NCBI GenBank assembly: GCA_946405145.1
Contig: CAMJGE010000001.1
Span: 1 to 64,000, forward strand
Direction: 5' to 3'
Length of the DNA: 64,000 nucleotides
DNA from: an uncultured Prevotella sp.
GTDB lineage: Bacteria > Bacteroidota > Bacteroidia > Bacteroidales > Bacteroidaceae
Shown: positions 1 to 64,000 of the stretch, piece by piece
Layout: each line of letters begins with the position of its first letter
How positions within the stretch are numbered: the stretch's first letter is position 1
The notes under the pieces: model-generated
Database searches by the model: none
The model's input: only the letters and a program-made list of their open reading frames with translations
What the model was told of the DNA's origin: nothing
Translations under genes and position numbers: made by a program

Positions 1-530
1 AGACCTTTCTCATTGATACCGTCCAGTGCCATGAACAAGCTTGCCAACGCCATGAACTGGTTCTGGAAACCTTCTGGCTTGTAATTCTCACCGAAGCCAA
101 AGAAGTCGGTTGAGAAGGTTGTGATAGATTCAAAGCCATCGTCAGGTGTGGTATGCAGAATCATGGCTGTGCCATATGGGAAATCGAAGTTGCGGGCCAT
201 CATGACGCCACCATCAGGAGTGCTAACAGTCAACGTAGAGCAGCCTACTGGCTTGAGCGGGCAGTCAATCTCGGCAGTCTTGAAATGCCCTTTTGACAAG
301 AAGTCTGTGATATAATTGGCCAGAACGTTGATATTCGCGCAGCCGCCTCGTTTCATCAGTTCGTCAAAGCCGTCATCGCCCGCGTATTCCATATAATACA
401 TGCCTTCATCAAGTTTCTCACACGACATGGCTCCCTTTATCAGCGAACCAAACTCCATCCAAACTAACACGCCGGCTACGACTACCAGCCCCAGAACGCT
501 GAACAGCGCGATTTTTAATGCTTTCTTCAT
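1..530 (-). CDS. Linear amide C-N hydrolase (Ntn family), 3' part outside window
   Basis: The frame is open from an ATG at 530 to the window edge, giving the first 176 residues. Residues 8-25 are a hydrophobic segment, so the protein is anchored or exported. The stretch around Cys97 (GCSTLTVSTP) followed by MMARNFDF matches the nucleophile region of choloylglycine hydrolase/penicillin V acylase-like Ntn enzymes, where the Cys becomes catalytic and Arg lies close to it. In classic members the Cys is made N-terminal by processing; here about 96 residues precede it, as in many longer family members. The substrate cannot be told: bile-salt, acyl-lactone or penicillin-type amides are all possible. 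It has its own promoter of the shared type at 569-620. Confidence 0.75.
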   Translation of the reverse strand, partial: MKKALKIALFSVLGLVVVAGVLVWMEFGSLIKGAMSCEKLDEGMYYMEYAGDDGFDELMKRGGCANINVLANYITDFLSKGHFKTAEIDCPLKPVGCSTLTVSTPDGGVMMARNFDFPYGTAMILHTTPDDGFESITTFSTDFFGFGENYKPEGFQNQFMALASLFMALDGINEKG

Positions 531-568
531 TGTCTATTATTGATTAATGTGATATCTGTTTGACGCTA

Positions 569-620
569 CAAAATTACATAAAGTTGCGGAAAGTACCAAA
601 TATTTGGGATATACGACGTA
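569..620 (-). promoter_or_regulatory. Promoter copy A of shared element
   Basis: On the minus strand TTTG (597-600) is followed by 20 bp and TAATTTTG (569-576), a full Bacteroidota promoter for the amidase gene. Upstream of TTTG the sequence CCCAAATA resembles the three other copies, but the distal CGTCACAAA part is lost in an A-run. Confidence 0.7.
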
Positions 621-644
621 AAAAAAAACTATTTCTCTTTTTAT

Positions 645-1169
645 TTATGCATTCTTGTACTCAAAGAAACAGAAGTCTGTCCAGCCTGTGTTCTCGGCGT
701 AAAGGTGCTGCTGGCCGCGATACTCGAAACCGAGACGTTCGTAGATTTTGTGGGCGGGTGTGTTTGAGGCGAGGGCATCGAGGCGGATGGTCTGCATGCC
801 TTTACTCTTTGCCATACGGATAGCCTCGCGAATCATCTCTGAACCGATGCCCTTGCCTTGTCTGTCAGGACTGACGGCAAGGATATGAATCACAGCCACT
901 TCGTCATCGGCAACTTGCTGCGACCAGTCGATGGCGTGATAATCCTCACCCTGATACATCGTCACTGCCATTGCACCGACGATGACACCCCGCTCACGGT
1001 AAATATACATGCTACCCTCGTTGATATAGGCATTGATGCCTTCTTCCGTCGGGTGCTTGCCTTTTTGCCAGCGAGCGTATGTGCCCATCTCTGGCGTACG
1101 CTCCGTTACATCATCATAGAAAGCGATGATGGCATCAAAGTAGTTTTGTGTTGCTAATTCTAATCTCAT
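645..1169 (-). CDS. GNAT family N-acetyltransferase
   Basis: A 174-residue protein with the GNAT fold. The acetyl-CoA loop is visible as VSPDRQGKGIGSEMI (about residues 101-115), followed by the typical C-terminal IYERLGFEYRGQQ block. It would transfer an acetyl group from acetyl-CoA to an amine; the acceptor is unknown. It is the last gene of a tight minus-strand run (4310 down to 645) and starts 5 bp after the stop of the Zn-ribbon/PPOX gene, so it is probably co-transcribed. Confidence 0.8.
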   Translation of the reverse strand: MRLELATQNYFDAIIAFYDDVTERTPEMGTYARWQKGKHPTEEGINAYINEGSMYIYRERGVIVGAMAVTMYQGEDYHAIDWSQQVADDEVAVIHILAVSPDRQGKGIGSEMIREAIRMAKSKGMQTIRLDALASNTPAHKIYERLGFEYRGQQHLYAENTGWTDFCFFEYKNA

Positions 1170-1174
1170 TTCTA

Positions 1175-1906
1175 TTACTCAATTACGAAACTTCTTGGAT
1201 AGAAATCACTGTAGAAGCGACCGTCTGTGGCGGTGAACTTCAATACGCAGTAGTTGGGATCGGTGACGCCGCCAGGATAGTACTCTGTGTCGCCATTGTG
1301 CCAGATCATTTCTTTCGAGGTGGCATCGGTCAGCACCTCCATCGTACCTCTGAGCATCATGCCCTTGAAGCCTTTGGCATCACAGAAATAGATGCTTGCC
1401 TTGGGGTTGGCCTTGTATTGGGCTACGCGTATTGAGAATGTGTTGGTTGTAAAGTAGAAGGTTTTGATACCCTCACGCTTGCGTGGCTTCAACATGGCTT
1501 TGGTCCAAGGGAAACCTTCTTGATCTACTGACGAGATGTAAGCGATGGGCAGTTTGTCGGCCATCTTTGCAATGAGTTCTTTAACGCCTGCCAGAGCGGG
1601 GTTAACATTCGTGACTACATCGTTACTAATATCCAACGTTTTGCGCCAACGCTTCAACTGGGGGAAATACGTTTTCATCATACCGATATATTCTTCTTTG
1701 GTGATGGGTTTCTCCAACCCCTCGTTGACAGCACCTACAAACTGCGCACAATGTTCAATCATCTCTTCCATCGTACAGTCCTGCAGGAACTGTCCATCCC
1801 TGTAACAATACATACAATAATCTTCATTCTTACTGCCATCGGCATTCGTGCCGAGAACATCTTCGGTTAGCGGCATGCCGCAACTCTGACAAAATTTCTG
1901 ATTCAT
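1175..1906 (-). CDS. Zn-ribbon plus pyridoxamine 5'-phosphate oxidase-like fusion
   Basis: A 243-residue two-domain protein. Residues 1-60 hold CQSCGMPL and, about 25 residues on, CMYC, a putative zinc ribbon of the kind found alone in small Bacteroidota proteins. Residues about 105-243 resemble the split-barrel flavin-binding PNPOx family (TKAMLKPRKREGIKTFYF, then KANPKASIYFCDA). The second part probably binds FMN or F420-like flavin; the exact reaction is unknown. It lies 7 bp from the upstream GNAT gene and 5 bp from the next one. Confidence 0.75.
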   Translation of the reverse strand: MNQKFCQSCGMPLTEDVLGTNADGSKNEDYCMYCYRDGQFLQDCTMEEMIEHCAQFVGAVNEGLEKPITKEEYIGMMKTYFPQLKRWRKTLDISNDVVTNVNPALAGVKELIAKMADKLPIAYISSVDQEGFPWTKAMLKPRKREGIKTFYFTTNTFSIRVAQYKANPKASIYFCDAKGFKGMMLRGTMEVLTDATSKEMIWHNGDTEYYPGGVTDPNYCVLKFTATDGRFYSDFYPRSFVIE

Positions 1907-1913
1907 AATATCT

Positions 1914-2438
1914 TTATTTGTTTAGTTCTAATCTTAATATTCTAATTGGTCTGTTCTCACCCTGATACTGATTAGCATCGATGCAGGTTTCACCTGTAGG
2001 GACGAAGCCACATTTCTCCATCACTCGGCCTGAAGCGGGGTTGTCAACGAAATGACCACTGATTAGCGATTTGATGTCCGTCGTTTGTCGGATATGGTCT
2101 AACATCAACTGTAGCGCCTCCGTACAGATACCTTGATTCCAATAGGGTTTCGCCACCCAATAGCCGATAAGCGGTTCACCTTCTCGGGCTGGCAAGTCGC
2201 ATTCACACGATGGACCATAGCCCATGGCACCAATCGGCAAGCCTGTTTCTTTCAACTCAATAGCCCAAGTATTGGTTGCATCATTGAATACGGTGCGGAT
2301 AATCTCCAGACTTTCCTCCACACTCTTATGTGGCGGCCAGCCTGCACGAGGCCCCACATCCGGATTAGAAGCCCATTTGAACAGTATCTCTGCATCCGAT
2401 TCGCGCCAAGGGCGCAATATAATACGATTTGTTTCCAT
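1914..2438 (-). CDS. RimJ/RimL-type GNAT acetyltransferase
   Basis: A 174-residue GNAT of the RimJ/RimL group, recognised by the start ETNRIILRPWRESDA, the central GYWVAKPYWNQGICTEAL and NPASGRVMEKCGFVPTG. Family members acetylate protein N-termini or, in resistance forms, small molecules; which applies here cannot be told. It follows the hydrolase gene by only 2 bp in the same operon. Confidence 0.8.
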   Translation of the reverse strand: METNRIILRPWRESDAEILFKWASNPDVGPRAGWPPHKSVEESLEIIRTVFNDATNTWAIELKETGLPIGAMGYGPSCECDLPAREGEPLIGYWVAKPYWNQGICTEALQLMLDHIRQTTDIKSLISGHFVDNPASGRVMEKCGFVPTGETCIDANQYQGENRPIRILRLELNK

Positions 2439-2440
2439 TG

Positions 2441-3691
2441 TTAATAATTCAGATATTCCTTAACACCTTTGCGATAAAGTTCTGCGGGATCGCTGATGCC
2501 GTCTTTCGAAAGGCTGTCGAATATCTGGCAGAAAGTCTTCACATCGGCCTCGCCTTGTCCGAAGGTAAGGTGCTTTTTATACTTTTGCAAGGTGTCAATA
2601 GCTGCCTTGGGAAGCGTATTTCCATATTTCGCTGCATATGTTGAGTCAGAGAATCCGAGTTCCGCCAGCGTGTAGAGATGCGTCACGTAATTCACCTCCG
2701 GACGAATCTCTATCAATAACTTTACCTCAGGTTGACTTATTGGCGTTAGTAACAGTTGACAGAATTTATCCAAGGCTTCTGCGAACACCGTAGGCTCTTC
2801 AAGGAAGACCATGTGTCCGCAGTCTGCACCAAGAACGACGACGTTGGGAAAATGGAGCGTCTTATAATGTTCTGGACCGACGGCATAGTCTTGCCTACCA
2901 TAAAGATAAAGGACAGGAACCTTGATGGCAGAAGTCAATGGTCTGAAATCCTCCCCATATTCATCCATGAACAACGGTGTCTCACCTTTTCCATGCGAAA
3001 TACAATCCTTATGGAACCGCCATGAACCGATAGAGTCGTTGGCCCATTTGTTGGGTGTGAAAAGCATCCAGCGATTATCATCGTTGAGCTGCGGGAACAC
3101 CACCATCATCCGCTCTTTCAAAGGACGGCTTTCATCCTTTGCCACAGGACTCGCTGTGTCTCCAAGGATACTGAGGGCCCTTGGCAGCCAGCTATCTACG
3201 AAGCTTGTGTCTCTTGATAGCGTGCAATTGATGAACATCATGCCGTCGATGACATTCGGATGAGCTTTCCAATACCCCATCATAAGGATACCGCCCCACG
3301 AATGCCCCATCAGCAGCCAATGGTCAATGCCGAGTGCCTGCCTCACTTCTTCCCAGTCTTGAATCTGACGGGCAAAGGAGAAATCATCGTTTTTAGGCGT
3401 TTCCGACTTGCATACGCCACGTTGGTCAAGATACACCATCGTAAAACGCTTCTCAAGGATATGCCCTGATACAGCCTCCATCCATGTACTTCCAGATCCA
3501 GGTCCGCCATGAAGATAAAGACACATCGGTCCTTCGCCCTTCACATGCACATAAAGTTTGATGCTATCAGAAGTCATCACATGGCAGACCGTATCCTGAT
3601 AGGCATATACCGGTTGCGGTATAGTTCCAGAGATCAAAAATGCCAAGAGTAATAACACATGCCTCATTTTCCCCATCTTTTTATTCTTCAT
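2441..3691 (-). CDS. Exported alpha/beta hydrolase, proline iminopeptidase-like
   Basis: 416 residues. An N-terminal hydrophobic segment (about 10-30) suggests export. HGGPGSGS (61-68) is the oxyanion region typical of proline iminopeptidases and GHSWGG (129-134) is the nucleophile elbow with Ser131. A later GRQD and GADCGH supply plausible Asp and His. About 90 residues after the hydrolase fold (TLAELGFSDSTYAAKYG onward) form an extra C-terminal helical part. The start overlaps the preceding GNAT by 11 bp, so the two are translationally linked. Confidence 0.8.
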   Translation of the reverse strand: MKNKKMGKMRHVLLLLAFLISGTIPQPVYAYQDTVCHVMTSDSIKLYVHVKGEGPMCLYLHGGPGSGSTWMEAVSGHILEKRFTMVYLDQRGVCKSETPKNDDFSFARQIQDWEEVRQALGIDHWLLMGHSWGGILMMGYWKAHPNVIDGMMFINCTLSRDTSFVDSWLPRALSILGDTASPVAKDESRPLKERMMVVFPQLNDDNRWMLFTPNKWANDSIGSWRFHKDCISHGKGETPLFMDEYGEDFRPLTSAIKVPVLYLYGRQDYAVGPEHYKTLHFPNVVVLGADCGHMVFLEEPTVFAEALDKFCQLLLTPISQPEVKLLIEIRPEVNYVTHLYTLAELGFSDSTYAAKYGNTLPKAAIDTLQKYKKHLTFGQGEADVKTFCQIFDSLSKDGISDPAELYRKGVKEYLNY

Positions 3692-4310
3692 ATCCTAATT
3701 GTCCTGGCAGGCGGAGTTTTTCCTTCTGCGGGAAGGTCGCTTCGTAAGCCTCAAAGGCCTCAGGGTTCTCGTCGGCCACGAAATAGCCCTTGGGTGGACA
3801 ATAAGTTCCCTCACGATTGCCCCAATAGCCGGGAATCAGCTCCTGGGCAAGGAAATAAGGTACTTCAGACTCTCTCGGCTCGGCATGATAGTGAATCTTA
3901 AGCTTGCTGGCGAGGTCGAAGCCTGCGTGACGGTAGAACTCGATATTTCCCTCCATCTGCAGAAGACCGATGCCCATCGTGCGAGCCTTCTCCAACGCAT
4001 ACAGCAATAACTTCAGACCATAGCCTTTGCGCTTGTAGTCGGGTTGGATGCTAATGGGACCGAATGTCCATGAAGGGAAGTTGGTTCTATCATCAAGAAT
4101 GATCTCAGCCTTCGAGAACATCACATGGCCGATGATCTTTCCATCTTCTTCCATCACAAGGTCAAGTTCTGGGATGAAGTCCGGATTCGTTCTGTACTGG
4201 TTGAGAACGTAATGCTCTGTGCATCCTGGGCGATAGACGTTCCAAAATGCCTCTCTCGTAAGGTTCTCTACCTCACGATAGTCTTTGGGGTTTTCTAAAC
4301 GGATATTCAT
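3681..4310 (-). CDS. GNAT family N-acetyltransferase, first gene of operon
   Basis: About 209 residues from the chosen ATG at 4310 (MNIRLENPKDYREVENLTRE). An earlier in-frame ATG at 4346 lies within the -7 box of promoter copy B (4344-4351) and is rejected. SIQPDYKRKGYGLKLLLYAL is the acetyl-CoA-binding segment; FYRHAGF follows. The C-terminal FPQKEKLRLPGQLGYEE is short and charged. It heads a five-gene run (GNAT, hydrolase, GNAT, Zn-ribbon/PPOX, GNAT). Confidence 0.8.
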   Translation of the reverse strand: MNIRLENPKDYREVENLTREAFWNVYRPGCTEHYVLNQYRTNPDFIPELDLVMEEDGKIIGHVMFSKAEIILDDRTNFPSWTFGPISIQPDYKRKGYGLKLLLYALEKARTMGIGLLQMEGNIEFYRHAGFDLASKLKIHYHAEPRESEVPYFLAQELIPGYWGNREGTYCPPKGYFVADENPEAFEAYEATFPQKEKLRLPGQLGYEE

Positions 4311-4343
4311 TGATCTGATTCGATTTTTACTATTTTGACGTTG

Positions 4344-4411
4344 CAAAATTACGAATTGTTGCAGGAACTACCAAATATCTGGGCTATTCTGCATGATTTT
4401 GTGATGAATGG
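4344..4411 (-). promoter_or_regulatory. Promoter copy B of shared element
   Basis: Minus strand: TTTG (4372-4375), 20 bp, TAATTTTG (4344-4351). Upstream of TTTG lies the conserved block ending in GATGAATGGC on the plus strand, whose outer edge is exactly 40 bp from the start of the -33 box, as in copies C and D. Confidence 0.8.
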
Positions 4412-4449
4412 CACTCTGCGATATGTACTATTTTGTTATGTCTGTTTCA

Positions 4450-4794
4450 TCACTTAATCAAATGTTTCAAATTGTTCCTTGCATCTTCGTTATTACCAAT
4501 CTCAGCAGCAAGTTTTGTACATGAATCTATTTCGGCGCATTCAGCACAAGATCCATACCCCTTACTGGTAACACATGGTTTGATTTCACATAGTTCATTA
4601 CAGAAGAAGTATTTCACGCCATCGCCCCGGCATCCCGTACAGTTGATTTTATCAGGTGTAATGATGTCAGTATGAAACAACTCACACCATTTTCGAGATA
4701 CCTCTTCACGCATGTTGTCATCATCTCTAACAGTGGCAATGCGAGCTTCACATTTCTCACAGTTAATGCCACAATATCCAATCATTTTATCCAT
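4450..4794 (-). CDS. DUF3795 cysteine-rich protein
   Basis: 114 residues with ten or more Cys, including GYCGINCEKCEARIAT at the N-terminus, NCTGC, FFCNELCEIKPC and CAECAEIDSC. This spacing is that of DUF3795, a small family thought to bind metal; no function is established. Its start overlaps the end of the isochorismatase-like gene by 13 bp, so it is the second gene of a two-gene unit under promoter copy C. Confidence 0.75.
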   Translation of the reverse strand: MDKMIGYCGINCEKCEARIATVRDDDNMREEVSRKWCELFHTDIITPDKINCTGCRGDGVKYFFCNELCEIKPCVTSKGYGSCAECAEIDSCTKLAAEIGNNEDARNNLKHLIK

Positions 4795-5270
4795 ATGAAT
4801 TCCTTTATATCACAGCCTTTGCTTTCGTAATAGGCTAACATCTCTGGCAACTTTTTCAGATCATAGCTGGTGATACAGTCGGAGAGGACATGCACCGTGT
4901 ATCCAGCTTTAGTCATATTGAAACACGTCGATTTCACACAAGCGGTAGCATCAGCACCAGCTACGTAAAACTCATTAATATCGTTCGCTGTGATGAAAGA
5001 AGAAAATGCCTCACTCGTGAGGGCATTGCTTTTCGTCTTCACGAAGATATTGTCTGACACGACCTTCAATTCAGGCACCAGTTCCTCGCCTTTGCTACCA
5101 GGCTTGAACGTTCGCGTGCCTGCTGTGGTGTTATTATGCTTGATATAGACAATGTGCAGGCGCTCAGCCACAGCCCATTCAATAGCAGCATTGATGTTGC
5201 CGATGATGTCCCGATAGTGCTTGGTGATGTCGTTCTGAATGTCGATAACGACAAGTGCTTTTGTTTGCAT
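4782..5270 (-). CDS. Isochorismatase-like cysteine hydrolase
   Basis: 162 residues from ATG 5270. The catalytic triad of the family is visible: Asp10 in VVIDIQND, a Lys at 78 or 80 in FVKTKSNAL, and Cys111 in GADATACVKST. Relatives include nicotinamidases and N-carbamoyl hydrolases; the substrate is not evident. The longer reading from 5327 runs through the promoter at 5297-5328 and is rejected. Confidence 0.8.
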   Translation of the reverse strand: MQTKALVVIDIQNDITKHYRDIIGNINAAIEWAVAERLHIVYIKHNNTTAGTRTFKPGSKGEELVPELKVVSDNIFVKTKSNALTSEAFSSFITANDINEFYVAGADATACVKSTCFNMTKAGYTVHVLSDCITSYDLKKLPEMLAYYESKGCDIKEFIWIK

Positions 5271-5296
5271 ATCTTCATTTATTAAGTTTGACGCTG

Positions 5297-5364
5297 CAAA
5301 ATCACGGCTTATTGTGGAAAACGCCAAAATTCTGGGATATTCTGCATCGATTTGTGACGAACGG
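5297..5364 (-). promoter_or_regulatory. Promoter copy C of shared element
   Basis: Minus strand: TTTG (5325-5328), 20 bp, TGATTTTG (5297-5304, one mismatch to TAnnTTTG). Upstream the blocks TGCAGAATATCCCAG and CCGTTCGTCACAAA are clear. The outer end comes within 3 bp of the stop codon of the TonB-receptor gene. Confidence 0.75.
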
Positions 5365-5366
5365 CT

Positions 5367-7538
5367 CTACATTCTTGCCTTCTGTTTCGCGCCGGCACCA
5401 GAGCCGCGGTACTTCGAGCGGGCCTCGTTGAACTTCCAGACAAGGTCGATGAGGAACGTGCGGCGGGCGGGATTGGCTGTTGACAGTTCGCGGATACCAT
5501 AGACGGTGGCGCTGGTCTTGTTGGTGTTCAGGACATCGACGCATCGGAGATCGAGGGTCAGTGTGCCTAGACGGCGCAGGTTGAAGTCGCGCTGAACGCC
5601 GAGCGAAAGGTTGAAACGCTGGGCGGTGATGCTGAAGTTGTTGTAGTCGCCCTTCGATGCCCACTGGGCATTGGCACTCAGGCGGAAACTGTGAGGCAGT
5701 TCGATGTCGTTGTTCCAGACAAGCGTGAAGTATGGATCGTTGAGGGTCTTCATCGAACCGTCAGCCGCCGGCGTCTTATAGTTCTGGAAGACGGTGAAGG
5801 CATACCATATGGGGTGCCAGCGACCGATAGTGGGGCGGGCAGAGAGGCTCAGTGAGAACTGGTTATAGTCGTCGGCACTGTTGATGGGACGTACGAGGCT
5901 GATGAGCGGATCCTCAGAACCAGGGAAAGGCTCGGTGGACATTGTCACGCTATTTTTCATTCGACCATAATCGACGGTGAGATTTGCCCACTGATAGGCT
6001 GCATTCAGCACCAGACTGTGGTTGTAGGTCGGCTTCAGATAAGGATTGCCGCTCTGATAGGTGTAACGATTGACGTAGATTGTCGAACTGGTGAGGCTTG
6101 AGTATGCCGGGCGCTGGATGTCGCGACGATACGACAGGCTCAGTTGCATTTTTCCGATGGGAGCGGAGATAGTGGCGGTGGGGAACCAGTCGCCGTAGTT
6201 GCGGCACACCTCGTCCTCTCTCACGCCGAAGTTGAAGTAGTCGTTGGTCAGGTGTTCATAGCGCAAACCAGCCTGAGCAAACACTTTACCGAACTGCCGG
6301 CCATACTCGACGAAGGCCGCTACCGACTTCTCGTTGATTTCCGTGTCGGTGGCTTTGACGGGTACATAGTCCGAAGCCTGGAAAGTATAGGCATCCGTGC
6401 GATGGTTGTAGCTGTACTCGCCACCAACGGAGAGGTTGCCTTTCAATATGGGATAACTGAAGATAAGTTTTGAGGCCCAGAAATTATTGGCGCTGTTGGT
6501 ATTGCTCTCGATGGTACGGTCAACGGAAGCTGCACCGACAAGTGTTGTCTGCTCCGTCGTGCGGCCAGGTGTCTTGGTGTCGTCGAAGAGACCGTCGATG
6601 TTCAGGTCAATACCCAGCTGCCCCACCTTACCGTTGTAATAGGCGTTGAAGATGTGTTTCTTGACACTTTGATCCTGCCAGATGTAACTTGCGGAGTGCT
6701 CTGTCAGGATGCCGTTCTCGAACATATCAGTCAGGTAGTCACCCTTCGTTTCACCACTGGGCGTGCGGTCGAATTTGTAGTAGGCACCAAAGGTGTGGTT
6801 CTCGTTGACCATATAGTTCAACTGCAACTGCGGTGACCATGCGTGCCAGGGATGTCTGATCTCCTGGGTGGAGTGACCCGTTACTTGATCTGGCCCAACG
6901 TAGTAAAGCATGTCGTTGACCTGCAAGCCCTTCCAGTGATTATAGGTGCCAACCCAGAACGAGCCCGTCACGTCAAGCCCGCCCGTACGGTAGTTGGCGG
7001 TGAAATTGTCGTTCAGCGAACCACCGTATTGGTACATAAACTGCGTGCTGTTCTGGAAGCTCAGACCCTCGCCCTGTGCCTTTTTCAGTGTGATGCGCAC
7101 GACGGCCTTCACTGAAGCGGCATAGCGGGCACCAGGGTTCTGAACCACATCGACATGCTGGATCTGATCAGAGCGCAGACGAGAGAGTTCCTTCATGTCC
7201 TGCACCCTCCGACCGTTGATATACACTTCGGCATCGCCTCGGCCCAACACCTTCACACCGCCGTCGCGCTCAGCTTCTAGCGAAGGAATCTTCGAGAGGG
7301 CATCATTTATGGTTCCGGCCTTCTCCAGTATTGTACCAGCAACGGTGGTACGCATGGCATCGCCCTTCACACGCGTCTTAGGCAGGCGTCCTTTTACAAC
7401 CACGCCACTCAATTCATGAGTCTGGTTAAACCACATCGTTGTGTCTGTTGACAGACTATCATTCTGTTGAGCGGACGTCATCGTCGTCATCATCATTAAT
7501 GCCATGAGGGCAGTAATCCTAAAAACAATCTTTTTCAT
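5367..7538 (-). CDS. TonB-dependent receptor-like outer membrane beta-barrel protein
   Basis: 723 residues with a signal peptide (about 1-23). Residues about 45-155 form a plug-like domain (GTILEKAGTINDALSKIPSL, then QIQHVDVVQNPGARY and VVRITLKK), followed by a long barrel with repeated aromatic strands. It lacks the N-terminal CarboxypepD-reg domain of SusC proteins and has the layout of the outer-membrane beta-barrel family often paired with regulators. Ligand unknown. The last 15 residues (KYRGSGAGAKQKARM) are basic and do not look like a final beta-strand, which normally ends in an aromatic residue. It lies 59 bp after the LiaF-like gene. Confidence 0.75.
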   Translation of the reverse strand: MKKIVFRITALMALMMMTTMTSAQQNDSLSTDTTMWFNQTHELSGVVVKGRLPKTRVKGDAMRTTVAGTILEKAGTINDALSKIPSLEAERDGGVKVLGRGDAEVYINGRRVQDMKELSRLRSDQIQHVDVVQNPGARYAASVKAVVRITLKKAQGEGLSFQNSTQFMYQYGGSLNDNFTANYRTGGLDVTGSFWVGTYNHWKGLQVNDMLYYVGPDQVTGHSTQEIRHPWHAWSPQLQLNYMVNENHTFGAYYKFDRTPSGETKGDYLTDMFENGILTEHSASYIWQDQSVKKHIFNAYYNGKVGQLGIDLNIDGLFDDTKTPGRTTEQTTLVGAASVDRTIESNTNSANNFWASKLIFSYPILKGNLSVGGEYSYNHRTDAYTFQASDYVPVKATDTEINEKSVAAFVEYGRQFGKVFAQAGLRYEHLTNDYFNFGVREDEVCRNYGDWFPTATISAPIGKMQLSLSYRRDIQRPAYSSLTSSTIYVNRYTYQSGNPYLKPTYNHSLVLNAAYQWANLTVDYGRMKNSVTMSTEPFPGSEDPLISLVRPINSADDYNQFSLSLSARPTIGRWHPIWYAFTVFQNYKTPAADGSMKTLNDPYFTLVWNNDIELPHSFRLSANAQWASKGDYNNFSITAQRFNLSLGVQRDFNLRRLGTLTLDLRCVDVLNTNKTSATVYGIRELSTANPARRTFLIDLVWKFNEARSKYRGSGAGAKQKARM

Positions 7539-7597
7539 ATCCTTAAATCATTAAATACATTTGTTCATTTGACATAATATTACCTTATAAAGTTGCA

Positions 7598-8170
7598 CTA
7601 ATTCTTGACATCCACGCCACCCAGGAAATTGCTGGCAATAATGTGGATGGTTGGAGCTTTCGGATTGGTGGCATGTGTGACATGATTACCTACGCCACCG
7701 ATGAAGCTTTGGCTTTTTACCTCAACATTGACTGTCGTGGGCACAATGAGTTCGATACCACCACAGAAGGTGTGGATGTCGATCTCCTCGTCTTCAGTGA
7801 TTACCGCCTCACGCAGATCCATACGGATGCCACCGCAGAAAGCATCGAGCCGGGCACCGTGGAACGTTTCGCCATGATAGACATACTCGTCGCCGCCATA
7901 GTGTACTGAGCAGCAGATGCGTTTGCCATCCTCGCCGATGGGCAGGGGGCGCTGGAGCCATTGGGCCGGGTCTCTACGATAACTGTCTATAATAAAGTGT
8001 ACGCCTACATATAATAATATGAAGATGGCGAGGTACAAAGCCAAAGGGCCTTCTGACATCGTTTCAAACCAACTCCAATGGAGGATACCCCACAACGTAG
8101 CGAGTTTCAGCAGGCTGGCTACAACAAGAAGAACGCCGATAACTGTTCTTGGTTTCATGTTCGTATTCAT
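7598..8170 (-). CDS. LiaF-like / cell-wall-active antibiotic response membrane protein
   Basis: 190 residues: two hydrophobic segments (about 9-30 and 41-63), then a soluble part with short repeats centred on FCGGI (DAFCGGIRMDLREAVI, HTFCGGIELIVPTTVNVE, SFIGGVG, NFLGGVD). This repeated GG pattern is that of the C-terminal domain of LiaF/VraT-type proteins that sense envelope stress. It is transcribed from promoter copy D and faces the LytTR regulator across a 172-bp gap, a layout that suggests a sensor and regulator pair. Confidence 0.7.
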   Translation of the reverse strand: MNTNMKPRTVIGVLLVVASLLKLATLWGILHWSWFETMSEGPLALYLAIFILLYVGVHFIIDSYRRDPAQWLQRPLPIGEDGKRICCSVHYGGDEYVYHGETFHGARLDAFCGGIRMDLREAVITEDEEIDIHTFCGGIELIVPTTVNVEVKSQSFIGGVGNHVTHATNPKAPTIHIIASNFLGGVDVKN

Positions 8171-8204
8171 TTCTCAATGCCGTTAAATTAAACATTTCCG
8201 ATGG

Positions 8205-8272
8205 CAAAGGTAGGGCGTATGACGTGAAGCGCCAAATATCTGGGATATTCTGCAGGAGTTTGTGACGAATGG
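8205..8272 (-). promoter_or_regulatory. Promoter copy D of shared element, beside the LytTR gene
   Basis: Minus strand: TTTG (8233-8236), 20 bp, TACCTTTG (8205-8212). The upstream blocks TGCAGAATATCCCAG and CCATTCGTCACAAA are the best preserved of the four copies. It drives the LiaF-like gene and lies about 70 bp from the start of the LytTR gene. Confidence 0.8.
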
Positions 8273-8300
8273 ATATGAATCTGGGATTTTTTTTGTTTCT

Positions 8301-8334
8301 TTTGTTCTTTTGTCTAAAATATTTTGTACTTTTG
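8301..8334 (+). promoter_or_regulatory. Promoter of LytTR gene
   Basis: TTTG (8301-8304), 22 bp, TACTTTTG (8327-8334). Transcription would begin within a few bases of the ATG at 8343, which excludes the earlier in-frame ATG at 8262. Confidence 0.6.
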
Positions 8335-8342
8335 TCGGCAGT

Positions 8343-9218
8343 ATGAACAAAAGTCATAAAGAAACCATCAGCATCCGTTTCATCAGCACTGCCTTCATGG
8401 TGCTGGCTATAGCCATCTTCAAGCCTTTCGGACTAGAAGTATGGCAATGGCAAGCATATATTCATCTGTTGTGTCTCTTTACATTAGGATTGGTCAGTTG
8501 TTTTATAACGGAAATCATTCTGCGATACATTTTACGCATGCCTCGCTCCTACGATAGGGGCGTCAGTTACATCATCAGCCGCAATCTTCGCTTTCAGCTC
8601 ATCAATACGCCTTTGGTAGCACTATTAATCTGTCTGTATCGCCACTATGCGATGAGTAGTCTTGTAGAGAGTAATCAACTCTCGCCAAGCAACTATCTTG
8701 AGACGCTGGCAATTATTGCCTTCCTTTCATTTGCCATCGGACTCTATTGGCGCTTCAAGTTCCGCAGCAGGTATCTGGCAATGGAATTGGAAGAAACAAA
8801 ACTGCTGAATGAGCAGTTAAAGAAGCTGCCTTCGATAAATGCGGCAGAAACGCAAAGCAGCCATCCTCTTCAAGAAGAACTGACACTCAGCGGAACGACC
8901 AACGAATCGGTGACGCTCCAGATTTCTCACCTATTATATTTAGAAGCCGTAGGCAATTATGTTAAGGTTTGCCACCTTCGCGAAGGACAGATACATACCG
9001 ACATGCTACGCACCACTATGAAACAGATGGAGGAGACGCTCCTGCCCTACTCCATGATTGTGCGCTGCCATCGGGCTTTCTTGGTAAACCTAACCCAAGT
9101 AGAGCAGATTATCTCTCATTCTGGCTCCATCCAGTTGCTCATCAAGCACTGCCACGAGTCGCTCCCCGTATCTCGCAGTAATATGGCGCAAGTTAAAGCT
9201 GCGATTAATCGTCATTAA
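8343..9218 (+). CDS. Membrane-bound LytTR family transcriptional regulator
   Basis: 291 residues from ATG 8343. Four hydrophobic segments (about residues 11-27, 38-60, 84-103, 120-138) are followed by a short coiled stretch and a C-terminal LytTR DNA-binding domain (about 190-288: ISHLLYLEAVGNYVKVC, MIVRCHRAFLVNL, SLPVSRSNMAQVK). There is no receiver domain, so it is a one-component regulator sensing something in or at the membrane. It is divergent from a unit controlled by promoter copy D and is the natural candidate for binding that element. Confidence 0.85.
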   Translation: MNKSHKETISIRFISTAFMVLAIAIFKPFGLEVWQWQAYIHLLCLFTLGLVSCFITEIILRYILRMPRSYDRGVSYIISRNLRFQLINTPLVALLICLYRHYAMSSLVESNQLSPSNYLETLAIIAFLSFAIGLYWRFKFRSRYLAMELEETKLLNEQLKKLPSINAAETQSSHPLQEELTLSGTTNESVTLQISHLLYLEAVGNYVKVCHLREGQIHTDMLRTTMKQMEETLLPYSMIVRCHRAFLVNLTQVEQIISHSGSIQLLIKHCHESLPVSRSNMAQVKAAINRH

Positions 9219-9236
9219 AACTCAAGCAATACAATC

Positions 9237-9698
9237 ATGGTTAGAAAAGCTGCAAAAAAAGACATAAAAAGTATCATCGGGTTGTTGCACCAGGTGGATA
9301 TGGTGCATCATGTCATACGTCCTGATCTGTTTAAACCCAACACCACCAAATACAACGAACAAGAACTTGAAGCCTTGCTCGACGATGACAGCAAGCCCAT
9401 CTTCGTTTATGATGACGGGAAAGTGTTAGGGCATGCCTTCTGTCAGATTACGGAAGTGAAAGGCCACCATTTGCTTCAGGATGTCAAGACGCTCTATATT
9501 GATGATATCTGCGTTGACGAGTTGGCACGCGGCCAGCACGTAGGAAAAGCATTATATGAATATGTCTGCGACTACGCCAGGTCTATCGGCTGTTATAACA
9601 TTACCCTCAATGTCTGGGAGGGAAACGATTCTGCCTCATGCTTCTACAAAAACATGGGTATGGAAGTTCAAAAGACAGGAATGGAAATAATTCTATAA
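9237..9698 (+). CDS. GNAT family N-acetyltransferase
   Basis: 153 residues; DDICVDELARGQHVGKALYE is the acetyl-CoA site and SASCFYKNMGMEVQKTGMEI closes the fold. It starts 18 bp after the LytTR stop and probably shares its transcript. Acceptor unknown. Confidence 0.8.
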   Translation: MVRKAAKKDIKSIIGLLHQVDMVHHVIRPDLFKPNTTKYNEQELEALLDDDSKPIFVYDDGKVLGHAFCQITEVKGHHLLQDVKTLYIDDICVDELARGQHVGKALYEYVCDYARSIGCYNITLNVWEGNDSASCFYKNMGMEVQKTGMEIIL

Positions 9699-9717
9699 TC
9701 CCTAAACAAATACGATT

Positions 9718-10233
9718 ATGAAGATTTTGATTTTACAAGCCTCGCCACGTGCGAATGGTAACACCGCTTGGATGGCGGAAGAGTACAAGAAGGCTGCTGA
9801 AGCAGCAGGTCATGAGGTGACACTGGTGAATGTGTCGAAGAAAAAGATTGCTGGCTGCCTGGCCTGCGAGTACTGTCACAACAAAGGCAATGGTGCCTGC
9901 ATCCAGAAAGATGACATGCAGGAGCTGTACCCACTAATGGCAGAAGCCGAAGCACTGGTGTTGGCTGCACCCATCTACTATTTCACGCTTTGCGCCCAGA
10001 TTCAGGCTCCCATTCAGCGCATGTACTGCGTGAATGCTCCTGCTAAGGTAAAGAAGATGGCCCTTCTGATGTCGTCCTATTCACCTGGTGTCTATGACGG
10101 AGCAATGGCAGAGTTCCGTGATATCTGCAACTATTGGAAGGTGGAGAACATGGGGGCTGTCACTGCCAAGATTGACGAACAGAAGACTGAGGAAACCAAG
10201 CAGAAAGTGGTTTCTCTTGCCAGCAAGCTGTAA
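9718..10233 (+). CDS. NADPH-dependent FMN reductase / flavodoxin-family oxidoreductase
   Basis: 171 residues with the flavodoxin-like fold: ILQASPRANGNTAWMAEEY (phosphate loop, residues 3-21), GCLACEYCHNKGNGACIQKDDM (Cys-containing loop seen in many iron-sulfur flavoprotein-like reductases) and LAAPIYYFTLCAQIQAPIQR (isoalloxazine loop). It lies 19 bp after the GNAT gene, third in the LytTR run. Confidence 0.8.
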   Translation: MKILILQASPRANGNTAWMAEEYKKAAEAAGHEVTLVNVSKKKIAGCLACEYCHNKGNGACIQKDDMQELYPLMAEAEALVLAAPIYYFTLCAQIQAPIQRMYCVNAPAKVKKMALLMSSYSPGVYDGAMAEFRDICNYWKVENMGAVTAKIDEQKTEETKQKVVSLASKL

Positions 10234-10266
10234 TGTGCAATAACTTGGCAGGATGCTTCAGATTAC

Positions 10267-10356
10267 TTATGCCTTGTGGTTGTAGTACCTGATGAGCAGA
10301 GCGACTCCTGTGAAAGCTATGGCAAATTCAATGGCTACGATAAAGATGTACTGCAT
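10267..10356 (-). CDS. Putative 29-residue membrane micropeptide
   Basis: ATG 10356 to TAA 10267. The peptide has one hydrophobic helix (QYIFIVAIEFAIAFTGVALL) followed by a basic tail, RYYNHKA. It starts 35 bp after the stop of the flavodoxin-like gene on the same strand, so it may belong to the cobalamin-riboswitch transcript. No homology can be claimed. Confidence 0.4.
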   Translation of the reverse strand: MQYIFIVAIEFAIAFTGVALLIRYYNHKA

Positions 10357-10368
10357 AATAGTAATGGT

Positions 10369-10411
10369 TTTATAAGTCAGGAGAAATGGGTTTATAAGTT
10401 AGGAGAAATGG
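10369..10411 (-). repeat. 22-bp tandem duplication of a gene end
   Basis: Copies at 10369-10389 and 10391-10411 differ at one base. Each encodes ISPNL or ISPDL plus stop on the minus strand, so the last six codons of the flavodoxin-like gene have been duplicated in tandem. Confidence 0.7.
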
Positions 10412-10826
10412 CGCATATCCAATTCTCTAAAGTATTAGAGCGACCAGAGGTCGAGCGATAGAGATTACACGTCGGTACATCTGCATAAAGATAGTCGCCA
10501 ACGATGTGCGCCCCATTCTCTCTGAGTTCACGGCAGAAAGCATCGGTATAGATGCCGTTATCGCTCCTATTGCCAAGAGCCACCATAACAGCGAGATTTT
10601 TGCCACTCAGACTGGTACCACGGAACATCTGACTGGCATACTGCCAATGAGGTGACAGATTGCCACCTTCCTGAAACTCGACGGCAAGAACAATACTCTG
10701 GCTGTTCTCAATCTGCCTGACATTCATACTCTGGACGCTGACGGTCTCAGCACCCAACTTGTCAGCTATCGCCTCAGCGATAGCCTGACAACTGTCGTAC
10801 ACAACGACGATTGATTCATGTTTCAT
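10392..10826 (-). CDS. Flavodoxin-like protein under a cobalamin riboswitch
   Basis: 144 residues from ATG 10826 (MKHESIVVVYDSCQAIAEAI); the longer reading from 10883 runs back to the riboswitch edge. The N-terminus resembles a flavodoxin phosphate loop and the middle (SLSGKNLAVMVALGNRSDNG then TDAFCRELRENGAHIVGDY) matches the C-terminal half of flavodoxins. It probably carries FMN and shuttles electrons. With the riboswitch upstream, a role in cobalamin reduction, or in replacing a B12-dependent step, is an inference. Confidence 0.65.
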   Translation of the reverse strand: MKHESIVVVYDSCQAIAEAIADKLGAETVSVQSMNVRQIENSQSIVLAVEFQEGGNLSPHWQYASQMFRGTSLSGKNLAVMVALGNRSDNGIYTDAFCRELRENGAHIVGDYLYADVPTCNLYRSTSGRSNTLENWICAISPNL

Positions 10827-10889
10827 AATCCCACAAAAATGATAATTGCGCCTCACACTCTTACATCGAGAGCTGTTTGGCATATTACC

Positions 10890-11159
10890 GAAAAAGGCTG
10901 GTCTTCAGACTTTCCTCCACTCCCAAGCGCCTTCTCACCCAAATGGGCAATGGCGTGATTTAGCGAGAACAAAGCCAAATGTATTCGAGCTTTGTCGAGC
11001 GTGAACGCTATCAAGCAAAGCTTAATGGCGCTTATGCTTAGGAGCCATAATGGAGTTCACTGCTGCGGGACAGTCGAGGATTCACACCCCAGTTCCCAAT
11101 TAATCGCGGCTAAGCGAACCTTTACGGGCGACTCTTTTCAGAATCACAATGCAAAGGTA
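10890..11159 (-). promoter_or_regulatory. Cobalamin (B12) riboswitch with its promoter
   Basis: Read on the minus strand, a promoter -7 box TACCTTTG (11152-11159) is followed by a region with the conserved cobalamin-riboswitch blocks in order: GGTTCGCTTAGC, GGGAACTGGGGTGTGAATCC, CTGTCCCGCAGCAGTGA and, near the end, GTGGAGGAAAGTCTGAAGA followed by CCAGCC. The B12 box and the final paired segment are nearly canonical. It ends about 60 nt before the flavodoxin-like start. AdoCbl-type aptamers usually turn expression off when cobalamin is plentiful. Confidence 0.85.
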
Positions 11160-11241
11160 CAATATATAAATGAAAAAGGAGAACTTTTGAGGCAAAAATT
11201 GCAAAATTTCTCAGTTATCTCATTATCCTTAGGTATTTCTC

Positions 11242-11313
11242 CTATTTAAAACAAAGAACGGGGGCCATAATGACAGCAACCAGTATGCCGCAGATGATTC
11301 CCTTATGTTTCAT
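11242..11313 (-). CDS. Putative 23-residue hydrophobic peptide with own promoter
   Basis: ATG 11313 to TAG 11242; the peptide is MKHKG followed by a hydrophobic helix (IICGILVAVIMAPVLC) and FK. A -7 box TATCTTTG lies at 11343-11350 on the same strand, about 30 bp before the ATG. Short size makes this uncertain. Confidence 0.35.
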   Translation of the reverse strand: MKHKGIICGILVAVIMAPVLCFK

Positions 11314-11511
11314 TCTATCATAAACTATCCTAAATTATGGCACAAAGATACGAAATAACGGGGAATTATGAGTAACTTTGCAAATGAATGGCGATATACT
11401 GAGTGTGCCACAACAAGTTCTCATATCGATTTATGTTGGTTTTATCACTTTTGTGTTTTTCCCTGATAGTAGTAAATAAGATAAAGAGTAGAAGGTTAAT
11501 AAAAGAAGAAA

Positions 11512-11976
11512 ATGAGCATTCAAAAGCCCGTTTTGCACAAGAAATCATTCCAGGAACTAACTGTGGATGAGCTATACGAACTCTTGAGGGTGCGTAGCGA
11601 GGTATTTGTGGTAGAGCAGAAATGCGTCTATCAGGATCTGGACGGCGACGACCAGAAGTCCATCCATCTGTGGCTGACAGTGGCAGAGAAGGTAGTTGCC
11701 TTGGCTCGTGTCTGTCCTGCCGGTACTCACATGAAGGAGATTTCCATTGGTAGGGTTATCACAACCAAACGAGGCAAAGGCTATGGTAAACAAATCATGC
11801 TTCATGCTATCGATGCAGCAAGAGAGGATTTTAGAGCAAAGCTTATAGACATCGAGGCACAGGAATATGCCAAAGGCTTCTATGAAAGTGTTGGCTTCAA
11901 ACAGTCATCCGATAGCTTTATGCTCGATGGCATTCCCCACATCAAAATGACTTGGACAAATCTGACCTACGAATAA
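11512..11976 (+). CDS. elaA: ElaA-type GNAT acetyltransferase
   Basis: 154 residues. The N-terminal LTVDELYELLRVRSEVFVVE, then QKCVYQDLDGDD and IHLWL, is the signature of the ElaA subfamily of GNATs, with the acetyl-CoA loop at IGRVITTKRGKGYGKQIM. Physiological acceptor unknown. It is a single gene close to the left edge of the tRNA-His-bounded island. Confidence 0.85.
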   Translation: MSIQKPVLHKKSFQELTVDELYELLRVRSEVFVVEQKCVYQDLDGDDQKSIHLWLTVAEKVVALARVCPAGTHMKEISIGRVITTKRGKGYGKQIMLHAIDAAREDFRAKLIDIEAQEYAKGFYESVGFKQSSDSFMLDGIPHIKMTWTNLTYE

Positions 11977-12079
11977 CAAAACAAATCATTACTATCTCAT
12001 TTTGCGTGTAAACAATCAATGGATTTTGACCTCAAAAGAGTAGGTCTTGTAGAAAAACAGACAACGTCACTCAAAATCA

Positions 12080-12114
12080 AAAATCCCCGTAAGTTTTTGA
12101 CTCACAGGGATTTT
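12080..12114 (-). terminator. Terminator next to tRNA-His fragment
   Basis: AAAATCCC (12080-12087) pairs with GGGATTTT (12107-12114), with further pairs inside. It lies 4 bp beyond the 3' end of the tRNA-His remnant and mirrors the hairpin at 25195-25227 beside the intact tRNA. Confidence 0.65.
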
Positions 12115-12118
12115 GAGA

Positions 12119-12161
12119 GGGTGCCCAGTGGGACTCGAACCCACGACATTCAGAACCACAA
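12119..12161 (-). pseudogene. 3' half of tRNA-His (attachment-site remnant)
   Basis: These 43 bases match the 3' half of the intact tRNA-His at 25233-25307 from the acceptor end through the whole anticodon loop, with one mismatch (A for G after GTGCCC on the plus strand). Identity stops exactly at the 5' side of the anticodon stem. The rest of the tRNA is absent. This is the footprint left when an element integrates in a tRNA anticodon loop. Confidence 0.8.
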
Positions 12162-12224
12162 GCAAGTTGTCGAATTGCCCAGAACCCCTGTGTCTATCGG
12201 TATTTCGGCACTTTTGCGTTTTGC

Positions 12225-12242
12225 TTTTGCGCCAATTTTGCG
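12225..12242 (+). repeat. Arm-like motif, left end of island
   Basis: TTTTGCGCCAATTTTGCG lies 64 bp inside the tRNA fragment. The same motif occurs inverted at 24975-24989 and twice overlapping at 25096-25123, close to the other end. Confidence 0.5.
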
Positions 12243-12440
12243 ACGAATTTCCGCAGAGTTGTATTTAAACATAATTTCAAATTTGGAAACATCCTCTTCG
12301 CTTGAGAATGCCTATCCCCCTCCGTTTTTGAAGGAACGATTTTCTAATCTGATTGCAAAGATATAAAAAAAGTTGTAAATGCGTATAACTTTCTAAAACT
12401 TTTTGTATCTTTGCAGCCGAGATCATCAATTAAATGGATT

Positions 12441-12575
12441 ATGGATCAAAACAAATTTAAACGCTACGACAGCCCTGAGCAGTATGCTGAAGCTTTCCAG
12501 CAGATGATAGATGCTCGTGAAAAATGGCGCGAACAAGTACGTGAGCAGGAGGCCCAGATCGCACAAGAAGGTTAA
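12441..12575 (+). CDS. 44-residue charged protein, unknown
   Basis: ATG 12441 to TAA 12575, 28 bp after a -7 box TATCTTTG at 12406-12413. The peptide is highly charged and probably helical (AEAFQQMIDAREKWREQVRE). The promoter makes it credible; no family is recognised. It is the first gene inside the putative island. Confidence 0.5.
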   Translation: MDQNKFKRYDSPEQYAEAFQQMIDAREKWREQVREQEAQIAQEG

Positions 12576-12594
12576 CTACTATGCAGGAATTCTT

Positions 12595-12690
12595 ATGCGT
12601 CACGATCATCCATTGCACGATATGATTCTCTCATACTACCAGGACTTCTTGAAACATGTGCCACAATTGTATACACCAAGAGATAAATAA
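12595..12690 (+). CDS. Possible 31-residue peptide downstream
   Basis: ATG 12595 to TAA 12690 (MRHDHPLHDMILSYYQDFLK onward), 19 bp after the preceding small gene. It may be a real small partner or the remains of a longer gene. Low certainty. Confidence 0.3.
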   Translation: MRHDHPLHDMILSYYQDFLKHVPQLYTPRDK

Positions 12691-12744
12691 TCTTCTTACG
12701 TCTTTTTTAGAGGCAATTTCAGCACTTTAAGCAGATACAATATG

Positions 12745-13129
12745 CTCACAATTGATGAGTTGCAACAGGTTGAAATCGTCAGTTTATGTACCCATAAAAG
12801 AAGAGCTCTACGCGCCAACAATATTTAGAAGGAGAGCGACCTGTGTGGCTGGTATCTCCATATTGTTGGTAAAGTAGATAAATGTCTTGTTCTTTTCAGT
12901 TGCATATTATGTGAAGTGACGATAAATGGCAGGATATTTCTGTTTGGTAAAGTAATCTTGGTCAAACGTAGTAAACTCCCTGTTCATAAGGAATTTCGTC
13001 CATCGCGCATTGGTCATGCACCGCTTTTGGATTGCAAAGGTAGTCAATTCAAATCGTCACCGTCAAATTTTCGCTCTAAAACTCTATATTTAAGTAATCT
13101 ACAAACATCTCCGCTAATTTTTGTGGACA
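12745..13129 (-). mobile_element. Decayed IS4-type element, internally deleted
   Basis: The right end (13022-13129) carries the end TGTCCACAAAAATTAGCGG, a -7 box TACCTTTG and a start region almost identical to the remnant at 24529-24787. Read on the minus strand from about 13020, broken frames contain MTNARWTKFL, then QKYPAIYR, then FIYFTNNMEIPATQVALL, the last being the conserved region before the catalytic Glu in IS4-group DDE transposases. Stops and deletions make it inactive. No matching left inverted repeat was found. Confidence 0.65.
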
Positions 13130-13198
13130 ATAGTGATTAATTATATACTATAGATTATTAGTTTGTCCAAAATGGGCAAAGTTTTGTCTGATTTGTTT

Positions 13199-13229
13199 TT
13201 TGTATATAGGGTAATTTGAACTAATTTTG
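13199..13229 (+). promoter_or_regulatory. Promoter of truncated susC
   Basis: TTTG (13199-13202), 19 bp, TAATTTTG (13222-13229). It starts transcription about 25 bp before the ATG at 13261 and may now feed the galK operon. Confidence 0.65.
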
Positions 13230-13260
13230 CAGCCAATAACATTTTTTTAAACCAAAAAAT

Positions 13261-13965
13261 ATGAAGTTAAAACAGACGAAAACATTGATGCGCTCATGGT
13301 TGCTATTGTTCTTGTTGATGTTCTTTCCTGCAACTTTATTGGCCCAAAATGTCAAGAAGGTATCGGGAACGGTATTTGATGAGAATGGTGAAGCACTGAT
13401 CGGTGCTACAATTACCGAGTTGGCTAGCGCAAAAGGAGTGATTACGGACTTTGATGGAAATTTCTCTCTAGATGTAACTAGTGGGGCAAAATCCATTCAG
13501 GTGTCGTATGTTGGTTACAAAACGAAGACCGTCAATATTCCTGTTGCAGGAAAACTGACCATTCGTATGGAACCCGATGAAACCATGTTGCAGGAGACGG
13601 TGGTCATCGGCTATGGTGTGCAACGTAAGAGTGACCTGACAGGTTCCGTCTCAAACGTGAGCAGTAAGGACTTCAATCAGGGAGTCATCAACTCGCCAGA
13701 ACAGCTGATTAATGGTAAGGTGAGTGGTGTACAAATCGTGAATGGAGGCGGTTCGCCATCGGCAGGTAGCACTATCCGTATTCGTGGAGGTGCTTCGCTG
13801 AATGCCTCCAATGACCCGCTGATTGTACTTGACGGTGTTCCCATGGAAGTGGGTGGCAGTGTCAGTGGTAGCGGAAACTTCCTGAGTTTGATTAATCCGA
13901 ACGACATTGAGAGCATGACCATCCTGAAGGATGCATCTTCTACTGCTATCTATGGTTCGCGCTAG
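13261..13965 (+). pseudogene. Truncated SusC-like TonB-dependent transporter
   Basis: 234 residues instead of about 1000. Present are a signal peptide (about 9-29), a CarboxypepD-reg-like domain (about 34-110: VSGTVFDENGEALIGATI), and most of the plug (VVIGYGVQRKSDLTGSVSNV, IRIRGGASLNASNDPLIVLD, ILKDASSTAIYGSR). It stops at the exact point where SusC proteins continue into NGVIIITTK, so the barrel is missing, and no SusD follows. In frame +1 the sequence continues as ASKGCFENGMPTVALDAYK to a stop at about 14020, suggesting a deletion that joined susC to the end of another gene. Confidence 0.85.
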
Positions 13966-14151
13966 TAAAGGATGCTTTGAAAATGGCATGCCAACAGTTG
14001 CTTTAGATGCATATAAATAATTATATTAGTTAGTAATTATTAGTTGACACTTAAGTAAATAGAATTATCGGTAAGGATTTCGCAAAAAACGAATTAAGGC
14101 TCGGATAAGGTACCGTGCCTTCCATTTTAAGAACTTTTAAAATTTGAAGTT
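13966..14151 (+). other. Intergenic junction before galK
   Basis: It holds the short out-of-frame tail mentioned under susC and an imperfect hairpin AAGGCTCGG/CCGTGCCTT around 14096-14122 that may weaken read-through. No clear TAnnTTTG promoter was seen for galK itself. Confidence 0.4.
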
Positions 14152-15321
14152 ATGCAACAAAATAAACAGATGGTTCAAGATGTACGTAACCAGTTCAAAA
14201 CAAAATTCAGTGATGTAGAGGGTAACGTCTATGCAGCACCAGGTCGTATCAATCTGATTGGTGAGCATACCGACTACAACGGTGGCTACGTGTTTCCAGG
14301 TGCAGTAGATAAGGGGATGGTTGCAGAAATCAAGCCCAACGGTACTGACAAGGTGAGGGCTTTTGCCATTGACCTGAATGAAGATGTAGCGTTCAATATT
14401 AATGATGCGGAAGGTCCCAAGCAAAGTTGGGCACGCTATATCTTCGGCATCTGTCAGGAGATGAAGGCGCGTGGTGTCGAGGTGAAGGGATTCGATACGG
14501 CTTTCGCTGGTGACGTGCCCCTTGGTTCTGGCATGTCATCATCGGCAGCCCTTGAGAGTTGTTATGCTTTTGCGATGAACGACCTCTTTGGCGACAATAA
14601 GGTAGAAAAGGTGGAACAGGCTAAGGCTGGTCAGGCTACGGAGCACAAGTACATCGGCGTGAACTGCGGCATCATGGATCAGTTCGCTTCTGTCTTTGGG
14701 CGCAAGGGCTATCTGATTCGCCTGAACTGCCATACAATGGAATATGACTATTTTCCATTCGATCCACAAGGTTATCGACTGGTGTTGTTGAACTCTTGTG
14801 TGAAGCATGAATTAGCTTCTTCGGCTTATAACGACCGCCGTCGCAGTTGTGAGACCGTATTCGAACTCATTAAGAAGAATCATTCCGAAGTCGAGGCACT
14901 GAGCTATGCTACCTTAGATATGTTGGAGGAGGTGAGAAATCAAGTATCTGACGAAGACTACCATTGCGCTAAGTATGTGATTGAGGAACGTGAACGTGTA
15001 TTGGCAGTTTCTGAGGCACTGACCAAAGGCGACTATGCAGTGGTAGGTGAGAAGATGTATCAGACCCATGTAGGTTTGAGCCAGGACTATAAGGTTTCGT
15101 GTCCAGAGCTTGACTATCTGAACGAGATTGCCCGTGAGTGCGGTGTTACAGGTTCTCGCATGATGGGCGGTGGTTTCGGTGGTTGTACCATCAACCTGGT
15201 AAAGGATAACCTCTATGATGCTTTTATCGCTACGGCAAAGGAGAAATATCAGGAAGCCTACGGCAAGGAGCCATTGGTGTATGATGTGGTCATTGGTGAC
15301 GGTGCAAGAAAATTGTTATAA
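14152..15321 (+). CDS. galK: Galactokinase
   Basis: 389 residues, full length for the family. GRINLIGEHTDYNGGYVFPG (about residues 30-49) is the galactokinase signature, PLGSGMSSSAALE the ATP-binding motif 2 and GGGFGGCTINLV the GHMP motif 3. It phosphorylates galactose at C1 with ATP in the cytoplasm, the entry step for galactose released by the GH2/GH43 enzymes coded downstream. The gene is followed by galE after 1 bp, in an operon running to at least 20725. Confidence 0.95.
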   Translation: MQQNKQMVQDVRNQFKTKFSDVEGNVYAAPGRINLIGEHTDYNGGYVFPGAVDKGMVAEIKPNGTDKVRAFAIDLNEDVAFNINDAEGPKQSWARYIFGICQEMKARGVEVKGFDTAFAGDVPLGSGMSSSAALESCYAFAMNDLFGDNKVEKVEQAKAGQATEHKYIGVNCGIMDQFASVFGRKGYLIRLNCHTMEYDYFPFDPQGYRLVLLNSCVKHELASSAYNDRRRSCETVFELIKKNHSEVEALSYATLDMLEEVRNQVSDEDYHCAKYVIEERERVLAVSEALTKGDYAVVGEKMYQTHVGLSQDYKVSCPELDYLNEIARECGVTGSRMMGGGFGGCTINLVKDNLYDAFIATAKEKYQEAYGKEPLVYDVVIGDGARKLL

Positions 15322-15322
15322 A

Positions 15323-16351
15323 ATGAGAGAGTGTGTATTAATTTCAGGCGGTGCGGGCTATATCGGCTCGCACACTGCCGTCGAACTGATTGAGGCTGGC
15401 TATGATGTGGTGATTGTCGACAACCTGTCGAACTCGGAGATGGCTGCCGTGGAGGGTGTCCGTCAGATAACAGGTGTGGATGTGCCATTTGAACTGGTGA
15501 ATACCTGTGATATAGAAGCACTGAAGAAGGTCTTTGACAAGTATAAGTTCAACTCGGTCATTCACTTCGCTGCCTACAAGGCTGTGGGCGAGTCGATGGA
15601 GAAGCCGCTGATGTACTACCAGAACAACCTGACCTCGTTTATGAACATCTGCCAGTTGATGGTAGTGTACAATCGTCCGAACATCCTGTTCTCATCATCG
15701 GCTACCGTCTATGGCGATGCAGAACATCTGCCCGTGACCGAGCAAACTGAGCGACAGCCTGCTACATCACCCTACGGCAATACGAAGCAGATGGCCGAGG
15801 ACATTCTGCGCGACAGTTGCAGGGCTTATCCTGTACTTCACGGTGTTGCTCTGCGCTATTTCAATCCTGTAGGAGCCCATCCATCAGCATTGATTGGTGA
15901 ACTGCCCCGTGGCGTACCCAACAATCTGCTGCCCTTTGTCACCCAGACAGCTGCTGGCATCCGTGAATGCCTGTCTGTATTTGGCAATGACTATGATACG
16001 CCAGACGGCACTTGTCTGCGCGACTATATCGACGTGGTGGATTTGGCCAAGGCTCATGTGGCTACCATCAACCGTATGACTCAGGGTAAGATGCGCCAGG
16101 ACTACGAGATATTCAATGTCGGCACAGGCTGTCCTGTCTCCGTCTTGGAACTGGTGACGAAGTTCGAAAAGGTGAACAATCTGAAGTTGAACTACAAGAT
16201 TGTAGGTCGTCGCCCTGGTGATGTTCCTGCCGTCTGGGACGATGTTAAGTTGGCTAACGAGGAACTGGGCTGGAAGGCAGAGCGCACACTCGAAGAGACA
16301 CTTGCAGCCGCATGGAAATGGGAAAAAAGAGTACGTAACATTAAAGATTAG
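15323..16351 (+). CDS. galE: UDP-glucose 4-epimerase
   Basis: 342 residues from ATG 15323 (MRECVLISGGAGYIGSHTAV); the longer reading overlaps galK and is rejected. GGAGYIGS is the NAD-binding loop, SSSATVYG the Ser/Thr of the active site, SPYGNTK the YxxxK pair. It interconverts UDP-galactose and UDP-glucose. It sits 1 bp after galK and 7 bp before the nucleotidyltransferase. Confidence 0.95.
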   Translation: MRECVLISGGAGYIGSHTAVELIEAGYDVVIVDNLSNSEMAAVEGVRQITGVDVPFELVNTCDIEALKKVFDKYKFNSVIHFAAYKAVGESMEKPLMYYQNNLTSFMNICQLMVVYNRPNILFSSSATVYGDAEHLPVTEQTERQPATSPYGNTKQMAEDILRDSCRAYPVLHGVALRYFNPVGAHPSALIGELPRGVPNNLLPFVTQTAAGIRECLSVFGNDYDTPDGTCLRDYIDVVDLAKAHVATINRMTQGKMRQDYEIFNVGTGCPVSVLELVTKFEKVNNLKLNYKIVGRRPGDVPAVWDDVKLANEELGWKAERTLEETLAAAWKWEKRVRNIKD

Positions 16352-16358
16352 ACAAAAT

Positions 16359-17270
16359 ATGAAACCGACATTATTTCTTTTAGCAGCAGGCATGGGCAGC
16401 CGTTATGGCGGCCTCAAGCAGCTCGATGGTCTGGGACCCAATGGTGAGACCATCATGGATTATAGTATCTACGATGCCATCCAGGCCGGATTCGGCAAGA
16501 TCGTATGGGTGATCCGCAAGGATTTCGAGGAGCAGTTCCGCACGCAGATTCTCTCTAAGTACGAGGGCAAGGTGAAGTGCGAGCTCTGCTTCCAGGCACT
16601 CGACGCACTGCCAGCAGGATTCTCTGTTCCAGAAGGTCGTGTGAAACCCTGGGGAACAAACCACGCTGTACTGATGGGTAAGGAAGTGATTAAGGAGCCG
16701 TTTTGTGTTATCAACTGCGACGACTTCTACGGTCGTGATGCCTTTATGCAGATTGGCAAGTTCCTGAGCAACCTGCCTGAGGGAGCCAAGAACCAGTATG
16801 CGATGGTGGGCTTCCGCGTGTGCAATACGCTGTCGGAAAACGGCTCTGTGGCCCGTGGTGTTTGTGCCTATAACGACAAGCGACACCTGACGGATGTTGT
16901 GGAGCGTACAGAGATTCTTCGCATTGATGGTGTTATTTCTTATAAGGACGAGCAGGGCGAGTGGCAACCACTGGAGGAGAACGTTCCCGTCTCAATGAAC
17001 ATGTGGGGCTTCACACCCGACTACTTCGAGCATAGCGAGGCTTATTTCCGCGAGTTCCTCAGCGACCCCAAAAACATGGAGAACCTGAAAGCCGAGTTCT
17101 TTATCCCACTGATGGTCAACAAGCTCATTACCGAGGGTACAGCCACCTGTGAGGTCCTCGACACCACCAGCAAATGGTTCGGAGTTACCTATGCAGCTGA
17201 TCGCGACGCTACTGTTGCTCGCATCCAGAAACTCGTTGACGACGGGGTATATCCTAACAAACTGTTTTGA
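16359..17270 (+). CDS. Sugar-phosphate nucleotidyltransferase
   Basis: 303 residues from ATG 16359. LFLLAAGMGSRYGGLKQLD is the nucleotide-binding loop of NTP-transferase enzymes, and VINCDDFYGRDAF gives the metal-binding Asp pair. It belongs with the UDP-sugar pyrophosphorylase-like group found beside galK and galE in Bacteroidota. No galT is present in the window, so this enzyme may make UDP-galactose from galactose-1-phosphate and UTP; that is an inference from context. Confidence 0.8.
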   Translation: MKPTLFLLAAGMGSRYGGLKQLDGLGPNGETIMDYSIYDAIQAGFGKIVWVIRKDFEEQFRTQILSKYEGKVKCELCFQALDALPAGFSVPEGRVKPWGTNHAVLMGKEVIKEPFCVINCDDFYGRDAFMQIGKFLSNLPEGAKNQYAMVGFRVCNTLSENGSVARGVCAYNDKRHLTDVVERTEILRIDGVISYKDEQGEWQPLEENVPVSMNMWGFTPDYFEHSEAYFREFLSDPKNMENLKAEFFIPLMVNKLITEGTATCEVLDTTSKWFGVTYAADRDATVARIQKLVDDGVYPNKLF

Positions 17271-17273
17271 CAT

Positions 17274-19715
17274 ATGAAGAAAGGACTATTAGTTGCTTTT
17301 CTTACGGCAACGGTAACGGTTATCGCATCGGCTCAGGTAAGACAAGAGATAACGCTGACCGATGACTGGCAATTCTCTCAGGACAAGAAGACCTGGCAGA
17401 ATGTGAGTATTCCACACGACTGGGCCATAGCTGGTCCCTTCGACAAGAAATGGGACCTTCAGGAGGTCGCTATTGAACAGAACGGAGAGACTGAGGCTAC
17501 CGAGAAAAGTGGGCGTTCAGGTGCTTTGCCATGGATCGGAGATGGGCATTATCGCCGTATGCTGACTATACCATCTAGCTACGAGCATGCAGAATTGATT
17601 TTCGACGGGGCAATGGCAGAACCTGTTGTGTCCGTCAATGGACAGCAAGCGGGTTACTGGGCTTATGGATATAACGCCTTCCGAGTGGATATAACACCAT
17701 TCGTCAAGAAAGGTGATAACCTGCTTGAAGTAGACCTTAAAAATGTAGAGGAGAGTAGCCGGTGGTACCCAGGAGCAGGAATCTACCGTCCTGTTACGCT
17801 TTTATTGACACAGCAAACACATCTCGACGATTGGAGCATTTATATACGAACTGTTAGCCAGAAAAATGGCAATGCTATCTTGGAGGTAGAAGGCAGGGTG
17901 TTAAAACCAGATCATAACGTATTTGCAAATGTGGCTTTAGTCTCTCCTGATGATCATTCTGCTGTTACAAACAGAGAAATTCATATCAATGATGATGGAA
18001 GTTTCCACACGACTCTCAATGTGGAAGATGCTAAATTGTGGACACCAGAGACTCCATATCTTTATAACCTGATAACCACTATTACTGACAGGAAAGGTAA
18101 GGTTGTCGATGAGAAGTGCATCAAAACGGGCATCCGCACCATACGGGTAACCCGTGAAAAGGGTTTCCAGCTGAATGGACAGACACGCAAACTGAAAGGT
18201 GTTTGCCTGCATCATGACTTGGGGCCTTTGGGTGCTGCTGTCAATAAGGCCGCACTTATCCGTCAGATAAAGATGATGAAGCAGATGGGCTGTGATGCTA
18301 TTCGCACAGCGCACAATATGCCGAGTCAGTGGCAGATGGATATTTGTGACTCTTTGGGTATGATGGTGATGGCAGAAAGCTTCGATATGTGGATATATCC
18401 AAAGTGCAAGAACGGCTATGCACGCTTTTTCAGAGAATGGAGCGACAAGGACATAACCAACTTGGTGTTAGCCAATCGCAACCATCCGAGTATTGTCATG
18501 TGGTCTATAGGCAATGAGATTCCTGAACAATGGAGCGAGGAGGGTCGGCAAATAGCCGTCCGTCTGCAAGGCCTCTGCCATGCGCTGGACCCCTCCCGAC
18601 CTGTTACCCAGGGTATGGACAGGGCCGATGCAGCTTTGAGCAGTGGCTTCGCCCAGACTATGGAAGTACCTGGATTCAACTACCGTGTTCATAAGTATCA
18701 GAATAATATCGAGAAACTTCCGCAAGGATTCCTCTTGGGTTCCGAGACGGCATCTACCGTCAGCAGTCGTGGCGTATATCAGTTCCCTGTTGTCGCTGAA
18801 GCCGTTGACACGGAATCGTCAGAACTCCGCAAGCACCATTACAACGGGCAGTGCTCCAGTTATGACGTGCAGTATTGTTCTTGGTCTAATTTGCCCGATG
18901 ACGATTGGGTATGGCAGGATGACAAGGACTGGGTCATTGGCGAGTTTGTATGGACAGGATATGACTATCTTGGTGAGCCTTCGCCCTACGATGAGTACTG
19001 GCCGTCGCGCAGTTCGTACTTTGGTATATGCGATCTGGCCGGACTGCCTAAGGACAGATATTATCTGTATCGTTCAAAGTGGCAGAAGGAAGACCACACC
19101 ATCCACTTGCTGCCTCACTGGACTTGGGGTAAACAACGCCGTGGACAGGTGACGCCTGTCTATTGCTATACCGATTATCCTACAGCCGAACTGTTTGTCA
19201 ATGGCAAGAGTCAGGGTAAAATCAGTAAGAATCCGAAAGAGCGCCTTGACCGTTACCGCTTGCGGTGGAATGATGTCAAGTATGAGCCGGGCCAGCTGAA
19301 GGTAGTCGTCTATGATGAGCAGGGAAAGCAAGCAGGCGAACAGGTTGTCAGCACAGCAGGGAAACCATCCAAGTTGAAACTTGACGTGTGGACACAGCAT
19401 GATGCCGAATGGCTGAAGGCAGATGGAGAAGACCTCGCTTTTATTACAGTCTCACTAACCGATGCAAAGGGAACTGTTATACCCGATGCCAACGACCGTC
19501 TGACCTTTGAGGTGTCTGGAGCAGGTCGTTTCGAGGCAGTCTGTAATGGCGATGCCACCAGTCTGGAATCGTTCACGAAACCTACCATGAGGTTGTTCAG
19601 CGGTCAGCTTGTGGTCGTTGTGCGTAGTGACAAGAAGGCTGGTAACCTCACACTAAAGGTAAGAGATTCGCAGCGGAAGATATTAAATACTGTTACATTG
19701 AAAACAATACAATGA
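17274..19715 (+). CDS. Exported GH2 beta-galactosidase with DUF4982
   Basis: 813 residues with a signal peptide (about 1-20). Sugar-binding domain (60-180), Ig-like domain (190-290), TIM barrel (about 295-590) with acid/base Glu415 in SIGNEIPEQW and a GEFVWTGYDYLGEP motif carrying the likely nucleophile, then DUF4982 (about 610-690) and a C-terminal Ig-like domain. This layout is typical of PUL-linked GH2 enzymes acting on galactosides in the periplasm. It starts 3 bp after the nucleotidyltransferase and overlaps the GH43 gene by 4 bp. Confidence 0.9.
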   Translation: MKKGLLVAFLTATVTVIASAQVRQEITLTDDWQFSQDKKTWQNVSIPHDWAIAGPFDKKWDLQEVAIEQNGETEATEKSGRSGALPWIGDGHYRRMLTIPSSYEHAELIFDGAMAEPVVSVNGQQAGYWAYGYNAFRVDITPFVKKGDNLLEVDLKNVEESSRWYPGAGIYRPVTLLLTQQTHLDDWSIYIRTVSQKNGNAILEVEGRVLKPDHNVFANVALVSPDDHSAVTNREIHINDDGSFHTTLNVEDAKLWTPETPYLYNLITTITDRKGKVVDEKCIKTGIRTIRVTREKGFQLNGQTRKLKGVCLHHDLGPLGAAVNKAALIRQIKMMKQMGCDAIRTAHNMPSQWQMDICDSLGMMVMAESFDMWIYPKCKNGYARFFREWSDKDITNLVLANRNHPSIVMWSIGNEIPEQWSEEGRQIAVRLQGLCHALDPSRPVTQGMDRADAALSSGFAQTMEVPGFNYRVHKYQNNIEKLPQGFLLGSETASTVSSRGVYQFPVVAEAVDTESSELRKHHYNGQCSSYDVQYCSWSNLPDDDWVWQDDKDWVIGEFVWTGYDYLGEPSPYDEYWPSRSSYFGICDLAGLPKDRYYLYRSKWQKEDHTIHLLPHWTWGKQRRGQVTPVYCYTDYPTAELFVNGKSQGKISKNPKERLDRYRLRWNDVKYEPGQLKVVVYDEQGKQAGEQVVSTAGKPSKLKLDVWTQHDAEWLKADGEDLAFITVSLTDAKGTVIPDANDRLTFEVSGAGRFEAVCNGDATSLESFTKPTMRLFSGQLVVVVRSDKKAGNLTLKVRDSQRKILNTVTLKTIQ

Positions 19716-20725
19716 AATCTATGAAAACAAAACTTGTTATGTTATTCATACTGATAATCGCTGAGCCTTGCTTTGCTCAGGAAAGAAACTTTAGGTTCAA
19801 CCCTGGAAAGGTCTGGCTTGATGATGAACACAATGTCATTAACGCCCATGGCGGGGGAATGCTCTACCACGGCAGCACCTATTACTGGTATGGAGAATAC
19901 AAACAGGGCAAGACCGTCTTGCCGGAGTGGGCAACATGGGAGTGTTACCGTACTGAAGTAACAGGTGTAAGTTGCTACTCCTCAAAAGACCTCCTTAATT
20001 GGCATTTCGAAGGAATTGTCCTCGGAGCTGAAAAAACTGACTCGCTTCATGACCTGCACACCTCAAAGGTTGTGGAACGTCCTAAAGTTATATATAATTC
20101 TAAAACTAAGAAGTTTGTCATGTGGATGCACATCGACAGTGCCGACTATTCCAAGGCCAGTGCAGGGGTGGCAGTATCAGACACTCCTACGGGGCCATTC
20201 ACCTATTTGGATAGTTTTAGACCTAACGGAGAAATGAGCCGCGACCAGACACTTTTTGTCGATGACGACGGAAAAGCATATCAGATATGTTCGTCAGAAG
20301 ACAATGCAACAATGTATATTCATTTATTGACTGACGACTATCTGAAGCCTACTAAGACCTTCACACGGAACTTCGAGAAGAAATATCGTGAGGCTCCTGC
20401 TGTATTCAAACATCATGGGAAATACTATCTGCTTACATCTGGCTGCTCTGGATGGGATCCCAATGTTGCTGATATAGCTGTTGCAGACTCTATGCTTGGA
20501 GAATGGAAATCACTGGGGAATCCATGTATAGGTGAAGAAGCAGACAAAACCTTCTATGGTCAAAGTACTTACGTTCAGCCTGTCATTGGTCGCCCAGACA
20601 CATATGTTACCATGTTTGATCGATGGAAGAAGACAGATTTGCCAGATTCACGCTATATATGGCTTCCATTGACTTTTGAAGGCGACAAACCAAAAATCAT
20701 TTGGCATAAAGACTGGGGTTTCTGA
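19712..20725 (+). CDS. GH43 glycoside hydrolase, probably exo-galactanase-like
   Basis: 337 residues with a signal peptide (about 5-23). INAHGGGMLYHGSTYYWYGE with the following YRTEVTGVSCYSSKDLLNW is the start of a GH43 five-bladed propeller of the group that includes exo-beta-1,3-galactanases and galactofuranosidases (subfamilies 24/34). Later landmarks are a likely base/pKa Asp in SRDQTLFVDDDGKAY and KYREAPAVFKHHGKYYLLTSG with the likely acid Glu. The ATGA overlap with GH2 shows coupling. A galactan side-chain substrate is inferred. Confidence 0.85.
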   Translation: MKSMKTKLVMLFILIIAEPCFAQERNFRFNPGKVWLDDEHNVINAHGGGMLYHGSTYYWYGEYKQGKTVLPEWATWECYRTEVTGVSCYSSKDLLNWHFEGIVLGAEKTDSLHDLHTSKVVERPKVIYNSKTKKFVMWMHIDSADYSKASAGVAVSDTPTGPFTYLDSFRPNGEMSRDQTLFVDDDGKAYQICSSEDNATMYIHLLTDDYLKPTKTFTRNFEKKYREAPAVFKHHGKYYLLTSGCSGWDPNVADIAVADSMLGEWKSLGNPCIGEEADKTFYGQSTYVQPVIGRPDTYVTMFDRWKKTDLPDSRYIWLPLTFEGDKPKIIWHKDWGF

Positions 20726-20746
20726 TTTTTTTTGTATTTTTGCAGC

Positions 20747-23700
20747 ATGAATGGCGTAAAACTATATTTAAACAGATGCATGATGGCATTATTTGTCCTC
20801 TTGTCGGCATCTGCATCAACGGCGTCTGACACCAAACAGATGCAGTTTGATAAGATAGTGCTGCCATACGATGCTAATGTCGTGGAGAGCGTTTGCAAGG
20901 ACAGCCTGGGCATGATGTGGTTTGCTACAAGACGTGGTTTGTTCTCTTATGACGGCTACAATATCCGACGGCTATATGAAGGAAGTTATTATGCTGTTCT
21001 GATAGTTGATGAAGAGACCCTATGCCTTGGAGGAGATGCTGGTCTTAGGTGGCTAAACCTGAGGACAGAACAGTTTGTTACGCCATTTGGAGATGTTCCA
21101 GAAATTGGAGAGGTTCGTTCACTTAAATGTGATAATGGTGTTTTATATGTAGGAACGAAGTCAAATGGTTTGTTCTGTCTTGATTTAGATAAAAGAATAT
21201 GGCAACGGTACACCCTTCCAAGCGGGAAGGATGATATTATCTATTCAATTGAACCTGTTAATGACAGGTTGTATGTTGCACATTATGGAGGACTTGCTTG
21301 TTTGGATAACAAAGGGGGTATATTTGATTTAGGGATAGATGATAATGTTTATGCATTGTGGTATGATCGACCAAATGGTAATCTGTGGATTGGTACGGAA
21401 CATCATTTGCTTTGCCAGAATGTAAAGGACTCGACTACAAAGGTTGTGGCATCTGGTAGTACATTCAATCAGATAGTTCCTTCTCCTTCTGGCGACATCC
21501 TGTTAGCTTCTGAATTTGGCTTGAAGATACTCAATCCCCAATCAGGCATTATCCAGACTATCGGCCATGACGCTTCATCGCCACAGGGACTGCCCAGCAA
21601 TACTATCCATCAAATTTATTGCGATGATGATATTATTTGGATTGCCACAGACAGGGGAGTTGCCATCACTCAGTCGGAAAGCGTTTTCGAGACAACGACC
21701 CTTCCTTCCATAACACATTCAAACGACGGAAATGTCTTTAGCCGGATTCTTGTTGATTCAAGCGGAGGACGATGGATGGGTGGTGACAACGGACTTCTGC
21801 ACATTACTCAAAACACCACAAAGTGGTTTAAAGTAGGCAGTGGCCTAAAAAAGAGCATCATTAGATGTGTCTATGAAGATCGGGACAAGGATATTTGGAT
21901 TGCAACAGATGCCAGCATAGCAAGGTATAACAGGCAGCGTGATGTCTTCGACTATTTCTCCTTGTCCGACCAGAAGGGCAGAAATGCTAATTGGGCCTAC
22001 GACATCTATGAAGATAATAAGAACCGGTTATGGATAGCGACCTATATGGGTGGTCTATATGTCGTTGACAAGACTGCATTGTTGTCAGGTAATGGATCGT
22101 TCATCTTAAAAGATAACCAGTTTGATGATGTGGACAGTATCGTCAACACGATTTACAGATTCATTCCCGATAAAAGTGGCGTGTTGTGGGCAAATACCAG
22201 TAAAGGGTTGGCCTCCATCAATACTAATTCGGGTAAGGTTACTCTGAAAAAACGGATGTATATTGACAACATGATTCTTGTAAATGATGTTATTTGGATT
22301 GATGTACAGGGGAAACTTTACAAATACGACACTCAGACAGACAGGCTGGAAGAAACCGATTTCCAAGTAAAAGACGGCATGATTCAATCTTTTGTTCATG
22401 ATAACAATAGAGTATGGATGTCTACCTCCCATGGGCTATTCTATATTGAAACAGCAGGTAATACCATACATTTCTACGTAAGACCGAATTACAATTTTAC
22501 TGCAGGTTCTTATGTCCCCTCAGATAATACTATCTTATGGGGTGGAGAGGATTTCATATGTAAACAATTCCTTAATACAACGTCTTCTGGCGACAAACCT
22601 TCGAAGGTGTTCATTTCTTCCATCATGGTTGGCGGAATTCCAATAAGTGATTGTGTCCCCCGATTTGAAAATAATATTTCACTGGACGGCAGGGAGGACA
22701 TTGCGCTTGATTTGTCCACTTTTGCATACAACCGAAAGGGTTCCGAAGTGTTTTGGTATAAAATAAATGAAGATGGGGAATGGCATTCTCTGCCAAATGG
22801 AACAAACCGTATTTTGTTATCGCATCTATCAGGAGGAAGTTATGAAATATATCTATCTACGGATTCAGACTTTAAAGAAGAATCTGTTAGCAAATATACT
22901 ATAAAGGTTCCTTATCCGTGGTTTTTCAGATGGTGGGCTTGGGTAGTCTATACACTAATCGCCTTATCTGTTGTTTATTACTTGATAAACTACTACAAAA
23001 GACGTGAGAATGCGCTGTTTGAGCAACGTGAGCGCGAACGTGTAATGGCATTGACGCAAGAGAAAATGGATTTCTTTGTAAACATGTCACATGAACTGAA
23101 AACTCCATTGAGCTTGATAATTGCTCCCCTAAGCAAACTGCTTTCAGAAACCTCAAATGCGAAGTTAAGGGATAGCCTGAAGTCTATCCAGAACAATGCC
23201 TCACGGCTCAATGACCTGATTCATCACATCTTAGACTTCAAGCAACTTGAAGCTGAGGGTGAAACTCAGATTCTTAGTTCCTATATCGACTTGTGTAGCT
23301 TGATCTCAGGATGTATTAGCGAATTTGAGACATCGGCAAAGGAACGCAATATAAGCATGGTGTTTCAGCCTACAGAAACGTCTGTTTTGATGGATGTTGA
23401 TGTGGTTAAGATACAGATGGTTATGCGTAATATCTTGTCAAATGCTCTGAAATATGCAGACGATGAGAAAGGAAAGATACTCGTTTCATTGGAAAAAAGA
23501 GCATCCGAAGTTCTTGTGTCGGTGCAAGATAATGGCCCTGGGGTGTCTGATAGTGATTTGCCAAAACTGTTCAACCGATATTATATGGGACAGAATTCCC
23601 GTGATGGATCGGGCATTGGCTTATCAGTAGTCAAGAAGTATGTGGAACTGCATGGTGGAGAAGTCAAGGCAGAGAATAACAATGGTCTGAAGGTGACTTT

Positions 23701-24538
23701 CTCAATACCTTTGAATGTTCTTACTTCTGTCGTGACGGAAAAAAACATTAAAGACGGTACTTCAGAAAAGCCGATAGTATTGATAGTCGACGATAACCAC
23801 GAAATACTTGATTTCCTGACCACAGCTTTGGAAACCTCATATCAGTGCATCACTGCATTAAGTGGCGAACAAGCCTTGAAAACCGTCGAAGAACGCATTC
23901 CAGACATCATCATAACAGACCAGATGATGCCTGGAATCGATGGAACCGAGTTGTGTCACCGCATTCGTCATAATCACTCCACGGAGTTGATTCCCATTAT
24001 TATGCTGACGGCAAAAGATGACTCCAATACCGAGTTGAAAAGCATACGTAGTGGTGCCGATGTATTTATGCCCAAGCCGTTTAACCTTCTCAAGCTACAG
24101 CTCCATATCGTTCAGCTGCTGACAAAAAGAAAAGCCATAGAACAGAACACAAGAATAGAAAGTATGCAGGCCGTCAAGGATGTCGCACCAGTATTATCCA
24201 ACGACGAGGAACTGATGGAACGGATTATTAGCCTGATTAACTCAAACATGCATTCCGAAGAGTTTAACGTTACAAAGTTGTGTGACTTGCTTTGTATGGA
24301 TCAGAAACAACTTTATCGTAAACTTAAACAGCTTACAGGTGAAACCCCCGTCAGTTTTATTCGCAAGCAGCGGTTACAAAGAGCTGCGGTTCTTTTGAAA
24401 CAAGAGAGATTCACTGTTTCTGAAGTTATGTATCAAGTTGGTTTCAGTAGTGCTTCTTATTTTTCAAGGAGTTTTGCTAAGGAATTTGGAGTTTTACCCA
24501 AAGAGTATCTTTTTTCTGATAACATTGCTGTCCACTAA
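20747..24538 (+). CDS. Hybrid two-component system (HTCS) regulator
   Basis: 1263 residues from ATG 20747, just after a -7 box TATTTTTG (20735-20742). Layout: signal peptide; periplasmic two-propeller sensor with repeated WIGT/WIATDRG-type blades and a Y_Y_Y domain (to about 720); one TM helix (about 724-746); HisKA with the H-box VNMSHELKTPLSLI near 783; HATPase (about 880-990, DNGPGVSDSD); receiver (about 1011-1130, VLIVDDN and ITDQMMPGID); AraC HTH (about 1148-1260). Such proteins sense an oligosaccharide and switch on the adjacent PUL. The last three residues and stop are supplied by an IS inverted repeat. Confidence 0.95.
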   Translation: MNGVKLYLNRCMMALFVLLSASASTASDTKQMQFDKIVLPYDANVVESVCKDSLGMMWFATRRGLFSYDGYNIRRLYEGSYYAVLIVDEETLCLGGDAGLRWLNLRTEQFVTPFGDVPEIGEVRSLKCDNGVLYVGTKSNGLFCLDLDKRIWQRYTLPSGKDDIIYSIEPVNDRLYVAHYGGLACLDNKGGIFDLGIDDNVYALWYDRPNGNLWIGTEHHLLCQNVKDSTTKVVASGSTFNQIVPSPSGDILLASEFGLKILNPQSGIIQTIGHDASSPQGLPSNTIHQIYCDDDIIWIATDRGVAITQSESVFETTTLPSITHSNDGNVFSRILVDSSGGRWMGGDNGLLHITQNTTKWFKVGSGLKKSIIRCVYEDRDKDIWIATDASIARYNRQRDVFDYFSLSDQKGRNANWAYDIYEDNKNRLWIATYMGGLYVVDKTALLSGNGSFILKDNQFDDVDSIVNTIYRFIPDKSGVLWANTSKGLASINTNSGKVTLKKRMYIDNMILVNDVIWIDVQGKLYKYDTQTDRLEETDFQVKDGMIQSFVHDNNRVWMSTSHGLFYIETAGNTIHFYVRPNYNFTAGSYVPSDNTILWGGEDFICKQFLNTTSSGDKPSKVFISSIMVGGIPISDCVPRFENNISLDGREDIALDLSTFAYNRKGSEVFWYKINEDGEWHSLPNGTNRILLSHLSGGSYEIYLSTDSDFKEESVSKYTIKVPYPWFFRWWAWVVYTLIALSVVYYLINYYKRRENALFEQRERERVMALTQEKMDFFVNMSHELKTPLSLIIAPLSKLLSETSNAKLRDSLKSIQNNASRLNDLIHHILDFKQLEAEGETQILSSYIDLCSLISGCISEFETSAKERNISMVFQPTETSVLMDVDVVKIQMVMRNILSNALKYADDEKGKILVSLEKRASEVLVSVQDNGPGVSDSDLPKLFNRYYMGQNSRDGSGIGLSVVKKYVELHGGEVKAENNNGLKVTFSIPLNVLTSVVTEKNIKDGTSEKPIVLIVDDNHEILDFLTTALETSYQCITALSGEQALKTVEERIPDIIITDQMMPGIDGTELCHRIRHNHSTELIPIIMLTAKDDSNTELKSIRSGADVFMPKPFNLLKLQLHIVQLLTKRKAIEQNTRIESMQAVKDVAPVLSNDEELMERIISLINSNMHSEEFNVTKLCDLLCMDQKQLYRKLKQLTGETPVSFIRKQRLQRAAVLLKQERFTVSEVMYQVGFSSASYFSRSFAKEFGVLPKEYLFSDNIAVH

Positions 24539-24787
24539 TAATCGCTAAGCGTTCTTTGAAATGCTTCATGTATTTGTTCCCTTCGTATTTCATTGCAATT
24601 CGTCAAAAAAATCTCTGCGGCAAGAACTCTATGAACTGGGCGAATAGATATTTTCCGGTGTTCATCGAATGGCTAATTTGCTTCTGGATTGCAAAGGTAG
24701 TCAATTCAAATCGTCATCGTCAATTTTTCGCTCTAAAACTCTATATTTAAGTAACCTACAAACATCTCCGCTTATTTTTAGTGGACA
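24529..24787 (-). mobile_element. 259-bp IS4-type remnant with both inverted repeats
   Basis: Ends are TGTCCACTAATAATCGC (from 24529) and, on the other strand, TGTCCACTAAAAATAAGCGG (from 24787). Inside, a -7 box TACCTTTG precedes a minus-strand ATG at 24664 coding MNTGKYLFAQFIEFLPQRFF, a stop, then in the same frame RIAMKYEGNKYMKHF: the N-terminal domain of an IS4-group transposase (DUF4372 type). The rest of the transposase is gone, leaving a MITE-sized unit. No target-site duplication is obvious. Confidence 0.8.
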
Positions 24788-24974
24788 CGAGTGAAATATT
24801 TGTATCAATAAGCTTACGGAGGGTCTGAGTGTCGCAACATTCAGAATACACGTCTGAATGTCATGCTTGGTTATTGATAAGTCTTGAAAATCAGCAGTTT
24901 ATATATCTTTTTGATAATGCGTGAGTCTTATTTTAGTAGTTCCACTTTTGGATATGATTACCATTTTTGGAAAT

Positions 24975-24989
24975 AAAATTGGCGCAAAA
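24975..24989 (-). repeat. Arm-like motif, inverted copy
   Basis: AAAATTGGCGCAAAA, the reverse complement of the core found at 12225 and 25096. Confidence 0.45.
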
Positions 24990-25095
24990 TGTTTTAGATA
25001 AAATATTCAAGTCGATTTCTTGGTATTTTGTAATGATGTAATTACTTAAGAATCAGATACTTGTAACTGGTTTCCATCTAAAGATTCTTAATTTG

Positions 25096-25123
25096 ATTTT
25101 GCGCCAATTTTGCGCCAATTTTT
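25096..25123 (+). repeat. Two overlapping arm-like motifs
   Basis: TTTTGCGCCAATT occurs twice with an 11-bp offset, about 110 bp from the tRNA-His 3' end. Confidence 0.5.
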
Positions 25124-25194
25124 CCTGTTTTAACACATAACTGTTGGAATTTAAGTTAAAATTAAGTTAAAATCTTAATTTAAGGATAAAAAGG

Positions 25195-25227
25195 AAAACC
25201 TTGTAAGTTGTTGACCTACAAGGTTTT
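25195..25227 (-). terminator. Terminator of tRNA-His
   Basis: AAAACCTTGTA (25195-25205) pairs perfectly with TACAAGGTTTT (25217-25227); on the minus strand the second arm ends in TTTT. Confidence 0.75.
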
Positions 25228-25232
25228 GTGAG

Positions 25233-25307
25233 GGTGCCCGGTGGGACTCGAACCCACGACATTCAGAACCACAATCTGACGCTCTAACCAACTGAACTAC
25301 GGGCACC
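25233..25307 (-). tRNA. tRNA-His (anticodon GTG)
   Basis: 75 nt from the extra G(-1) to C73, CCA not encoded. The acceptor stem GTGCCCG/CGGGCAC, D-arm, anticodon stem TCAGA/TCTGA with loop TTGTGGT, and T-arm GTGGGTTCGAGTCCCAC all pair. The G(-1):C73 pair is a His hallmark. Its 3' half is duplicated at 12119-12161. Confidence 0.95.
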
Positions 25308-25387
25308 ATGTTGGTTTTGCGGGTGCAAAGGTACACAATTTATTCCGAACTGCCAAATGTTTGAGCCGAATTTTTGCAAAAAGGGCA

Positions 25388-25420
25388 AAAAAAATCCCCC
25401 TGTCAAAGTTGACAAGGAGA
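25388..25420 (-). terminator. Terminator of glutathione peroxidase gene
   Basis: Minus strand: TCTCCTTGTCA, loop ACTT, TGACAGGGGGA, then a run of eight T. It starts 22 bp after the stop codon. Confidence 0.85.
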
Positions 25421-25442
25421 TCTTTCTGGGTTATTAATATCA

Positions 25443-25985
25443 TTACAACATAGCTTCTACATCCTTCTCAAAGTCTTTGGGCTCTGTGGTAGGTGCGTAG
25501 CGTTTAATAGTATCACCATCCTTCGAAATCAGAAATTTCGTAAAGTTCCACTTGATGTCGCTATCCTTCTCAACACTATTGCTGATAGTCTTGAAGAGAG
25601 CCTTGGCAGCTTTGGCTTTCAACCCTCTATACTCCTCTGTGGGAGCCTGTGCCTTCAGATATTCAAAGATTGGTTCTGCATCAGAACCATTCACATCCGT
25701 CTTCTTCATAATTTGGAAAGTTACGCCGTAGTTCAACTGGCAGAACTCCTCAATCTGGGCATCGTTGCCTGGATCTTGCTCCTTGAACTGGTTGCATGGA
25801 AATCCAATAATCACCAGACCCTTGTCCTTGTACTTCTGGTTCAACTCCTCCAGTCCTGCAAACTGAGGGGTGAATCCGCACTTGCTGGCTGTATTAACAA
25901 TCAGCAGCACCTTACCTTCATACTGTGAGAAATCAATCTCCTTACCTTTGCTCGTGAGAGCCTTGAAATCATAAATCTTACTCAT
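25443..25985 (-). CDS. Glutathione peroxidase (Cys type)
   Basis: 180 residues. VNTASKCGFTPQ holds the peroxidatic Cys36, followed by IIGFPCNQF (Gln of the tetrad) and KWNFTKFLI (Trp-Asn). Cys replaces selenocysteine, and a second Cys in IEEFCQLNYG probably serves as resolving Cys, so thioredoxin is the more likely reductant. It detoxifies hydroperoxides in the cytoplasm; no signal peptide. Its promoter is covered by three palindromic operators. Confidence 0.9.
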   Translation of the reverse strand: MSKIYDFKALTSKGKEIDFSQYEGKVLLIVNTASKCGFTPQFAGLEELNQKYKDKGLVIIGFPCNQFKEQDPGNDAQIEEFCQLNYGVTFQIMKKTDVNGSDAEPIFEYLKAQAPTEEYRGLKAKAAKALFKTISNSVEKDSDIKWNFTKFLISKDGDTIKRYAPTTEPKDFEKDVEAML

Positions 25986-26013
25986 ACCTTTATTATATTT
26001 ATCTATTACTTAT

Positions 26014-26105
26014 ATCGTTTGCGATGCAAAGGTAAGAATAATTATTTATATCGCAAGCGATTTAATAAAATCTTTAAGAATGATTAACAATATATCGTTG
26101 ACGAT
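26014..26105 (-). promoter_or_regulatory. Glutathione peroxidase promoter with three palindromic operators
   Basis: A -7 box TACCTTTG (26027-26034, minus strand) is surrounded by ATCGTTTGCGAT (26014-26025), ATCGCAAGCGAT (26050-26061) and ATCGTTGACGAT (26094-26105). Each is preceded by TAT, giving TATATCGnnnnCGAT. One covers the start of transcription and one the -33 zone, a repressor layout, probably peroxide-responsive. No candidate regulator gene is adjacent. Confidence 0.7.
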
Positions 26106-26186
26106 ATATATAGCATAACCAGCCATTTAAATCTTAAACTATGTTTATTTATCATATTAAAGTCACTTAGTTAATGAAAGATTTAA

Positions 26187-26194
26187 TATATTTG
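26187..26194 (+). promoter_or_regulatory. -7 box of serine hydrolase gene
   Basis: TATATTTG at 26187-26194, 70 bp before the ATG at 26264; a 5' leader of about 60 nt follows. Confidence 0.55.
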
Positions 26195-26263
26195 CAAAGC
26201 ATATTTAACTATAATAGACACTGATTAAACCGAAACGACATAAATAAACAAAAACCAACCAAT

Positions 26264-27331
26264 ATGAAAATGAAACAAACATTATTAGCCGCTGCTATGG
26301 TGCTGATAGCACTGACAGCTTGTAAGAACAATGTGAAAGATTCGGCAGAAATAATCGACCTGCCTCGTGCTGAAACTCCTGAAAGTGTAGACAAAGCTAT
26401 GAATGCTTTCTTCGATCAGGCAAAACATGACTCGATGGACATACACAGCGTGATGATTGTCCGCGATGGCAACGTCATTTATAGTCGTTGGCAAAGCGAG
26501 GGTGTAGATACGGTGCCTCATGTGCTACACTCTGTCAGCAAGACTTTCACCGCTACTGCCGTTGGTCTTGCCATTGCTGACGGTAAAATGTCACTAACGG
26601 ATAAGGTAATTGAATTCTTTCCTGACAAGCTCCCTGCTGAGGTGAGTGATAATCTAAAGAGAATGACTGTACGTGACCTGCTGACAATGTCTTGCGGACA
26701 CGATGTTGAGCCGACAGGTCAACGTGAAGAAGGAGTTGACTGGGTTCAGGCGTTCTTGGCACATCCTGTCGTGCATGAGCCTGGCACCTTCTATCTGTAT
26801 AACAGCCTTGGTACGTATATGCTCTCAGCTATTGTGCAGAAGGTGACTGGCGAGAAGGTGGTTGACTATCTGACTCCCCGCTTATTCGATCCACTCCATA
26901 TCGACAAGCCCAAATGGGAAGAGAGCCCACAGGGTATAAACACTGGTGGCTGGGGACTTTACTTGAAGACTGAGGATCTGGCTAAGATGGGGCAACTGCT
27001 TCTTCAGAACGGAGAATGGAACGGTAAGCAAATCATCCCAGCAGAATGGGTTGCAGAGATGTCTAAGAAACAGGTAGAAAGTATCAATCCTGGCACACGC
27101 ATGGAGGAAGCCGAAGCAAAGGGAATGACTAAAGAAAACAGCGATTGGATGCAAGGCTACGGCTATCAGATGTGGCGGTGCCGTCCTGGTTGTTTCCGTG
27201 CCGATGGAGCCAGAGGACAGTATATTATTGTAGTTCCCGATAAAAACGCCGTCATTGCTATCACTTCAGATGTGGAAGATTTACAGGGCGAACTCAATCT
27301 GGTATGGAATCATATTCTACCAGCACTATAG
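26264..27331 (+). CDS. Serine hydrolase, class C beta-lactamase family lipoprotein
   Basis: 355 residues with a lipobox-like LIALTAC (Cys about 20). SVSKTFTATAVG (SxxK) and LYNSLGTYML (YxN) are the first two active-site motifs of the beta-lactamase/DD-peptidase/esterase superfamily; the third (DGARGQYI region) is HxG/KxG-like but degenerate. Many such proteins are esterases or peptidases rather than true beta-lactamases. Single gene, convergent with ppdK. Confidence 0.8.
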   Translation: MKMKQTLLAAAMVLIALTACKNNVKDSAEIIDLPRAETPESVDKAMNAFFDQAKHDSMDIHSVMIVRDGNVIYSRWQSEGVDTVPHVLHSVSKTFTATAVGLAIADGKMSLTDKVIEFFPDKLPAEVSDNLKRMTVRDLLTMSCGHDVEPTGQREEGVDWVQAFLAHPVVHEPGTFYLYNSLGTYMLSAIVQKVTGEKVVDYLTPRLFDPLHIDKPKWEESPQGINTGGWGLYLKTEDLAKMGQLLLQNGEWNGKQIIPAEWVAEMSKKQVESINPGTRMEEAEAKGMTKENSDWMQGYGYQMWRCRPGCFRADGARGQYIIVVPDKNAVIAITSDVEDLQGELNLVWNHILPAL

Positions 27332-27362
27332 CAGTCTGATCCTATAATATAATGAATAAAAG

Positions 27363-27396
27363 AGAGCGTAACCCTCTATCATGAGAGTTACGCTCT
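27363..27396. terminator. Bidirectional terminator between serine hydrolase gene and ppdK
   Basis: AGAGCGTAAC (27363-27372) pairs with GTTACGCTCT (27387-27396), with a few more pairs inside. It lies between two convergent genes. Confidence 0.7.
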
Positions 27397-27420
27397 GATT
27401 GTATAATCAAGCTACTTTGA

Positions 27421-30141
27421 TTACTCCTCAACAGCAGCCTGGGCGGCGGCGAGGCGTGCAATGGGCACACGGAACGGAGAACAGCTTGCGTAGTTCATGC
27501 CGATCTTAGCACAGAACTTAACTGAGCTGGGCTCACCACCATGCTCACCACAGATACCGCAACGCAGATCAGGACGTACCTCACGACCTTCCTTCACAGC
27601 GAACTTGATGAGACGACCAACGCCCTTCTGGTCGAGAACCTGGAATGGATCAACCTTCAGGATCTTCTTGTCGAGATATACAGGCAGGAACGAAGCGATA
27701 TCGTCGCGGCTGTAACCGAAGGTCATCTGAGTCAGGTCGTTGGTACCGAATGAGAAGTACTGAGCCTCTGTAGCAATGCGATCAGCAGTCAGGGCAGCAC
27801 GAGGAATCTCAATCATCGTACCGATCTCGAACTCCACCTCAGTGCCATACTCCTGGAACACTTCCTTAGCGGCATACTGGATAACCTCCTTTTGCTGCTT
27901 CAGCTCATAGAGCGTACCGATCAGAGGAACCATGATCTCAGGCATCGGGTTCTTACCTTCCTTCTTCAGCTCGCAGGCAGCTCCGAGGATTGCCTTGGTC
28001 TGCATAGCGGTGATTTCGGGGAAGGTGATACCCAGACGGCAACCACGATGACCCAGCATTGGGTTATTCTCTGCCAATGAGTTGACGCGCTTCTGGATTT
28101 CCTCTACGCTAACGCCCATCTCCTTGGCCATGGTCTCCTGACCAGCCAGATCGTGGGGAACGAACTCATGCAAAGGAGGATCGAGCAGACGGATGTTCAC
28201 AGGCAGACCATCCATTGCCTCAAGGATACCCTTGAAGTCAGCCTTCTGATAAGGCAACAGCTTAGCAAGAGCCTTCTCACGTCCGGCAACGCTGTCAGCG
28301 AGAATCATCTCACGCATAGCAACAATCTTCTTGTCCTCGAAGAACATGTGCTCTGTACGTGTCAGACCGATACCCTTAGCACCAAACTCGCGAGCCAGCT
28401 GTGCATCGCGAGGAGTATCAGCATTGGTACGAACTTGCAGCTTGGTGTACTTGTCGCAGAGGTCCATCAACTCCTTGAAGTCACCAGAGAGCTCAGCAGC
28501 CTTAGTGGGCACCTCGCCAGCATAAACCTGACCAGTGGTACCGTTCAGAGAGATAAAGTCGCCCTCCTTATATACTACGCCGTCAATCTCGACAGTCTTG
28601 TCCTTATAGCTAACGTTCAGTGAACCTACACCCGATACGCAGCACTTACCCATACCACGAGCCACAACGGCAGCGTGAGAGGTCATACCACCACGAGCAG
28701 TCAGGATACCCTCAGCAGAAGCCATACCAGCGAGGTCCTCAGGAGAAGTCTCGATACGTACGAGTACTACCTTGTGACCATCTTTGTGCCAAGCCTCAGC
28801 ATCGTCAGCGTGGAATACAATCTGACCACAAGCTGCACCTGGAGATGCGGGCAGACCCTGAGCAATCACCTTAGCCTGTGAAAGGGCCTTCTTGTCGAAT
28901 ACAGGGTGCAGCAGTTCGTCGAGCTTCTGGGGCTCGCAGCGCATGATGGCGGTCTTCTCGTCGATCATACCTTCATGCAGCAGATCGATGGCAATCTTCA
29001 CCATAGCAGCACCTGTACGCTTACCGTTACGGGTCTGCAGGAACCACAGTTTACCTTCCTGTACAGTGAATTCCATATCCTGCATATCGTGATAGTGGTG
29101 CTCCAACTTATCCTGGATACTATTCAGCTCAGCATAAATTTCAGGCATTGCCTCCTCCATAGAAGGATACTTGGCTACGCGCTCCTCCTCAGAGATACCA
29201 GCACGCTCAGCCCAGCGCTGAGAACCGATCTTCGTGATCTGCTGTGGGGTACGGATACCAGCTACAACGTCCTCACCCTGTGCATTAACAAGATACTCAC
29301 CGTTGAACAGGTTCTCACCATTAGCGGCATCACGGCTGAAGCATACACCAGTAGCAGAGGTATCACCCATGTTACCGAATACCATAGCCATCACTGAAAC
29401 GGCTGTACCCCACTCGTCGGGGATACCTTCCATCTTACGATAGAGGATAGCGCGCTCGTTCATCCAAGAACGGAACACAGCGCAGATAGCGCCCCAGAGC
29501 TGCTCAATAGGATCGTTGGGGAAATCCTTACCAGTGCGCTCCTTGATAGCAGCCTTGAACAGTTGAACCAGTTTCTTCAGATCCTCTACAGAGAGATCTT
29601 TATCAAGCACAACGCCACTCTCCTTCTTTACCTTCTCGATAATCTCCTCGAACGGATCGATATCGGTCTTATTAACAGGCTTCATCTCAAGCACCACATC
29701 ACCGTACATCTGCACGAAACGGCGATATGAGTCATATACGAAGTGAGGATTGTTGGTCTTCTTAGCCATACCCTCAGCTACCTCGTCGTTCAGACCAAGG
29801 TTCAGAATGGTATCCATCATACCAGGCATAGAAGCACGAGCACCAGAACGTACAGATACCAAAAGAGGATTCTGAGCATCACCAAACTTGCAGTTCATCA
29901 GGTTCTCGATGTGCTTCACAGCTGCCATCACGTCGTCGTTCAGCAACTCCATAATCTTCTGCTGACCTACCTGATAATACTCGTTACAGCAGTCTGTTGT
30001 GATTGTAAAACCTGGAGGAACAGGAACACCGATGTGGTTCATCTCAGCAAGGTTCGCACCCTTACCACCAAGTTCCTCACGCATTTTTGCATTACCTTCG
30101 GCCTTACCATTACCGAAGAGATAGACTCTTTTTTGACTCAT
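27421..30141 (-). CDS. ppdK: Pyruvate, phosphate dikinase
   Basis: 906 residues from ATG 30141 (MSQKRVYLFGNGKAEG); the earlier ATG at 30210 lies upstream of the -7 box. ATP-grasp N-terminal domain (GGKGANLAEM), a mobile domain with the phosphorylated His in GGMTSHAAVVARGMGKCCVS, and a PEP/pyruvate TIM barrel ending in LRCGICGEHGGEP. It interconverts pyruvate, ATP and Pi with PEP, AMP and PPi, a central glycolytic/gluconeogenic step in Prevotella-type metabolism. Single gene. Confidence 0.95.
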   Translation of the reverse strand: MSQKRVYLFGNGKAEGNAKMREELGGKGANLAEMNHIGVPVPPGFTITTDCCNEYYQVGQQKIMELLNDDVMAAVKHIENLMNCKFGDAQNPLLVSVRSGARASMPGMMDTILNLGLNDEVAEGMAKKTNNPHFVYDSYRRFVQMYGDVVLEMKPVNKTDIDPFEEIIEKVKKESGVVLDKDLSVEDLKKLVQLFKAAIKERTGKDFPNDPIEQLWGAICAVFRSWMNERAILYRKMEGIPDEWGTAVSVMAMVFGNMGDTSATGVCFSRDAANGENLFNGEYLVNAQGEDVVAGIRTPQQITKIGSQRWAERAGISEEERVAKYPSMEEAMPEIYAELNSIQDKLEHHYHDMQDMEFTVQEGKLWFLQTRNGKRTGAAMVKIAIDLLHEGMIDEKTAIMRCEPQKLDELLHPVFDKKALSQAKVIAQGLPASPGAACGQIVFHADDAEAWHKDGHKVVLVRIETSPEDLAGMASAEGILTARGGMTSHAAVVARGMGKCCVSGVGSLNVSYKDKTVEIDGVVYKEGDFISLNGTTGQVYAGEVPTKAAELSGDFKELMDLCDKYTKLQVRTNADTPRDAQLAREFGAKGIGLTRTEHMFFEDKKIVAMREMILADSVAGREKALAKLLPYQKADFKGILEAMDGLPVNIRLLDPPLHEFVPHDLAGQETMAKEMGVSVEEIQKRVNSLAENNPMLGHRGCRLGITFPEITAMQTKAILGAACELKKEGKNPMPEIMVPLIGTLYELKQQKEVIQYAAKEVFQEYGTEVEFEIGTMIEIPRAALTADRIATEAQYFSFGTNDLTQMTFGYSRDDIASFLPVYLDKKILKVDPFQVLDQKGVGRLIKFAVKEGREVRPDLRCGICGEHGGEPSSVKFCAKIGMNYASCSPFRVPIARLAAAQAAVEE

Positions 30142-30191
30142 AAGTAATTTATTATTTGAATTGTTTATAAATTGTTTTTTATTTAATTCCG

Positions 30192-30269
30192 CAAAATTAA
30201 TGAAAATCATCGAAAATTCAAAGAAAAAAGTCGAAAAATTGAGATTTCTACATATTTTTTGTAATTTTG
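30192..30269. promoter_or_regulatory. Divergent promoters of ppdK and rlmD
   Basis: Minus strand TAATTTTG at 30192-30199 for ppdK; plus strand TAATTTTG at 30262-30269 for rlmD. Confidence 0.65.
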
Positions 30270-30286
30270 CAACCTAAAATAGCATT

Positions 30287-31738
30287 ATGGGAAGAAATAA
30301 GAAACCATTACCGCTCCTTGAGGGCGTAACAATAGAAGCTGTTGCAGCAGAGGGTAAATGTCTATTCCATTGGCAAGAGCTGGTGGTGTTTGTACCATTC
30401 TGTGTGCCTGGTGATGTGTGCGACGTACAGATCCGACGTAAGAAGCACTCCTTTGCCGAAGGTGAGGTTGTGAGATTTATACAATATAGTAAGGTACGCG
30501 CGATTCCTTTCTGTCAGCACTTTGGTGTGTGTGGAGGCTGCAAATGGCAGAATCTGCCTTATGAGGAGCAGCTCAAGTTCAAGCAACAGCAGGTAAAAGA
30601 TCAGTTGACCCGCATCGGTAAAATAGAATTGCCGGAGTTCAACCCGATACTGGGCAGTGTCAAGACGCAGGCCTACCGCAACAAGCTCGACTTCGGTTGT
30701 GCTAACAAGCGCTATCTCACTAAGGAGCAGATTCAGACACTGCCCAAAGATGAAAGTCAGAGTCTGAAGGATGTACCTGCTATCGGTTTCCACATCACTG
30801 GTGCCTTCGATAAGATTCTGCCTATCGAGAAGTGCTGGCTAATGGATGATCTGCATAACCAAATCCGCAATGAGGTGCGCGATTATGCCATTAAACATGG
30901 ACTGTCGTTCTTCGACCTCCGTGAGCAGAAGGGATTGCTTCGAGACGTCATCATCCGCAACTCTGCCACAGGCGAATGGATGGTGATTTTCCAGTTCCAC
31001 TACGATGAGACAGGTGGTGAGAAAGAGGCCTTACCACTACTTCAATATATTGCAGATAAATTTCTGAGTATCACTTCTTTATTATACATTAATAATCAGA
31101 AGTGCAACGATACTTTCGGTGATCAAGACATCATGGTTTTCAAGGGTAAGGATCATATCTTTGAGACGATGGAGGACTTAAAGTTCAAGGTGGGACCCAA
31201 GAGCTTTTATCAGACGAATACGGAGCAGGCTTACCATCTGTATAGCGTGGCCCGCGACTTTGCCTTCTCATCTCTCCCCCCTAACCAATTACCTCTCATC
31301 TACGATCTCTATACCGGTACTGGTACCATTGCCAACTTTGTGGCGAAGAAGGCTAGTAAGGTGATTGGTATCGAATATGTGCCAGAGGCTATCGAGGATG
31401 CTAAGATTAACTCTGAGATCAACGGCATTCAAAACACTCTGTTCTTTGCTGGTGATATGAAGGACATTCTGACCGATGAGTTTATAGCCGAACATGGACA
31501 ACCTGATGTCATCATCACCGACCCTCCACGCGCAGGTATGCATCCAGATGTAGTGAAGACTATTCTGAGAGCAGCTCCTCAGCGCATCGTGTACGTAAGC
31601 TGCAATCCAGCTACTCAGGCACGTGACTTACAGGATCTCGATGACCAGTATCGCGTAGTAGCTGTTCAACCAGTAGATATGTTTCCTCATACTCCCCATG
31701 TAGAGAACGTTGTATTACTTGAAAACAGGAATAAATAG
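30287..31738 (+). CDS. rlmD: 23S rRNA (uracil-C5)-methyltransferase, RlmD type
   Basis: 483 residues. N-terminal TRAM domain (about 8-70), a 4Fe-4S set in CQHFGVCGGCKWQ plus a later Cys (DFGCAN), then the Rossmann methyltransferase with YDLYTGTGTIANF, DPPRAGMH and the nucleophile Cys in VYVSCNPATQARDL. It methylates a uridine in 23S rRNA using SAM. TrmA-like tRNA activity is possible, since Bacteroidota often have one or two members of this family. Confidence 0.9.
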   Translation: MGRNKKPLPLLEGVTIEAVAAEGKCLFHWQELVVFVPFCVPGDVCDVQIRRKKHSFAEGEVVRFIQYSKVRAIPFCQHFGVCGGCKWQNLPYEEQLKFKQQQVKDQLTRIGKIELPEFNPILGSVKTQAYRNKLDFGCANKRYLTKEQIQTLPKDESQSLKDVPAIGFHITGAFDKILPIEKCWLMDDLHNQIRNEVRDYAIKHGLSFFDLREQKGLLRDVIIRNSATGEWMVIFQFHYDETGGEKEALPLLQYIADKFLSITSLLYINNQKCNDTFGDQDIMVFKGKDHIFETMEDLKFKVGPKSFYQTNTEQAYHLYSVARDFAFSSLPPNQLPLIYDLYTGTGTIANFVAKKASKVIGIEYVPEAIEDAKINSEINGIQNTLFFAGDMKDILTDEFIAEHGQPDVIITDPPRAGMHPDVVKTILRAAPQRIVYVSCNPATQARDLQDLDDQYRVVAVQPVDMFPHTPHVENVVLLENRNK

Positions 31739-31826
31739 GTGCAAAATGAAAATATTAAGGAAAAAATTTGGAAAAACTGAATTTTTTCCTTATATTTGTG
31801 CCCATAACTCCTAAAACAATAGTATT

Positions 31827-32987
31827 ATGCTAAAGAAATCATTGTTATTGGTTGCGCTGATGCTGGGATTCACCAGCACCATTTCTGCTGATGAACAGGA
31901 AGTACAGAACACGCAACAAGAAAAAGAAAAGAAAACCATTGAACTTCCACAGTGGGTGAAGAACATCAAGTTCAGTGGTTACGGTATGCTCCAGTATATC
32001 GGTGAGGACAAGGAAGGTAATCACACCAATACCTTCAATCTGCGTTTGGCACGTCTCATCCTCGACGGTAAGATTGGCGATTTTGATTGGCGTGTTCAGA
32101 TTCAGGGTACTAACGCCACTGGTCCCGGTCAGCCAACCGTTCAGCTGGTTGACCTCTATGCAGAGTGGCGCAGATTCCCAGAATTTAAGATTCGCGCTGG
32201 TGAGTTTAAGCGTGCTTTCACCTTTGAGAATCCCACCCACCCTATTACTCAAGGTTGGCGCGGTTATGCTGATGCAATCAACAAACTCTCTGGATTTGGC
32301 GATCGTACAGGTGAACGTTCATCAGGTGGTCGTGATATCGGTATCCAATTCTCAGGTGATCTCTTCCCAAATGCCAACGGGCGTCGTATATTACATTATC
32401 AGATTGGCGCATACAATGGTGAAGGTGTAAACACCAAAGACCAGGATAACCGTAAAGATATCATCGGCGGTATATGGGTAATGCCTATCAAAGGCCTACG
32501 TATCGGTGCTTTCGGGTGGACTGGTTCACGCGGTCAGATGCTCGATCCAAACCTGCTCGACCCTGTTACCGGGCTGCCTAAGACACGTAGTGTAGAGAAA
32601 AACCGTTATGCTCTCTCTATCGAGTACGACCTGAATGAATACACCTTCCGTTCTGAGTATATACACAGTCAGGGTTGGGGTGCTGCATCTCCTGGCAACA
32701 ATGTTCGCGAAATCGACTACTCCAAGGGTGATAAGGCCGATGGTTGGTACGTATTTGGCATCGTGCCTCTGATTAAAGGCAAGCTCTTTGCAAAAGCTCG
32801 TTATCAGACCTATAGAAATCAGAAAGAATGGGCTACGTCTGTCAATCAAGTGGAATGCGGTCTCAACTACCGTTTCTCCAAGAATATAGAGGTTCATGCT
32901 GAATACTCTCACGTGAATGACCGCAACCTCCCAGACGGCAAGCACAACTACAATCTGGTAGATGTTGAGCTCGACTTCAGATTCTGA
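31827..32987 (+). CDS. OprO/OprP-like phosphate-selective porin family protein
   Basis: 386 residues with a signal peptide (about 1-21), a short Gln/Glu/Lys-rich linker, then a barrel (KFSGYGMLQYIGEDKEGN, NLRLARLILDGKIGDFDWRV, FKIRAGEFKRAFTFENPT) ending in VDVELDFRF with the terminal Phe expected of outer-membrane proteins. A -7 box TATATTTG lies at 31793-31800. Which anion or solute passes cannot be told. Confidence 0.85.
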   Translation: MLKKSLLLVALMLGFTSTISADEQEVQNTQQEKEKKTIELPQWVKNIKFSGYGMLQYIGEDKEGNHTNTFNLRLARLILDGKIGDFDWRVQIQGTNATGPGQPTVQLVDLYAEWRRFPEFKIRAGEFKRAFTFENPTHPITQGWRGYADAINKLSGFGDRTGERSSGGRDIGIQFSGDLFPNANGRRILHYQIGAYNGEGVNTKDQDNRKDIIGGIWVMPIKGLRIGAFGWTGSRGQMLDPNLLDPVTGLPKTRSVEKNRYALSIEYDLNEYTFRSEYIHSQGWGAASPGNNVREIDYSKGDKADGWYVFGIVPLIKGKLFAKARYQTYRNQKEWATSVNQVECGLNYRFSKNIEVHAEYSHVNDRNLPDGKHNYNLVDVELDFRF

Positions 32988-34411
32988 TTTAGAACCCACA
33001 GGGAGAATAGCGTACTGACAATTATCAGTACACCTCCCAACAGCCAATAGACCACTTCATCGGCCGTTATGGTGAGTATGAAAGCTGACAATCCTATCAA
33101 TAGATGGATAGCACCATACTTCATAACGGTCGATGATTGTTTATACTGATATCGCCAATGGGCATAGCCGTTGATGATGAGGAACTCTGCCAGATGGGCC
33201 AACGTGATGGCCAGACCTGTGCCCCAAATCCCCCAGTAACGATAGCCGACTATGACAAACAGCACTAGCGCCACAAAATAAGAAGACTCCAGTACTAAAT
33301 AAGTCAGTGACAAACCACGTGCCAAAGTGATATAGGCCACAGGCAGCGTCACTGCCTTAAAGAACATTGCTAATGCCGCTACCTGCGCCATTGCGACGAT
33401 AGGCTGGAACTGGCTGCTAAGTAGCAAGGGTATAAGTACTGGAAGCAAAATGATGAGTGCTGTAAGCAAAGGAGCTATTGTAAGTATCGACACCTCCGTC
33501 TGCCTGTTCACCATCACATTAGTGGCTTCAACATCCTGATTCACAGCCGAAAGGCGTGGATAATAGTCACTCTCCATAGCCGCAAAAACCAATCCCGCAT
33601 AGGTGATGGTAATCGTATAACCCGCATTATAGAGACCAACGGTGTCAAGGGAGCCAGAGACATTCAGAAACGAACGGATGAACATCTCTGCCCCACTCCC
33701 CACAATACCTGCCAACGTAAAGGCAATACCCAAGCGAATCATGCCAGTCCCCTGCCCCAGCAAAAATGCCCCCCAACGAACAGGATAGAGCCGCAGAGAA
33801 TGGTATGACGTAAGCAGTAAAGTGGCAAACGCCATCAGATTTATGACTGGTACAATGCCTGTCTCACCATAAAAATAGTATATTGGGATGGAAATAAGTA
33901 GTGCCATCACTGCACAAAGCAGTTGAATCCATGCCAGTCGTCCCAACTGCCTAGTGGCTTTCAGAATAGCTGTCTCCCCACCTGTGAGTGCCATCATGGC
34001 AACGGCAGGGCCCAACAGCATCAAGTGCAACGTATGATTGCTGGAATCGAAAGTAGTATAACTGATGACTGGTCCCAATACCAGTGCTACCAGCAGCCCC
34101 AACAATGCAGTAAACAGGCTCCATCCCCTAACGGTCTGTATCGATGATTCTAAAAAAGTCTTGTTATCCGTATCGTGCTCTTCTGACAACTGTCGTACCG
34201 CACTCACAGCAACACCAAGATTGGTGGCTTGTGAGAGGAACTGAGTTGTTGACTGGAAAAGTGAAGCCAATCCCATACCTGAGGGACCCAACAGAAGCGC
34301 CATCATCTTGGTGCGCAGCAATCCCATCACCAACTGGAATCCCTGCGCCCCTCCGAAGATACCCGTGTATTTCAGAATATGCCGATAGTTTTGATCTTGC
34401 CCTATGGCCAT
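32948..34411 (-). CDS. Wzx-like polysaccharide flippase
   Basis: 487 residues from ATG 34411 (MAIGQDQNYRHILKYTGIFG); the longer frame runs into the divergent promoter. About twelve hydrophobic segments; LLGPSGMGLASLFQSTTQFL and the following GVAVSAVRQLSE are typical of O-antigen translocases. It would flip lipid-linked repeat units across the inner membrane. The 3' end overlaps the porin gene by 40 bp on the opposite strand. Divergent glycosyltransferases support the role. Confidence 0.85.
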   Translation of the reverse strand: MAIGQDQNYRHILKYTGIFGGAQGFQLVMGLLRTKMMALLLGPSGMGLASLFQSTTQFLSQATNLGVAVSAVRQLSEEHDTDNKTFLESSIQTVRGWSLFTALLGLLVALVLGPVISYTTFDSSNHTLHLMLLGPAVAMMALTGGETAILKATRQLGRLAWIQLLCAVMALLISIPIYYFYGETGIVPVINLMAFATLLLTSYHSLRLYPVRWGAFLLGQGTGMIRLGIAFTLAGIVGSGAEMFIRSFLNVSGSLDTVGLYNAGYTITITYAGLVFAAMESDYYPRLSAVNQDVEATNVMVNRQTEVSILTIAPLLTALIILLPVLIPLLLSSQFQPIVAMAQVAALAMFFKAVTLPVAYITLARGLSLTYLVLESSYFVALVLFVIVGYRYWGIWGTGLAITLAHLAEFLIINGYAHWRYQYKQSSTVMKYGAIHLLIGLSAFILTITADEVVYWLLGGVLIIVSTLFSLWVLNQNLKSSSTSTRL

Positions 34412-34429
34412 ATTGATAGTTTTCAAATG

Positions 34430-34477
34430 CAAAAGTACGGAATATATTACGAATTTCCAAATAATTTTGTAATTTTG
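34430..34477. promoter_or_regulatory. Divergent promoters of flippase and glycosyltransferases
   Basis: Minus strand TACTTTTG at 34430-34437; plus strand TAATTTTG at 34470-34477, 8 bp before the ATG at 34486. Confidence 0.6.
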
Positions 34478-34485
34478 CAGGCAGT

Positions 34486-35472
34486 ATGGAGAACAAGCAA
34501 CAAGAAACAACCCCATTGGTGAGCTTTATCATCACCAACTATAACCTGCCTGTAAAGTTGCTGAGTGAATGTATCGACAGCGTGCTGGCTCTCTCATTGT
34601 CCCCCAATGAGCGAGAGATTATCGTAGTAGATGACGGCTCCGACGTCAGTCTATTAAACGATCTCATGACTTATGGTGATAGTATTATCTATGTGCGCCA
34701 GAAGCATGCAGGATTAAGCATTGCCCGAAATACAGGCATCCAGATAGCCAAAGGTAAGTACCTGCAATTTATTGATGGCGATGACAGTTTAATAAAGCTA
34801 TCTTATGATTATTGCCTTGACCTCATCCGTCGCCATCAGAATGCCGACATGGTTTTATTCGATTTCTCAAAGCATAATCTAAAATCACCAATCCCCTCAA
34901 CAAAAGAAGTCTCTCCCTTAAGTGGGAGCGATTATATGCGCCACTATAACATTCATGGTATGGCTTGCGGCTATCTGTTCAAGCGAACTATCTTGGGTGA
35001 TCTCAGATTCACACCAGGCATCTATCATGAGGACGAGGAGTTCACGCCTCAACTACTGATACGCGCAGAGATAATATATCCTACTCAAGTTAAAGCCTAC
35101 TATTACAATCAACGTGCTACCTCAATTACCACCAACCAAAATGGCAAACATTTAGTGAAACGATCTCATGATATATTGCAGGTTATCAAGCATTTACAAT
35201 ATATAGCTGACAGAATGTCACACAACGATCAATTGGCAATGGAACGCCGAGTGGCTCAGCTTACGATGGACTATCTCTACAACATGATGATGCTGTCCCC
35301 CTCCACAGAGCGACTTGAAGAAACGGTACAGAAATTGCGTGCAGAAGGTCTGTTTCCTCTCCCCGATCGTGATTACACAACTAAATACACATGGTTCCGC
35401 AAACTGACTAACAGTAAGCTGGGACGTAGGATTCTGATGAGCACATTGCCACTGACCAAAAGGGAAAGATGA
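34486..35472 (+). CDS. Glycosyltransferase family 2
   Basis: 328 residues. SFIITNYNLPVKLLSECIDS opens the GT-A fold, IIVVDDGSDVSLL and AGLSIARNTGIQIAKGKYL follow, and QFIDGDDSL is the metal-binding DxD. It transfers a sugar from a nucleotide donor onto a surface glycan. The stop overlaps the next gene. Confidence 0.9.
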   Translation: MENKQQETTPLVSFIITNYNLPVKLLSECIDSVLALSLSPNEREIIVVDDGSDVSLLNDLMTYGDSIIYVRQKHAGLSIARNTGIQIAKGKYLQFIDGDDSLIKLSYDYCLDLIRRHQNADMVLFDFSKHNLKSPIPSTKEVSPLSGSDYMRHYNIHGMACGYLFKRTILGDLRFTPGIYHEDEEFTPQLLIRAEIIYPTQVKAYYYNQRATSITTNQNGKHLVKRSHDILQVIKHLQYIADRMSHNDQLAMERRVAQLTMDYLYNMMMLSPSTERLEETVQKLRAEGLFPLPDRDYTTKYTWFRKLTNSKLGRRILMSTLPLTKRER

Positions 35473-36458
35473 TGGAAGAGATGATATCAGTCGTTGTGAT
35501 TACCTATAATCAGGAGAAGACTATTGCACGTACGCTGGACTCCATCCTGATGCAGAAATGCCATCTACCTATAGAAATAGTGATTGGCGAAGACTGCTCA
35601 CAGGATCACACCCGTCACATCTGTCAGACATATGCCACCAGATACCCTAATGTCATCAGACTGTTTTGTAACCAGCATAACAAAGGGATTGTAGATAACT
35701 ATTTCGATTGTCTGTTGCAATGCAGAGGTCGATATATAGCCGATTGTGCAGGCGATGATTTCTGGATAGACCCAGAGAAACTGGAGAAGGAGCTCAGGGT
35801 GATGGAAGAAAACAAAAACGTGACAATGGTTATTACCAACTGGCAATATTATGACGAACAATCACGCAACACTACTCCCAGCCGGCAACAGCATCTTGCG
35901 CCCATCACCCCAGGTCGCAAATTGCTGAAAGCTATAATCACCCAACAGTACATGAGCGTCTTTCATCTTTGCACGTCACTCTACAGAGCCGATGTATTCA
36001 GAAAAGCCTATGAGGAAGACATCAATCTCTTCCGCCACAAGACATATGTAAGCGAAGATATGCAGATAGCCTTCACGATGGCAGAACATGGCGACATAGC
36101 TTATCTGCCTGATGTTACGCTTAATTATAGCTGTGAAGGCGTATCAAACATCACTGATGATATCAAACTCTTTGATTTTGTGTATAAGACGACTCTGCAG
36201 ATCCGACATATGGCTTATAAAGCAAACATTGACATTCAAGACTTCATGGCTGGACGTATTTTCGTATTGGGAATGCATGCGTTCCGATCACATCAGCAAG
36301 AGCTCTTTCAGAAAACAAAAGCCTACAAATATGAATGGCAAGTACCTGAAACAAGGAAAAATACTATACTCTTTTTTGTTATGCAACACGAATGGTTATG
36401 GTGTTTAGGACTGATGCTTCGCAAATGCGTAGTCAACATGAAGCGATTATATCACTAA
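35469..36458 (+). CDS. Glycosyltransferase family 2
   Basis: 329 residues. ISVVVITYNQEKTIARTLDS, GEDCSQDHTRHIC and IADCAGDDFWIDPEKLE show the GT2 nucleotide-binding and acidic motifs. Translational coupling to the upstream GT2 (ATGA). The 3' end overlaps the convergent GT4 gene by 26 bp. Confidence 0.9.
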   Translation: MMEEMISVVVITYNQEKTIARTLDSILMQKCHLPIEIVIGEDCSQDHTRHICQTYATRYPNVIRLFCNQHNKGIVDNYFDCLLQCRGRYIADCAGDDFWIDPEKLEKELRVMEENKNVTMVITNWQYYDEQSRNTTPSRQQHLAPITPGRKLLKAIITQQYMSVFHLCTSLYRADVFRKAYEEDINLFRHKTYVSEDMQIAFTMAEHGDIAYLPDVTLNYSCEGVSNITDDIKLFDFVYKTTLQIRHMAYKANIDIQDFMAGRIFVLGMHAFRSHQQELFQKTKAYKYEWQVPETRKNTILFFVMQHEWLWCLGLMLRKCVVNMKRLYH

Positions 36459-37581
36459 ACAGATTCTCCAATTTCTTTCCTATCACTTCAGGAGATGAGA
36501 AAAGGCTGATGGCTTCAGAAATGGCTTTACCGTCATAAGTCTGTTTCATCACTTGCTGCATCGCTACAGTCAGAGCCTCCACATCATCTGTTGGCACAAT
36601 GGTGCATCCGCCTTCAATTCTTAAGTTCTGCGGTATGCAATTGGTAGAGATAACAGGGATACCCGTTGATAACGCTTCGAGCAACACTAAAGGCTGCACT
36701 TCACTCCTACTGGCCAATACCAATGCATCGCTCTCGTAGAGTAAATCACGAACTGCCACTTTGCTTATCAGACCATAAGAAATCATCCCTTCAGACAACA
36801 AAGTTCGGAACTTGGCTGTGTCAGTACCTCTGCCTGCAATTTTAAGTTCTACATTCGCCCCACTGCAGCGTAGCTGTTCAAATGCAGGTATCAGCACATC
36901 ATACCCCTTGCGATAGGAATAGTCAGCCACACAGCAGAATTGGAATGGCCTACCTTTTCGAGAAGGGCGCGACTGACAGTGAAAGAAATCGGTATCAATC
37001 ACATTTGAAAGATACTGCCATCGATAATCCTTACCAAAATAACAGGCCTGTTCATCAACCAGTTCCTCAGATACAGGTAGCACCATCGCCGCCTGTTTGT
37101 ATGCCTGCCTTAAAAAGGGAATCTGCCAGGCATCACTAGGTGCCTTTCCAAACTCTTCCTCCAGACTCATCAGCGACAGATGCTCTGTGATCACATAAGG
37201 CAAGCCATATGCCTTACTGAGCTGCATTGCAACATAACCAGCCCATTTTGCACAGTGAGCATGCAGAATATCTGGTTTTCCATATTTCTTGATATAATCG
37301 CAGAACATCGATTCCACGATACTTACCCAGCGCATCACGTTATGATGCACCATCTTCGGCAAGCCACGTTGAAACGACTGATAGATAGTTACATCATCAC
37401 GCTGATGCTCGTAACGATGATAAGGCAGTAATAGATAATCTTTCAGTCCGATGGTAACTCCTAACTGCACACAACTCAGGATACGCACCTCATGCCCTAA
37501 AGCCTTCAAAGCCTTAGCTTGCTCCAAACAGAATTCGCCGCCATTGGGAGTAAAGAAAGAAGGGATCTCGAGTATATGCAT
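36433..37581 (-). CDS. Glycosyltransferase family 4
   Basis: 382 residues from ATG 37581 (MHILEIPSFFTPNGGEFC); the longer frame to 37785 is an antisense shadow of rpsP. GT-B fold: PDILHAHCAKWAGYVAMQ, VADYSYRKGYDVLIPAFEQL and LVLASRSEVQPLVLLEALST (EX7E motif) are visible. Transfers sugar from a nucleotide donor to a glycan or lipid. It lies between surface-glycan genes and rpsP, reading through an upstream terminator region. Confidence 0.9.
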   Translation of the reverse strand: MHILEIPSFFTPNGGEFCLEQAKALKALGHEVRILSCVQLGVTIGLKDYLLLPYHRYEHQRDDVTIYQSFQRGLPKMVHHNVMRWVSIVESMFCDYIKKYGKPDILHAHCAKWAGYVAMQLSKAYGLPYVITEHLSLMSLEEEFGKAPSDAWQIPFLRQAYKQAAMVLPVSEELVDEQACYFGKDYRWQYLSNVIDTDFFHCQSRPSRKGRPFQFCCVADYSYRKGYDVLIPAFEQLRCSGANVELKIAGRGTDTAKFRTLLSEGMISYGLISKVAVRDLLYESDALVLASRSEVQPLVLLEALSTGIPVISTNCIPQNLRIEGGCTIVPTDDVEALTVAMQQVMKQTYDGKAISEAISLFSSPEVIGKKLENLFSDIIASC

Positions 37582-37599
37582 TGTTTTAGGCACTCTTAA

Positions 37600-37635
37600 A
37601 AAAATAGCCGGATACCTATGAGATACCCGGCTCCA
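37600..37635 (-). terminator. Terminator of rpsP
   Basis: Minus strand: GCCGGGTATCTC, loop, GGTATCCGGC, then TATTTTTTT. It separates rpsP from the GT4 gene. Confidence 0.9.
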
Positions 37636-37654
37636 TTTTTCTTTTGTCGAAGCT

Positions 37655-38212
37655 TTATGCCTCAGCTGGAGCAGCTTCCTCTGTAGCGGGAGCCTCTGCA
37701 GCAGCTTCCTCAGCAGCCTTTGCAGCCTCTGCCTCTGCCTTAGCGGCAGCCTCAGCAGCTTTCTTGTCAGCCACCTTCTTAGCAATAGCCTCGTTAACAG
37801 CCTTCTCTGCCTTCAGTGCGTTAGCAGCAGCTTCCTTCTTAGCCTTAGCCTCAGCCTCAGCGATCTTGGTCAGACCATTCTGCTTATCAGCCTTCCAAGC
37901 GTCGAACTTCTTCTGACATGCAGCCTCATCGAAAGCGCCCTTCTTAACGCCACCCTTCAGGTGCTTCATCAGGTAAACGCCCTCACGGCTGAGGATGTTA
38001 CGTACTGTGTCTGTGGGCTGAGCACCTGTCTCTACCCAGTACAGTGCACGCTCGAAATTCAAATCTACTGTGGCAGGATTGGTGTTAGGATTGTAAGTAC
38101 CAATCTTCTCAGTAAATCTACCATCACGTGGTGCACGAGCGTCAGCGATCACGATGCTGTAGAAAGCATAACCTTTACGACCACCGCGCTGCAATCTGAT
38201 TTTTGTTGCCAT
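37655..38212 (-). CDS. rpsP: 30S ribosomal protein S16 with long C-terminal tail
   Basis: 185 residues against about 80-90 in most bacteria. [20 protein letters not shown] and the following [14 protein letters not shown], then KIGTYNP, are canonical S16. From about residue 95 on is an Ala/Lys/Glu-rich probably helical tail ending in [13 protein letters not shown], a feature known from Bacteroidota. A -7 box TACCTTTG is at 38274-38281 on the same strand. Confidence 0.95.
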
Positions 38213-38321
38213 TTTGTTGTAATTTTGTTGTTATAAATTGAATTTCAATGCCATTATCTCGTAATAGCGGCTGCAAAGGTACTACTTTTTAAGCGATCAC
38301 ACACATAGCACGTACCATATT

Positions 38322-38951
38322 TTATTGTTTTTTAACAACTGAGATACCTGCCTGAAGACCTGGGATGCGTTTTGACATCTTAATCAGACGTTTATTGGCC
38401 TTTGTATCCTTCATCGCACCTAGTGCCTTCAGGCCTGTCAGCAACTTATCCACATCTATCAACATCATCATCGCGTCTTTCTCATGATGGAGGGTGACTT
38501 CTGCTGTCACTATACAATCCATGCCCATAATAAGTTTATCACCATTCAGAAGCCACAGGCCTCTTTTCGCATGACCGGCAATGACACGATCGAAGTGACT
38601 GTCCTTGTAGAACGTAAAGTGGGTATTCTCAGATGTAATGTTACTCTTGTCGATATAGTCCTGCAACAGTTTCTCCAACTGGTTTGCCACAGCGTTTTCT
38701 GCAAACTTCAACAGCACATTACCCTTTGTGGCATAGATGGCAGGTTCCTTATAGGCCCAAGTGCCAATCAGCGTATCGGCATGCTCCTTTTTCGTCTTAA
38801 ACGATTCCGATATTTTCGAATAAGCATCCTTCACGTTACCCGACTTCACACCAGCCTTCACACTGTCAGCTGTTTCCCTGACCGTCTGAGCTTGTGTGCT
38901 ACCAGCCATCAGCATCATCAGGGCAAGACCCAATATTCTCATTGATTTCAT
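38322..38951 (-). CDS. DUF4923 family exported protein
   Basis: 209 residues with a signal peptide (about 1-21, ending AGSTQA). The body (LIGTWAYKEPAIYATKGNVL, then HFTFYKDSHFDRVIAGHAKR) matches DUF4923, a lipocalin-like family restricted to Bacteroidales. Function unknown. Own promoter TATCTTTG at 38977-38984. Confidence 0.75.
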   Translation of the reverse strand: MKSMRILGLALMMLMAGSTQAQTVRETADSVKAGVKSGNVKDAYSKISESFKTKKEHADTLIGTWAYKEPAIYATKGNVLLKFAENAVANQLEKLLQDYIDKSNITSENTHFTFYKDSHFDRVIAGHAKRGLWLLNGDKLIMGMDCIVTAEVTLHHEKDAMMMLIDVDKLLTGLKALGAMKDTKANKRLIKMSKRIPGLQAGISVVKKQ

Positions 38952-39027
38952 AAGCTATAATTATAGAATTCTGTGGCAAAGATACAAAAAAATACCCAAT
39001 GAACTTACGACTTTTCCTAAAAATTTG

Positions 39028-39035
39028 TAACTTTG
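39028..39035 (+). promoter_or_regulatory. -7 box deciding the start of the GT2 at 39063
   Basis: TAACTTTG at 39028-39035; transcription would start near 39042, after the earlier in-frame ATG at 39033, so 39063 is chosen. Confidence 0.65.
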
Positions 39036-39062
39036 TGCACAAATTTAAATGTAGAATCATTC

Positions 39063-39941
39063 ATGCAAAGCCTCTCCGTACTCATAGCGGCCTATAATTG
39101 TAACTGTCTGCCTTTGGTAGAGCAGTTATTGCCGATGTTGCAGAACAATCTTGAGGCTTACGAGGTGATTGTGTCCGACGATGCAACTGCTGATCCTGAA
39201 ATCACGAAAGCCAATGAAGCCATCAACCAGTTGCCTGGCTGTCGTTATATTCTGAAACCGAAGAACGCTGGCAGTGCTGCCAATCGCAACTATCTGGGAG
39301 CTATCAGCCAATATCCTTTGTTACTGTTTCTTGACTGTGACATCTCTGTCACCAACGAGCAGTTTATAAAGCAATACCTCGCTACCCCCATAGATGGTGT
39401 TGTAAATGGTGGTATCAGCATCGTCAACGATGAGTGCTTAAAACATAATCTTCGATATTGCTACGAGCATGCAGAAGCTTCAGCCCATACGGCAGAAAGG
39501 CGTCAGACTAACAGATACCAGCATTTCCGCTCTACCAATTTTATGATTACTCGTGTTGCCTTTGAGCGTTGCTCTTTCGATGAAAGGTTTACCCGCAGCG
39601 GCTATGAAGATGTTCTTTATGGCAAACTGTTAAAGCAGAAGCACATCAACGTGATGCATATCGACAATCCCGTTCTGATGACCAAATTCGAAAGCAATCC
39701 TGATTACGTGTCGAAGATTGAGCGCAGTCTGCGCACACTCCATACCTTCCAGAATGATTTGCGAGGATATTCCCGAATGCTTACCTTCGTATCAGGCATT
39801 CATCTTTCTATTATAAAGGATCTGATTCGGCTCTGGCATCGGCTCTTTGGAAAAGCAGAGAGACGGAACCTTTGCGGATCCCGTCCCTCACTATTGGTTT
39901 TCAAACTATATCGTTTGGGCTATTATCTCAGCCTTCAATAA
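39063..39941 (+). CDS. Glycosyltransferase family 2
   Basis: 292 residues from ATG 39063 (MQSLSVLIAAYNCNCLPLVE). VIVSDDATADPEI, NAGSAANRNYL and LFLDCDISV (the acidic motif) mark GT2, and FDERFTRSGYEDVLYGKLL is the acceptor-side ED motif. Acceptor unknown. Isolated from the other GT cluster by rpsP and DUF4923. Confidence 0.85.
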   Translation: MQSLSVLIAAYNCNCLPLVEQLLPMLQNNLEAYEVIVSDDATADPEITKANEAINQLPGCRYILKPKNAGSAANRNYLGAISQYPLLLFLDCDISVTNEQFIKQYLATPIDGVVNGGISIVNDECLKHNLRYCYEHAEASAHTAERRQTNRYQHFRSTNFMITRVAFERCSFDERFTRSGYEDVLYGKLLKQKHINVMHIDNPVLMTKFESNPDYVSKIERSLRTLHTFQNDLRGYSRMLTFVSGIHLSIIKDLIRLWHRLFGKAERRNLCGSRPSLLVFKLYRLGYYLSLQ

Positions 39942-39946
39942 TTATC

Positions 39947-40435
39947 TTATTCAGCCATATCGCTGGGGATGACTGAGAAGGTCAGCTTCTCATAACCCTC
40001 GAAGTCGTCAAACTGCACCTGGAAGTTGGCATACTGATAGTAGTTACCACCAGTGTTATGTGTATCCTTGATAGAGTTGCTCTGAGCAAGGGCATTCAGG
40101 ATCTTGTTATATACCACCTTATCGTTGCTTTCATCAGCGATCTGGATAGCCATAGAGGTCACATAACCGTTCTCCACCTTATAGGTATAGTCACCACAAG
40201 CATAAAGTTGGAAATCCTCAGTCTCAAGGATCGTTTCCAGCTCACCTACCTTCTCTTTCAGTTCCTCAAAGGTGAGATTGACATGATTAATAGGCTCGCG
40301 ATTCTCGTCGAGCTTAATATAAGTGGTGTCAACTTCACTGGTGACATTGGTTTCTTCAGCGTTCATCGTCATTGTACCTGCAAACATCAGCATACATGCA
40401 AGTGCCATTTTCATCATCTTTTTCATCTCTTTCAT
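39947..40435 (-). CDS. Small exported protein, unknown
   Basis: 162 residues; signal peptide about 1-26 (MKMALACMLMFAGTMTMNA). The mature part is acidic, with a helical FEELKEKVGELETILE and beta-rich FQLYACGDYTYKVENGYVTS. No family recognised. Own -7 box TATCTTTG at 40493-40500. Confidence 0.6.
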   Translation of the reverse strand: MKEMKKMMKMALACMLMFAGTMTMNAEETNVTSEVDTTYIKLDENREPINHVNLTFEELKEKVGELETILETEDFQLYACGDYTYKVENGYVTSMAIQIADESNDKVVYNKILNALAQSNSIKDTHNTGGNYYQYANFQVQFDDFEGYEKLTFSVIPSDMAE

Positions 40436-40628
40436 CTTTAAATTCGTTATCTCAAAACCTGATTTGTTTTCAAATCATCTCTTTTTCGGATGCAAAGATA
40501 ACAATTTATAACTAACCGACCAACACTTTTTGGAAAAAAATTCATAAAATAACCATCTATGGCATTCTTTTTGATAAAAGTCAACCACAGATGGTAACAA
40601 ATTGCAATCTTAGAGTAGTTTTTCGATG

Positions 40629-43682
<3,054 letters not shown>

Positions 43683-43696
43683 TTATAATTTAGTTT

Positions 43697-44407
43697 TTAC
43701 TCGTAATCGTCAATCACCGCATTCATAAAGTCCATCATGGGTTTGGCTGCCATGAATATCTCCTCCATCTCATCGAGCCAGCCGTCGCCTTCGAAGAAAC
43801 TGTCGGGCACCGCATGCCACGCACAATAGTCCTTCAGGCGCAGATAGCGCACGTAAGGCCAGTCACGAGGGAAACCCGAAGGACAGGTCTTCAGTTTCTC
43901 CAGTCCGAAGCCCTGCGGTTTGTCCCAGCTCTCATTCATCGAGGTAGAGCCCGAGTCGGCAAAATACTTCAGAAACGCCTCGCTCTCCACACACTTGAGC
44001 CACGCCTCCGTGTTACCCATCATCTCATTACGGCACGAGGTGAGGATATTCGTAGGAAGCCAATAGTTACCTACAGCCACCAGACAGTGTCCTGGTTCCA
44101 GATGCAGGTAATAACCGCCTCGCAATGCTTTCTTACCTTTCGCACAGATATAGGCACCTAGATGGTTCTTATAGGGCGATTTGTCAGGCGAGAAGCGTGT
44201 ATCGCGGTTGAAGCGATAGGTACAGTCCTTCACCTGCAGATGCGCCACCTCAGGATCAAACGACACAATCCGCTCCAGCGCCTGAGCCACCCCCTGTTCA
44301 AAGTCGGCTCTTATGGCATCGTATTCAGCCTTATGCTCCAGATACCAAGCTCGGTTATTATTTGCGGCTATCTGCCTCAGATATTTAAGTATTCTCTTTG
44401 CGTTCAT
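43697..44407 (-). CDS. DUF2461 (TIGR02453) protein
   Basis: 236 residues. ILKYLRQIAANNNRAWYLEH, YRFNRDTRFSPDKSPYKNHL and GGYYLHLEPGHCLVAVGNY are hallmarks of DUF2461, a widespread cytosolic family of unknown function. A -7 box TAAATTTG lies at 44428-44435. It is probably co-transcribed with the GH2 gene. Confidence 0.8.
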   Translation of the reverse strand: MNAKRILKYLRQIAANNNRAWYLEHKAEYDAIRADFEQGVAQALERIVSFDPEVAHLQVKDCTYRFNRDTRFSPDKSPYKNHLGAYICAKGKKALRGGYYLHLEPGHCLVAVGNYWLPTNILTSCRNEMMGNTEAWLKCVESEAFLKYFADSGSTSMNESWDKPQGFGLEKLKTCPSGFPRDWPYVRYLRLKDYCAWHAVPDSFFEGDGWLDEMEEIFMAAKPMMDFMNAVIDDYE

Positions 44408-44507
44408 TGCTTTTACTTTTTAGACTGCAAATTTACAAAAAAATACCCAAAATCCAAACTTTTTTCCTTTTTTTCATTCTTAGTATGGCTTCGACGTTAA
44501 AATGTTG

Positions 44508-44515
44508 TATCTTTG
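44508..44515 (+). promoter_or_regulatory. -7 box of nth
   Basis: TATCTTTG at 44508-44515, 23 bp before ATG 44539, excluding the upstream in-frame starts. Confidence 0.65.
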
Positions 44516-44538
44516 CAGACGTATTTGAAAATAGTGAT

Positions 44539-45192
44539 ATGAGGAAGACAGAAAGATACGAACGGATTTTGGCGCACTTCAAGGCACAGATGCCAGAGGT
44601 GACCACCGAACTGGAGTTTGGCAGCGTGTTTCAGTTGCTGGTGGCAGTGATCTTGAGTGCGCAATGTACTGACAAGCGCATCAACCAGGTGACACCAGAG
44701 TTGTTCAGACATTACCCTGATGCAAAGACGATGGCACAGGCAGAACCCGAAGAGGTATTGGAATACATCAGCAGCGTCTCCTACCCTAACGCCAAGGCAG
44801 ATCATCTGGTGAAGATGGCGAGGGCACTTGTAGATAATCATGATGGTGAGGTGCCCTCAGACATGAATGCCCTACTCGACTTACCAGGTGTGGGACGGAA
44901 GACGGCGAATGTGATTCAGAGTGTGGCTTTTGGCAAATCTACTTTAGCCGTTGACACCCATGTGTATCGGGTGGCTCACAGACTCGGACTTGTCAGCAAG
45001 CGTGACAACACGCCTTTCAAAGTTGAACAGGAGCTGGTGAAGCACATACCTGCAGAAGACATCCCCAATGCGCACCACTGGCTTCTGCTGCACGGACGCT
45101 ACGTCTGCACTTCCAGAAAGCCGCATTGCGAGAAGTGCGAGATAGAAAAATATTGTGCAAAACAAATAGAGGGCTCGAAATTAGACCACTAA
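44539..45192 (+). CDS. nth: Endonuclease III
   Basis: 217 residues from ATG 44539. LSAQCTDKRINQVTP, HhH motif LPGVGRKTANVI with catalytic Lys in VGRKTA, Asp in VDTHVYRVAHRLG, and the C-terminal 4Fe-4S cluster C-x6-C-x2-C-x5-C. Removes oxidised pyrimidines from DNA by glycosylase/AP-lyase action. Confidence 0.95.
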   Translation: MRKTERYERILAHFKAQMPEVTTELEFGSVFQLLVAVILSAQCTDKRINQVTPELFRHYPDAKTMAQAEPEEVLEYISSVSYPNAKADHLVKMARALVDNHDGEVPSDMNALLDLPGVGRKTANVIQSVAFGKSTLAVDTHVYRVAHRLGLVSKRDNTPFKVEQELVKHIPAEDIPNAHHWLLLHGRYVCTSRKPHCEKCEIEKYCAKQIEGSKLDH

Positions 45193-45601
45193 TTTGCTTT
45201 TTAAACAAACTTTACAAACCAGCCTCTGAGAATCGCGCAAAATTCACCAATCCAGACTTGGGGCTCAAATACGCGAATTTTGAGCCATTTTGTAAACCTT
45301 TGACTATCTGAGGCTTACAAAATCAGCACTTCTTCAGACAAGAAAAAACAACCCGAAAAGTAGCTTTTTACACCTCAAAAAGTTACTTTTTACTATTAAT
45401 TCTGGCACTTTTTACCTTTAAATCTAGCACTTTTTCCCATTAATGGGAACAATTTTTCAATAACTCTGCAGTAAGTTTTCCATAACCTAACAGCATGTTC
45501 CCTTGCAGGGAACGCCCCTTTTGCTTACTTCTCGCCAATACCTTCTCCTAGAACGCCCCATTCCGAAGTGTTAAATTTAGGCATAATTCCTTTACATCAA
45601 A

Positions 45602-45632
45602 GGGCGCAAAGGTGCCAGCCCCCTTTGCGCCC
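45602..45632. terminator. GC-rich hairpin between nth and the PEGA operon
   Basis: GGGCGCAAAGG (45602-45612) pairs with CCTTTGCGCCC (45622-45632), loop 9 nt. It lacks a long T-run on either side but lies between two convergent units. Confidence 0.5.
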
Positions 45633-45666
45633 AATGCATAATCTTCCTCCTTATTTGATTAAACCA

Positions 45667-45756
45667 TTATTCTTCAAATGCTGACATATCGTCTTCACCA
45701 TCCACTCCTTCATAATACTTCCAGGATGTGGCCGATGAAATCTCTTTTGAACCCAT
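45667..45756 (-). CDS. Possible 29-residue acidic peptide
   Basis: ATG 45756 to TAA 45667 (MGSKEISSATSWKYYEG onward). A weak promoter-like TACTTTTAC precedes it. It may also be the surviving start of a lost gene. Confidence 0.3.
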   Translation of the reverse strand: MGSKEISSATSWKYYEGVDGEDDMSAFEE

Positions 45757-45945
45757 AACAATTGTTCTTTGGGTGTAAAAGTACTATTTTTAGTACTAAC
45801 TTCCAAATCTTTTGAGTACTTTTTTGTTTATGGGTACTAAAAGCACATTGCTTCTGGATTGCTTTTCAGAAAAAGATCATAGACCATTCCCCTCTATGCT
45901 ATGTTTGGCAAAAATACATTTGGGTTTGGCTTATCATCCTAGTTT

Positions 45946-47706
45946 TTATAAATCAAGAGCAAGGCGTAATCCGAGGGAGTCCAATCGGGTGTCGGGCTTA
46001 TATTTAATCCGTTCCAACACATTGCAGAATCTCGCCTCGCTCCCCCAATGGCCACCACGAACTACAGGAAGAGAGTCCATTGAAGGTCTCGTTGGATTCA
46101 TCCGACTATCGCTGTTATAACCACTCCAAGTCTTATACAACTCATAGACATTTCCGATGATGTTATAATTGTCATTCCAATAACACCACTCACAGACATT
46201 ACCACTCATATCATATAATCCTAGTTCATTTGCCTGTTTTGTTTTGACAATGTGAGATTGCCATTTTTTCTTCTTTTTACTATTATCATAATACCAGGAC
46301 ACTTTATCTACATTGTTGCTACCACTGTATATATAACCATGACTCTCGTTACCACCACGAGCAGCAAATTCCCATTCTGCTTCTGTAGGCAGTCGGAACT
46401 TTCGACCAGTCATCTGGTTAAGCTTTTTAATAAATAACTGACAATCATCCCAACTGACTTTCTCAACGGGTCTGTTATTGCCCTTAAAGTTTGAAGGATT
46501 ATTACCCATTACAGTCTCCCATAGCGCCTGGGTTACCTCTGTCTCTCCTATATAATATGTTGAGAGTTTCACTTGCTCACTGGTTGCTCCCATCTGGAAA
46601 GTTCCACCATCTACCTGAACCATTGTGAATGAAACGGTTCCCACAGTAAACTCCAGATTGCCAGTCGGCTTTTCTAGATTTACTGTGAGTATGGATGTCT
46701 CGTCCTCATTAACTGTCAAGGTTGAGTTATAATCACTATAACCTTGCTTGCTGATACGGACCTGGTGCTGTCCGACAAGCAAATCAGATATCATCAGCGG
46801 TGTCTGTCCAACTTTCTTTCCATCAATAAAGATATCCGCCATTCCTGGTGAACTGTTGATGTCTGCTTCTCCATAAATCGGGGTCGGGCTTTGGAGTTTC
46901 ACAATTTGAGGCTCTGATGTTACAATAAAGTCTTGTGTGGTAGTAGTGCTGCGATGCCCTTGTTTCTTAGCTTCAAGTTCATAAGTACCTGCGCCAAGAT
47001 TACCGCTCCAAGAGCCTACACCTTTCCTTTCGCCATTTACCCATATTTCGGCATTGTTATCCACATTAATAGTAACCTTAGCGAAATTAGGCTTTAGGGA
47101 TATATTTACCACCTTCTTATTATTGGGATCATCAACGGTAACCGACCCCGCTTCTAACAAATAGTCTGGAGCCTGGACACGATAATTATAGGTACCAAAC
47201 TTCATCATCTTTGAAGCGACACCACCTTCTGTTTTGAGTAATTCTCCATTTAACTCTACAACAGCATCAGGTGGTGTAAGTTGGAAAACAACATATTGTG
47301 ATGTTCGAGCTTGTTTCACAACAGTCTGCACTTCCCCCGCAATAAGGATCATTTCGTAAGTACGAGCAGCTTCAATAGGGACATTCAGATAATAGTCTCT
47401 CAGCATTCCTAATTGAGGATGTGAGATTGTTATCTTCTTTAGACCTCGGGGCACATATACCCAAATCTCAGATGGTTTCTGAACCGTTTTCACGATACCT
47501 AATGCTCCGCCATCGAAAGTGAATCCAGTTTGAGTTGTCACCACTTTGATAAGTGCTGCTGTCTCACCATTTTGATCTTGCTCCATTGTGCCAGCTGTGT
47601 TAGCTGTTAGGTCTGTATCGAGTAGCTTGAAACTGCTAACTGAAATTGATTGAGCTAATACTGTCAGTCTAAAGATTAAAAACAAAAAAAGTATAGATTT
47701 CCTCAT
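45946..47706 (-). CDS. Module-N protein with three PEGA repeats and FGE/SUMF fold
   Basis: 586 residues. Signal peptide (1-18); a 100-residue N-terminal module shared by five genes (about 20-120: SISVSSFKLLDTDLTANTAG); three PEGA domains (about 137-205, 206-272, 275-345: AEIWVNGERKGVGSWSGNLG, ADIFIDGKKVGQTPLM); then an FGE-sulfatase domain (355-586: VDGGTFQMGATSEQ, YYIGETEVTQALWETVMGNN, RKFRLPTEAEWEFAARGG). In active formylglycine enzymes two Cys sit near the end; here only the second (SEARFC) is plausible, so a binding role is more likely. Last gene of the operon; 349 bp identical to the gene at 50350. Confidence 0.8.
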   Translation of the reverse strand: MRKSILFLFLIFRLTVLAQSISVSSFKLLDTDLTANTAGTMEQDQNGETAALIKVVTTQTGFTFDGGALGIVKTVQKPSEIWVYVPRGLKKITISHPQLGMLRDYYLNVPIEAARTYEMILIAGEVQTVVKQARTSQYVVFQLTPPDAVVELNGELLKTEGGVASKMMKFGTYNYRVQAPDYLLEAGSVTVDDPNNKKVVNISLKPNFAKVTINVDNNAEIWVNGERKGVGSWSGNLGAGTYELEAKKQGHRSTTTTQDFIVTSEPQIVKLQSPTPIYGEADINSSPGMADIFIDGKKVGQTPLMISDLLVGQHQVRISKQGYSDYNSTLTVNEDETSILTVNLEKPTGNLEFTVGTVSFTMVQVDGGTFQMGATSEQVKLSTYYIGETEVTQALWETVMGNNPSNFKGNNRPVEKVSWDDCQLFIKKLNQMTGRKFRLPTEAEWEFAARGGNESHGYIYSGSNNVDKVSWYYDNSKKKKKWQSHIVKTKQANELGLYDMSGNVCEWCYWNDNYNIIGNVYELYKTWSGYNSDSRMNPTRPSMDSLPVVRGGHWGSEARFCNVLERIKYKPDTRLDSLGLRLALDL

Positions 47707-47711
47707 GTCTT

Positions 47712-48824
47712 TTAATGATTAATGCTTTTTACTAATTTTCCAGCCTTGAATTTACCCTCTAATATTTCACCGTTACTCTTAGTCAATTTCCCATTACCAT
47801 TATAGTTATCTTTTTCCCATTGCCCCACATAAATATCGCCATTGGAAAACTTAAATGTACCAAATCCAGATCGCATATTATCCTTCCATTCTCCATCGTA
47901 TGTTGAGCCATCCCCCCAATCAAAGAATCCATTTCCATTCCTTTTGTCGTTTTGCCAATCACCTTTATAATAAGCTCCAGTAGAATATGTATATACCCCT
48001 TTGCCAGAACGTTTGTCCATTACCCAATCTCCGTCATACTTATCTCCGTTGAAATAATACATCACTCCATGCCCCTGCTGGTAATCATGTAGCCATGAAC
48101 CTTCGTACCTATTGTTATTAGCGAAATAATATGTGCCATTACCGTGTTGTTGATCCTGATACCATTCGCCCTCATAGCGTTCTCCATCAAAGAATTTGTA
48201 TATTCCATATCCTTGTCTTTTTCCATTAATAAAATAGCCTTCATACATATTTCCATTTTTGTAGATGGCACGCCCATAACCATCGGGTTTTTCAGATTTT
48301 AAATCTCCATAGTAATCTGCACCATCATGGGTTTTCTTCCCTGTATAATCTAATTCCTTTTTGCCAATTTCTAGAACATGATTTTTATCAAATTCATTAT
48401 GTTCCTCTTTTCTTGAATTATCAACATATTCTGTTGATTCTTCTTTCTGGTTTCTTGTGGATAATACCAATTCATAAGTCCGAGCTGCTTCTATAGGTAT
48501 ATTTAAGTAATAATCTCTTATCAATCCGAATTGTGGGTGAGCTATAGTAATCTTCTTTAGACCTCTTGGCACATATACCCAAATTTCTGAAGGCTTTTGC
48601 TTTGTTTTCACAATTCCCAAAGATCCACCATCAAAAGTGAATCCAGTTTGAGTAGTTACCACTTTGATAAGTGCTGCAGCCTCGCCGTTCTGATCTTGCT
48701 CCATTGTACCAGCTGTGTTGGCTGTTAGATCTGTATCAAGCAGCTTGAAACTGCTGATAGAAAGATTTTGACCAAATACTGTTATATTGAAGAAAAACAG
48801 CAAAAGTATAATTGATTTTCTCAT
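47712..48824 (-). CDS. Module-N protein with MORN repeats
   Basis: 370 residues: signal peptide, module N (about 20-120), a charged linker (NQKEESTEYVDNSRKEEHNE), then about eight MORN repeats from about residue 170 on (YEGYFINGKRQGYGIYKFF, YDGDWVMDKRSGKGVYTYS). MORN repeats form an extended beta-hairpin sheet often bound to membrane or to partner proteins. It replaces the PEGA/FGE part of its paralogues. Gap of 3 bp to the previous gene and 5 bp to the next. Confidence 0.8.
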   Translation of the reverse strand: MRKSIILLLFFFNITVFGQNLSISSFKLLDTDLTANTAGTMEQDQNGEAAALIKVVTTQTGFTFDGGSLGIVKTKQKPSEIWVYVPRGLKKITIAHPQFGLIRDYYLNIPIEAARTYELVLSTRNQKEESTEYVDNSRKEEHNEFDKNHVLEIGKKELDYTGKKTHDGADYYGDLKSEKPDGYGRAIYKNGNMYEGYFINGKRQGYGIYKFFDGERYEGEWYQDQQHGNGTYYFANNNRYEGSWLHDYQQGHGVMYYFNGDKYDGDWVMDKRSGKGVYTYSTGAYYKGDWQNDKRNGNGFFDWGDGSTYDGEWKDNMRSGFGTFKFSNGDIYVGQWEKDNYNGNGKLTKSNGEILEGKFKAGKLVKSINH

Positions 48825-48827
48825 GTT

Positions 48828-50324
48828 CTAAATATCTATAACTTGTTCGTTCTCTGTAATTTCAATCCTCTTCTTGAATTTGTATTTAGTCTTTTCACCC
48901 CACACATTACGATCTGCTTCAAATAAGTGAGATCCTGAATATAAAAATAACTTAATTTTAGTTCCTTTATTTACTACACCTTTTGATTTGCCATCAATAT
49001 ACAAATTTATATCATGTTTTTTTGATGTTACAATAACAACAAATCCTTCAGGTTCAATTTGTTCTTCTAATACAATGTTTTTTGATAAAATTTTATCTTC
49101 ATCAATGGTTATTTTTGCGTAATAATTCTTGTGATTTTTAAGTTTTATGCTTATATTATGAGTACCGGCTAGAATTTGAGGTAAATATAATGGCGTTTTA
49201 TCATAAGACTTCCCATCAATAAGGATATCTGCCATAGATGGAGTACTAGTGATATTTAAGCTACCGTAAATGGGTGTAGGAGAATTTAGGTGAAAGTTTT
49301 GCTTGACTTGGTCTTTAGTGATTTCTACGTTTTGTGAGGTACCCCTATGACCCTCTTTCTTTGCTTCAAATTTGTAAGACCCAAGTTCTAATTTTCCTTT
49401 CCACAATCCATTTGCTTTTTTTTCTTCATTTATATAGATTTCTGCATCATTATCAACAGAGATAGTCACTTCAGAATAATTGGCTGTCAAAAGTGGTTTA
49501 ACTTGTGTCGCCTCATTATCCTTCACTGTTACAATTTGAGAAAATGGATTATATAGTTCCTTGACGATTTTTATATTATGTTCTCCACTTGATAGTTCTT
49601 TAGACTTCATGGGGATAGTCCCAGCCAATGTATTATCAATAAATACCTGTGCCCCATTATATTCTTCATTGTCAGGAATTTCAATCCAACCAAATGCTGG
49701 TTTAAGATTAACTTCAAGCATTTTCTTGTTATTCGGGTCATCAATAGTAACCTTCCCTGCTGTTGTATGATAATCTTTCGCTTGTACGCGATATTCGTAG
49801 GTCCCAAGCTTTACGAATTTTTGTGCATAGCCATTGGTAGTAGGTAAAACCTCATTATCAAACTCCACTATAGCATTAGCGGGTGAAACATGTATAACAA
49901 TATATTGGCTATTAGCCTTCTCCTTTACGATGGTTCGCACTTCTCCGCTAATCAATACCATTTCATATGTCCTAGCAGCCTCAATAGCACAAGGGAAATA
50001 GTAATCACGAAGTACACCTAATTGTGGGTGCTTAACAGAGATTTTCTTTGATCCCCTTGGTATATATACCCAAACCTCTCCTGGGGTTTGCTTTGTTTTT
50101 ACAATCCCCAAAGATCCACCATCAAAAGTAAAACCTGTCTGAGTTGTTACAACTTTGATTAGTGCTGCTGTCTCACCATTTTGATCCAACTCCATTGTAC
50201 CAGCTGTATTGGCTGTTAAATCAGTATCAAGCAGTTTGAAACTACTGACAGAGATGGTTTGAGCTAAACAATGGAGCGAAAATAAACAAATAAGAAAAGA
50301 AATAACTCTCCTAATGATATTCAT
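48828..50324 (-). CDS. Module-N protein with PEGA-type repeats
   Basis: 498 residues: signal peptide, module N (about 22-125), then PEGA-like repeats through to the end (AEIYINEEKKANGLWKGKLE, ADILIDGKSYDKTPLYLPQI, INLYIDGKSKGVVNKGTK) without an enzymatic domain. PEGA domains are short beta folds found in surface and periplasmic proteins that bind other proteins or glycans. It ends with a KKRIEITENEQVIDI strand. Confidence 0.75.
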   Translation of the reverse strand: MNIIRRVISFLICLFSLHCLAQTISVSSFKLLDTDLTANTAGTMELDQNGETAALIKVVTTQTGFTFDGGSLGIVKTKQTPGEVWVYIPRGSKKISVKHPQLGVLRDYYFPCAIEAARTYEMVLISGEVRTIVKEKANSQYIVIHVSPANAIVEFDNEVLPTTNGYAQKFVKLGTYEYRVQAKDYHTTAGKVTIDDPNNKKMLEVNLKPAFGWIEIPDNEEYNGAQVFIDNTLAGTIPMKSKELSSGEHNIKIVKELYNPFSQIVTVKDNEATQVKPLLTANYSEVTISVDNDAEIYINEEKKANGLWKGKLELGSYKFEAKKEGHRGTSQNVEITKDQVKQNFHLNSPTPIYGSLNITSTPSMADILIDGKSYDKTPLYLPQILAGTHNISIKLKNHKNYYAKITIDEDKILSKNIVLEEQIEPEGFVVIVTSKKHDINLYIDGKSKGVVNKGTKIKLFLYSGSHLFEADRNVWGEKTKYKFKKRIEITENEQVIDI

Positions 50325-50349
50325 ATGTATAAAATTATATAAAAAGTTC

Positions 50350-52101
50350 TTATTTCACATTATCAATAGCAAGGCGTAAACCTATATTATTTCTTTTTGT
50401 ATCAGGTCTTGCATATTCTCGATTGACAATCGTACAAACATTATCAAGTAAATTCCATCCTCCACCTCTAAAAACGCGAAGAACGCCTTTTTTAGGTCCT
50501 TTAGGGTTCTTTACTGATTTAGTAGAATAATGCTCAAACAGATCTTGACACCATTCTTGCACGTTACCAGACATGTCATAAACTCCTAATTCATTAGAGT
50601 TCTTAAATTTCACATCACACGTAGATCTTTCTGTTGTATAAACAAACCATGCAACTTCTTTAATATTATTACTACCACTATATATATATCCCTTACTTCT
50701 ATTACCTCCTTGAGCAGCAAACTCCCATTCTGCTTCTGTAGGCAGTCGGAACTTTCGACCAGTCTTCTGATTCAACCTCTTTATAAACTCCTGACAATCA
50801 TTCCAACTAACCTGCTCTACAGGTCTGTTAATGCCTTTAAAATTTGATGGATTATTGCCCATAACAGCCTCCCATAGACCCTGTGTTACCTCAGTCTCTC
50901 CTATAAAATATGGTGAGAGCGTCACTTGATGAACAGGGTTCTCATTATTTTCAACACTCCCTTGTTTATTGGTGTCTCCCATCTGGAACGTACCACCATC
51001 TACCTGAATCATTGTAAACGAGACAGTACCCACAGTAAATTCCAGATTGCCAGTTGGCTTTTCTAGTTTTGTTGTGAGTATGGAGGTCTCACCTTCTTTG
51101 ACTATCAAGGTAGAGTTATAGTCACTATAGCCCTGCTTACTGATACGAACCTGATGCTGTCCAACAAGTAAATCGGATACCATCTGTGGCGTCAATCCAA
51201 CTTTCTTTCCATCAATGTAAATATCTGCCATTGCAGGTGAACTACTAATATCTGCTTCACCGAGAATAGGAGTAGGTGGCTGAAGCTTCACTATTTGAGG
51301 CTCTGAAGTAGCAATAAAATCATGTGTGATAGTGGTACTACGATGTCCTTGTTTCATAGCTTCAAGTTCGTAAGTGCCAGCTCCTAAATTCCCTGTCCAT
51401 GTCCCATTTCCTTTTTTCTCTCCATTAACCCATATTTCTGCCTTGTTATCCACATTAATAGTAACCTTAGCGAAATTAGGTTTTAGCGAAATGTTAACTA
51501 CTTTCTTGTTGTTGGGATCATCGACTGTCACAGAGCCAGCTTCTAACAAATAGTCTGGGGCCTGTATACGATAGTTATAGGTGCCAAACTTCATCATTTT
51601 AGAAGCAACGCCACCTTCTGTTTTTAGCAATTCACCATTTAGTTCTACTACAGCATCAGGTGGTGTAAGTTGGAAAACAACATATTGTGATGTTCGAGCT
51701 TGTTTCACAACAGTCTGCACTTCCCCCGCAATAAGGATCATTTCGTAAGTACGAGCAGCTTCAATAGGGACATTCAGATAATAGTCTCTCAGCATTCCTA
51801 ATTGAGGATGTGAGATTGTTATCTTCTTTAGACCTCGGGGCACATATACCCAAATCTCAGATGGTTTCTGAACCGTTTTCACGATACCTAATGCTCCGCC
51901 ATCGAAAGTGAATCCAGTTTGAGTTGTCACCACTTTGATAAGTGCTGCTGTCTCACCATTTTGATCTTGCTCCATTGTGCCAGCTGTGTTAGCTGTTAAA
52001 TCAGTATCTAGTAGCTTAAAACTGCTTACTGATATTGATTGAGAGTTACAGACTGTACAAATAAAAAGAATTAGGACTATGGATAACAACTTTCTTTTCA
52101 T
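50350..52101 (-). CDS. Module-N protein with three PEGA repeats and FGE/SUMF fold
   Basis: 583 residues with the same layout as the last operon gene. The FGE part has QVDGGTFQMGDTNKQ, FIGETEVTQGLWEAVMGNNP and RKFRLPTEAEWEFAAQGGN but ends with VFRGGGWNLLDNVC, again missing the first catalytic Cys. The C-terminal domain differs clearly from its twin while the region around residues 35-151 is identical at DNA level. Confidence 0.8.
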   Translation of the reverse strand: MKRKLLSIVLILFICTVCNSQSISVSSFKLLDTDLTANTAGTMEQDQNGETAALIKVVTTQTGFTFDGGALGIVKTVQKPSEIWVYVPRGLKKITISHPQLGMLRDYYLNVPIEAARTYEMILIAGEVQTVVKQARTSQYVVFQLTPPDAVVELNGELLKTEGGVASKMMKFGTYNYRIQAPDYLLEAGSVTVDDPNNKKVVNISLKPNFAKVTINVDNKAEIWVNGEKKGNGTWTGNLGAGTYELEAMKQGHRSTTITHDFIATSEPQIVKLQPPTPILGEADISSSPAMADIYIDGKKVGLTPQMVSDLLVGQHQVRISKQGYSDYNSTLIVKEGETSILTTKLEKPTGNLEFTVGTVSFTMIQVDGGTFQMGDTNKQGSVENNENPVHQVTLSPYFIGETEVTQGLWEAVMGNNPSNFKGINRPVEQVSWNDCQEFIKRLNQKTGRKFRLPTEAEWEFAAQGGNRSKGYIYSGSNNIKEVAWFVYTTERSTCDVKFKNSNELGVYDMSGNVQEWCQDLFEHYSTKSVKNPKGPKKGVLRVFRGGGWNLLDNVCTIVNREYARPDTKRNNIGLRLAIDNVK

Positions 52102-52109
52102 AATTGCAA

Positions 52110-53600
52110 TTAATTTCTAATATAGATATCTTTATCTTTAAAGGATACAAAAAAACTACTATTTGAGGAACTAAAAGTAACCTTTTTAATTATCTCGTTT
52201 TGCCCCTTACACCTAAATTTTAGAGTGTGTTCTCCTGATCTAAATTTTATAGTTGTGGGATTTCTATTAATAGAATTAGAACAAATTTCATCATCAATAA
52301 ATAAGTAAGTATTAGGCATATCACTAGAGAAAGTAATTTTGAGTTCCCAAGGTTCTAATATAACATTAACTTCTTCTACTGGATCTTTAAAGTCTATAAC
52401 ATCCCTATATGCAACAAGACCTTCATAAGGCTTAGGCCTAACTTCAATCTTGTGCTTTCCTACTAAAATTGTTCTTCTTCCAGAAGCTTTTCCCATTAAA
52501 ACATCATCAATATAAAGATCTGCATCTGGTCTATTACATTTTATGTCGAAATAGATGCATTCATTTAACTCTGCATTAATTTCACAAATCTTACCTTTTT
52601 CTATAGTAATGTCAGATACGAAATCTCCATAGCCTTCATGGGAAATCCTCAAATTGTGTTTCCCAATGAGTAAATCAGAGAGATACAGTGGGGTTTGGCC
52701 ATATAGTTTTTTGTCGATATAAACATCAGAAACAGAAGGATTACTAGTAATATTAATCTCTCCATATATTGGAGATGGTGTTTGCAAATTTATAATTTGT
52801 TGATCGGGTGAGGCTACGATTTCTCTCGAAATATAGGTATTAGAGTATCCTTCTTTTTTAGCTTCAAATTCATAAAGGCCAGCTCCTAAATCTCCTGTCC
52901 ATGAGCCAATTCCTTTTAATTCCCCATTAATCCAAATTTCTGCGTCATTATCCACGTTGATTATTAAATGCGCAAAATTTGGTTTAAGATTTATCGTTAC
53001 GATTTTTTTGTTTTGGGGATCATCTATTGTTACAGACCCGGCTTCTAATAGATAATTTGGCGCTTGAACACGATAGTTATATGTCCCCAAGTTTTTCAAT
53101 TTTTCAGCTGTACCATTATGGGTCTCTAGGAGTTCGCCGTCTAATTCAACAACTGCATTTTCTGGAGAAAGTTGGAACACGACATATTGCGAAGTGCGAG
53201 ATTTCTTCACCACTGTCTGAACCTCTCCTGTAATAAGAATCATCTCATAAGTCTTCGCGGGTTCTATTGCTACAGGGAAATAATAATCACGGAGTACCCC
53301 AAGTTGTGGGTGCTTAATAGAGATTTTCTTTGCACCTCTTGGTATATATACCCATACTTCACCTGGGGTTTGCTTTGTTTTTACAATCCCCAAAGATCCA
53401 CCATCGAAAGTGAATCCAGTTTGAGTTGTCACCACTTTAATGAGTGCAGCAGTCTCACCATTTTGATCCAACTCCATTGTACCAGCTGTATTGGCTGTTA
53501 AATCAGTATCTAGTAGCTTAAAACTGCTGATAGAAATATTCTGGCCGAATGTGTTTGCAATGAAGATAAATGCGAATATGACAAAACTAATTCTTTTCAT
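52110..53600 (-). CDS. Module-N protein with PEGA-type repeats
   Basis: 496 residues: signal peptide, module N, three to five PEGA-like repeats (AEIWINGELKGIGSWTGDLG, SDVYIDKKLYGQTPLYLSDL, ADLYIDDVLMGKASGRR) and a final beta domain (TYLFIDDEICSNSINRNP). Its start overlaps the preceding gene by 14 bp. Confidence 0.75.
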   Translation of the reverse strand: MKRISFVIFAFIFIANTFGQNISISSFKLLDTDLTANTAGTMELDQNGETAALIKVVTTQTGFTFDGGSLGIVKTKQTPGEVWVYIPRGAKKISIKHPQLGVLRDYYFPVAIEPAKTYEMILITGEVQTVVKKSRTSQYVVFQLSPENAVVELDGELLETHNGTAEKLKNLGTYNYRVQAPNYLLEAGSVTIDDPQNKKIVTINLKPNFAHLIINVDNDAEIWINGELKGIGSWTGDLGAGLYEFEAKKEGYSNTYISREIVASPDQQIINLQTPSPIYGEINITSNPSVSDVYIDKKLYGQTPLYLSDLLIGKHNLRISHEGYGDFVSDITIEKGKICEINAELNECIYFDIKCNRPDADLYIDDVLMGKASGRRTILVGKHKIEVRPKPYEGLVAYRDVIDFKDPVEEVNVILEPWELKITFSSDMPNTYLFIDDEICSNSINRNPTTIKFRSGEHTLKFRCKGQNEIIKKVTFSSSNSSFFVSFKDKDIYIRN

Positions 53601-54141
53601 TTTTATCTAAAGTGAAACTTAAAGTATTCCAATCTGGGTTTAGTGCAAAACAGAAATTTTGAAACTCCTCTGCTAATACTATGTAATCATGTTCATAATT
53701 GGGGTTGACGTTAATATTCATCAACGTCCTTTCTAACTTTCGAGTACTTTTATTTTTTTGGGGATATCTTCTTATGTAATTAAGTAGGAGCATACAATCA
53801 ACTTTAATTTGACGTTCATAATATGAATTATGATCGTCAGATAAATCAGTTTTAAGATTCCGCTTTTTAAGTAATTCAAAAGATTCTTCTATTTTATAAT
53901 AAAGTCCAATTATTATTTTAAAATCATCATCAGCTCTTCTTTCTGTTGACGTTAATTCGTATATTAGGTACGATACGGCAATTGTGCCTATTGCTGATAT
54001 TGGCGCAAATACTCCTGATAAATAATTGCCAAACTCAGCATTGAACAATAAACCATTTTCAAAATGGTAATTATAGAGCATCGTTATTATGTAAATCACA
54101 AATACGATAGCCAGAAGGCATATGACACAATTCTTTTTCAT
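53587..54141 (-). CDS. Two-TM protein of unknown function
   Basis: 184 residues. Two membrane helices (about 5-25 and 38-63: GNYLSGVFAPISAIGTIAVS) with a cytosolic or periplasmic helical domain. The FGNYLSGVFAPI motif resembles the N-terminal pair of helices in several uncharacterised and abortive-infection-type proteins; that likeness is weak evidence. It sits inside the operon and overlaps the next gene. Confidence 0.6.
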   Translation of the reverse strand: MKKNCVICLLAIVFVIYIITMLYNYHFENGLLFNAEFGNYLSGVFAPISAIGTIAVSYLIYELTSTERRADDDFKIIIGLYYKIEESFELLKKRNLKTDLSDDHNSYYERQIKVDCMLLLNYIRRYPQKNKSTRKLERTLMNINVNPNYEHDYIVLAEEFQNFCFALNPDWNTLSFTLDKNEKN

Positions 54142-54172
54142 TTAATTACAAAAACTCTGTATTCAAGCCAAA

Positions 54173-54364
54173 TCAATATCCTTTATTTCTTAAGAACTTT
54201 CGCAACTCGTTAGCGCTACAACCAAAAGTTTTCTGACAAGTGTTGTCATCAAGTCTTGATGTATCTGCTTTACCATTCACATAATTAAGATAAATATAGC
54301 CGTCAAGTTCTGGTGTACCCAAAACAAGCTTTCCGTCCTGCTCTTCAAAAATAATATCTCTCAT
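54173..54364 (-). CDS. 63-residue soluble protein, unknown
   Basis: No signal peptide or TM. Acidic N-terminus, then LDGYIYLNYVNGKADTSRLD and a helical end (CSANELRKFLRNKGY). The spacing (5 bp from the transglutaminase-like gene) and clean frame support it. No family recognised. Confidence 0.55.
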   Translation of the reverse strand: MRDIIFEEQDGKLVLGTPELDGYIYLNYVNGKADTSRLDDNTCQKTFGCSANELRKFLRNKGY

Positions 54365-54369
54365 ACCTC

Positions 54370-55797
54370 TTATTTAATTAAATCAACTTCTGGTTTCGTA
54401 TCTCTGTAAGCTGGCATACACATACCTATTGAAGCTCCGATGTATGTGGGGTCGCATATTACGTATTGTTTGCCTTGATACATATAATAATCTGCATTCA
54501 GCTTCTGAGAGAAGTTTACCGCAGTACATTCGTGCATAGGATAATGTACCAAATGTACATCGTTGCCTAATAAGTTGGTGACTAAAAAATGATAGAAGAT
54601 GGCTCTATCTTCACAGTCACATTTAGGATAATATAGTGTTTCTTCAACAAAGAAAGGCTTCTCGTAGCCGAATTGCTCATCATCAGTAGCATAATCAAAT
54701 GACTGAATAAACTGAAGAATAAAATTAGCTGCTTCAAGTTCTGACATGCCAGATATAAAGCTTTTCATTTGATTCAATATCTGATTCCTTGCTTTATTAT
54801 CGCCTTGAGAGACAGCATATGCAGGAATAGGCATTTGTGGGAATGCTGCCATTACTTTAATTAAATTCTCATTAACCTCACCAGAAAGAGTTTTTCCAGA
54901 GAATGTATGGCTAAATCTTTTTGCTTTATACGGAATAGCTAAAGGCTTTGTGATAACTAAATTTACGTAATCACCCGCATCATCAGGAACCTTTGGTGTA
55001 AAATAATCCGCATTTTCATCTAAATACCCTTCTCCCCAAACGTAATATGGGGTATCATGTATTAAGATATAATTATGTGCAAAAACACGCTGCTTAAAAG
55101 GAATGAGATAAAAAAGGCCATTACCAATAAACGATATTCTTACGTCAAATCCGAATTGTGCCATCATATACCAACATATAAAGTTTCGAGTGTTGGCACT
55201 AGCATTTGGCTTTATTTTCTTGACATAGCTTTGTATCAAGAGGCATAAACACCAGTCATTAAACTTTGCTCCAGTAGCAATATTTGCCATCTGTGGGAGA
55301 ACCTTGTCATTAACCTTTGAATTATTTAGTACATCGAAAAATGCCAAAACACTTTCTTTGTCTAAGCCACATAAGTCACCCTGAATCTTTGCATCAGGCA
55401 ACTGCATTCCCATTCCGCACCACTCAAACGTGACTAAATCTGAAGGGTTAGGAGTAACAGGTTTCGGCTTATTGGGCTTGTCGCTACTTATGGGCTCTGA
55501 AGGTTTAACCTCTTCTGGCACAACTTCCTTAGGTTTGGGCGTTGGCTCATCCTTTTTCTTCTTAGGTTGAACTTTGGGTTTGGGAAGGGGATACGCTTTC
55601 TCCCCTTTAAAAGCCTTATATCTATCCCATACACCATTTAAGAACTTGGCATAATCATCCATGATAGATTTTCTGAACCCCATATATCCTGAGAGCATCT
55701 TTTCACGGTATGATTGAAAATCGTCCTTCTTATCTTGTGCAAAGCCTGATATGAAGGGGATAAAAACTAATATAGAAATAATGATTGCCTTTCTCAT
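54370..55797 (-). CDS. Exported transglutaminase-like protein
   Basis: 475 residues from ATG 55797 (MRKAIIISILVFIPFISGFA); signal peptide about 1-21. A Pro/Lys-rich linker (about 85-125, PKPKVQPKKKKDEPTPKP) leads to a domain with YYPKCDCEDRAIFYHFLVTN (likely Cys), VHYPMHECTAVNF (likely His) and VICDPTYIG (Asp): the order expected for the transglutaminase/papain-like fold. It may cleave or cross-link peptide bonds in exported partners. It starts 10 bp after the preceding stop. Confidence 0.7.
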   Translation of the reverse strand: MRKAIIISILVFIPFISGFAQDKKDDFQSYREKMLSGYMGFRKSIMDDYAKFLNGVWDRYKAFKGEKAYPLPKPKVQPKKKKDEPTPKPKEVVPEEVKPSEPISSDKPNKPKPVTPNPSDLVTFEWCGMGMQLPDAKIQGDLCGLDKESVLAFFDVLNNSKVNDKVLPQMANIATGAKFNDWCLCLLIQSYVKKIKPNASANTRNFICWYMMAQFGFDVRISFIGNGLFYLIPFKQRVFAHNYILIHDTPYYVWGEGYLDENADYFTPKVPDDAGDYVNLVITKPLAIPYKAKRFSHTFSGKTLSGEVNENLIKVMAAFPQMPIPAYAVSQGDNKARNQILNQMKSFISGMSELEAANFILQFIQSFDYATDDEQFGYEKPFFVEETLYYPKCDCEDRAIFYHFLVTNLLGNDVHLVHYPMHECTAVNFSQKLNADYYMYQGKQYVICDPTYIGASIGMCMPAYRDTKPEVDLIK

Positions 55798-55807
55798 ACT
55801 CTCATAC

Positions 55808-57595
55808 TTAAAAATCCGAAAGTCCATAAACTCCAAAATTAGGATCCTTCTCTGGCTGCCATGTACGTACCTTGATAATAGGCTTATCAGGATTGTTCAC
55901 ATCAACCATCAAGAAAAGATATCCCGTGTCACCATATGTACTAGAATAGTAATCCTGCTTTATCTGAATACCATAGGTCTCACCTCCCTTTCCTGCTTTA
56001 ATCACATCGTTATTGGCAAAACGAATGTTTATGTATTCATTACCAGCAAAGCAATGTTCCAAATTACGGAGGTATTCGTTCTTTGTTTGTCTGTTATACT
56101 TGATAATTTTGGAATCAATGTATTGGGAACGTTCTGTAACGTTTTTCGGCCTGTTTGCCACTCGTCCAGTTATGATTACAGCATTGTCATCAAAAACGTT
56201 GCGAATGAAATCAAGATCCTTCAAAGCATAGGCGGTCTTATATTCTTCAAGGAAGTTGGCAAGGATAAGACGTGCGTCCATATTCCAAACGCCTTTCATC
56301 ATAATGTCATTGTAGGCTTCTTTCCCCAATCCAAATAGTACCTCATCAATTTTTTGCTGACTATTGAATGTGAAGACTACATTTTCAACAAACTTCCTGT
56401 TATTGTTCTTAAAGCCAAATGACATAGTTAAACCTCGGCAAATCACTTTGTCTCCGAGACTATTAAACTGAATGTCAGAGTTTTCAATTAGCGTTGCACG
56501 TCCATAATGGATAAGTTTTTGGAACTGATCCCAACCCTTTTGCGTGAAAAATTTCTGCAAGCTCCCATTTGACTTTTGAGAAATGGCTTTTGATATAGAA
56601 TTCAGGATTGTGACATGCTTGCTGTAGTCTTCTATAGCACTACTAGCGTTTGTTGCAGATCTAAATTCCTTAACTTCTGTTACTGGTTGATGATTTTCTT
56701 GGGGTACTGCTGTTACATTGATATATGCATTCCTAAAAGATACACCTCCTGTCAGAGCCATCACATTTTCTATTTCCCTATCGATATGACTTTCACCCGC
56801 AAATTCATATTCACATTTAATTCTTAGATTATCCGCAATCTGGCCTGGGCGCAAATCTATAACACCCTGTCCATCTTTGGCACTATAGATGTTGCTCCAA
56901 TCCATTCCGTCAAAATAGGTATAATCAAAGCTGTTAATAGGTTTGCCTTTATATTTGAATGATAGTATTACCTCGTTATTCAACTTATTAATGGGGGTAA
57001 TACTGATATCAGAGAAAATATCATTCATTTTTTCAGGAATCCATGTTGACAGCAATCGTTCTTTACCATCAGGATCTTTGAACTTTACTTCATTCGAATA
57101 CTGGAGGCTTTTTAGCAAGCATAAGGACCAATAGTAATATCTAAGAGCATCATCAATTTTACCCTTTTGTTCTGCTCGTCCTGCACTTTCAACCATATCA
57201 AACATTTTTGCTTTTCGTCCCTCGAAAATGCGGGCTATCTCGGCAACTTTTACATAACGAAGCACATGAGCATCTGGCTCATTCTCTATTACTATACGTT
57301 GTGTATTTGTTAGTGTAGCTTGAGAGTAAGTATTGATGATAGATCGATAGACAGAGACAGCATCAAGTTTCCCATTTTTATTAGTTTCCTCTTCTGCGCT
57401 TGTGAACGAACTGCGTACATTTACAGATATTTTGCTAATAAGATCTTGTAAGGCTGCATCATCGGCTTGCTTTAATGTAGTGCCCCATCCTTCACCTGAC
57501 AGATAATTTTTATCTGCCTTTATCTCCGATACACTTTGCGGAAAAGCACAAATGCTGGTTATCAATAAGGTAAATGATAGAATTTTTCTTCTCAT
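55808..57595 (-). CDS. LPP20-like exported protein with NTF2-like C-terminus
   Basis: 595 residues with a signal peptide (about 1-19). ADKNYLSGEGWGTTLKQADD with the following AALQDLISKISVNVRSS is the pattern of LPP20-type lipoprotein domains. A middle beta-rich part is followed by a C-terminal segment (about 430-595: FLEEYKTAYALKDLDFIRNV, FDDNAVIITGRV) like NTF2/SnoaL folds. Exported and possibly envelope-attached; function unknown. Only 1 bp from the first gene. Confidence 0.6.
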   Translation of the reverse strand: MRRKILSFTLLITSICAFPQSVSEIKADKNYLSGEGWGTTLKQADDAALQDLISKISVNVRSSFTSAEEETNKNGKLDAVSVYRSIINTYSQATLTNTQRIVIENEPDAHVLRYVKVAEIARIFEGRKAKMFDMVESAGRAEQKGKIDDALRYYYWSLCLLKSLQYSNEVKFKDPDGKERLLSTWIPEKMNDIFSDISITPINKLNNEVILSFKYKGKPINSFDYTYFDGMDWSNIYSAKDGQGVIDLRPGQIADNLRIKCEYEFAGESHIDREIENVMALTGGVSFRNAYINVTAVPQENHQPVTEVKEFRSATNASSAIEDYSKHVTILNSISKAISQKSNGSLQKFFTQKGWDQFQKLIHYGRATLIENSDIQFNSLGDKVICRGLTMSFGFKNNNRKFVENVVFTFNSQQKIDEVLFGLGKEAYNDIMMKGVWNMDARLILANFLEEYKTAYALKDLDFIRNVFDDNAVIITGRVANRPKNVTERSQYIDSKIIKYNRQTKNEYLRNLEHCFAGNEYINIRFANNDVIKAGKGGETYGIQIKQDYYSSTYGDTGYLFLMVDVNNPDKPIIKVRTWQPEKDPNFGVYGLSDF

Positions 57596-57596
57596 T

Positions 57597-58274
57597 TTAG
57601 ATATCTATACCTTTAGCTTGTTGAGGTTTTTCTTGTGGAGCCTCAGAAGGATCCACCTTTTCATTGATATATTTGGATATGATTTCAGCATACTTTTGAG
57701 CTGCCACAGATTCCTTAGCGGCGTTCTCAAATGCTTTGACTCTCGCATTCAAAGCTGAATCTTCATCGAATATAAAGAAAGACTGCATTTCATAAGAACC
57801 ATCTTTGTTTTGTCTGATAACGCTAAAACTCTCCTTTATTTCTCCTCTTATTTCCTTTTCTACAGCTCTTTCGTAAGCAGCATAGAAATGGTCAAATTCT
57901 ACTGTTAGGTTGTCTGCATCGGCTCCCATATCACTAACAACACGACCTTTAACCTGAGAACCTGCCTGAGAGGAATAAATAACACATGCATTATTCATCG
58001 CAATTTGTCTTCCAATATTTTTGGATTTGAAAGCACTCGCAATTCCAACAATTTCATAAACATTATCTCCACCTTTGTTAAGCTTGTCATAGTGGTTAAG
58101 CAAGGCAACTTCAAGACTTCTTGAACTGCCGAATATCTCCCATCCGCCTTTCTTGAATTCCTTCATCTTTGTCTTATACTCTTTCTGCAAAGCCTTGTTC
58201 AAAAGGTCACTTTGAGAAAATACAACAGTTGGTAATGTAAGTGCCAACGTTAACAATAGGATAAACTTCTTCAT
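57597..58274 (-). CDS. Exported protein, first gene of the PEGA/FGE operon
   Basis: 225 residues; signal peptide about 1-20. SKNIGRQIAMNNACVIYSSQ and helical VKAFENAAKESVAAQKYAEI resemble LPP20-related proteins but the family call is weak. Starts after a leader of about 385 nt and is preceded by AAGGAGAT, a rare Shine-Dalgarno-like site 3 bp from the ATG. Confidence 0.55.
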   Translation of the reverse strand: MKKFILLLTLALTLPTVVFSQSDLLNKALQKEYKTKMKEFKKGGWEIFGSSRSLEVALLNHYDKLNKGGDNVYEIVGIASAFKSKNIGRQIAMNNACVIYSSQAGSQVKGRVVSDMGADADNLTVEFDHFYAAYERAVEKEIRGEIKESFSVIRQNKDGSYEMQSFFIFDEDSALNARVKAFENAAKESVAAQKYAEIISKYINEKVDPSEAPQEKPQQAKGIDI

Positions 58275-58660
58275 ATCTCCTTTTTTTACCCAAGCAAACT
58301 CCCAAGACTTGGCAGACTAATATCAAAAGGTGCAACTATAAATACGAAGAAGCGTGGGAATCTACCTGTTACTCGTCCCACCTGTTGAGGCTCTGGCATC
58401 GCCCTGATTGTTGAACGAGCAACGCCGAAGCCCACGCTGATATGTATATAAGCGGCATCCATTGCATTTGGACTAATAATAGCCAAGCAATACAAATGTC
58501 GGATATTACATACCCATGAGCGTCTTTGCTGCAATGTTCTTGACAATCAGTTTGAAACTGCCAGATTCCAACAGGTCAAGTACAAAGCGTCAAGTACGCT
58601 TTTCCTATATATAGGTCATCATTCGTCAATTCACTTAATAGTGGATCTCTGTCTGATAAC
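58275..58660 (-). promoter_or_regulatory. Long structured leader of the PEGA/FGE operon
   Basis: Between the -7 box at 58666-58673 and ATG 58274 lie about 385 nt that are less AT-rich than the genes around them. Visible elements: the direct repeat TACTTGAC twice, GGCGTTGC paired with GCGATGCC (two G-U pairs), and GTGGGA paired with TCCCAC. An 86-codon frame inside is not convincing as a protein. Confidence 0.45.
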
Positions 58661-58663
58661 AGG

Positions 58664-58709
58664 GGCAAAGATAAGAAATAATTCTGAAACTTAAAAGAAA
58701 ATGGCAGGG
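58664..58709 (-). promoter_or_regulatory. Operon promoter, copy 1 of a 45-bp repeat
   Basis: Minus strand: CTGCCATTTTCTTTTAAGTT with the following TCAGAA (58682-58707), 8 bp, TATCTTTG (58666-58673). The same arrangement occurs at 59361-59407. Confidence 0.7.
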
Positions 58710-58733
58710 AAAAGTGAAAAAAGAAAAGAAATA

Positions 58734-58765
58734 TTTGGAAGTTAAGGGGAAACATCGTATCTTTG
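58734..58765 (+). promoter_or_regulatory. Promoter of the two-hairpin RNA
   Basis: TTTG (58734-58737), exactly 20 bp, TATCTTTG (58758-58765). A textbook Bacteroidota promoter directed at the repeat hairpins, with no reading frame behind it. Confidence 0.75.
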
Positions 58766-58771
58766 CAGCGT

Positions 58772-58908
58772 GAAAGGAACCTATTTAAGACAAGAGCCCC
58801 ATTTGGTTTGGCAAGCGACTTGTTAAAATAGAAGCACTTTTAAAACTCCGTCTAAGACAAGAGCCCCATTTGGTTTGGCAAGCGACTTGTTAAGGCGGAG
58901 TTCCTTTT
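58772..58908 (+). ncRNA. Candidate RNA with two repeated hairpins
   Basis: Two 41-nt repeats (58786-58826, 58853-58893) are identical. Each is the top of a hairpin closed by ACAAG/CTTGT with loop AGCCCCATTTGG onward. The basal arms differ between copies but pair within each: CTATTT/AAATAG for the first, AACTCCGTC/GGCGGAGTT for the second. AAAGGAAC (58773-58780) pairs with GTTCCTTT (58900-58907), closing both hairpins. The end reads CCTTTT. Overlaps the 3' end of the minus-strand gene at 58890. Confidence 0.65.
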
Positions 58909-59339
58909 ACTAAGCTGTCTTTTCGTGCATCAAAAGTATATTCATCTATAATGGCATACGGCTTATAGATACCACCGACTCTCATTCTTCGCATACAAAG
59001 AATTGTTTTGCATCCCAAGTCCCGACTGAAATAGGTGAAATATGCACTTTCGAAATGTTTACCATCAACTGTAGGTCTCCATCCTACATATTCTGCTTTT
59101 TCCAAATAGCCTTTGATGTCAATCGCTAACGCATTCTTGATAGCATTAAATTTGTTGTTTCTTGTGTTTTTGTTAGCTATTACTCTCAAATCAGAGTTTG
59201 TTATTTCTACGTTCATTGTGATACCATTCGTAATAATAAAGGTAATCGGATTACCTTTTAACTCCTTAGCTTTGGCCATCACAAGAGCCCTCAAGCGTCT
59301 GCTTTCAACAAAATAATCTTCTAAATTTCTGTTGCTCAT
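58890..59339 (-). CDS. Small protein of unknown function
   Basis: 149 residues from ATG 59339 (MSNRNLEDYFVESRRLRALV); the longer frame begins inside its promoter. Helical N-terminus, then ITFIITNGITMNVEITNSDL, and a basic C-terminal half with KHFESAYFTYF and CKTILCMRRMRVGG. A remote likeness to LPD3/PBECR-type phage nuclease domains came to mind but cannot be supported by eye. The stop codon lies within the second RNA repeat. Confidence 0.55.
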   Translation of the reverse strand: MSNRNLEDYFVESRRLRALVMAKAKELKGNPITFIITNGITMNVEITNSDLRVIANKNTRNNKFNAIKNALAIDIKGYLEKAEYVGWRPTVDGKHFESAYFTYFSRDLGCKTILCMRRMRVGGIYKPYAIIDEYTFDARKDSLVKGTPP

Positions 59340-59360
59340 AGTCCTAAATTTAAATTCTGC

Positions 59361-59407
59361 CTGCAAAGATAAGGAAAGTTTCTGAAACTTAAAAGAAAAT
59401 GGCAGAG
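59361..59407 (-). promoter_or_regulatory. Promoter, copy 2 of the 45-bp repeat
   Basis: Minus strand: the same 26-bp block (59380-59405), 8 bp, TATCTTTG (59364-59371). It drives the 149-residue gene. Confidence 0.7.
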
Positions 59408-59485
59408 AATTTTAGATTAGATTTCTAAGTAAACAAATTAATGCAGGAAAACTTACGTATTTTTTCGAGAGGGAAAAGCACTGAG

Positions 59486-59515
59486 AAAAAAAATCAGCCT
59501 ATTTCTTAGGCTGAT
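59486..59515 (-). terminator. Terminator of the sigma-factor operon
   Basis: Minus strand: ATCAGCCTA, loop AGAA, TAGGCTGAT, then seven T. The stop codon of the last gene lies in the loop-proximal part of the stem. Confidence 0.9.
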
Positions 59516-59969
59516 GCTTATGATGATTATCGTCTTTATTCTTACTCCAGTTCTTAAAGGCGCGACGATGGAAGCGGTCTTCTGCCTTGATGACATCATA
59601 GACCTTTGAGGCTGGTAGCACACAGAAGAACTTGTTGTGATAGGTCTGCTGAATATTCTTCAGCTCCAACTCATAGACATCACGCTGCTGCACCACCTTC
59701 TTGCAATCACACTCATCAACGGGTTTGATTTTGCACTCCTTTTTTATCTGCTGGTGGATCGTGCGCTGTTTCTTGTGCATCTCACGGAGCAATGGGAAGA
59801 ACTTGGCTGCTTCCTCGGGGGTGAGACATGCCTCCTTGGTGATAAACTGTTCCATCTCCGCCTGGAACTTCTCAGGGGAGAACTTCTGAGGCTCATCAGC
59901 AAATGCCGAAACACTCAAAAGGAAAACAACACTCAGGGTAAACAACAGTCTCTTCATAGCTTTCATCAT
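59499..59969 (-). CDS. Exported helical protein, CpxP/Spy-like position
   Basis: 156 residues from ATG 59969 (MMKAMKRLLFTLSVVFLLSV); signal peptide about 1-23. FITKEACLTPEEAAKFFPLL, then repeated charged helices (HKKQRTIHQQIKKE, RDVYELELKNIQQTYHNKF), with a His/Lys-rich tail. This is the layout of small periplasmic helical proteins that follow sigma/anti-sigma pairs. Function inferred from position only. Confidence 0.65.
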   Translation of the reverse strand: MMKAMKRLLFTLSVVFLLSVSAFADEPQKFSPEKFQAEMEQFITKEACLTPEEAAKFFPLLREMHKKQRTIHQQIKKECKIKPVDECDCKKVVQQRDVYELELKNIQQTYHNKFFCVLPASKVYDVIKAEDRFHRRAFKNWSKNKDDNHHKHQPKK

Positions 59970-59970
59970 T

Positions 59971-60306
59971 TTATTCATCTGACAAACAAGCATAAATATC
60001 CGAATTGTCGAGCATAACATAATCAGCAGCCTCATCGAAAGCCACATCGGTTGATACATTGACGGTTTTAGCCTGCAAAGGCTGCTTATCGGGAGAGAAG
60101 GCAAACCAGGCCATAGCACCCAGCATGAACAGGCACACCACTGCTGCGGCATAACGCAACGGGCGCAACCAGAGACGCTTGGCTTGCGGCTGGCGTTCAG
60201 GCAGCGAAGCCATCATCTGATCGGCAAAGGTATCGAAATAACCTTCAGGAACCACAAACGGATTTCTGCGACCTACCTTCTCTTCTATGTACTTCTCTTC
60301 ATTCAT
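59971..60306 (-). CDS. Anti-sigma factor-like membrane protein
   Basis: 111 residues from ATG 60306 (MNEEKYIEEKVGRRNPFVVP). Cytosolic N-terminus, one TM helix (YAAAVVCLFMLGAMAWFAF, about 50-68), short periplasmic tail. The GRRNPFVVPEGYFDTFADQM motif is common in Bacteroidota anti-sigma partners. Located directly after the ECF sigma gene. Confidence 0.7.
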   Translation of the reverse strand: MNEEKYIEEKVGRRNPFVVPEGYFDTFADQMMASLPERQPQAKRLWLRPLRYAAAVVCLFMLGAMAWFAFSPDKQPLQAKTVNVSTDVAFDEAADYVMLDNSDIYACLSDE

Positions 60307-60337
60307 CGTATATATGACGTAACAATATTCAAAAAGT

Positions 60338-60877
60338 TTAATCACGCGACTTAAAAAATTCAGCTATCTTCTTCACCGCAATATGATAGGAGGCCTTGAG
60401 GGAGCCCTCTGAGGTGTTGAGCACTTGTGACATCTCACTATATTTCATCTCATCGAAATAGCGCAGTTGGAAGACGGTTCGCTGTACATCCGGCAAGGTA
60501 GCAACTGCCTGTTGAAGCATCGCCTCCACCTCAGAACCGTCGAAATAAGGATCGGCCTGAAGTGCATTGACTAAGGAGAGATCATCCTCGGTACTGACGG
60601 TAGTATGGTTGTTGCGGCGCAAATGGTCCAAACTCTCGTTGATGGCAATACGTGAGAGCCAAGTGATAATCTTCGACTCGCCCTGAAAGCTGTCGATATG
60701 GTTCCAGGCTTTCATAAAAGTGTTCTGCATCACATCATTGGCATCTTCGTGAGTAAGCACGATACGTCGGATCTGCCAATAGAGCTGTTCACTATATTGG
60801 CGCACAATGACTCCGAAAGCGGCACGTTGCGTCTTCGGATCTTTTAATTGAGCATAGAGTTCGCGTTCATCTGTCAT
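60338..60877 (-). CDS. ECF sigma-70 family RNA polymerase sigma factor
   Basis: 179 residues. Region 2 (DANDVMQNTFMKAWNHIDSF, then KIITWLSRIAINESLDHLRR) and region 4 (LPDVQRTVFQLRYFDEMKYS, LNTSEGSLKASYHIAVKKI). Part of a four-gene run: CTD-like protein, sigma, anti-sigma, exported helical protein. Its start shares one base with the stop of the gene before. Confidence 0.9.
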   Translation of the reverse strand: MTDERELYAQLKDPKTQRAAFGVIVRQYSEQLYWQIRRIVLTHEDANDVMQNTFMKAWNHIDSFQGESKIITWLSRIAINESLDHLRRNNHTTVSTEDDLSLVNALQADPYFDGSEVEAMLQQAVATLPDVQRTVFQLRYFDEMKYSEMSQVLNTSEGSLKASYHIAVKKIAEFFKSRD

Positions 60878-61197
60878 CAGCGTACCGCAATCTTACGGAC
60901 TACCGATCCTACCTTTACGATATAGCAGCCTTTGGGAATACTTAGTTCAATCTTCTGTGCCGGACTATCAATCTGCTGTTCAAGCACGCGTCGCCCTGTT
61001 AGCGATACGACCTCAAGCACTTTACCCTCGCCACCATTGACATAAAGGAATCCTTGTGAATAGGTAATGGTGATTTCGCCCTCTGGAAAAGTAGCCAGAC
61101 CTGCCTCATGCATCGTGGCTGCACTGACTGATGCCGGCGCAGTGAAACAGAGGGTCAAGATGGTCATTAATAAGGGTAGAAATCTAACCATACGCAT
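60877..61197 (-). CDS. Free-standing T9SS C-terminal-domain-like protein
   Basis: 106 residues: signal peptide (about 1-27, ending SVSAA) and one beta domain (TYSQGFLYVNGGEGKVLEVV, SLTGRRVLEQQI, LSIPKGCYIVKVGSVVRKIA) matching the type A T9SS sorting domain, with nothing in between. Normally this domain is a C-terminal tag on a cargo protein. First gene of the sigma operon; -7 box TATATTTG at 61212-61219. Confidence 0.7.
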   Translation of the reverse strand: MRMVRFLPLLMTILTLCFTAPASVSAATMHEAGLATFPEGEITITYSQGFLYVNGGEGKVLEVVSLTGRRVLEQQIDSPAQKIELSIPKGCYIVKVGSVVRKIAVR

Positions 61198-61275
61198 TCA
61201 TTTATGTGCTGCAAATATAGGGATTATGCCTGAATGTTCCAAATTTTTTCGACAAAAAATGGCTTTTTAGCTCTT

Positions 61276-62190
61276 TCAGATGTCGAAAACTTCCATTTCA
61301 TTCGTCAAAAACGACTGAGGGAACACTTCCTTGGCCTCGTTGAGCAGTACTGTCTCATCCTCATAACGGGAGCTGTAATGACCTAATAACAGGCGCCCTA
61401 CTCCAGCATCACGGGCCACCGTAGCTGCCTGACGGGCTGTAGAGTGGAAATACTTCTCAGACTGCGGCAGATGATCATCGCCATAGGTACTCTCATGATA
61501 GAGGGTATTCACGCCACGAAGCTGCTCATGCAACTGGGGCATATAGCGGGTATCACTGATATAGGCATAACTACGGGGCGGATCGGCAGGAACAACGAGT
61601 TTGCTGTTAGGGATGACCTCACCATCAGGCATAGTCCAGTCGGCGCCATTCTTGATGTTACCCACCTGACTGACTGGTATCTGGTAACACTCCATCATCT
61701 CACGACGGATATGCGGCAAGGTGGGTTTCTCGCTGATGAGATAACCACAACAGGGTAACCGATGCTCTAATGGGATATTTTCAACAATGATACTGCGATC
61801 CTCGTACACTACACTACGGACGGTGGTATCCACAGGATGGAACACCACTTCGAAGCCTAAGTCATGGGTGAAGAACTGAATCTGTCGTTCGAGTTCTGGT
61901 CCCAAGGCTTCTGGTGCATGAACATGCAGACGGGCTGTGCGTCCCAGCAGTCCGAAGGTGGAGATCATGCCGATAAGACCGAAGCAGTGGTCGCCATGCA
62001 AATGGGTGATAAACACATGACTAAGCTTCGTAAAACGCACCCTGCATTTACGCAGTTGCATCTGGGTACCTTCAGCACAATCAAGCATCAACACTTTGTC
62101 ACGCACCTCCACCACTTGTGACGATGCGTAATGTCGAAGGGTGGGAAGTGCACTTCCACAGCCTAAGATATGAACTTTGAACGGTTCCAC
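61276..62190 (-). CDS. rnz: Ribonuclease Z
   Basis: 304 residues. Metallo-beta-lactamase fold with HLHGDHCFGL (HxHxDH), CGSALPTLRHYASSQVVEVR at the N-terminus and LLLGHYSSRY near the end, all typical of tRNA 3' endonuclease RNase Z. Processes tRNA 3' ends, fitting the tRNA-His without encoded CCA. Third gene of a mazG, lipoprotein, rnz run (12-bp gap). Confidence 0.95.
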   Translation of the reverse strand: MEPFKVHILGCGSALPTLRHYASSQVVEVRDKVLMLDCAEGTQMQLRKCRVRFTKLSHVFITHLHGDHCFGLIGMISTFGLLGRTARLHVHAPEALGPELERQIQFFTHDLGFEVVFHPVDTTVRSVVYEDRSIIVENIPLEHRLPCCGYLISEKPTLPHIRREMMECYQIPVSQVGNIKNGADWTMPDGEVIPNSKLVVPADPPRSYAYISDTRYMPQLHEQLRGVNTLYHESTYGDDHLPQSEKYFHSTARQAATVARDAGVGRLLLGHYSSRYEDETVLLNEAKEVFPQSFLTNEMEVFDI

Positions 62191-62202
62191 CAGTAAGAGG
62201 GA

Positions 62203-62895
62203 TTAAATCTTATTGAACTCGTCGCTAGTATCCTCCAGCTCCAATCCGTGAAGATCTACTTTCGGCTTTTCCTTCCAACGGTTATACTCGAAAGTCTCGG
62301 TCTCATCTCGGGGCTTGCCAATGGTACGGTAAGCTAAGGTATCAGGACCAAGCATCAGGATCTCATAGCGGTTGGTCTCTTGTTCATCACCGCCGCCTTC
62401 ACGTACCAGCAGGATTTCCAGTTCGCCATTGACAATCTTCCAAGTACGATATACAATCACACTCTGCTCGATACTCTCAGCAATACCACCTTCTTTGATG
62501 CGGATACCAACCTCAGCACTGCCATCGATGGGGTCAGGCATCACCCAGTCGCCCATCAGTGCATTCAAGTTGATGACCTGAAGGGCCGTACGGCCTGTAC
62601 TATCGGGAACAACAGCTAAACGATCAGAAGAATCAAAACCTCCAAACACCTTGCCAGTCTCACGGGCACGGGCGACATTCAACTTCAACGTGTCACCACT
62701 ATCAGTAATCATCTCCAATGTGTTCATTGCTGAGTTTGATGTACAGATTCCATATACAGTACGGTCGCGTGATGAGAGATCTTCCACTGTTGTTGAATCC
62801 TCATCATCAGCATACTGCTGATTATTGTTACCGCCACAGCTACCAAAAAGCAACACGCTAGCCATAAACACTCCAAAAAATACGCTTTTATTCAT
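62203..62895 (-). CDS. Lipoprotein, lipocalin-like, unknown
   Basis: 230 residues; lipobox VLLFGSC with Cys20, then an Asn/Asp-rich linker. The mature part (TVYGICTSNSAMNTLEMITD, WVMPDPIDGSAEVGIRIKEG, YRTWKIVNGELEILLV) looks like two beta domains, the second with the lipocalin-like pattern common in Bacteroidota. Function unknown. Confidence 0.7.
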   Translation of the reverse strand: MNKSVFFGVFMASVLLFGSCGGNNNQQYADDEDSTTVEDLSSRDRTVYGICTSNSAMNTLEMITDSGDTLKLNVARARETGKVFGGFDSSDRLAVVPDSTGRTALQVINLNALMGDWVMPDPIDGSAEVGIRIKEGGIAESIEQSVIVYRTWKIVNGELEILLVREGGGDEQETNRYEILMLGPDTLAYRTIGKPRDETETFEYNRWKEKPKVDLHGLELEDTSDEFNKI

Positions 62896-62920
62896 ACCTT
62901 AATATATTTTATGATTGATT

Positions 62921-63781
62921 CTACTCCTGTTGTTTCGCTTCATTCCAAAGCTGATCCATCTCTTCGAGGGTCATGTCCTTGAGAGGTTTCCCTATCTTGA
63001 TACTGTGAGCCTCAATATAATTGAAACGATTGATAAACTTACGATTGGTCTTCTCTAAGGCATTGTCGGGGTTCAGCTTATAGAGGCGTGCCGCATTGAT
63101 GACACTGAAAAGGAAATCGCCCAATTCGGCAGTGGAGCGCTCCTTATCCTCTTTATTCAGTTCAACCTCAAGTTCACCGAGTTCCTCACGCACCTTCTTC
63201 CACACATCCTGACGGTCCTCCCAGTCGAAGCCGACATTACGAGCCTTATCCTGAATGCGATAGGCTTTGATGAGTGATGGCAGAGCCTCTGGCACACCAG
63301 AGAGGACACTCTCATTACCATCCTTCTCCTTGAGCTTAATCTGCTCCCAGTTTTCTAGTACCTGGGTAACACTAGTAATACTAGTTGGACTAGGCTGACT
63401 AGAAGAACTAGCAGAACTAGGCACATACGGCAGGGGCTTGGGATCCTCAGCATCAATCTGCGAAGGATGATACACATGCGGATGGCGGGTGATCATCTTA
63501 CGCGTCAGGGCATTACAGACATCAGCCATATCAAACTGCTCCTTCTCTTCTGCAATCTTCGCATAGAAACAGATATGAAGCAGCACATCACCCAACTCCT
63601 TACAGATATCGGGTATGTCGTTCTTAATCAGGGCATCGCAGAGCTCATAGGTCTCTTCGATGGTATTGGGTCGCAGGCTTTCATTGGTCTGTTTCTTATC
63701 CCAGGGACAATTGGCTCTCAATGCATCCAAGACATCAAGAAATCGACCAAAAGCTTGCATTTTTTCCTCTTTTGTGTGCAT
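62921..63781 (-). CDS. mazG: Nucleoside triphosphate pyrophosphohydrolase MazG
   Basis: 286 residues with two MazG repeats: first about 10-105 (CPWDKKQTNESLRPNTIEET, then ELGDVLLHICFYA), second about 170-270 (LGELEVELNKEDKERSTAEL, GDFLFSVINAARL). The EExxE and ExxD acidic sets are present. Hydrolyses NTPs to NMP and PPi. The linker between repeats contains a Ser-rich stretch coded by a 9-bp tandem repeat. Confidence 0.95.
   Translation of the reverse strand: MHTKEEKMQAFGRFLDVLDALRANCPWDKKQTNESLRPNTIEETYELCDALIKNDIPDICKELGDVLLHICFYAKIAEEKEQFDMADVCNALTRKMITRHPHVYHPSQIDAEDPKPLPYVPSSASSSSQPSPTSITSVTQVLENWEQIKLKEKDGNESVLSGVPEALPSLIKAYRIQDKARNVGFDWEDRQDVWKKVREELGELEVELNKEDKERSTAELGDFLFSVINAARLYKLNPDNALEKTNRKFINRFNYIEAHSIKIGKPLKDMTLEEMDQLWNEAKQQE
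63371..63420 (-). repeat. 9-bp tandem repeat inside mazG
   Basis: ACTAG begins at 63371, 63380, 63389, 63398, 63407 and 63416, an exact 9-bp period. On the coding strand each unit reads [P/A/S/T]-Ser-x, in frame. Six units. Confidence 0.85.
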
Positions 63782-63800
63782 AAATTATTAATTAATGTGG

Positions 63801-63860
63801 CAAAGATACAAAATAATTGAGAATTGGGAATCGAGATTTGGGATTTTTTTTATAATTTTG
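63801..63860. promoter_or_regulatory. Divergent promoters of mazG and valS
   Basis: Minus strand TATCTTTG at 63801-63808 for mazG; plus strand TAATTTTG at 63853-63860 for valS. Confidence 0.7.
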
Positions 63861-63892
63861 CACCGATTTTAGAGAATAAACATCATATATAT

Positions 63893-64000
63893 ATGGAATT
63901 AGCAAGTAAATACGACCCAAAAGAGGTCGAAGGTAAGTGGTATCAGTACTGGCTGGACCACAAACTATTCTCAAGTAAACCAGACGGACGCGAGCCTTAT
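63893..64000 (+). CDS. valS: Valyl-tRNA synthetase, 5' end
   Basis: The first 36 residues are in the window ([20 protein letters not shown] and on). YDPKEVE followed by KWYQYW is the typical start of ValRS, which charges tRNA-Val. A promoter lies 33 bp upstream. Confidence 0.85.

Follow-up and report, generated by a model that had tools for sequence, protein, structure and literature searches.

UpxY proteins, which are NusG paralogues, are reported to prevent premature transcription termination in 5' leaders (PMC7819879 and PMC12691694). A survey of candidate structured RNAs of human microbiomes mentions two palindromic candidates from Bacteroidetes, of 109 and 132 bp (PMC8040213). Here we describe a leader RNA of about 314 nt that precedes an inserted operon of ten genes, mostly for exported modular proteins, in a 64,000-nt stretch of DNA (hereafter the window) from an uncultured Prevotella sp. 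(contig CAMJGE010000001.1). The features of the locus are collected in Table 1; "head" denotes an N-terminal module shared by g6 to g10.

Table 1. Features of the inserted locus, with positions in the window
Feature	Position	Strand	Description	Basis
Insert	45142..59546		About 14.4 kb, ends approximate; between nth and a Spy-like/anti-sigma/ECF-sigma locus	
Promoter motif	58665..58673	-	Bacteroidetes-type -7 (presumed consensus), TATCTTTGC	Sequence
Leader RNA, full length	58346..58659	-	Structured, about 314 nt	54-sequence alignment; 5' end estimated from motif
RNA 5' domain	58519..58600	-	Helices Pa, Pb, Pc	Full-length alignment
RNA 3' domain	58346..58450	-	P1, P2, P3 and pseudoknot; ends in terminator-like P1 and T-run	93-copy alignment
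5' segment	58597..58603	-	Able to pair with P1 3' strand and T-run (58355-58348)	Alignment; window minimum-energy fold
g1	57597..58274	-	225-aa exported protein; LPP20-like by inspection only	
g2	55808..57595	-	595-aa exported protein; weak LPP20 match	Pfam
g3	54370..55797	-	Predicted LapG/transglutaminase-fold cysteine protease; ATG start	Homologue alignment, structure model
g4	54173..54364	-	63-aa protein, conserved in L010 and L011	
g5	53587..54141	-	Two-TM protein; 19 database entries found	
g6	52110..53600	-	Head + PEGA	Pfam, head search
g7	50350..52101	-	Head + PEGA + FGE fold	Pfam, head search
g8	48828..50324	-	Head + PEGA	Pfam, head search
g9	47712..48824	-	Head + MORN	Pfam, head search
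g10	45946..47706	-	Head + PEGA + FGE fold	Pfam, head search, solved-structure match

Results

The operon and its insertion site

As the initial annotation had stated, the ten ORFs are tightly packed on the minus strand, running from 58274 to 45946 with spacings of at most 31 bp or overlaps. By a simple in-house rule, nine of the ten proteins had a signal-peptide or membrane start, g4 being the exception. Pfam agreed with the tails assigned initially, i.e. PEGA in four proteins, the FGE fold also in two of these, and MORN in one. The presence of LPP20-like proteins was upheld only in part, g2 scoring below the gathering threshold (18.1 versus 25.9 bits) and g1 giving no Pfam match.

The region had also been called AT-rich, as a hint of transfer. 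The GC content of the operon is indeed about 33-41%, lower than that of the adjacent sequence (44-51%), but a second low-GC stretch, of 39-43%, lies at 20-26 kb in the window. Insertion at this site was supported: nine genomes of the genus (L198-L206) lack the segment of about 14.4 kb here, their homology to the window breaking off near 45141 and starting again near 59547. We searched 39 further genomes of the genus for the nth and ECF sigma genes, which are separated by 15.2 kb in the window. In nine they were neighbours on a single contig, at a distance of 788-1075 bp; in the remaining genomes they were further apart, on different contigs, or one of them was not found. The insert comprises the operon, its leader and an ORF of 158 aa (58890-59366), for which no match was found at the sites of the nine relatives. 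Its left and right ends had no common repeat longer than 14 nt. A perfect 41-nt direct repeat (58786-58826 and 58853-58893), each copy of which has inverted ends (ACAAG...CTTGT), lies beside the leader promoter. Part of the promoter region is itself repeated over 43 nt with 91% identity (58665-58707 and 59363-59405), which indicates that the 158-aa ORF and the operon have upstream sequence in common.

A search of genome contigs confirmed 241 loci, of which 80 were kept. Two of these (L010 and L011, titled uncultured Prevotellaceae) preserve the gene order g1-g5, with two and four heads, respectively, behind it. The tails of these heads differ from those in the window; among them are a TPR-like one and one with three OmpH-like copies. 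A search of 5.8 billion proteins yielded 19 entries for g5, which makes the complete set of ten genes a rare combination.

The leader is a conserved structured RNA

The promoter motif and long leader (about 385 nt) of the initial annotation were found as described; what had gone unremarked is that the leader contains a conserved RNA. We aligned 54 diverse full-length copies, selected among 64 that have the promoter motif, and derived from this same alignment a consensus structure (61 pairs, 10 helices). In it, 90% of the cells were paired, compared with 42-48% when the structure was slid, and 39 of the 61 pairs showed double-sided changes. For the 3' domain, a covariance model served to align 93 copies (89 distinct), the alignment being fitted to the nested helices; 97.6% of the cells paired, compared with 40-54% for slid structures, and both sides had changed in 19 of 26 pairs, the pseudoknot included. 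The corresponding values in an earlier MAFFT alignment of 46 copies were 98.6% of cells and 4 pairs. Many of the one-sided changes in this domain were G-U wobbles on the operon-sense strand and mismatches on the other strand. Compensatory changes thus exceeded the controls in both the 3' domain and the full-length alignments, as in a structured cis-leader RNA. The window leader gave a z of -5.05 over 314 nt, but only -1.64 for a 181-nt piece.

A sense TAnnTTTGY was present at most 250 nt upstream in 61 of 92 copies, mostly 180-250 nt before the 3' domain (67 sense sites versus 2 antisense), and the stretch between the motif and the 3' domain was conserved as well. Downstream, the first ATG of an ORF of at least 60 aa was found at 60-79 nt in 44 of the 93 copies, compared with 6.8% of random positions and 1 of 93 in antisense. 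These 44 copies hold the fixed sense position before a start codon that is characteristic of a cis-leader; the other 49 lacked this spacing.

P1 is directly followed by a T-run (at least 6 T in 9 nt) in 85 of the 93 copies, which is the arrangement of an intrinsic attenuator, and by fewer than 6 T in 8; the run of the window copy is weak and interrupted (CTTCTTCG). Pairing of the 5' segment (AAAGRCGT) with the 3' strand of P1 and the T-run is possible in 96.4% of the cells, and the minimum-energy fold of the window copy includes this pairing. Support for the alternative helix was modest: 79.9% of the cells still paired when it was slid by +2, and both-side changes occurred in 3 of 8 pairs, a number reached in 45 of 500 shuffles.

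Distribution of the RNA and its neighbours

BLAST with the leader found matches in 87 of 201 genomes of the family, own genome included. Among 26 genomes chosen for having such a match or the protease, 24 had an RNA match (E 1e-4), with 15 places listed in G134 and 13 in G071. Of the 40 protease loci described below, 14 have the RNA upstream in the same orientation (E 1e-6), versus 1.4 expected from its density in the 26 genomes; 5 of the 14 had been in the alignment of the model. The closest operons, L010 and L011, gave no match; the RNA is therefore not an obligate part of the set.

The first genes downstream of the RNA (88 in all) included, by Pfam, LRR (6), NusG (5), CarboxypepD_reg (4), PEGA (3), dockerin (3), C14 (2) and LytTR (2). 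Enrichment in exported products was not evident (48/88, compared with 711/1550 ORFs of the retrieved loci). Copies at L218, L222, L225 and L302 also precede genes labelled TerB/TerD-like, FHA and radical-SAM-like by inspection, and LytTR by Pfam. At L228, CRISPR direct repeats (Rfam DR49; positions 1-260 and, below the gathering score, 833-958) were seen at most 3 kb from a copy.

Among the listed RNA matches, the RNA was present 181-390 nt upstream at 9 of 23 places with an UpxY-type NusG gene (our own label on a Pfam NusG match), and at 9 of the 11 best-scoring ones, the query being itself an RNA-led gene. There is no NusG gene in the window operon, and no UpxY gene just downstream of the leader. 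The genome of the window encodes one UpxY-type NusG protein (G000:C7:44852-45373), with no listed RNA copy upstream, and at 1e-15 no UpxY match was found in 15 of 27 genomes, including the RNA-rich G134. A factor acting in trans is thus a guess.

Shared heads with exchangeable tails

The five heads of the operon were the only copies found in the window genome (2.74 Mb, 85% complete). They had been described as nearly identical, which is true of the proteins, but the DNA of the five is 71-98% identical over 300 nt. Between g7 and g10, DNA identity was 97-100% over alignment columns 100-400 (head) and 44-66% over the C-terminal part, a pattern consistent with a head that was recently duplicated or converted and tails that diverged. 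The proposal of a constant head with exchangeable tails gained from the variety in relatives, in which FGE, PEGA, MORN, TPR, OmpH, LRR and TonB tails occur. A protein search at E 1e-5 returned 1162 head proteins. In 120 of them that were listed, g9 and g10 included, the tails were PEGA only (56), FGE (44), MORN (6), TPR (5), OmpH (2), DUF2846 (2), T5orf172 (1), LRR_5 (1) and TonB_C (1), some of these names being those we take the accessions to denote; two had a tail without a Pfam family. In L011, the last head protein (11500-14016) carries three OmpH-like copies, 51-63% identical to an opposite-strand gene about 1.3 kb away, and in L010, a stand-alone gene ahead of the operon (885-2054) shares 46% identity with the tail of a head protein (11342-13612).

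The family of g3, a predicted protease

The Cys-His-Asp set ascribed to g3 was invariant in 39 of 39 aligned homologues. The cross-linking role that the name transglutaminase implies fared less well: the structure model was closest to LapG, a periplasmic protease, and g3 resembles a LapG-type protease more than it does a cross-linking enzyme. No Pfam family, LapG/BTLCP included, matched g3, and a homologue (L013) gave a Transglut_core match below threshold only.

This family is wide, with 4312 matches among 7996 scored candidates. The protease was found in 110 of 399 genomes of the family, heads in 68 and both in 43 (Fisher p 9e-12). Linkage of heads to the protease, which the initial annotation had suggested, was above chance, 38 of 145 head places being at most 20 kb from a listed protease place (2.7 expected). 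However, the other 107 were not within 20 kb of a listed place, many contigs being short, and of the strongest heads (E 1e-30, own genome excluded) 9 of 38 were that close. The head is thus often found in the absence of these neighbours.

We retrieved 40 protease loci, each at most 20 kb long and mostly top-scoring rather than random. Profiles built on these same loci detected g1-like genes in 29 of them, g2-like genes in 12 and a head in 8, and 18 contained a pair of caspase motifs. Among 105 accessory proteins hand-picked from 152, Pfam (E 0.001) found C14 (14), DUF4384 (11), CarboxypepD_reg (11), PEGA (8), BACON_2 (5), WD40-type (4), LRR_5 (3), FGE (3), WG (3) and TPR (3). The g3 gene is one member of a large group of loci that combine exported LPP20-like proteins with the protease and frequently include caspases.

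Discussion

The T-run, the spacing to the ATG, the alternative pairing, the linkage to UpxY-type genes and the reported action of UpxY together suggest that the leader is an attenuator, perhaps working with a NusG-like antiterminator. We infer that the P1 stem and T-run would end transcription early, and that either the alternative pairing or an antiterminator, for which we predict a NusG paralogue of the UpxY type, would allow polymerase to continue. The products are expected to function in the envelope; there, the LapG-like protease may cleave or release the head proteins, and the exchangeable tails may bind different targets. That the locus is an RNA-gated, horizontally moved surface-protein operon, with a leader acting as an attenuator released in one of these two ways, is in our judgement an even call. 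More tentatively, the pseudoknotted RNA of about 314 nt could be the common switch of a family-wide regulon, in which up to 15 attenuator copies per genome precede both operons for exported modular proteins (LapG-like protease, LPP20-like, caspase, BspA-LRR, PEGA/FGE) and the genes of UpxY-type antiterminators. These antiterminators would recognise the RNA in trans and thereby switch the horizontally moved surface systems together, as one set.

The own promoter motif, terminator-like end and large complex fold would also suit a free-standing noncoding RNA that merely lies upstream, the operon being transcribed by read-through or from another promoter. This is unlikely, since 44 of 93 copies end 60-79 nt before a same-strand ATG (1 of 93 in antisense) and many copies per genome precede unrelated genes. 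EAR and put are RNA elements of processive antitermination, and an element of this type, guarding long AT-rich acquired operons, would agree with the pseudoknot, the conserved unpaired bases and the position of the RNA at the head of a long AT-rich insert. We find it rather unlikely that the RNA is such an element instead of an attenuator, because the T-run right behind P1 in 85 of 93 copies is what a terminator requires. Conserved unpaired stretches and competing pairings are also features of metabolite riboswitches, but LRR, PEGA, NusG, LytTR, caspase and dockerin first genes have no evident common pathway, which makes a riboswitch improbable.

As for the proteins, the best solved match of the g10 FGE tail was the Treponema variable protein 2y3c, presumably linked to retroelements, which raised the idea of a diversity-generating retroelement that targets head-FGE proteins. 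We regard this as highly improbable: no reverse transcriptase match was found in the window genome (85% complete), and the C-terminus of g7 is almost unchanged in L010.

Returning to the leader, the covariance models of Rfam 15 gave no match over the RNA in the window or in eight further copy-bearing loci at E up to 1. As far as Rfam 15 and the literature searched go, the RNA is likely undescribed, though it may be one of the unnamed candidates of PMC8040213, the two palindromic ones included. An RNA of such size and copy number, found in many genera of one family and absent from Rfam, would offer a handle on the choice of surface proteins and would tie a widespread unnamed family of exported protease, LPP20-like and caspase proteins to one regulator.

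Like the leaders controlled by UpxY and LoaP (PMC7819879, PMC12691694), the present one has a terminator-like hairpin before a long operon, and nine RNA copies lie 181-390 nt before UpxY-type genes. Unlike them, the window RNA is about 314 nt long, contains a pseudoknot, is present in many copies before many operons, and has no NusG gene in its operon. With the LapG/BTLCP periplasmic proteases (PMC3032545), g3 shares the Cys-His-Asp triad, the signal-peptide start and, tentatively, a transglutaminase-like fold; it differs in the coupling of its gene to LPP20-like and head proteins and in the absence of a Pfam match. Finally, the FGE fold with N-terminal PEGA recalls the OCTIN/FGE superfamily with its PEGA or caspase extensions (PMC5915273), to which the window proteins add a signal peptide and a shared head that is found on many other tails.
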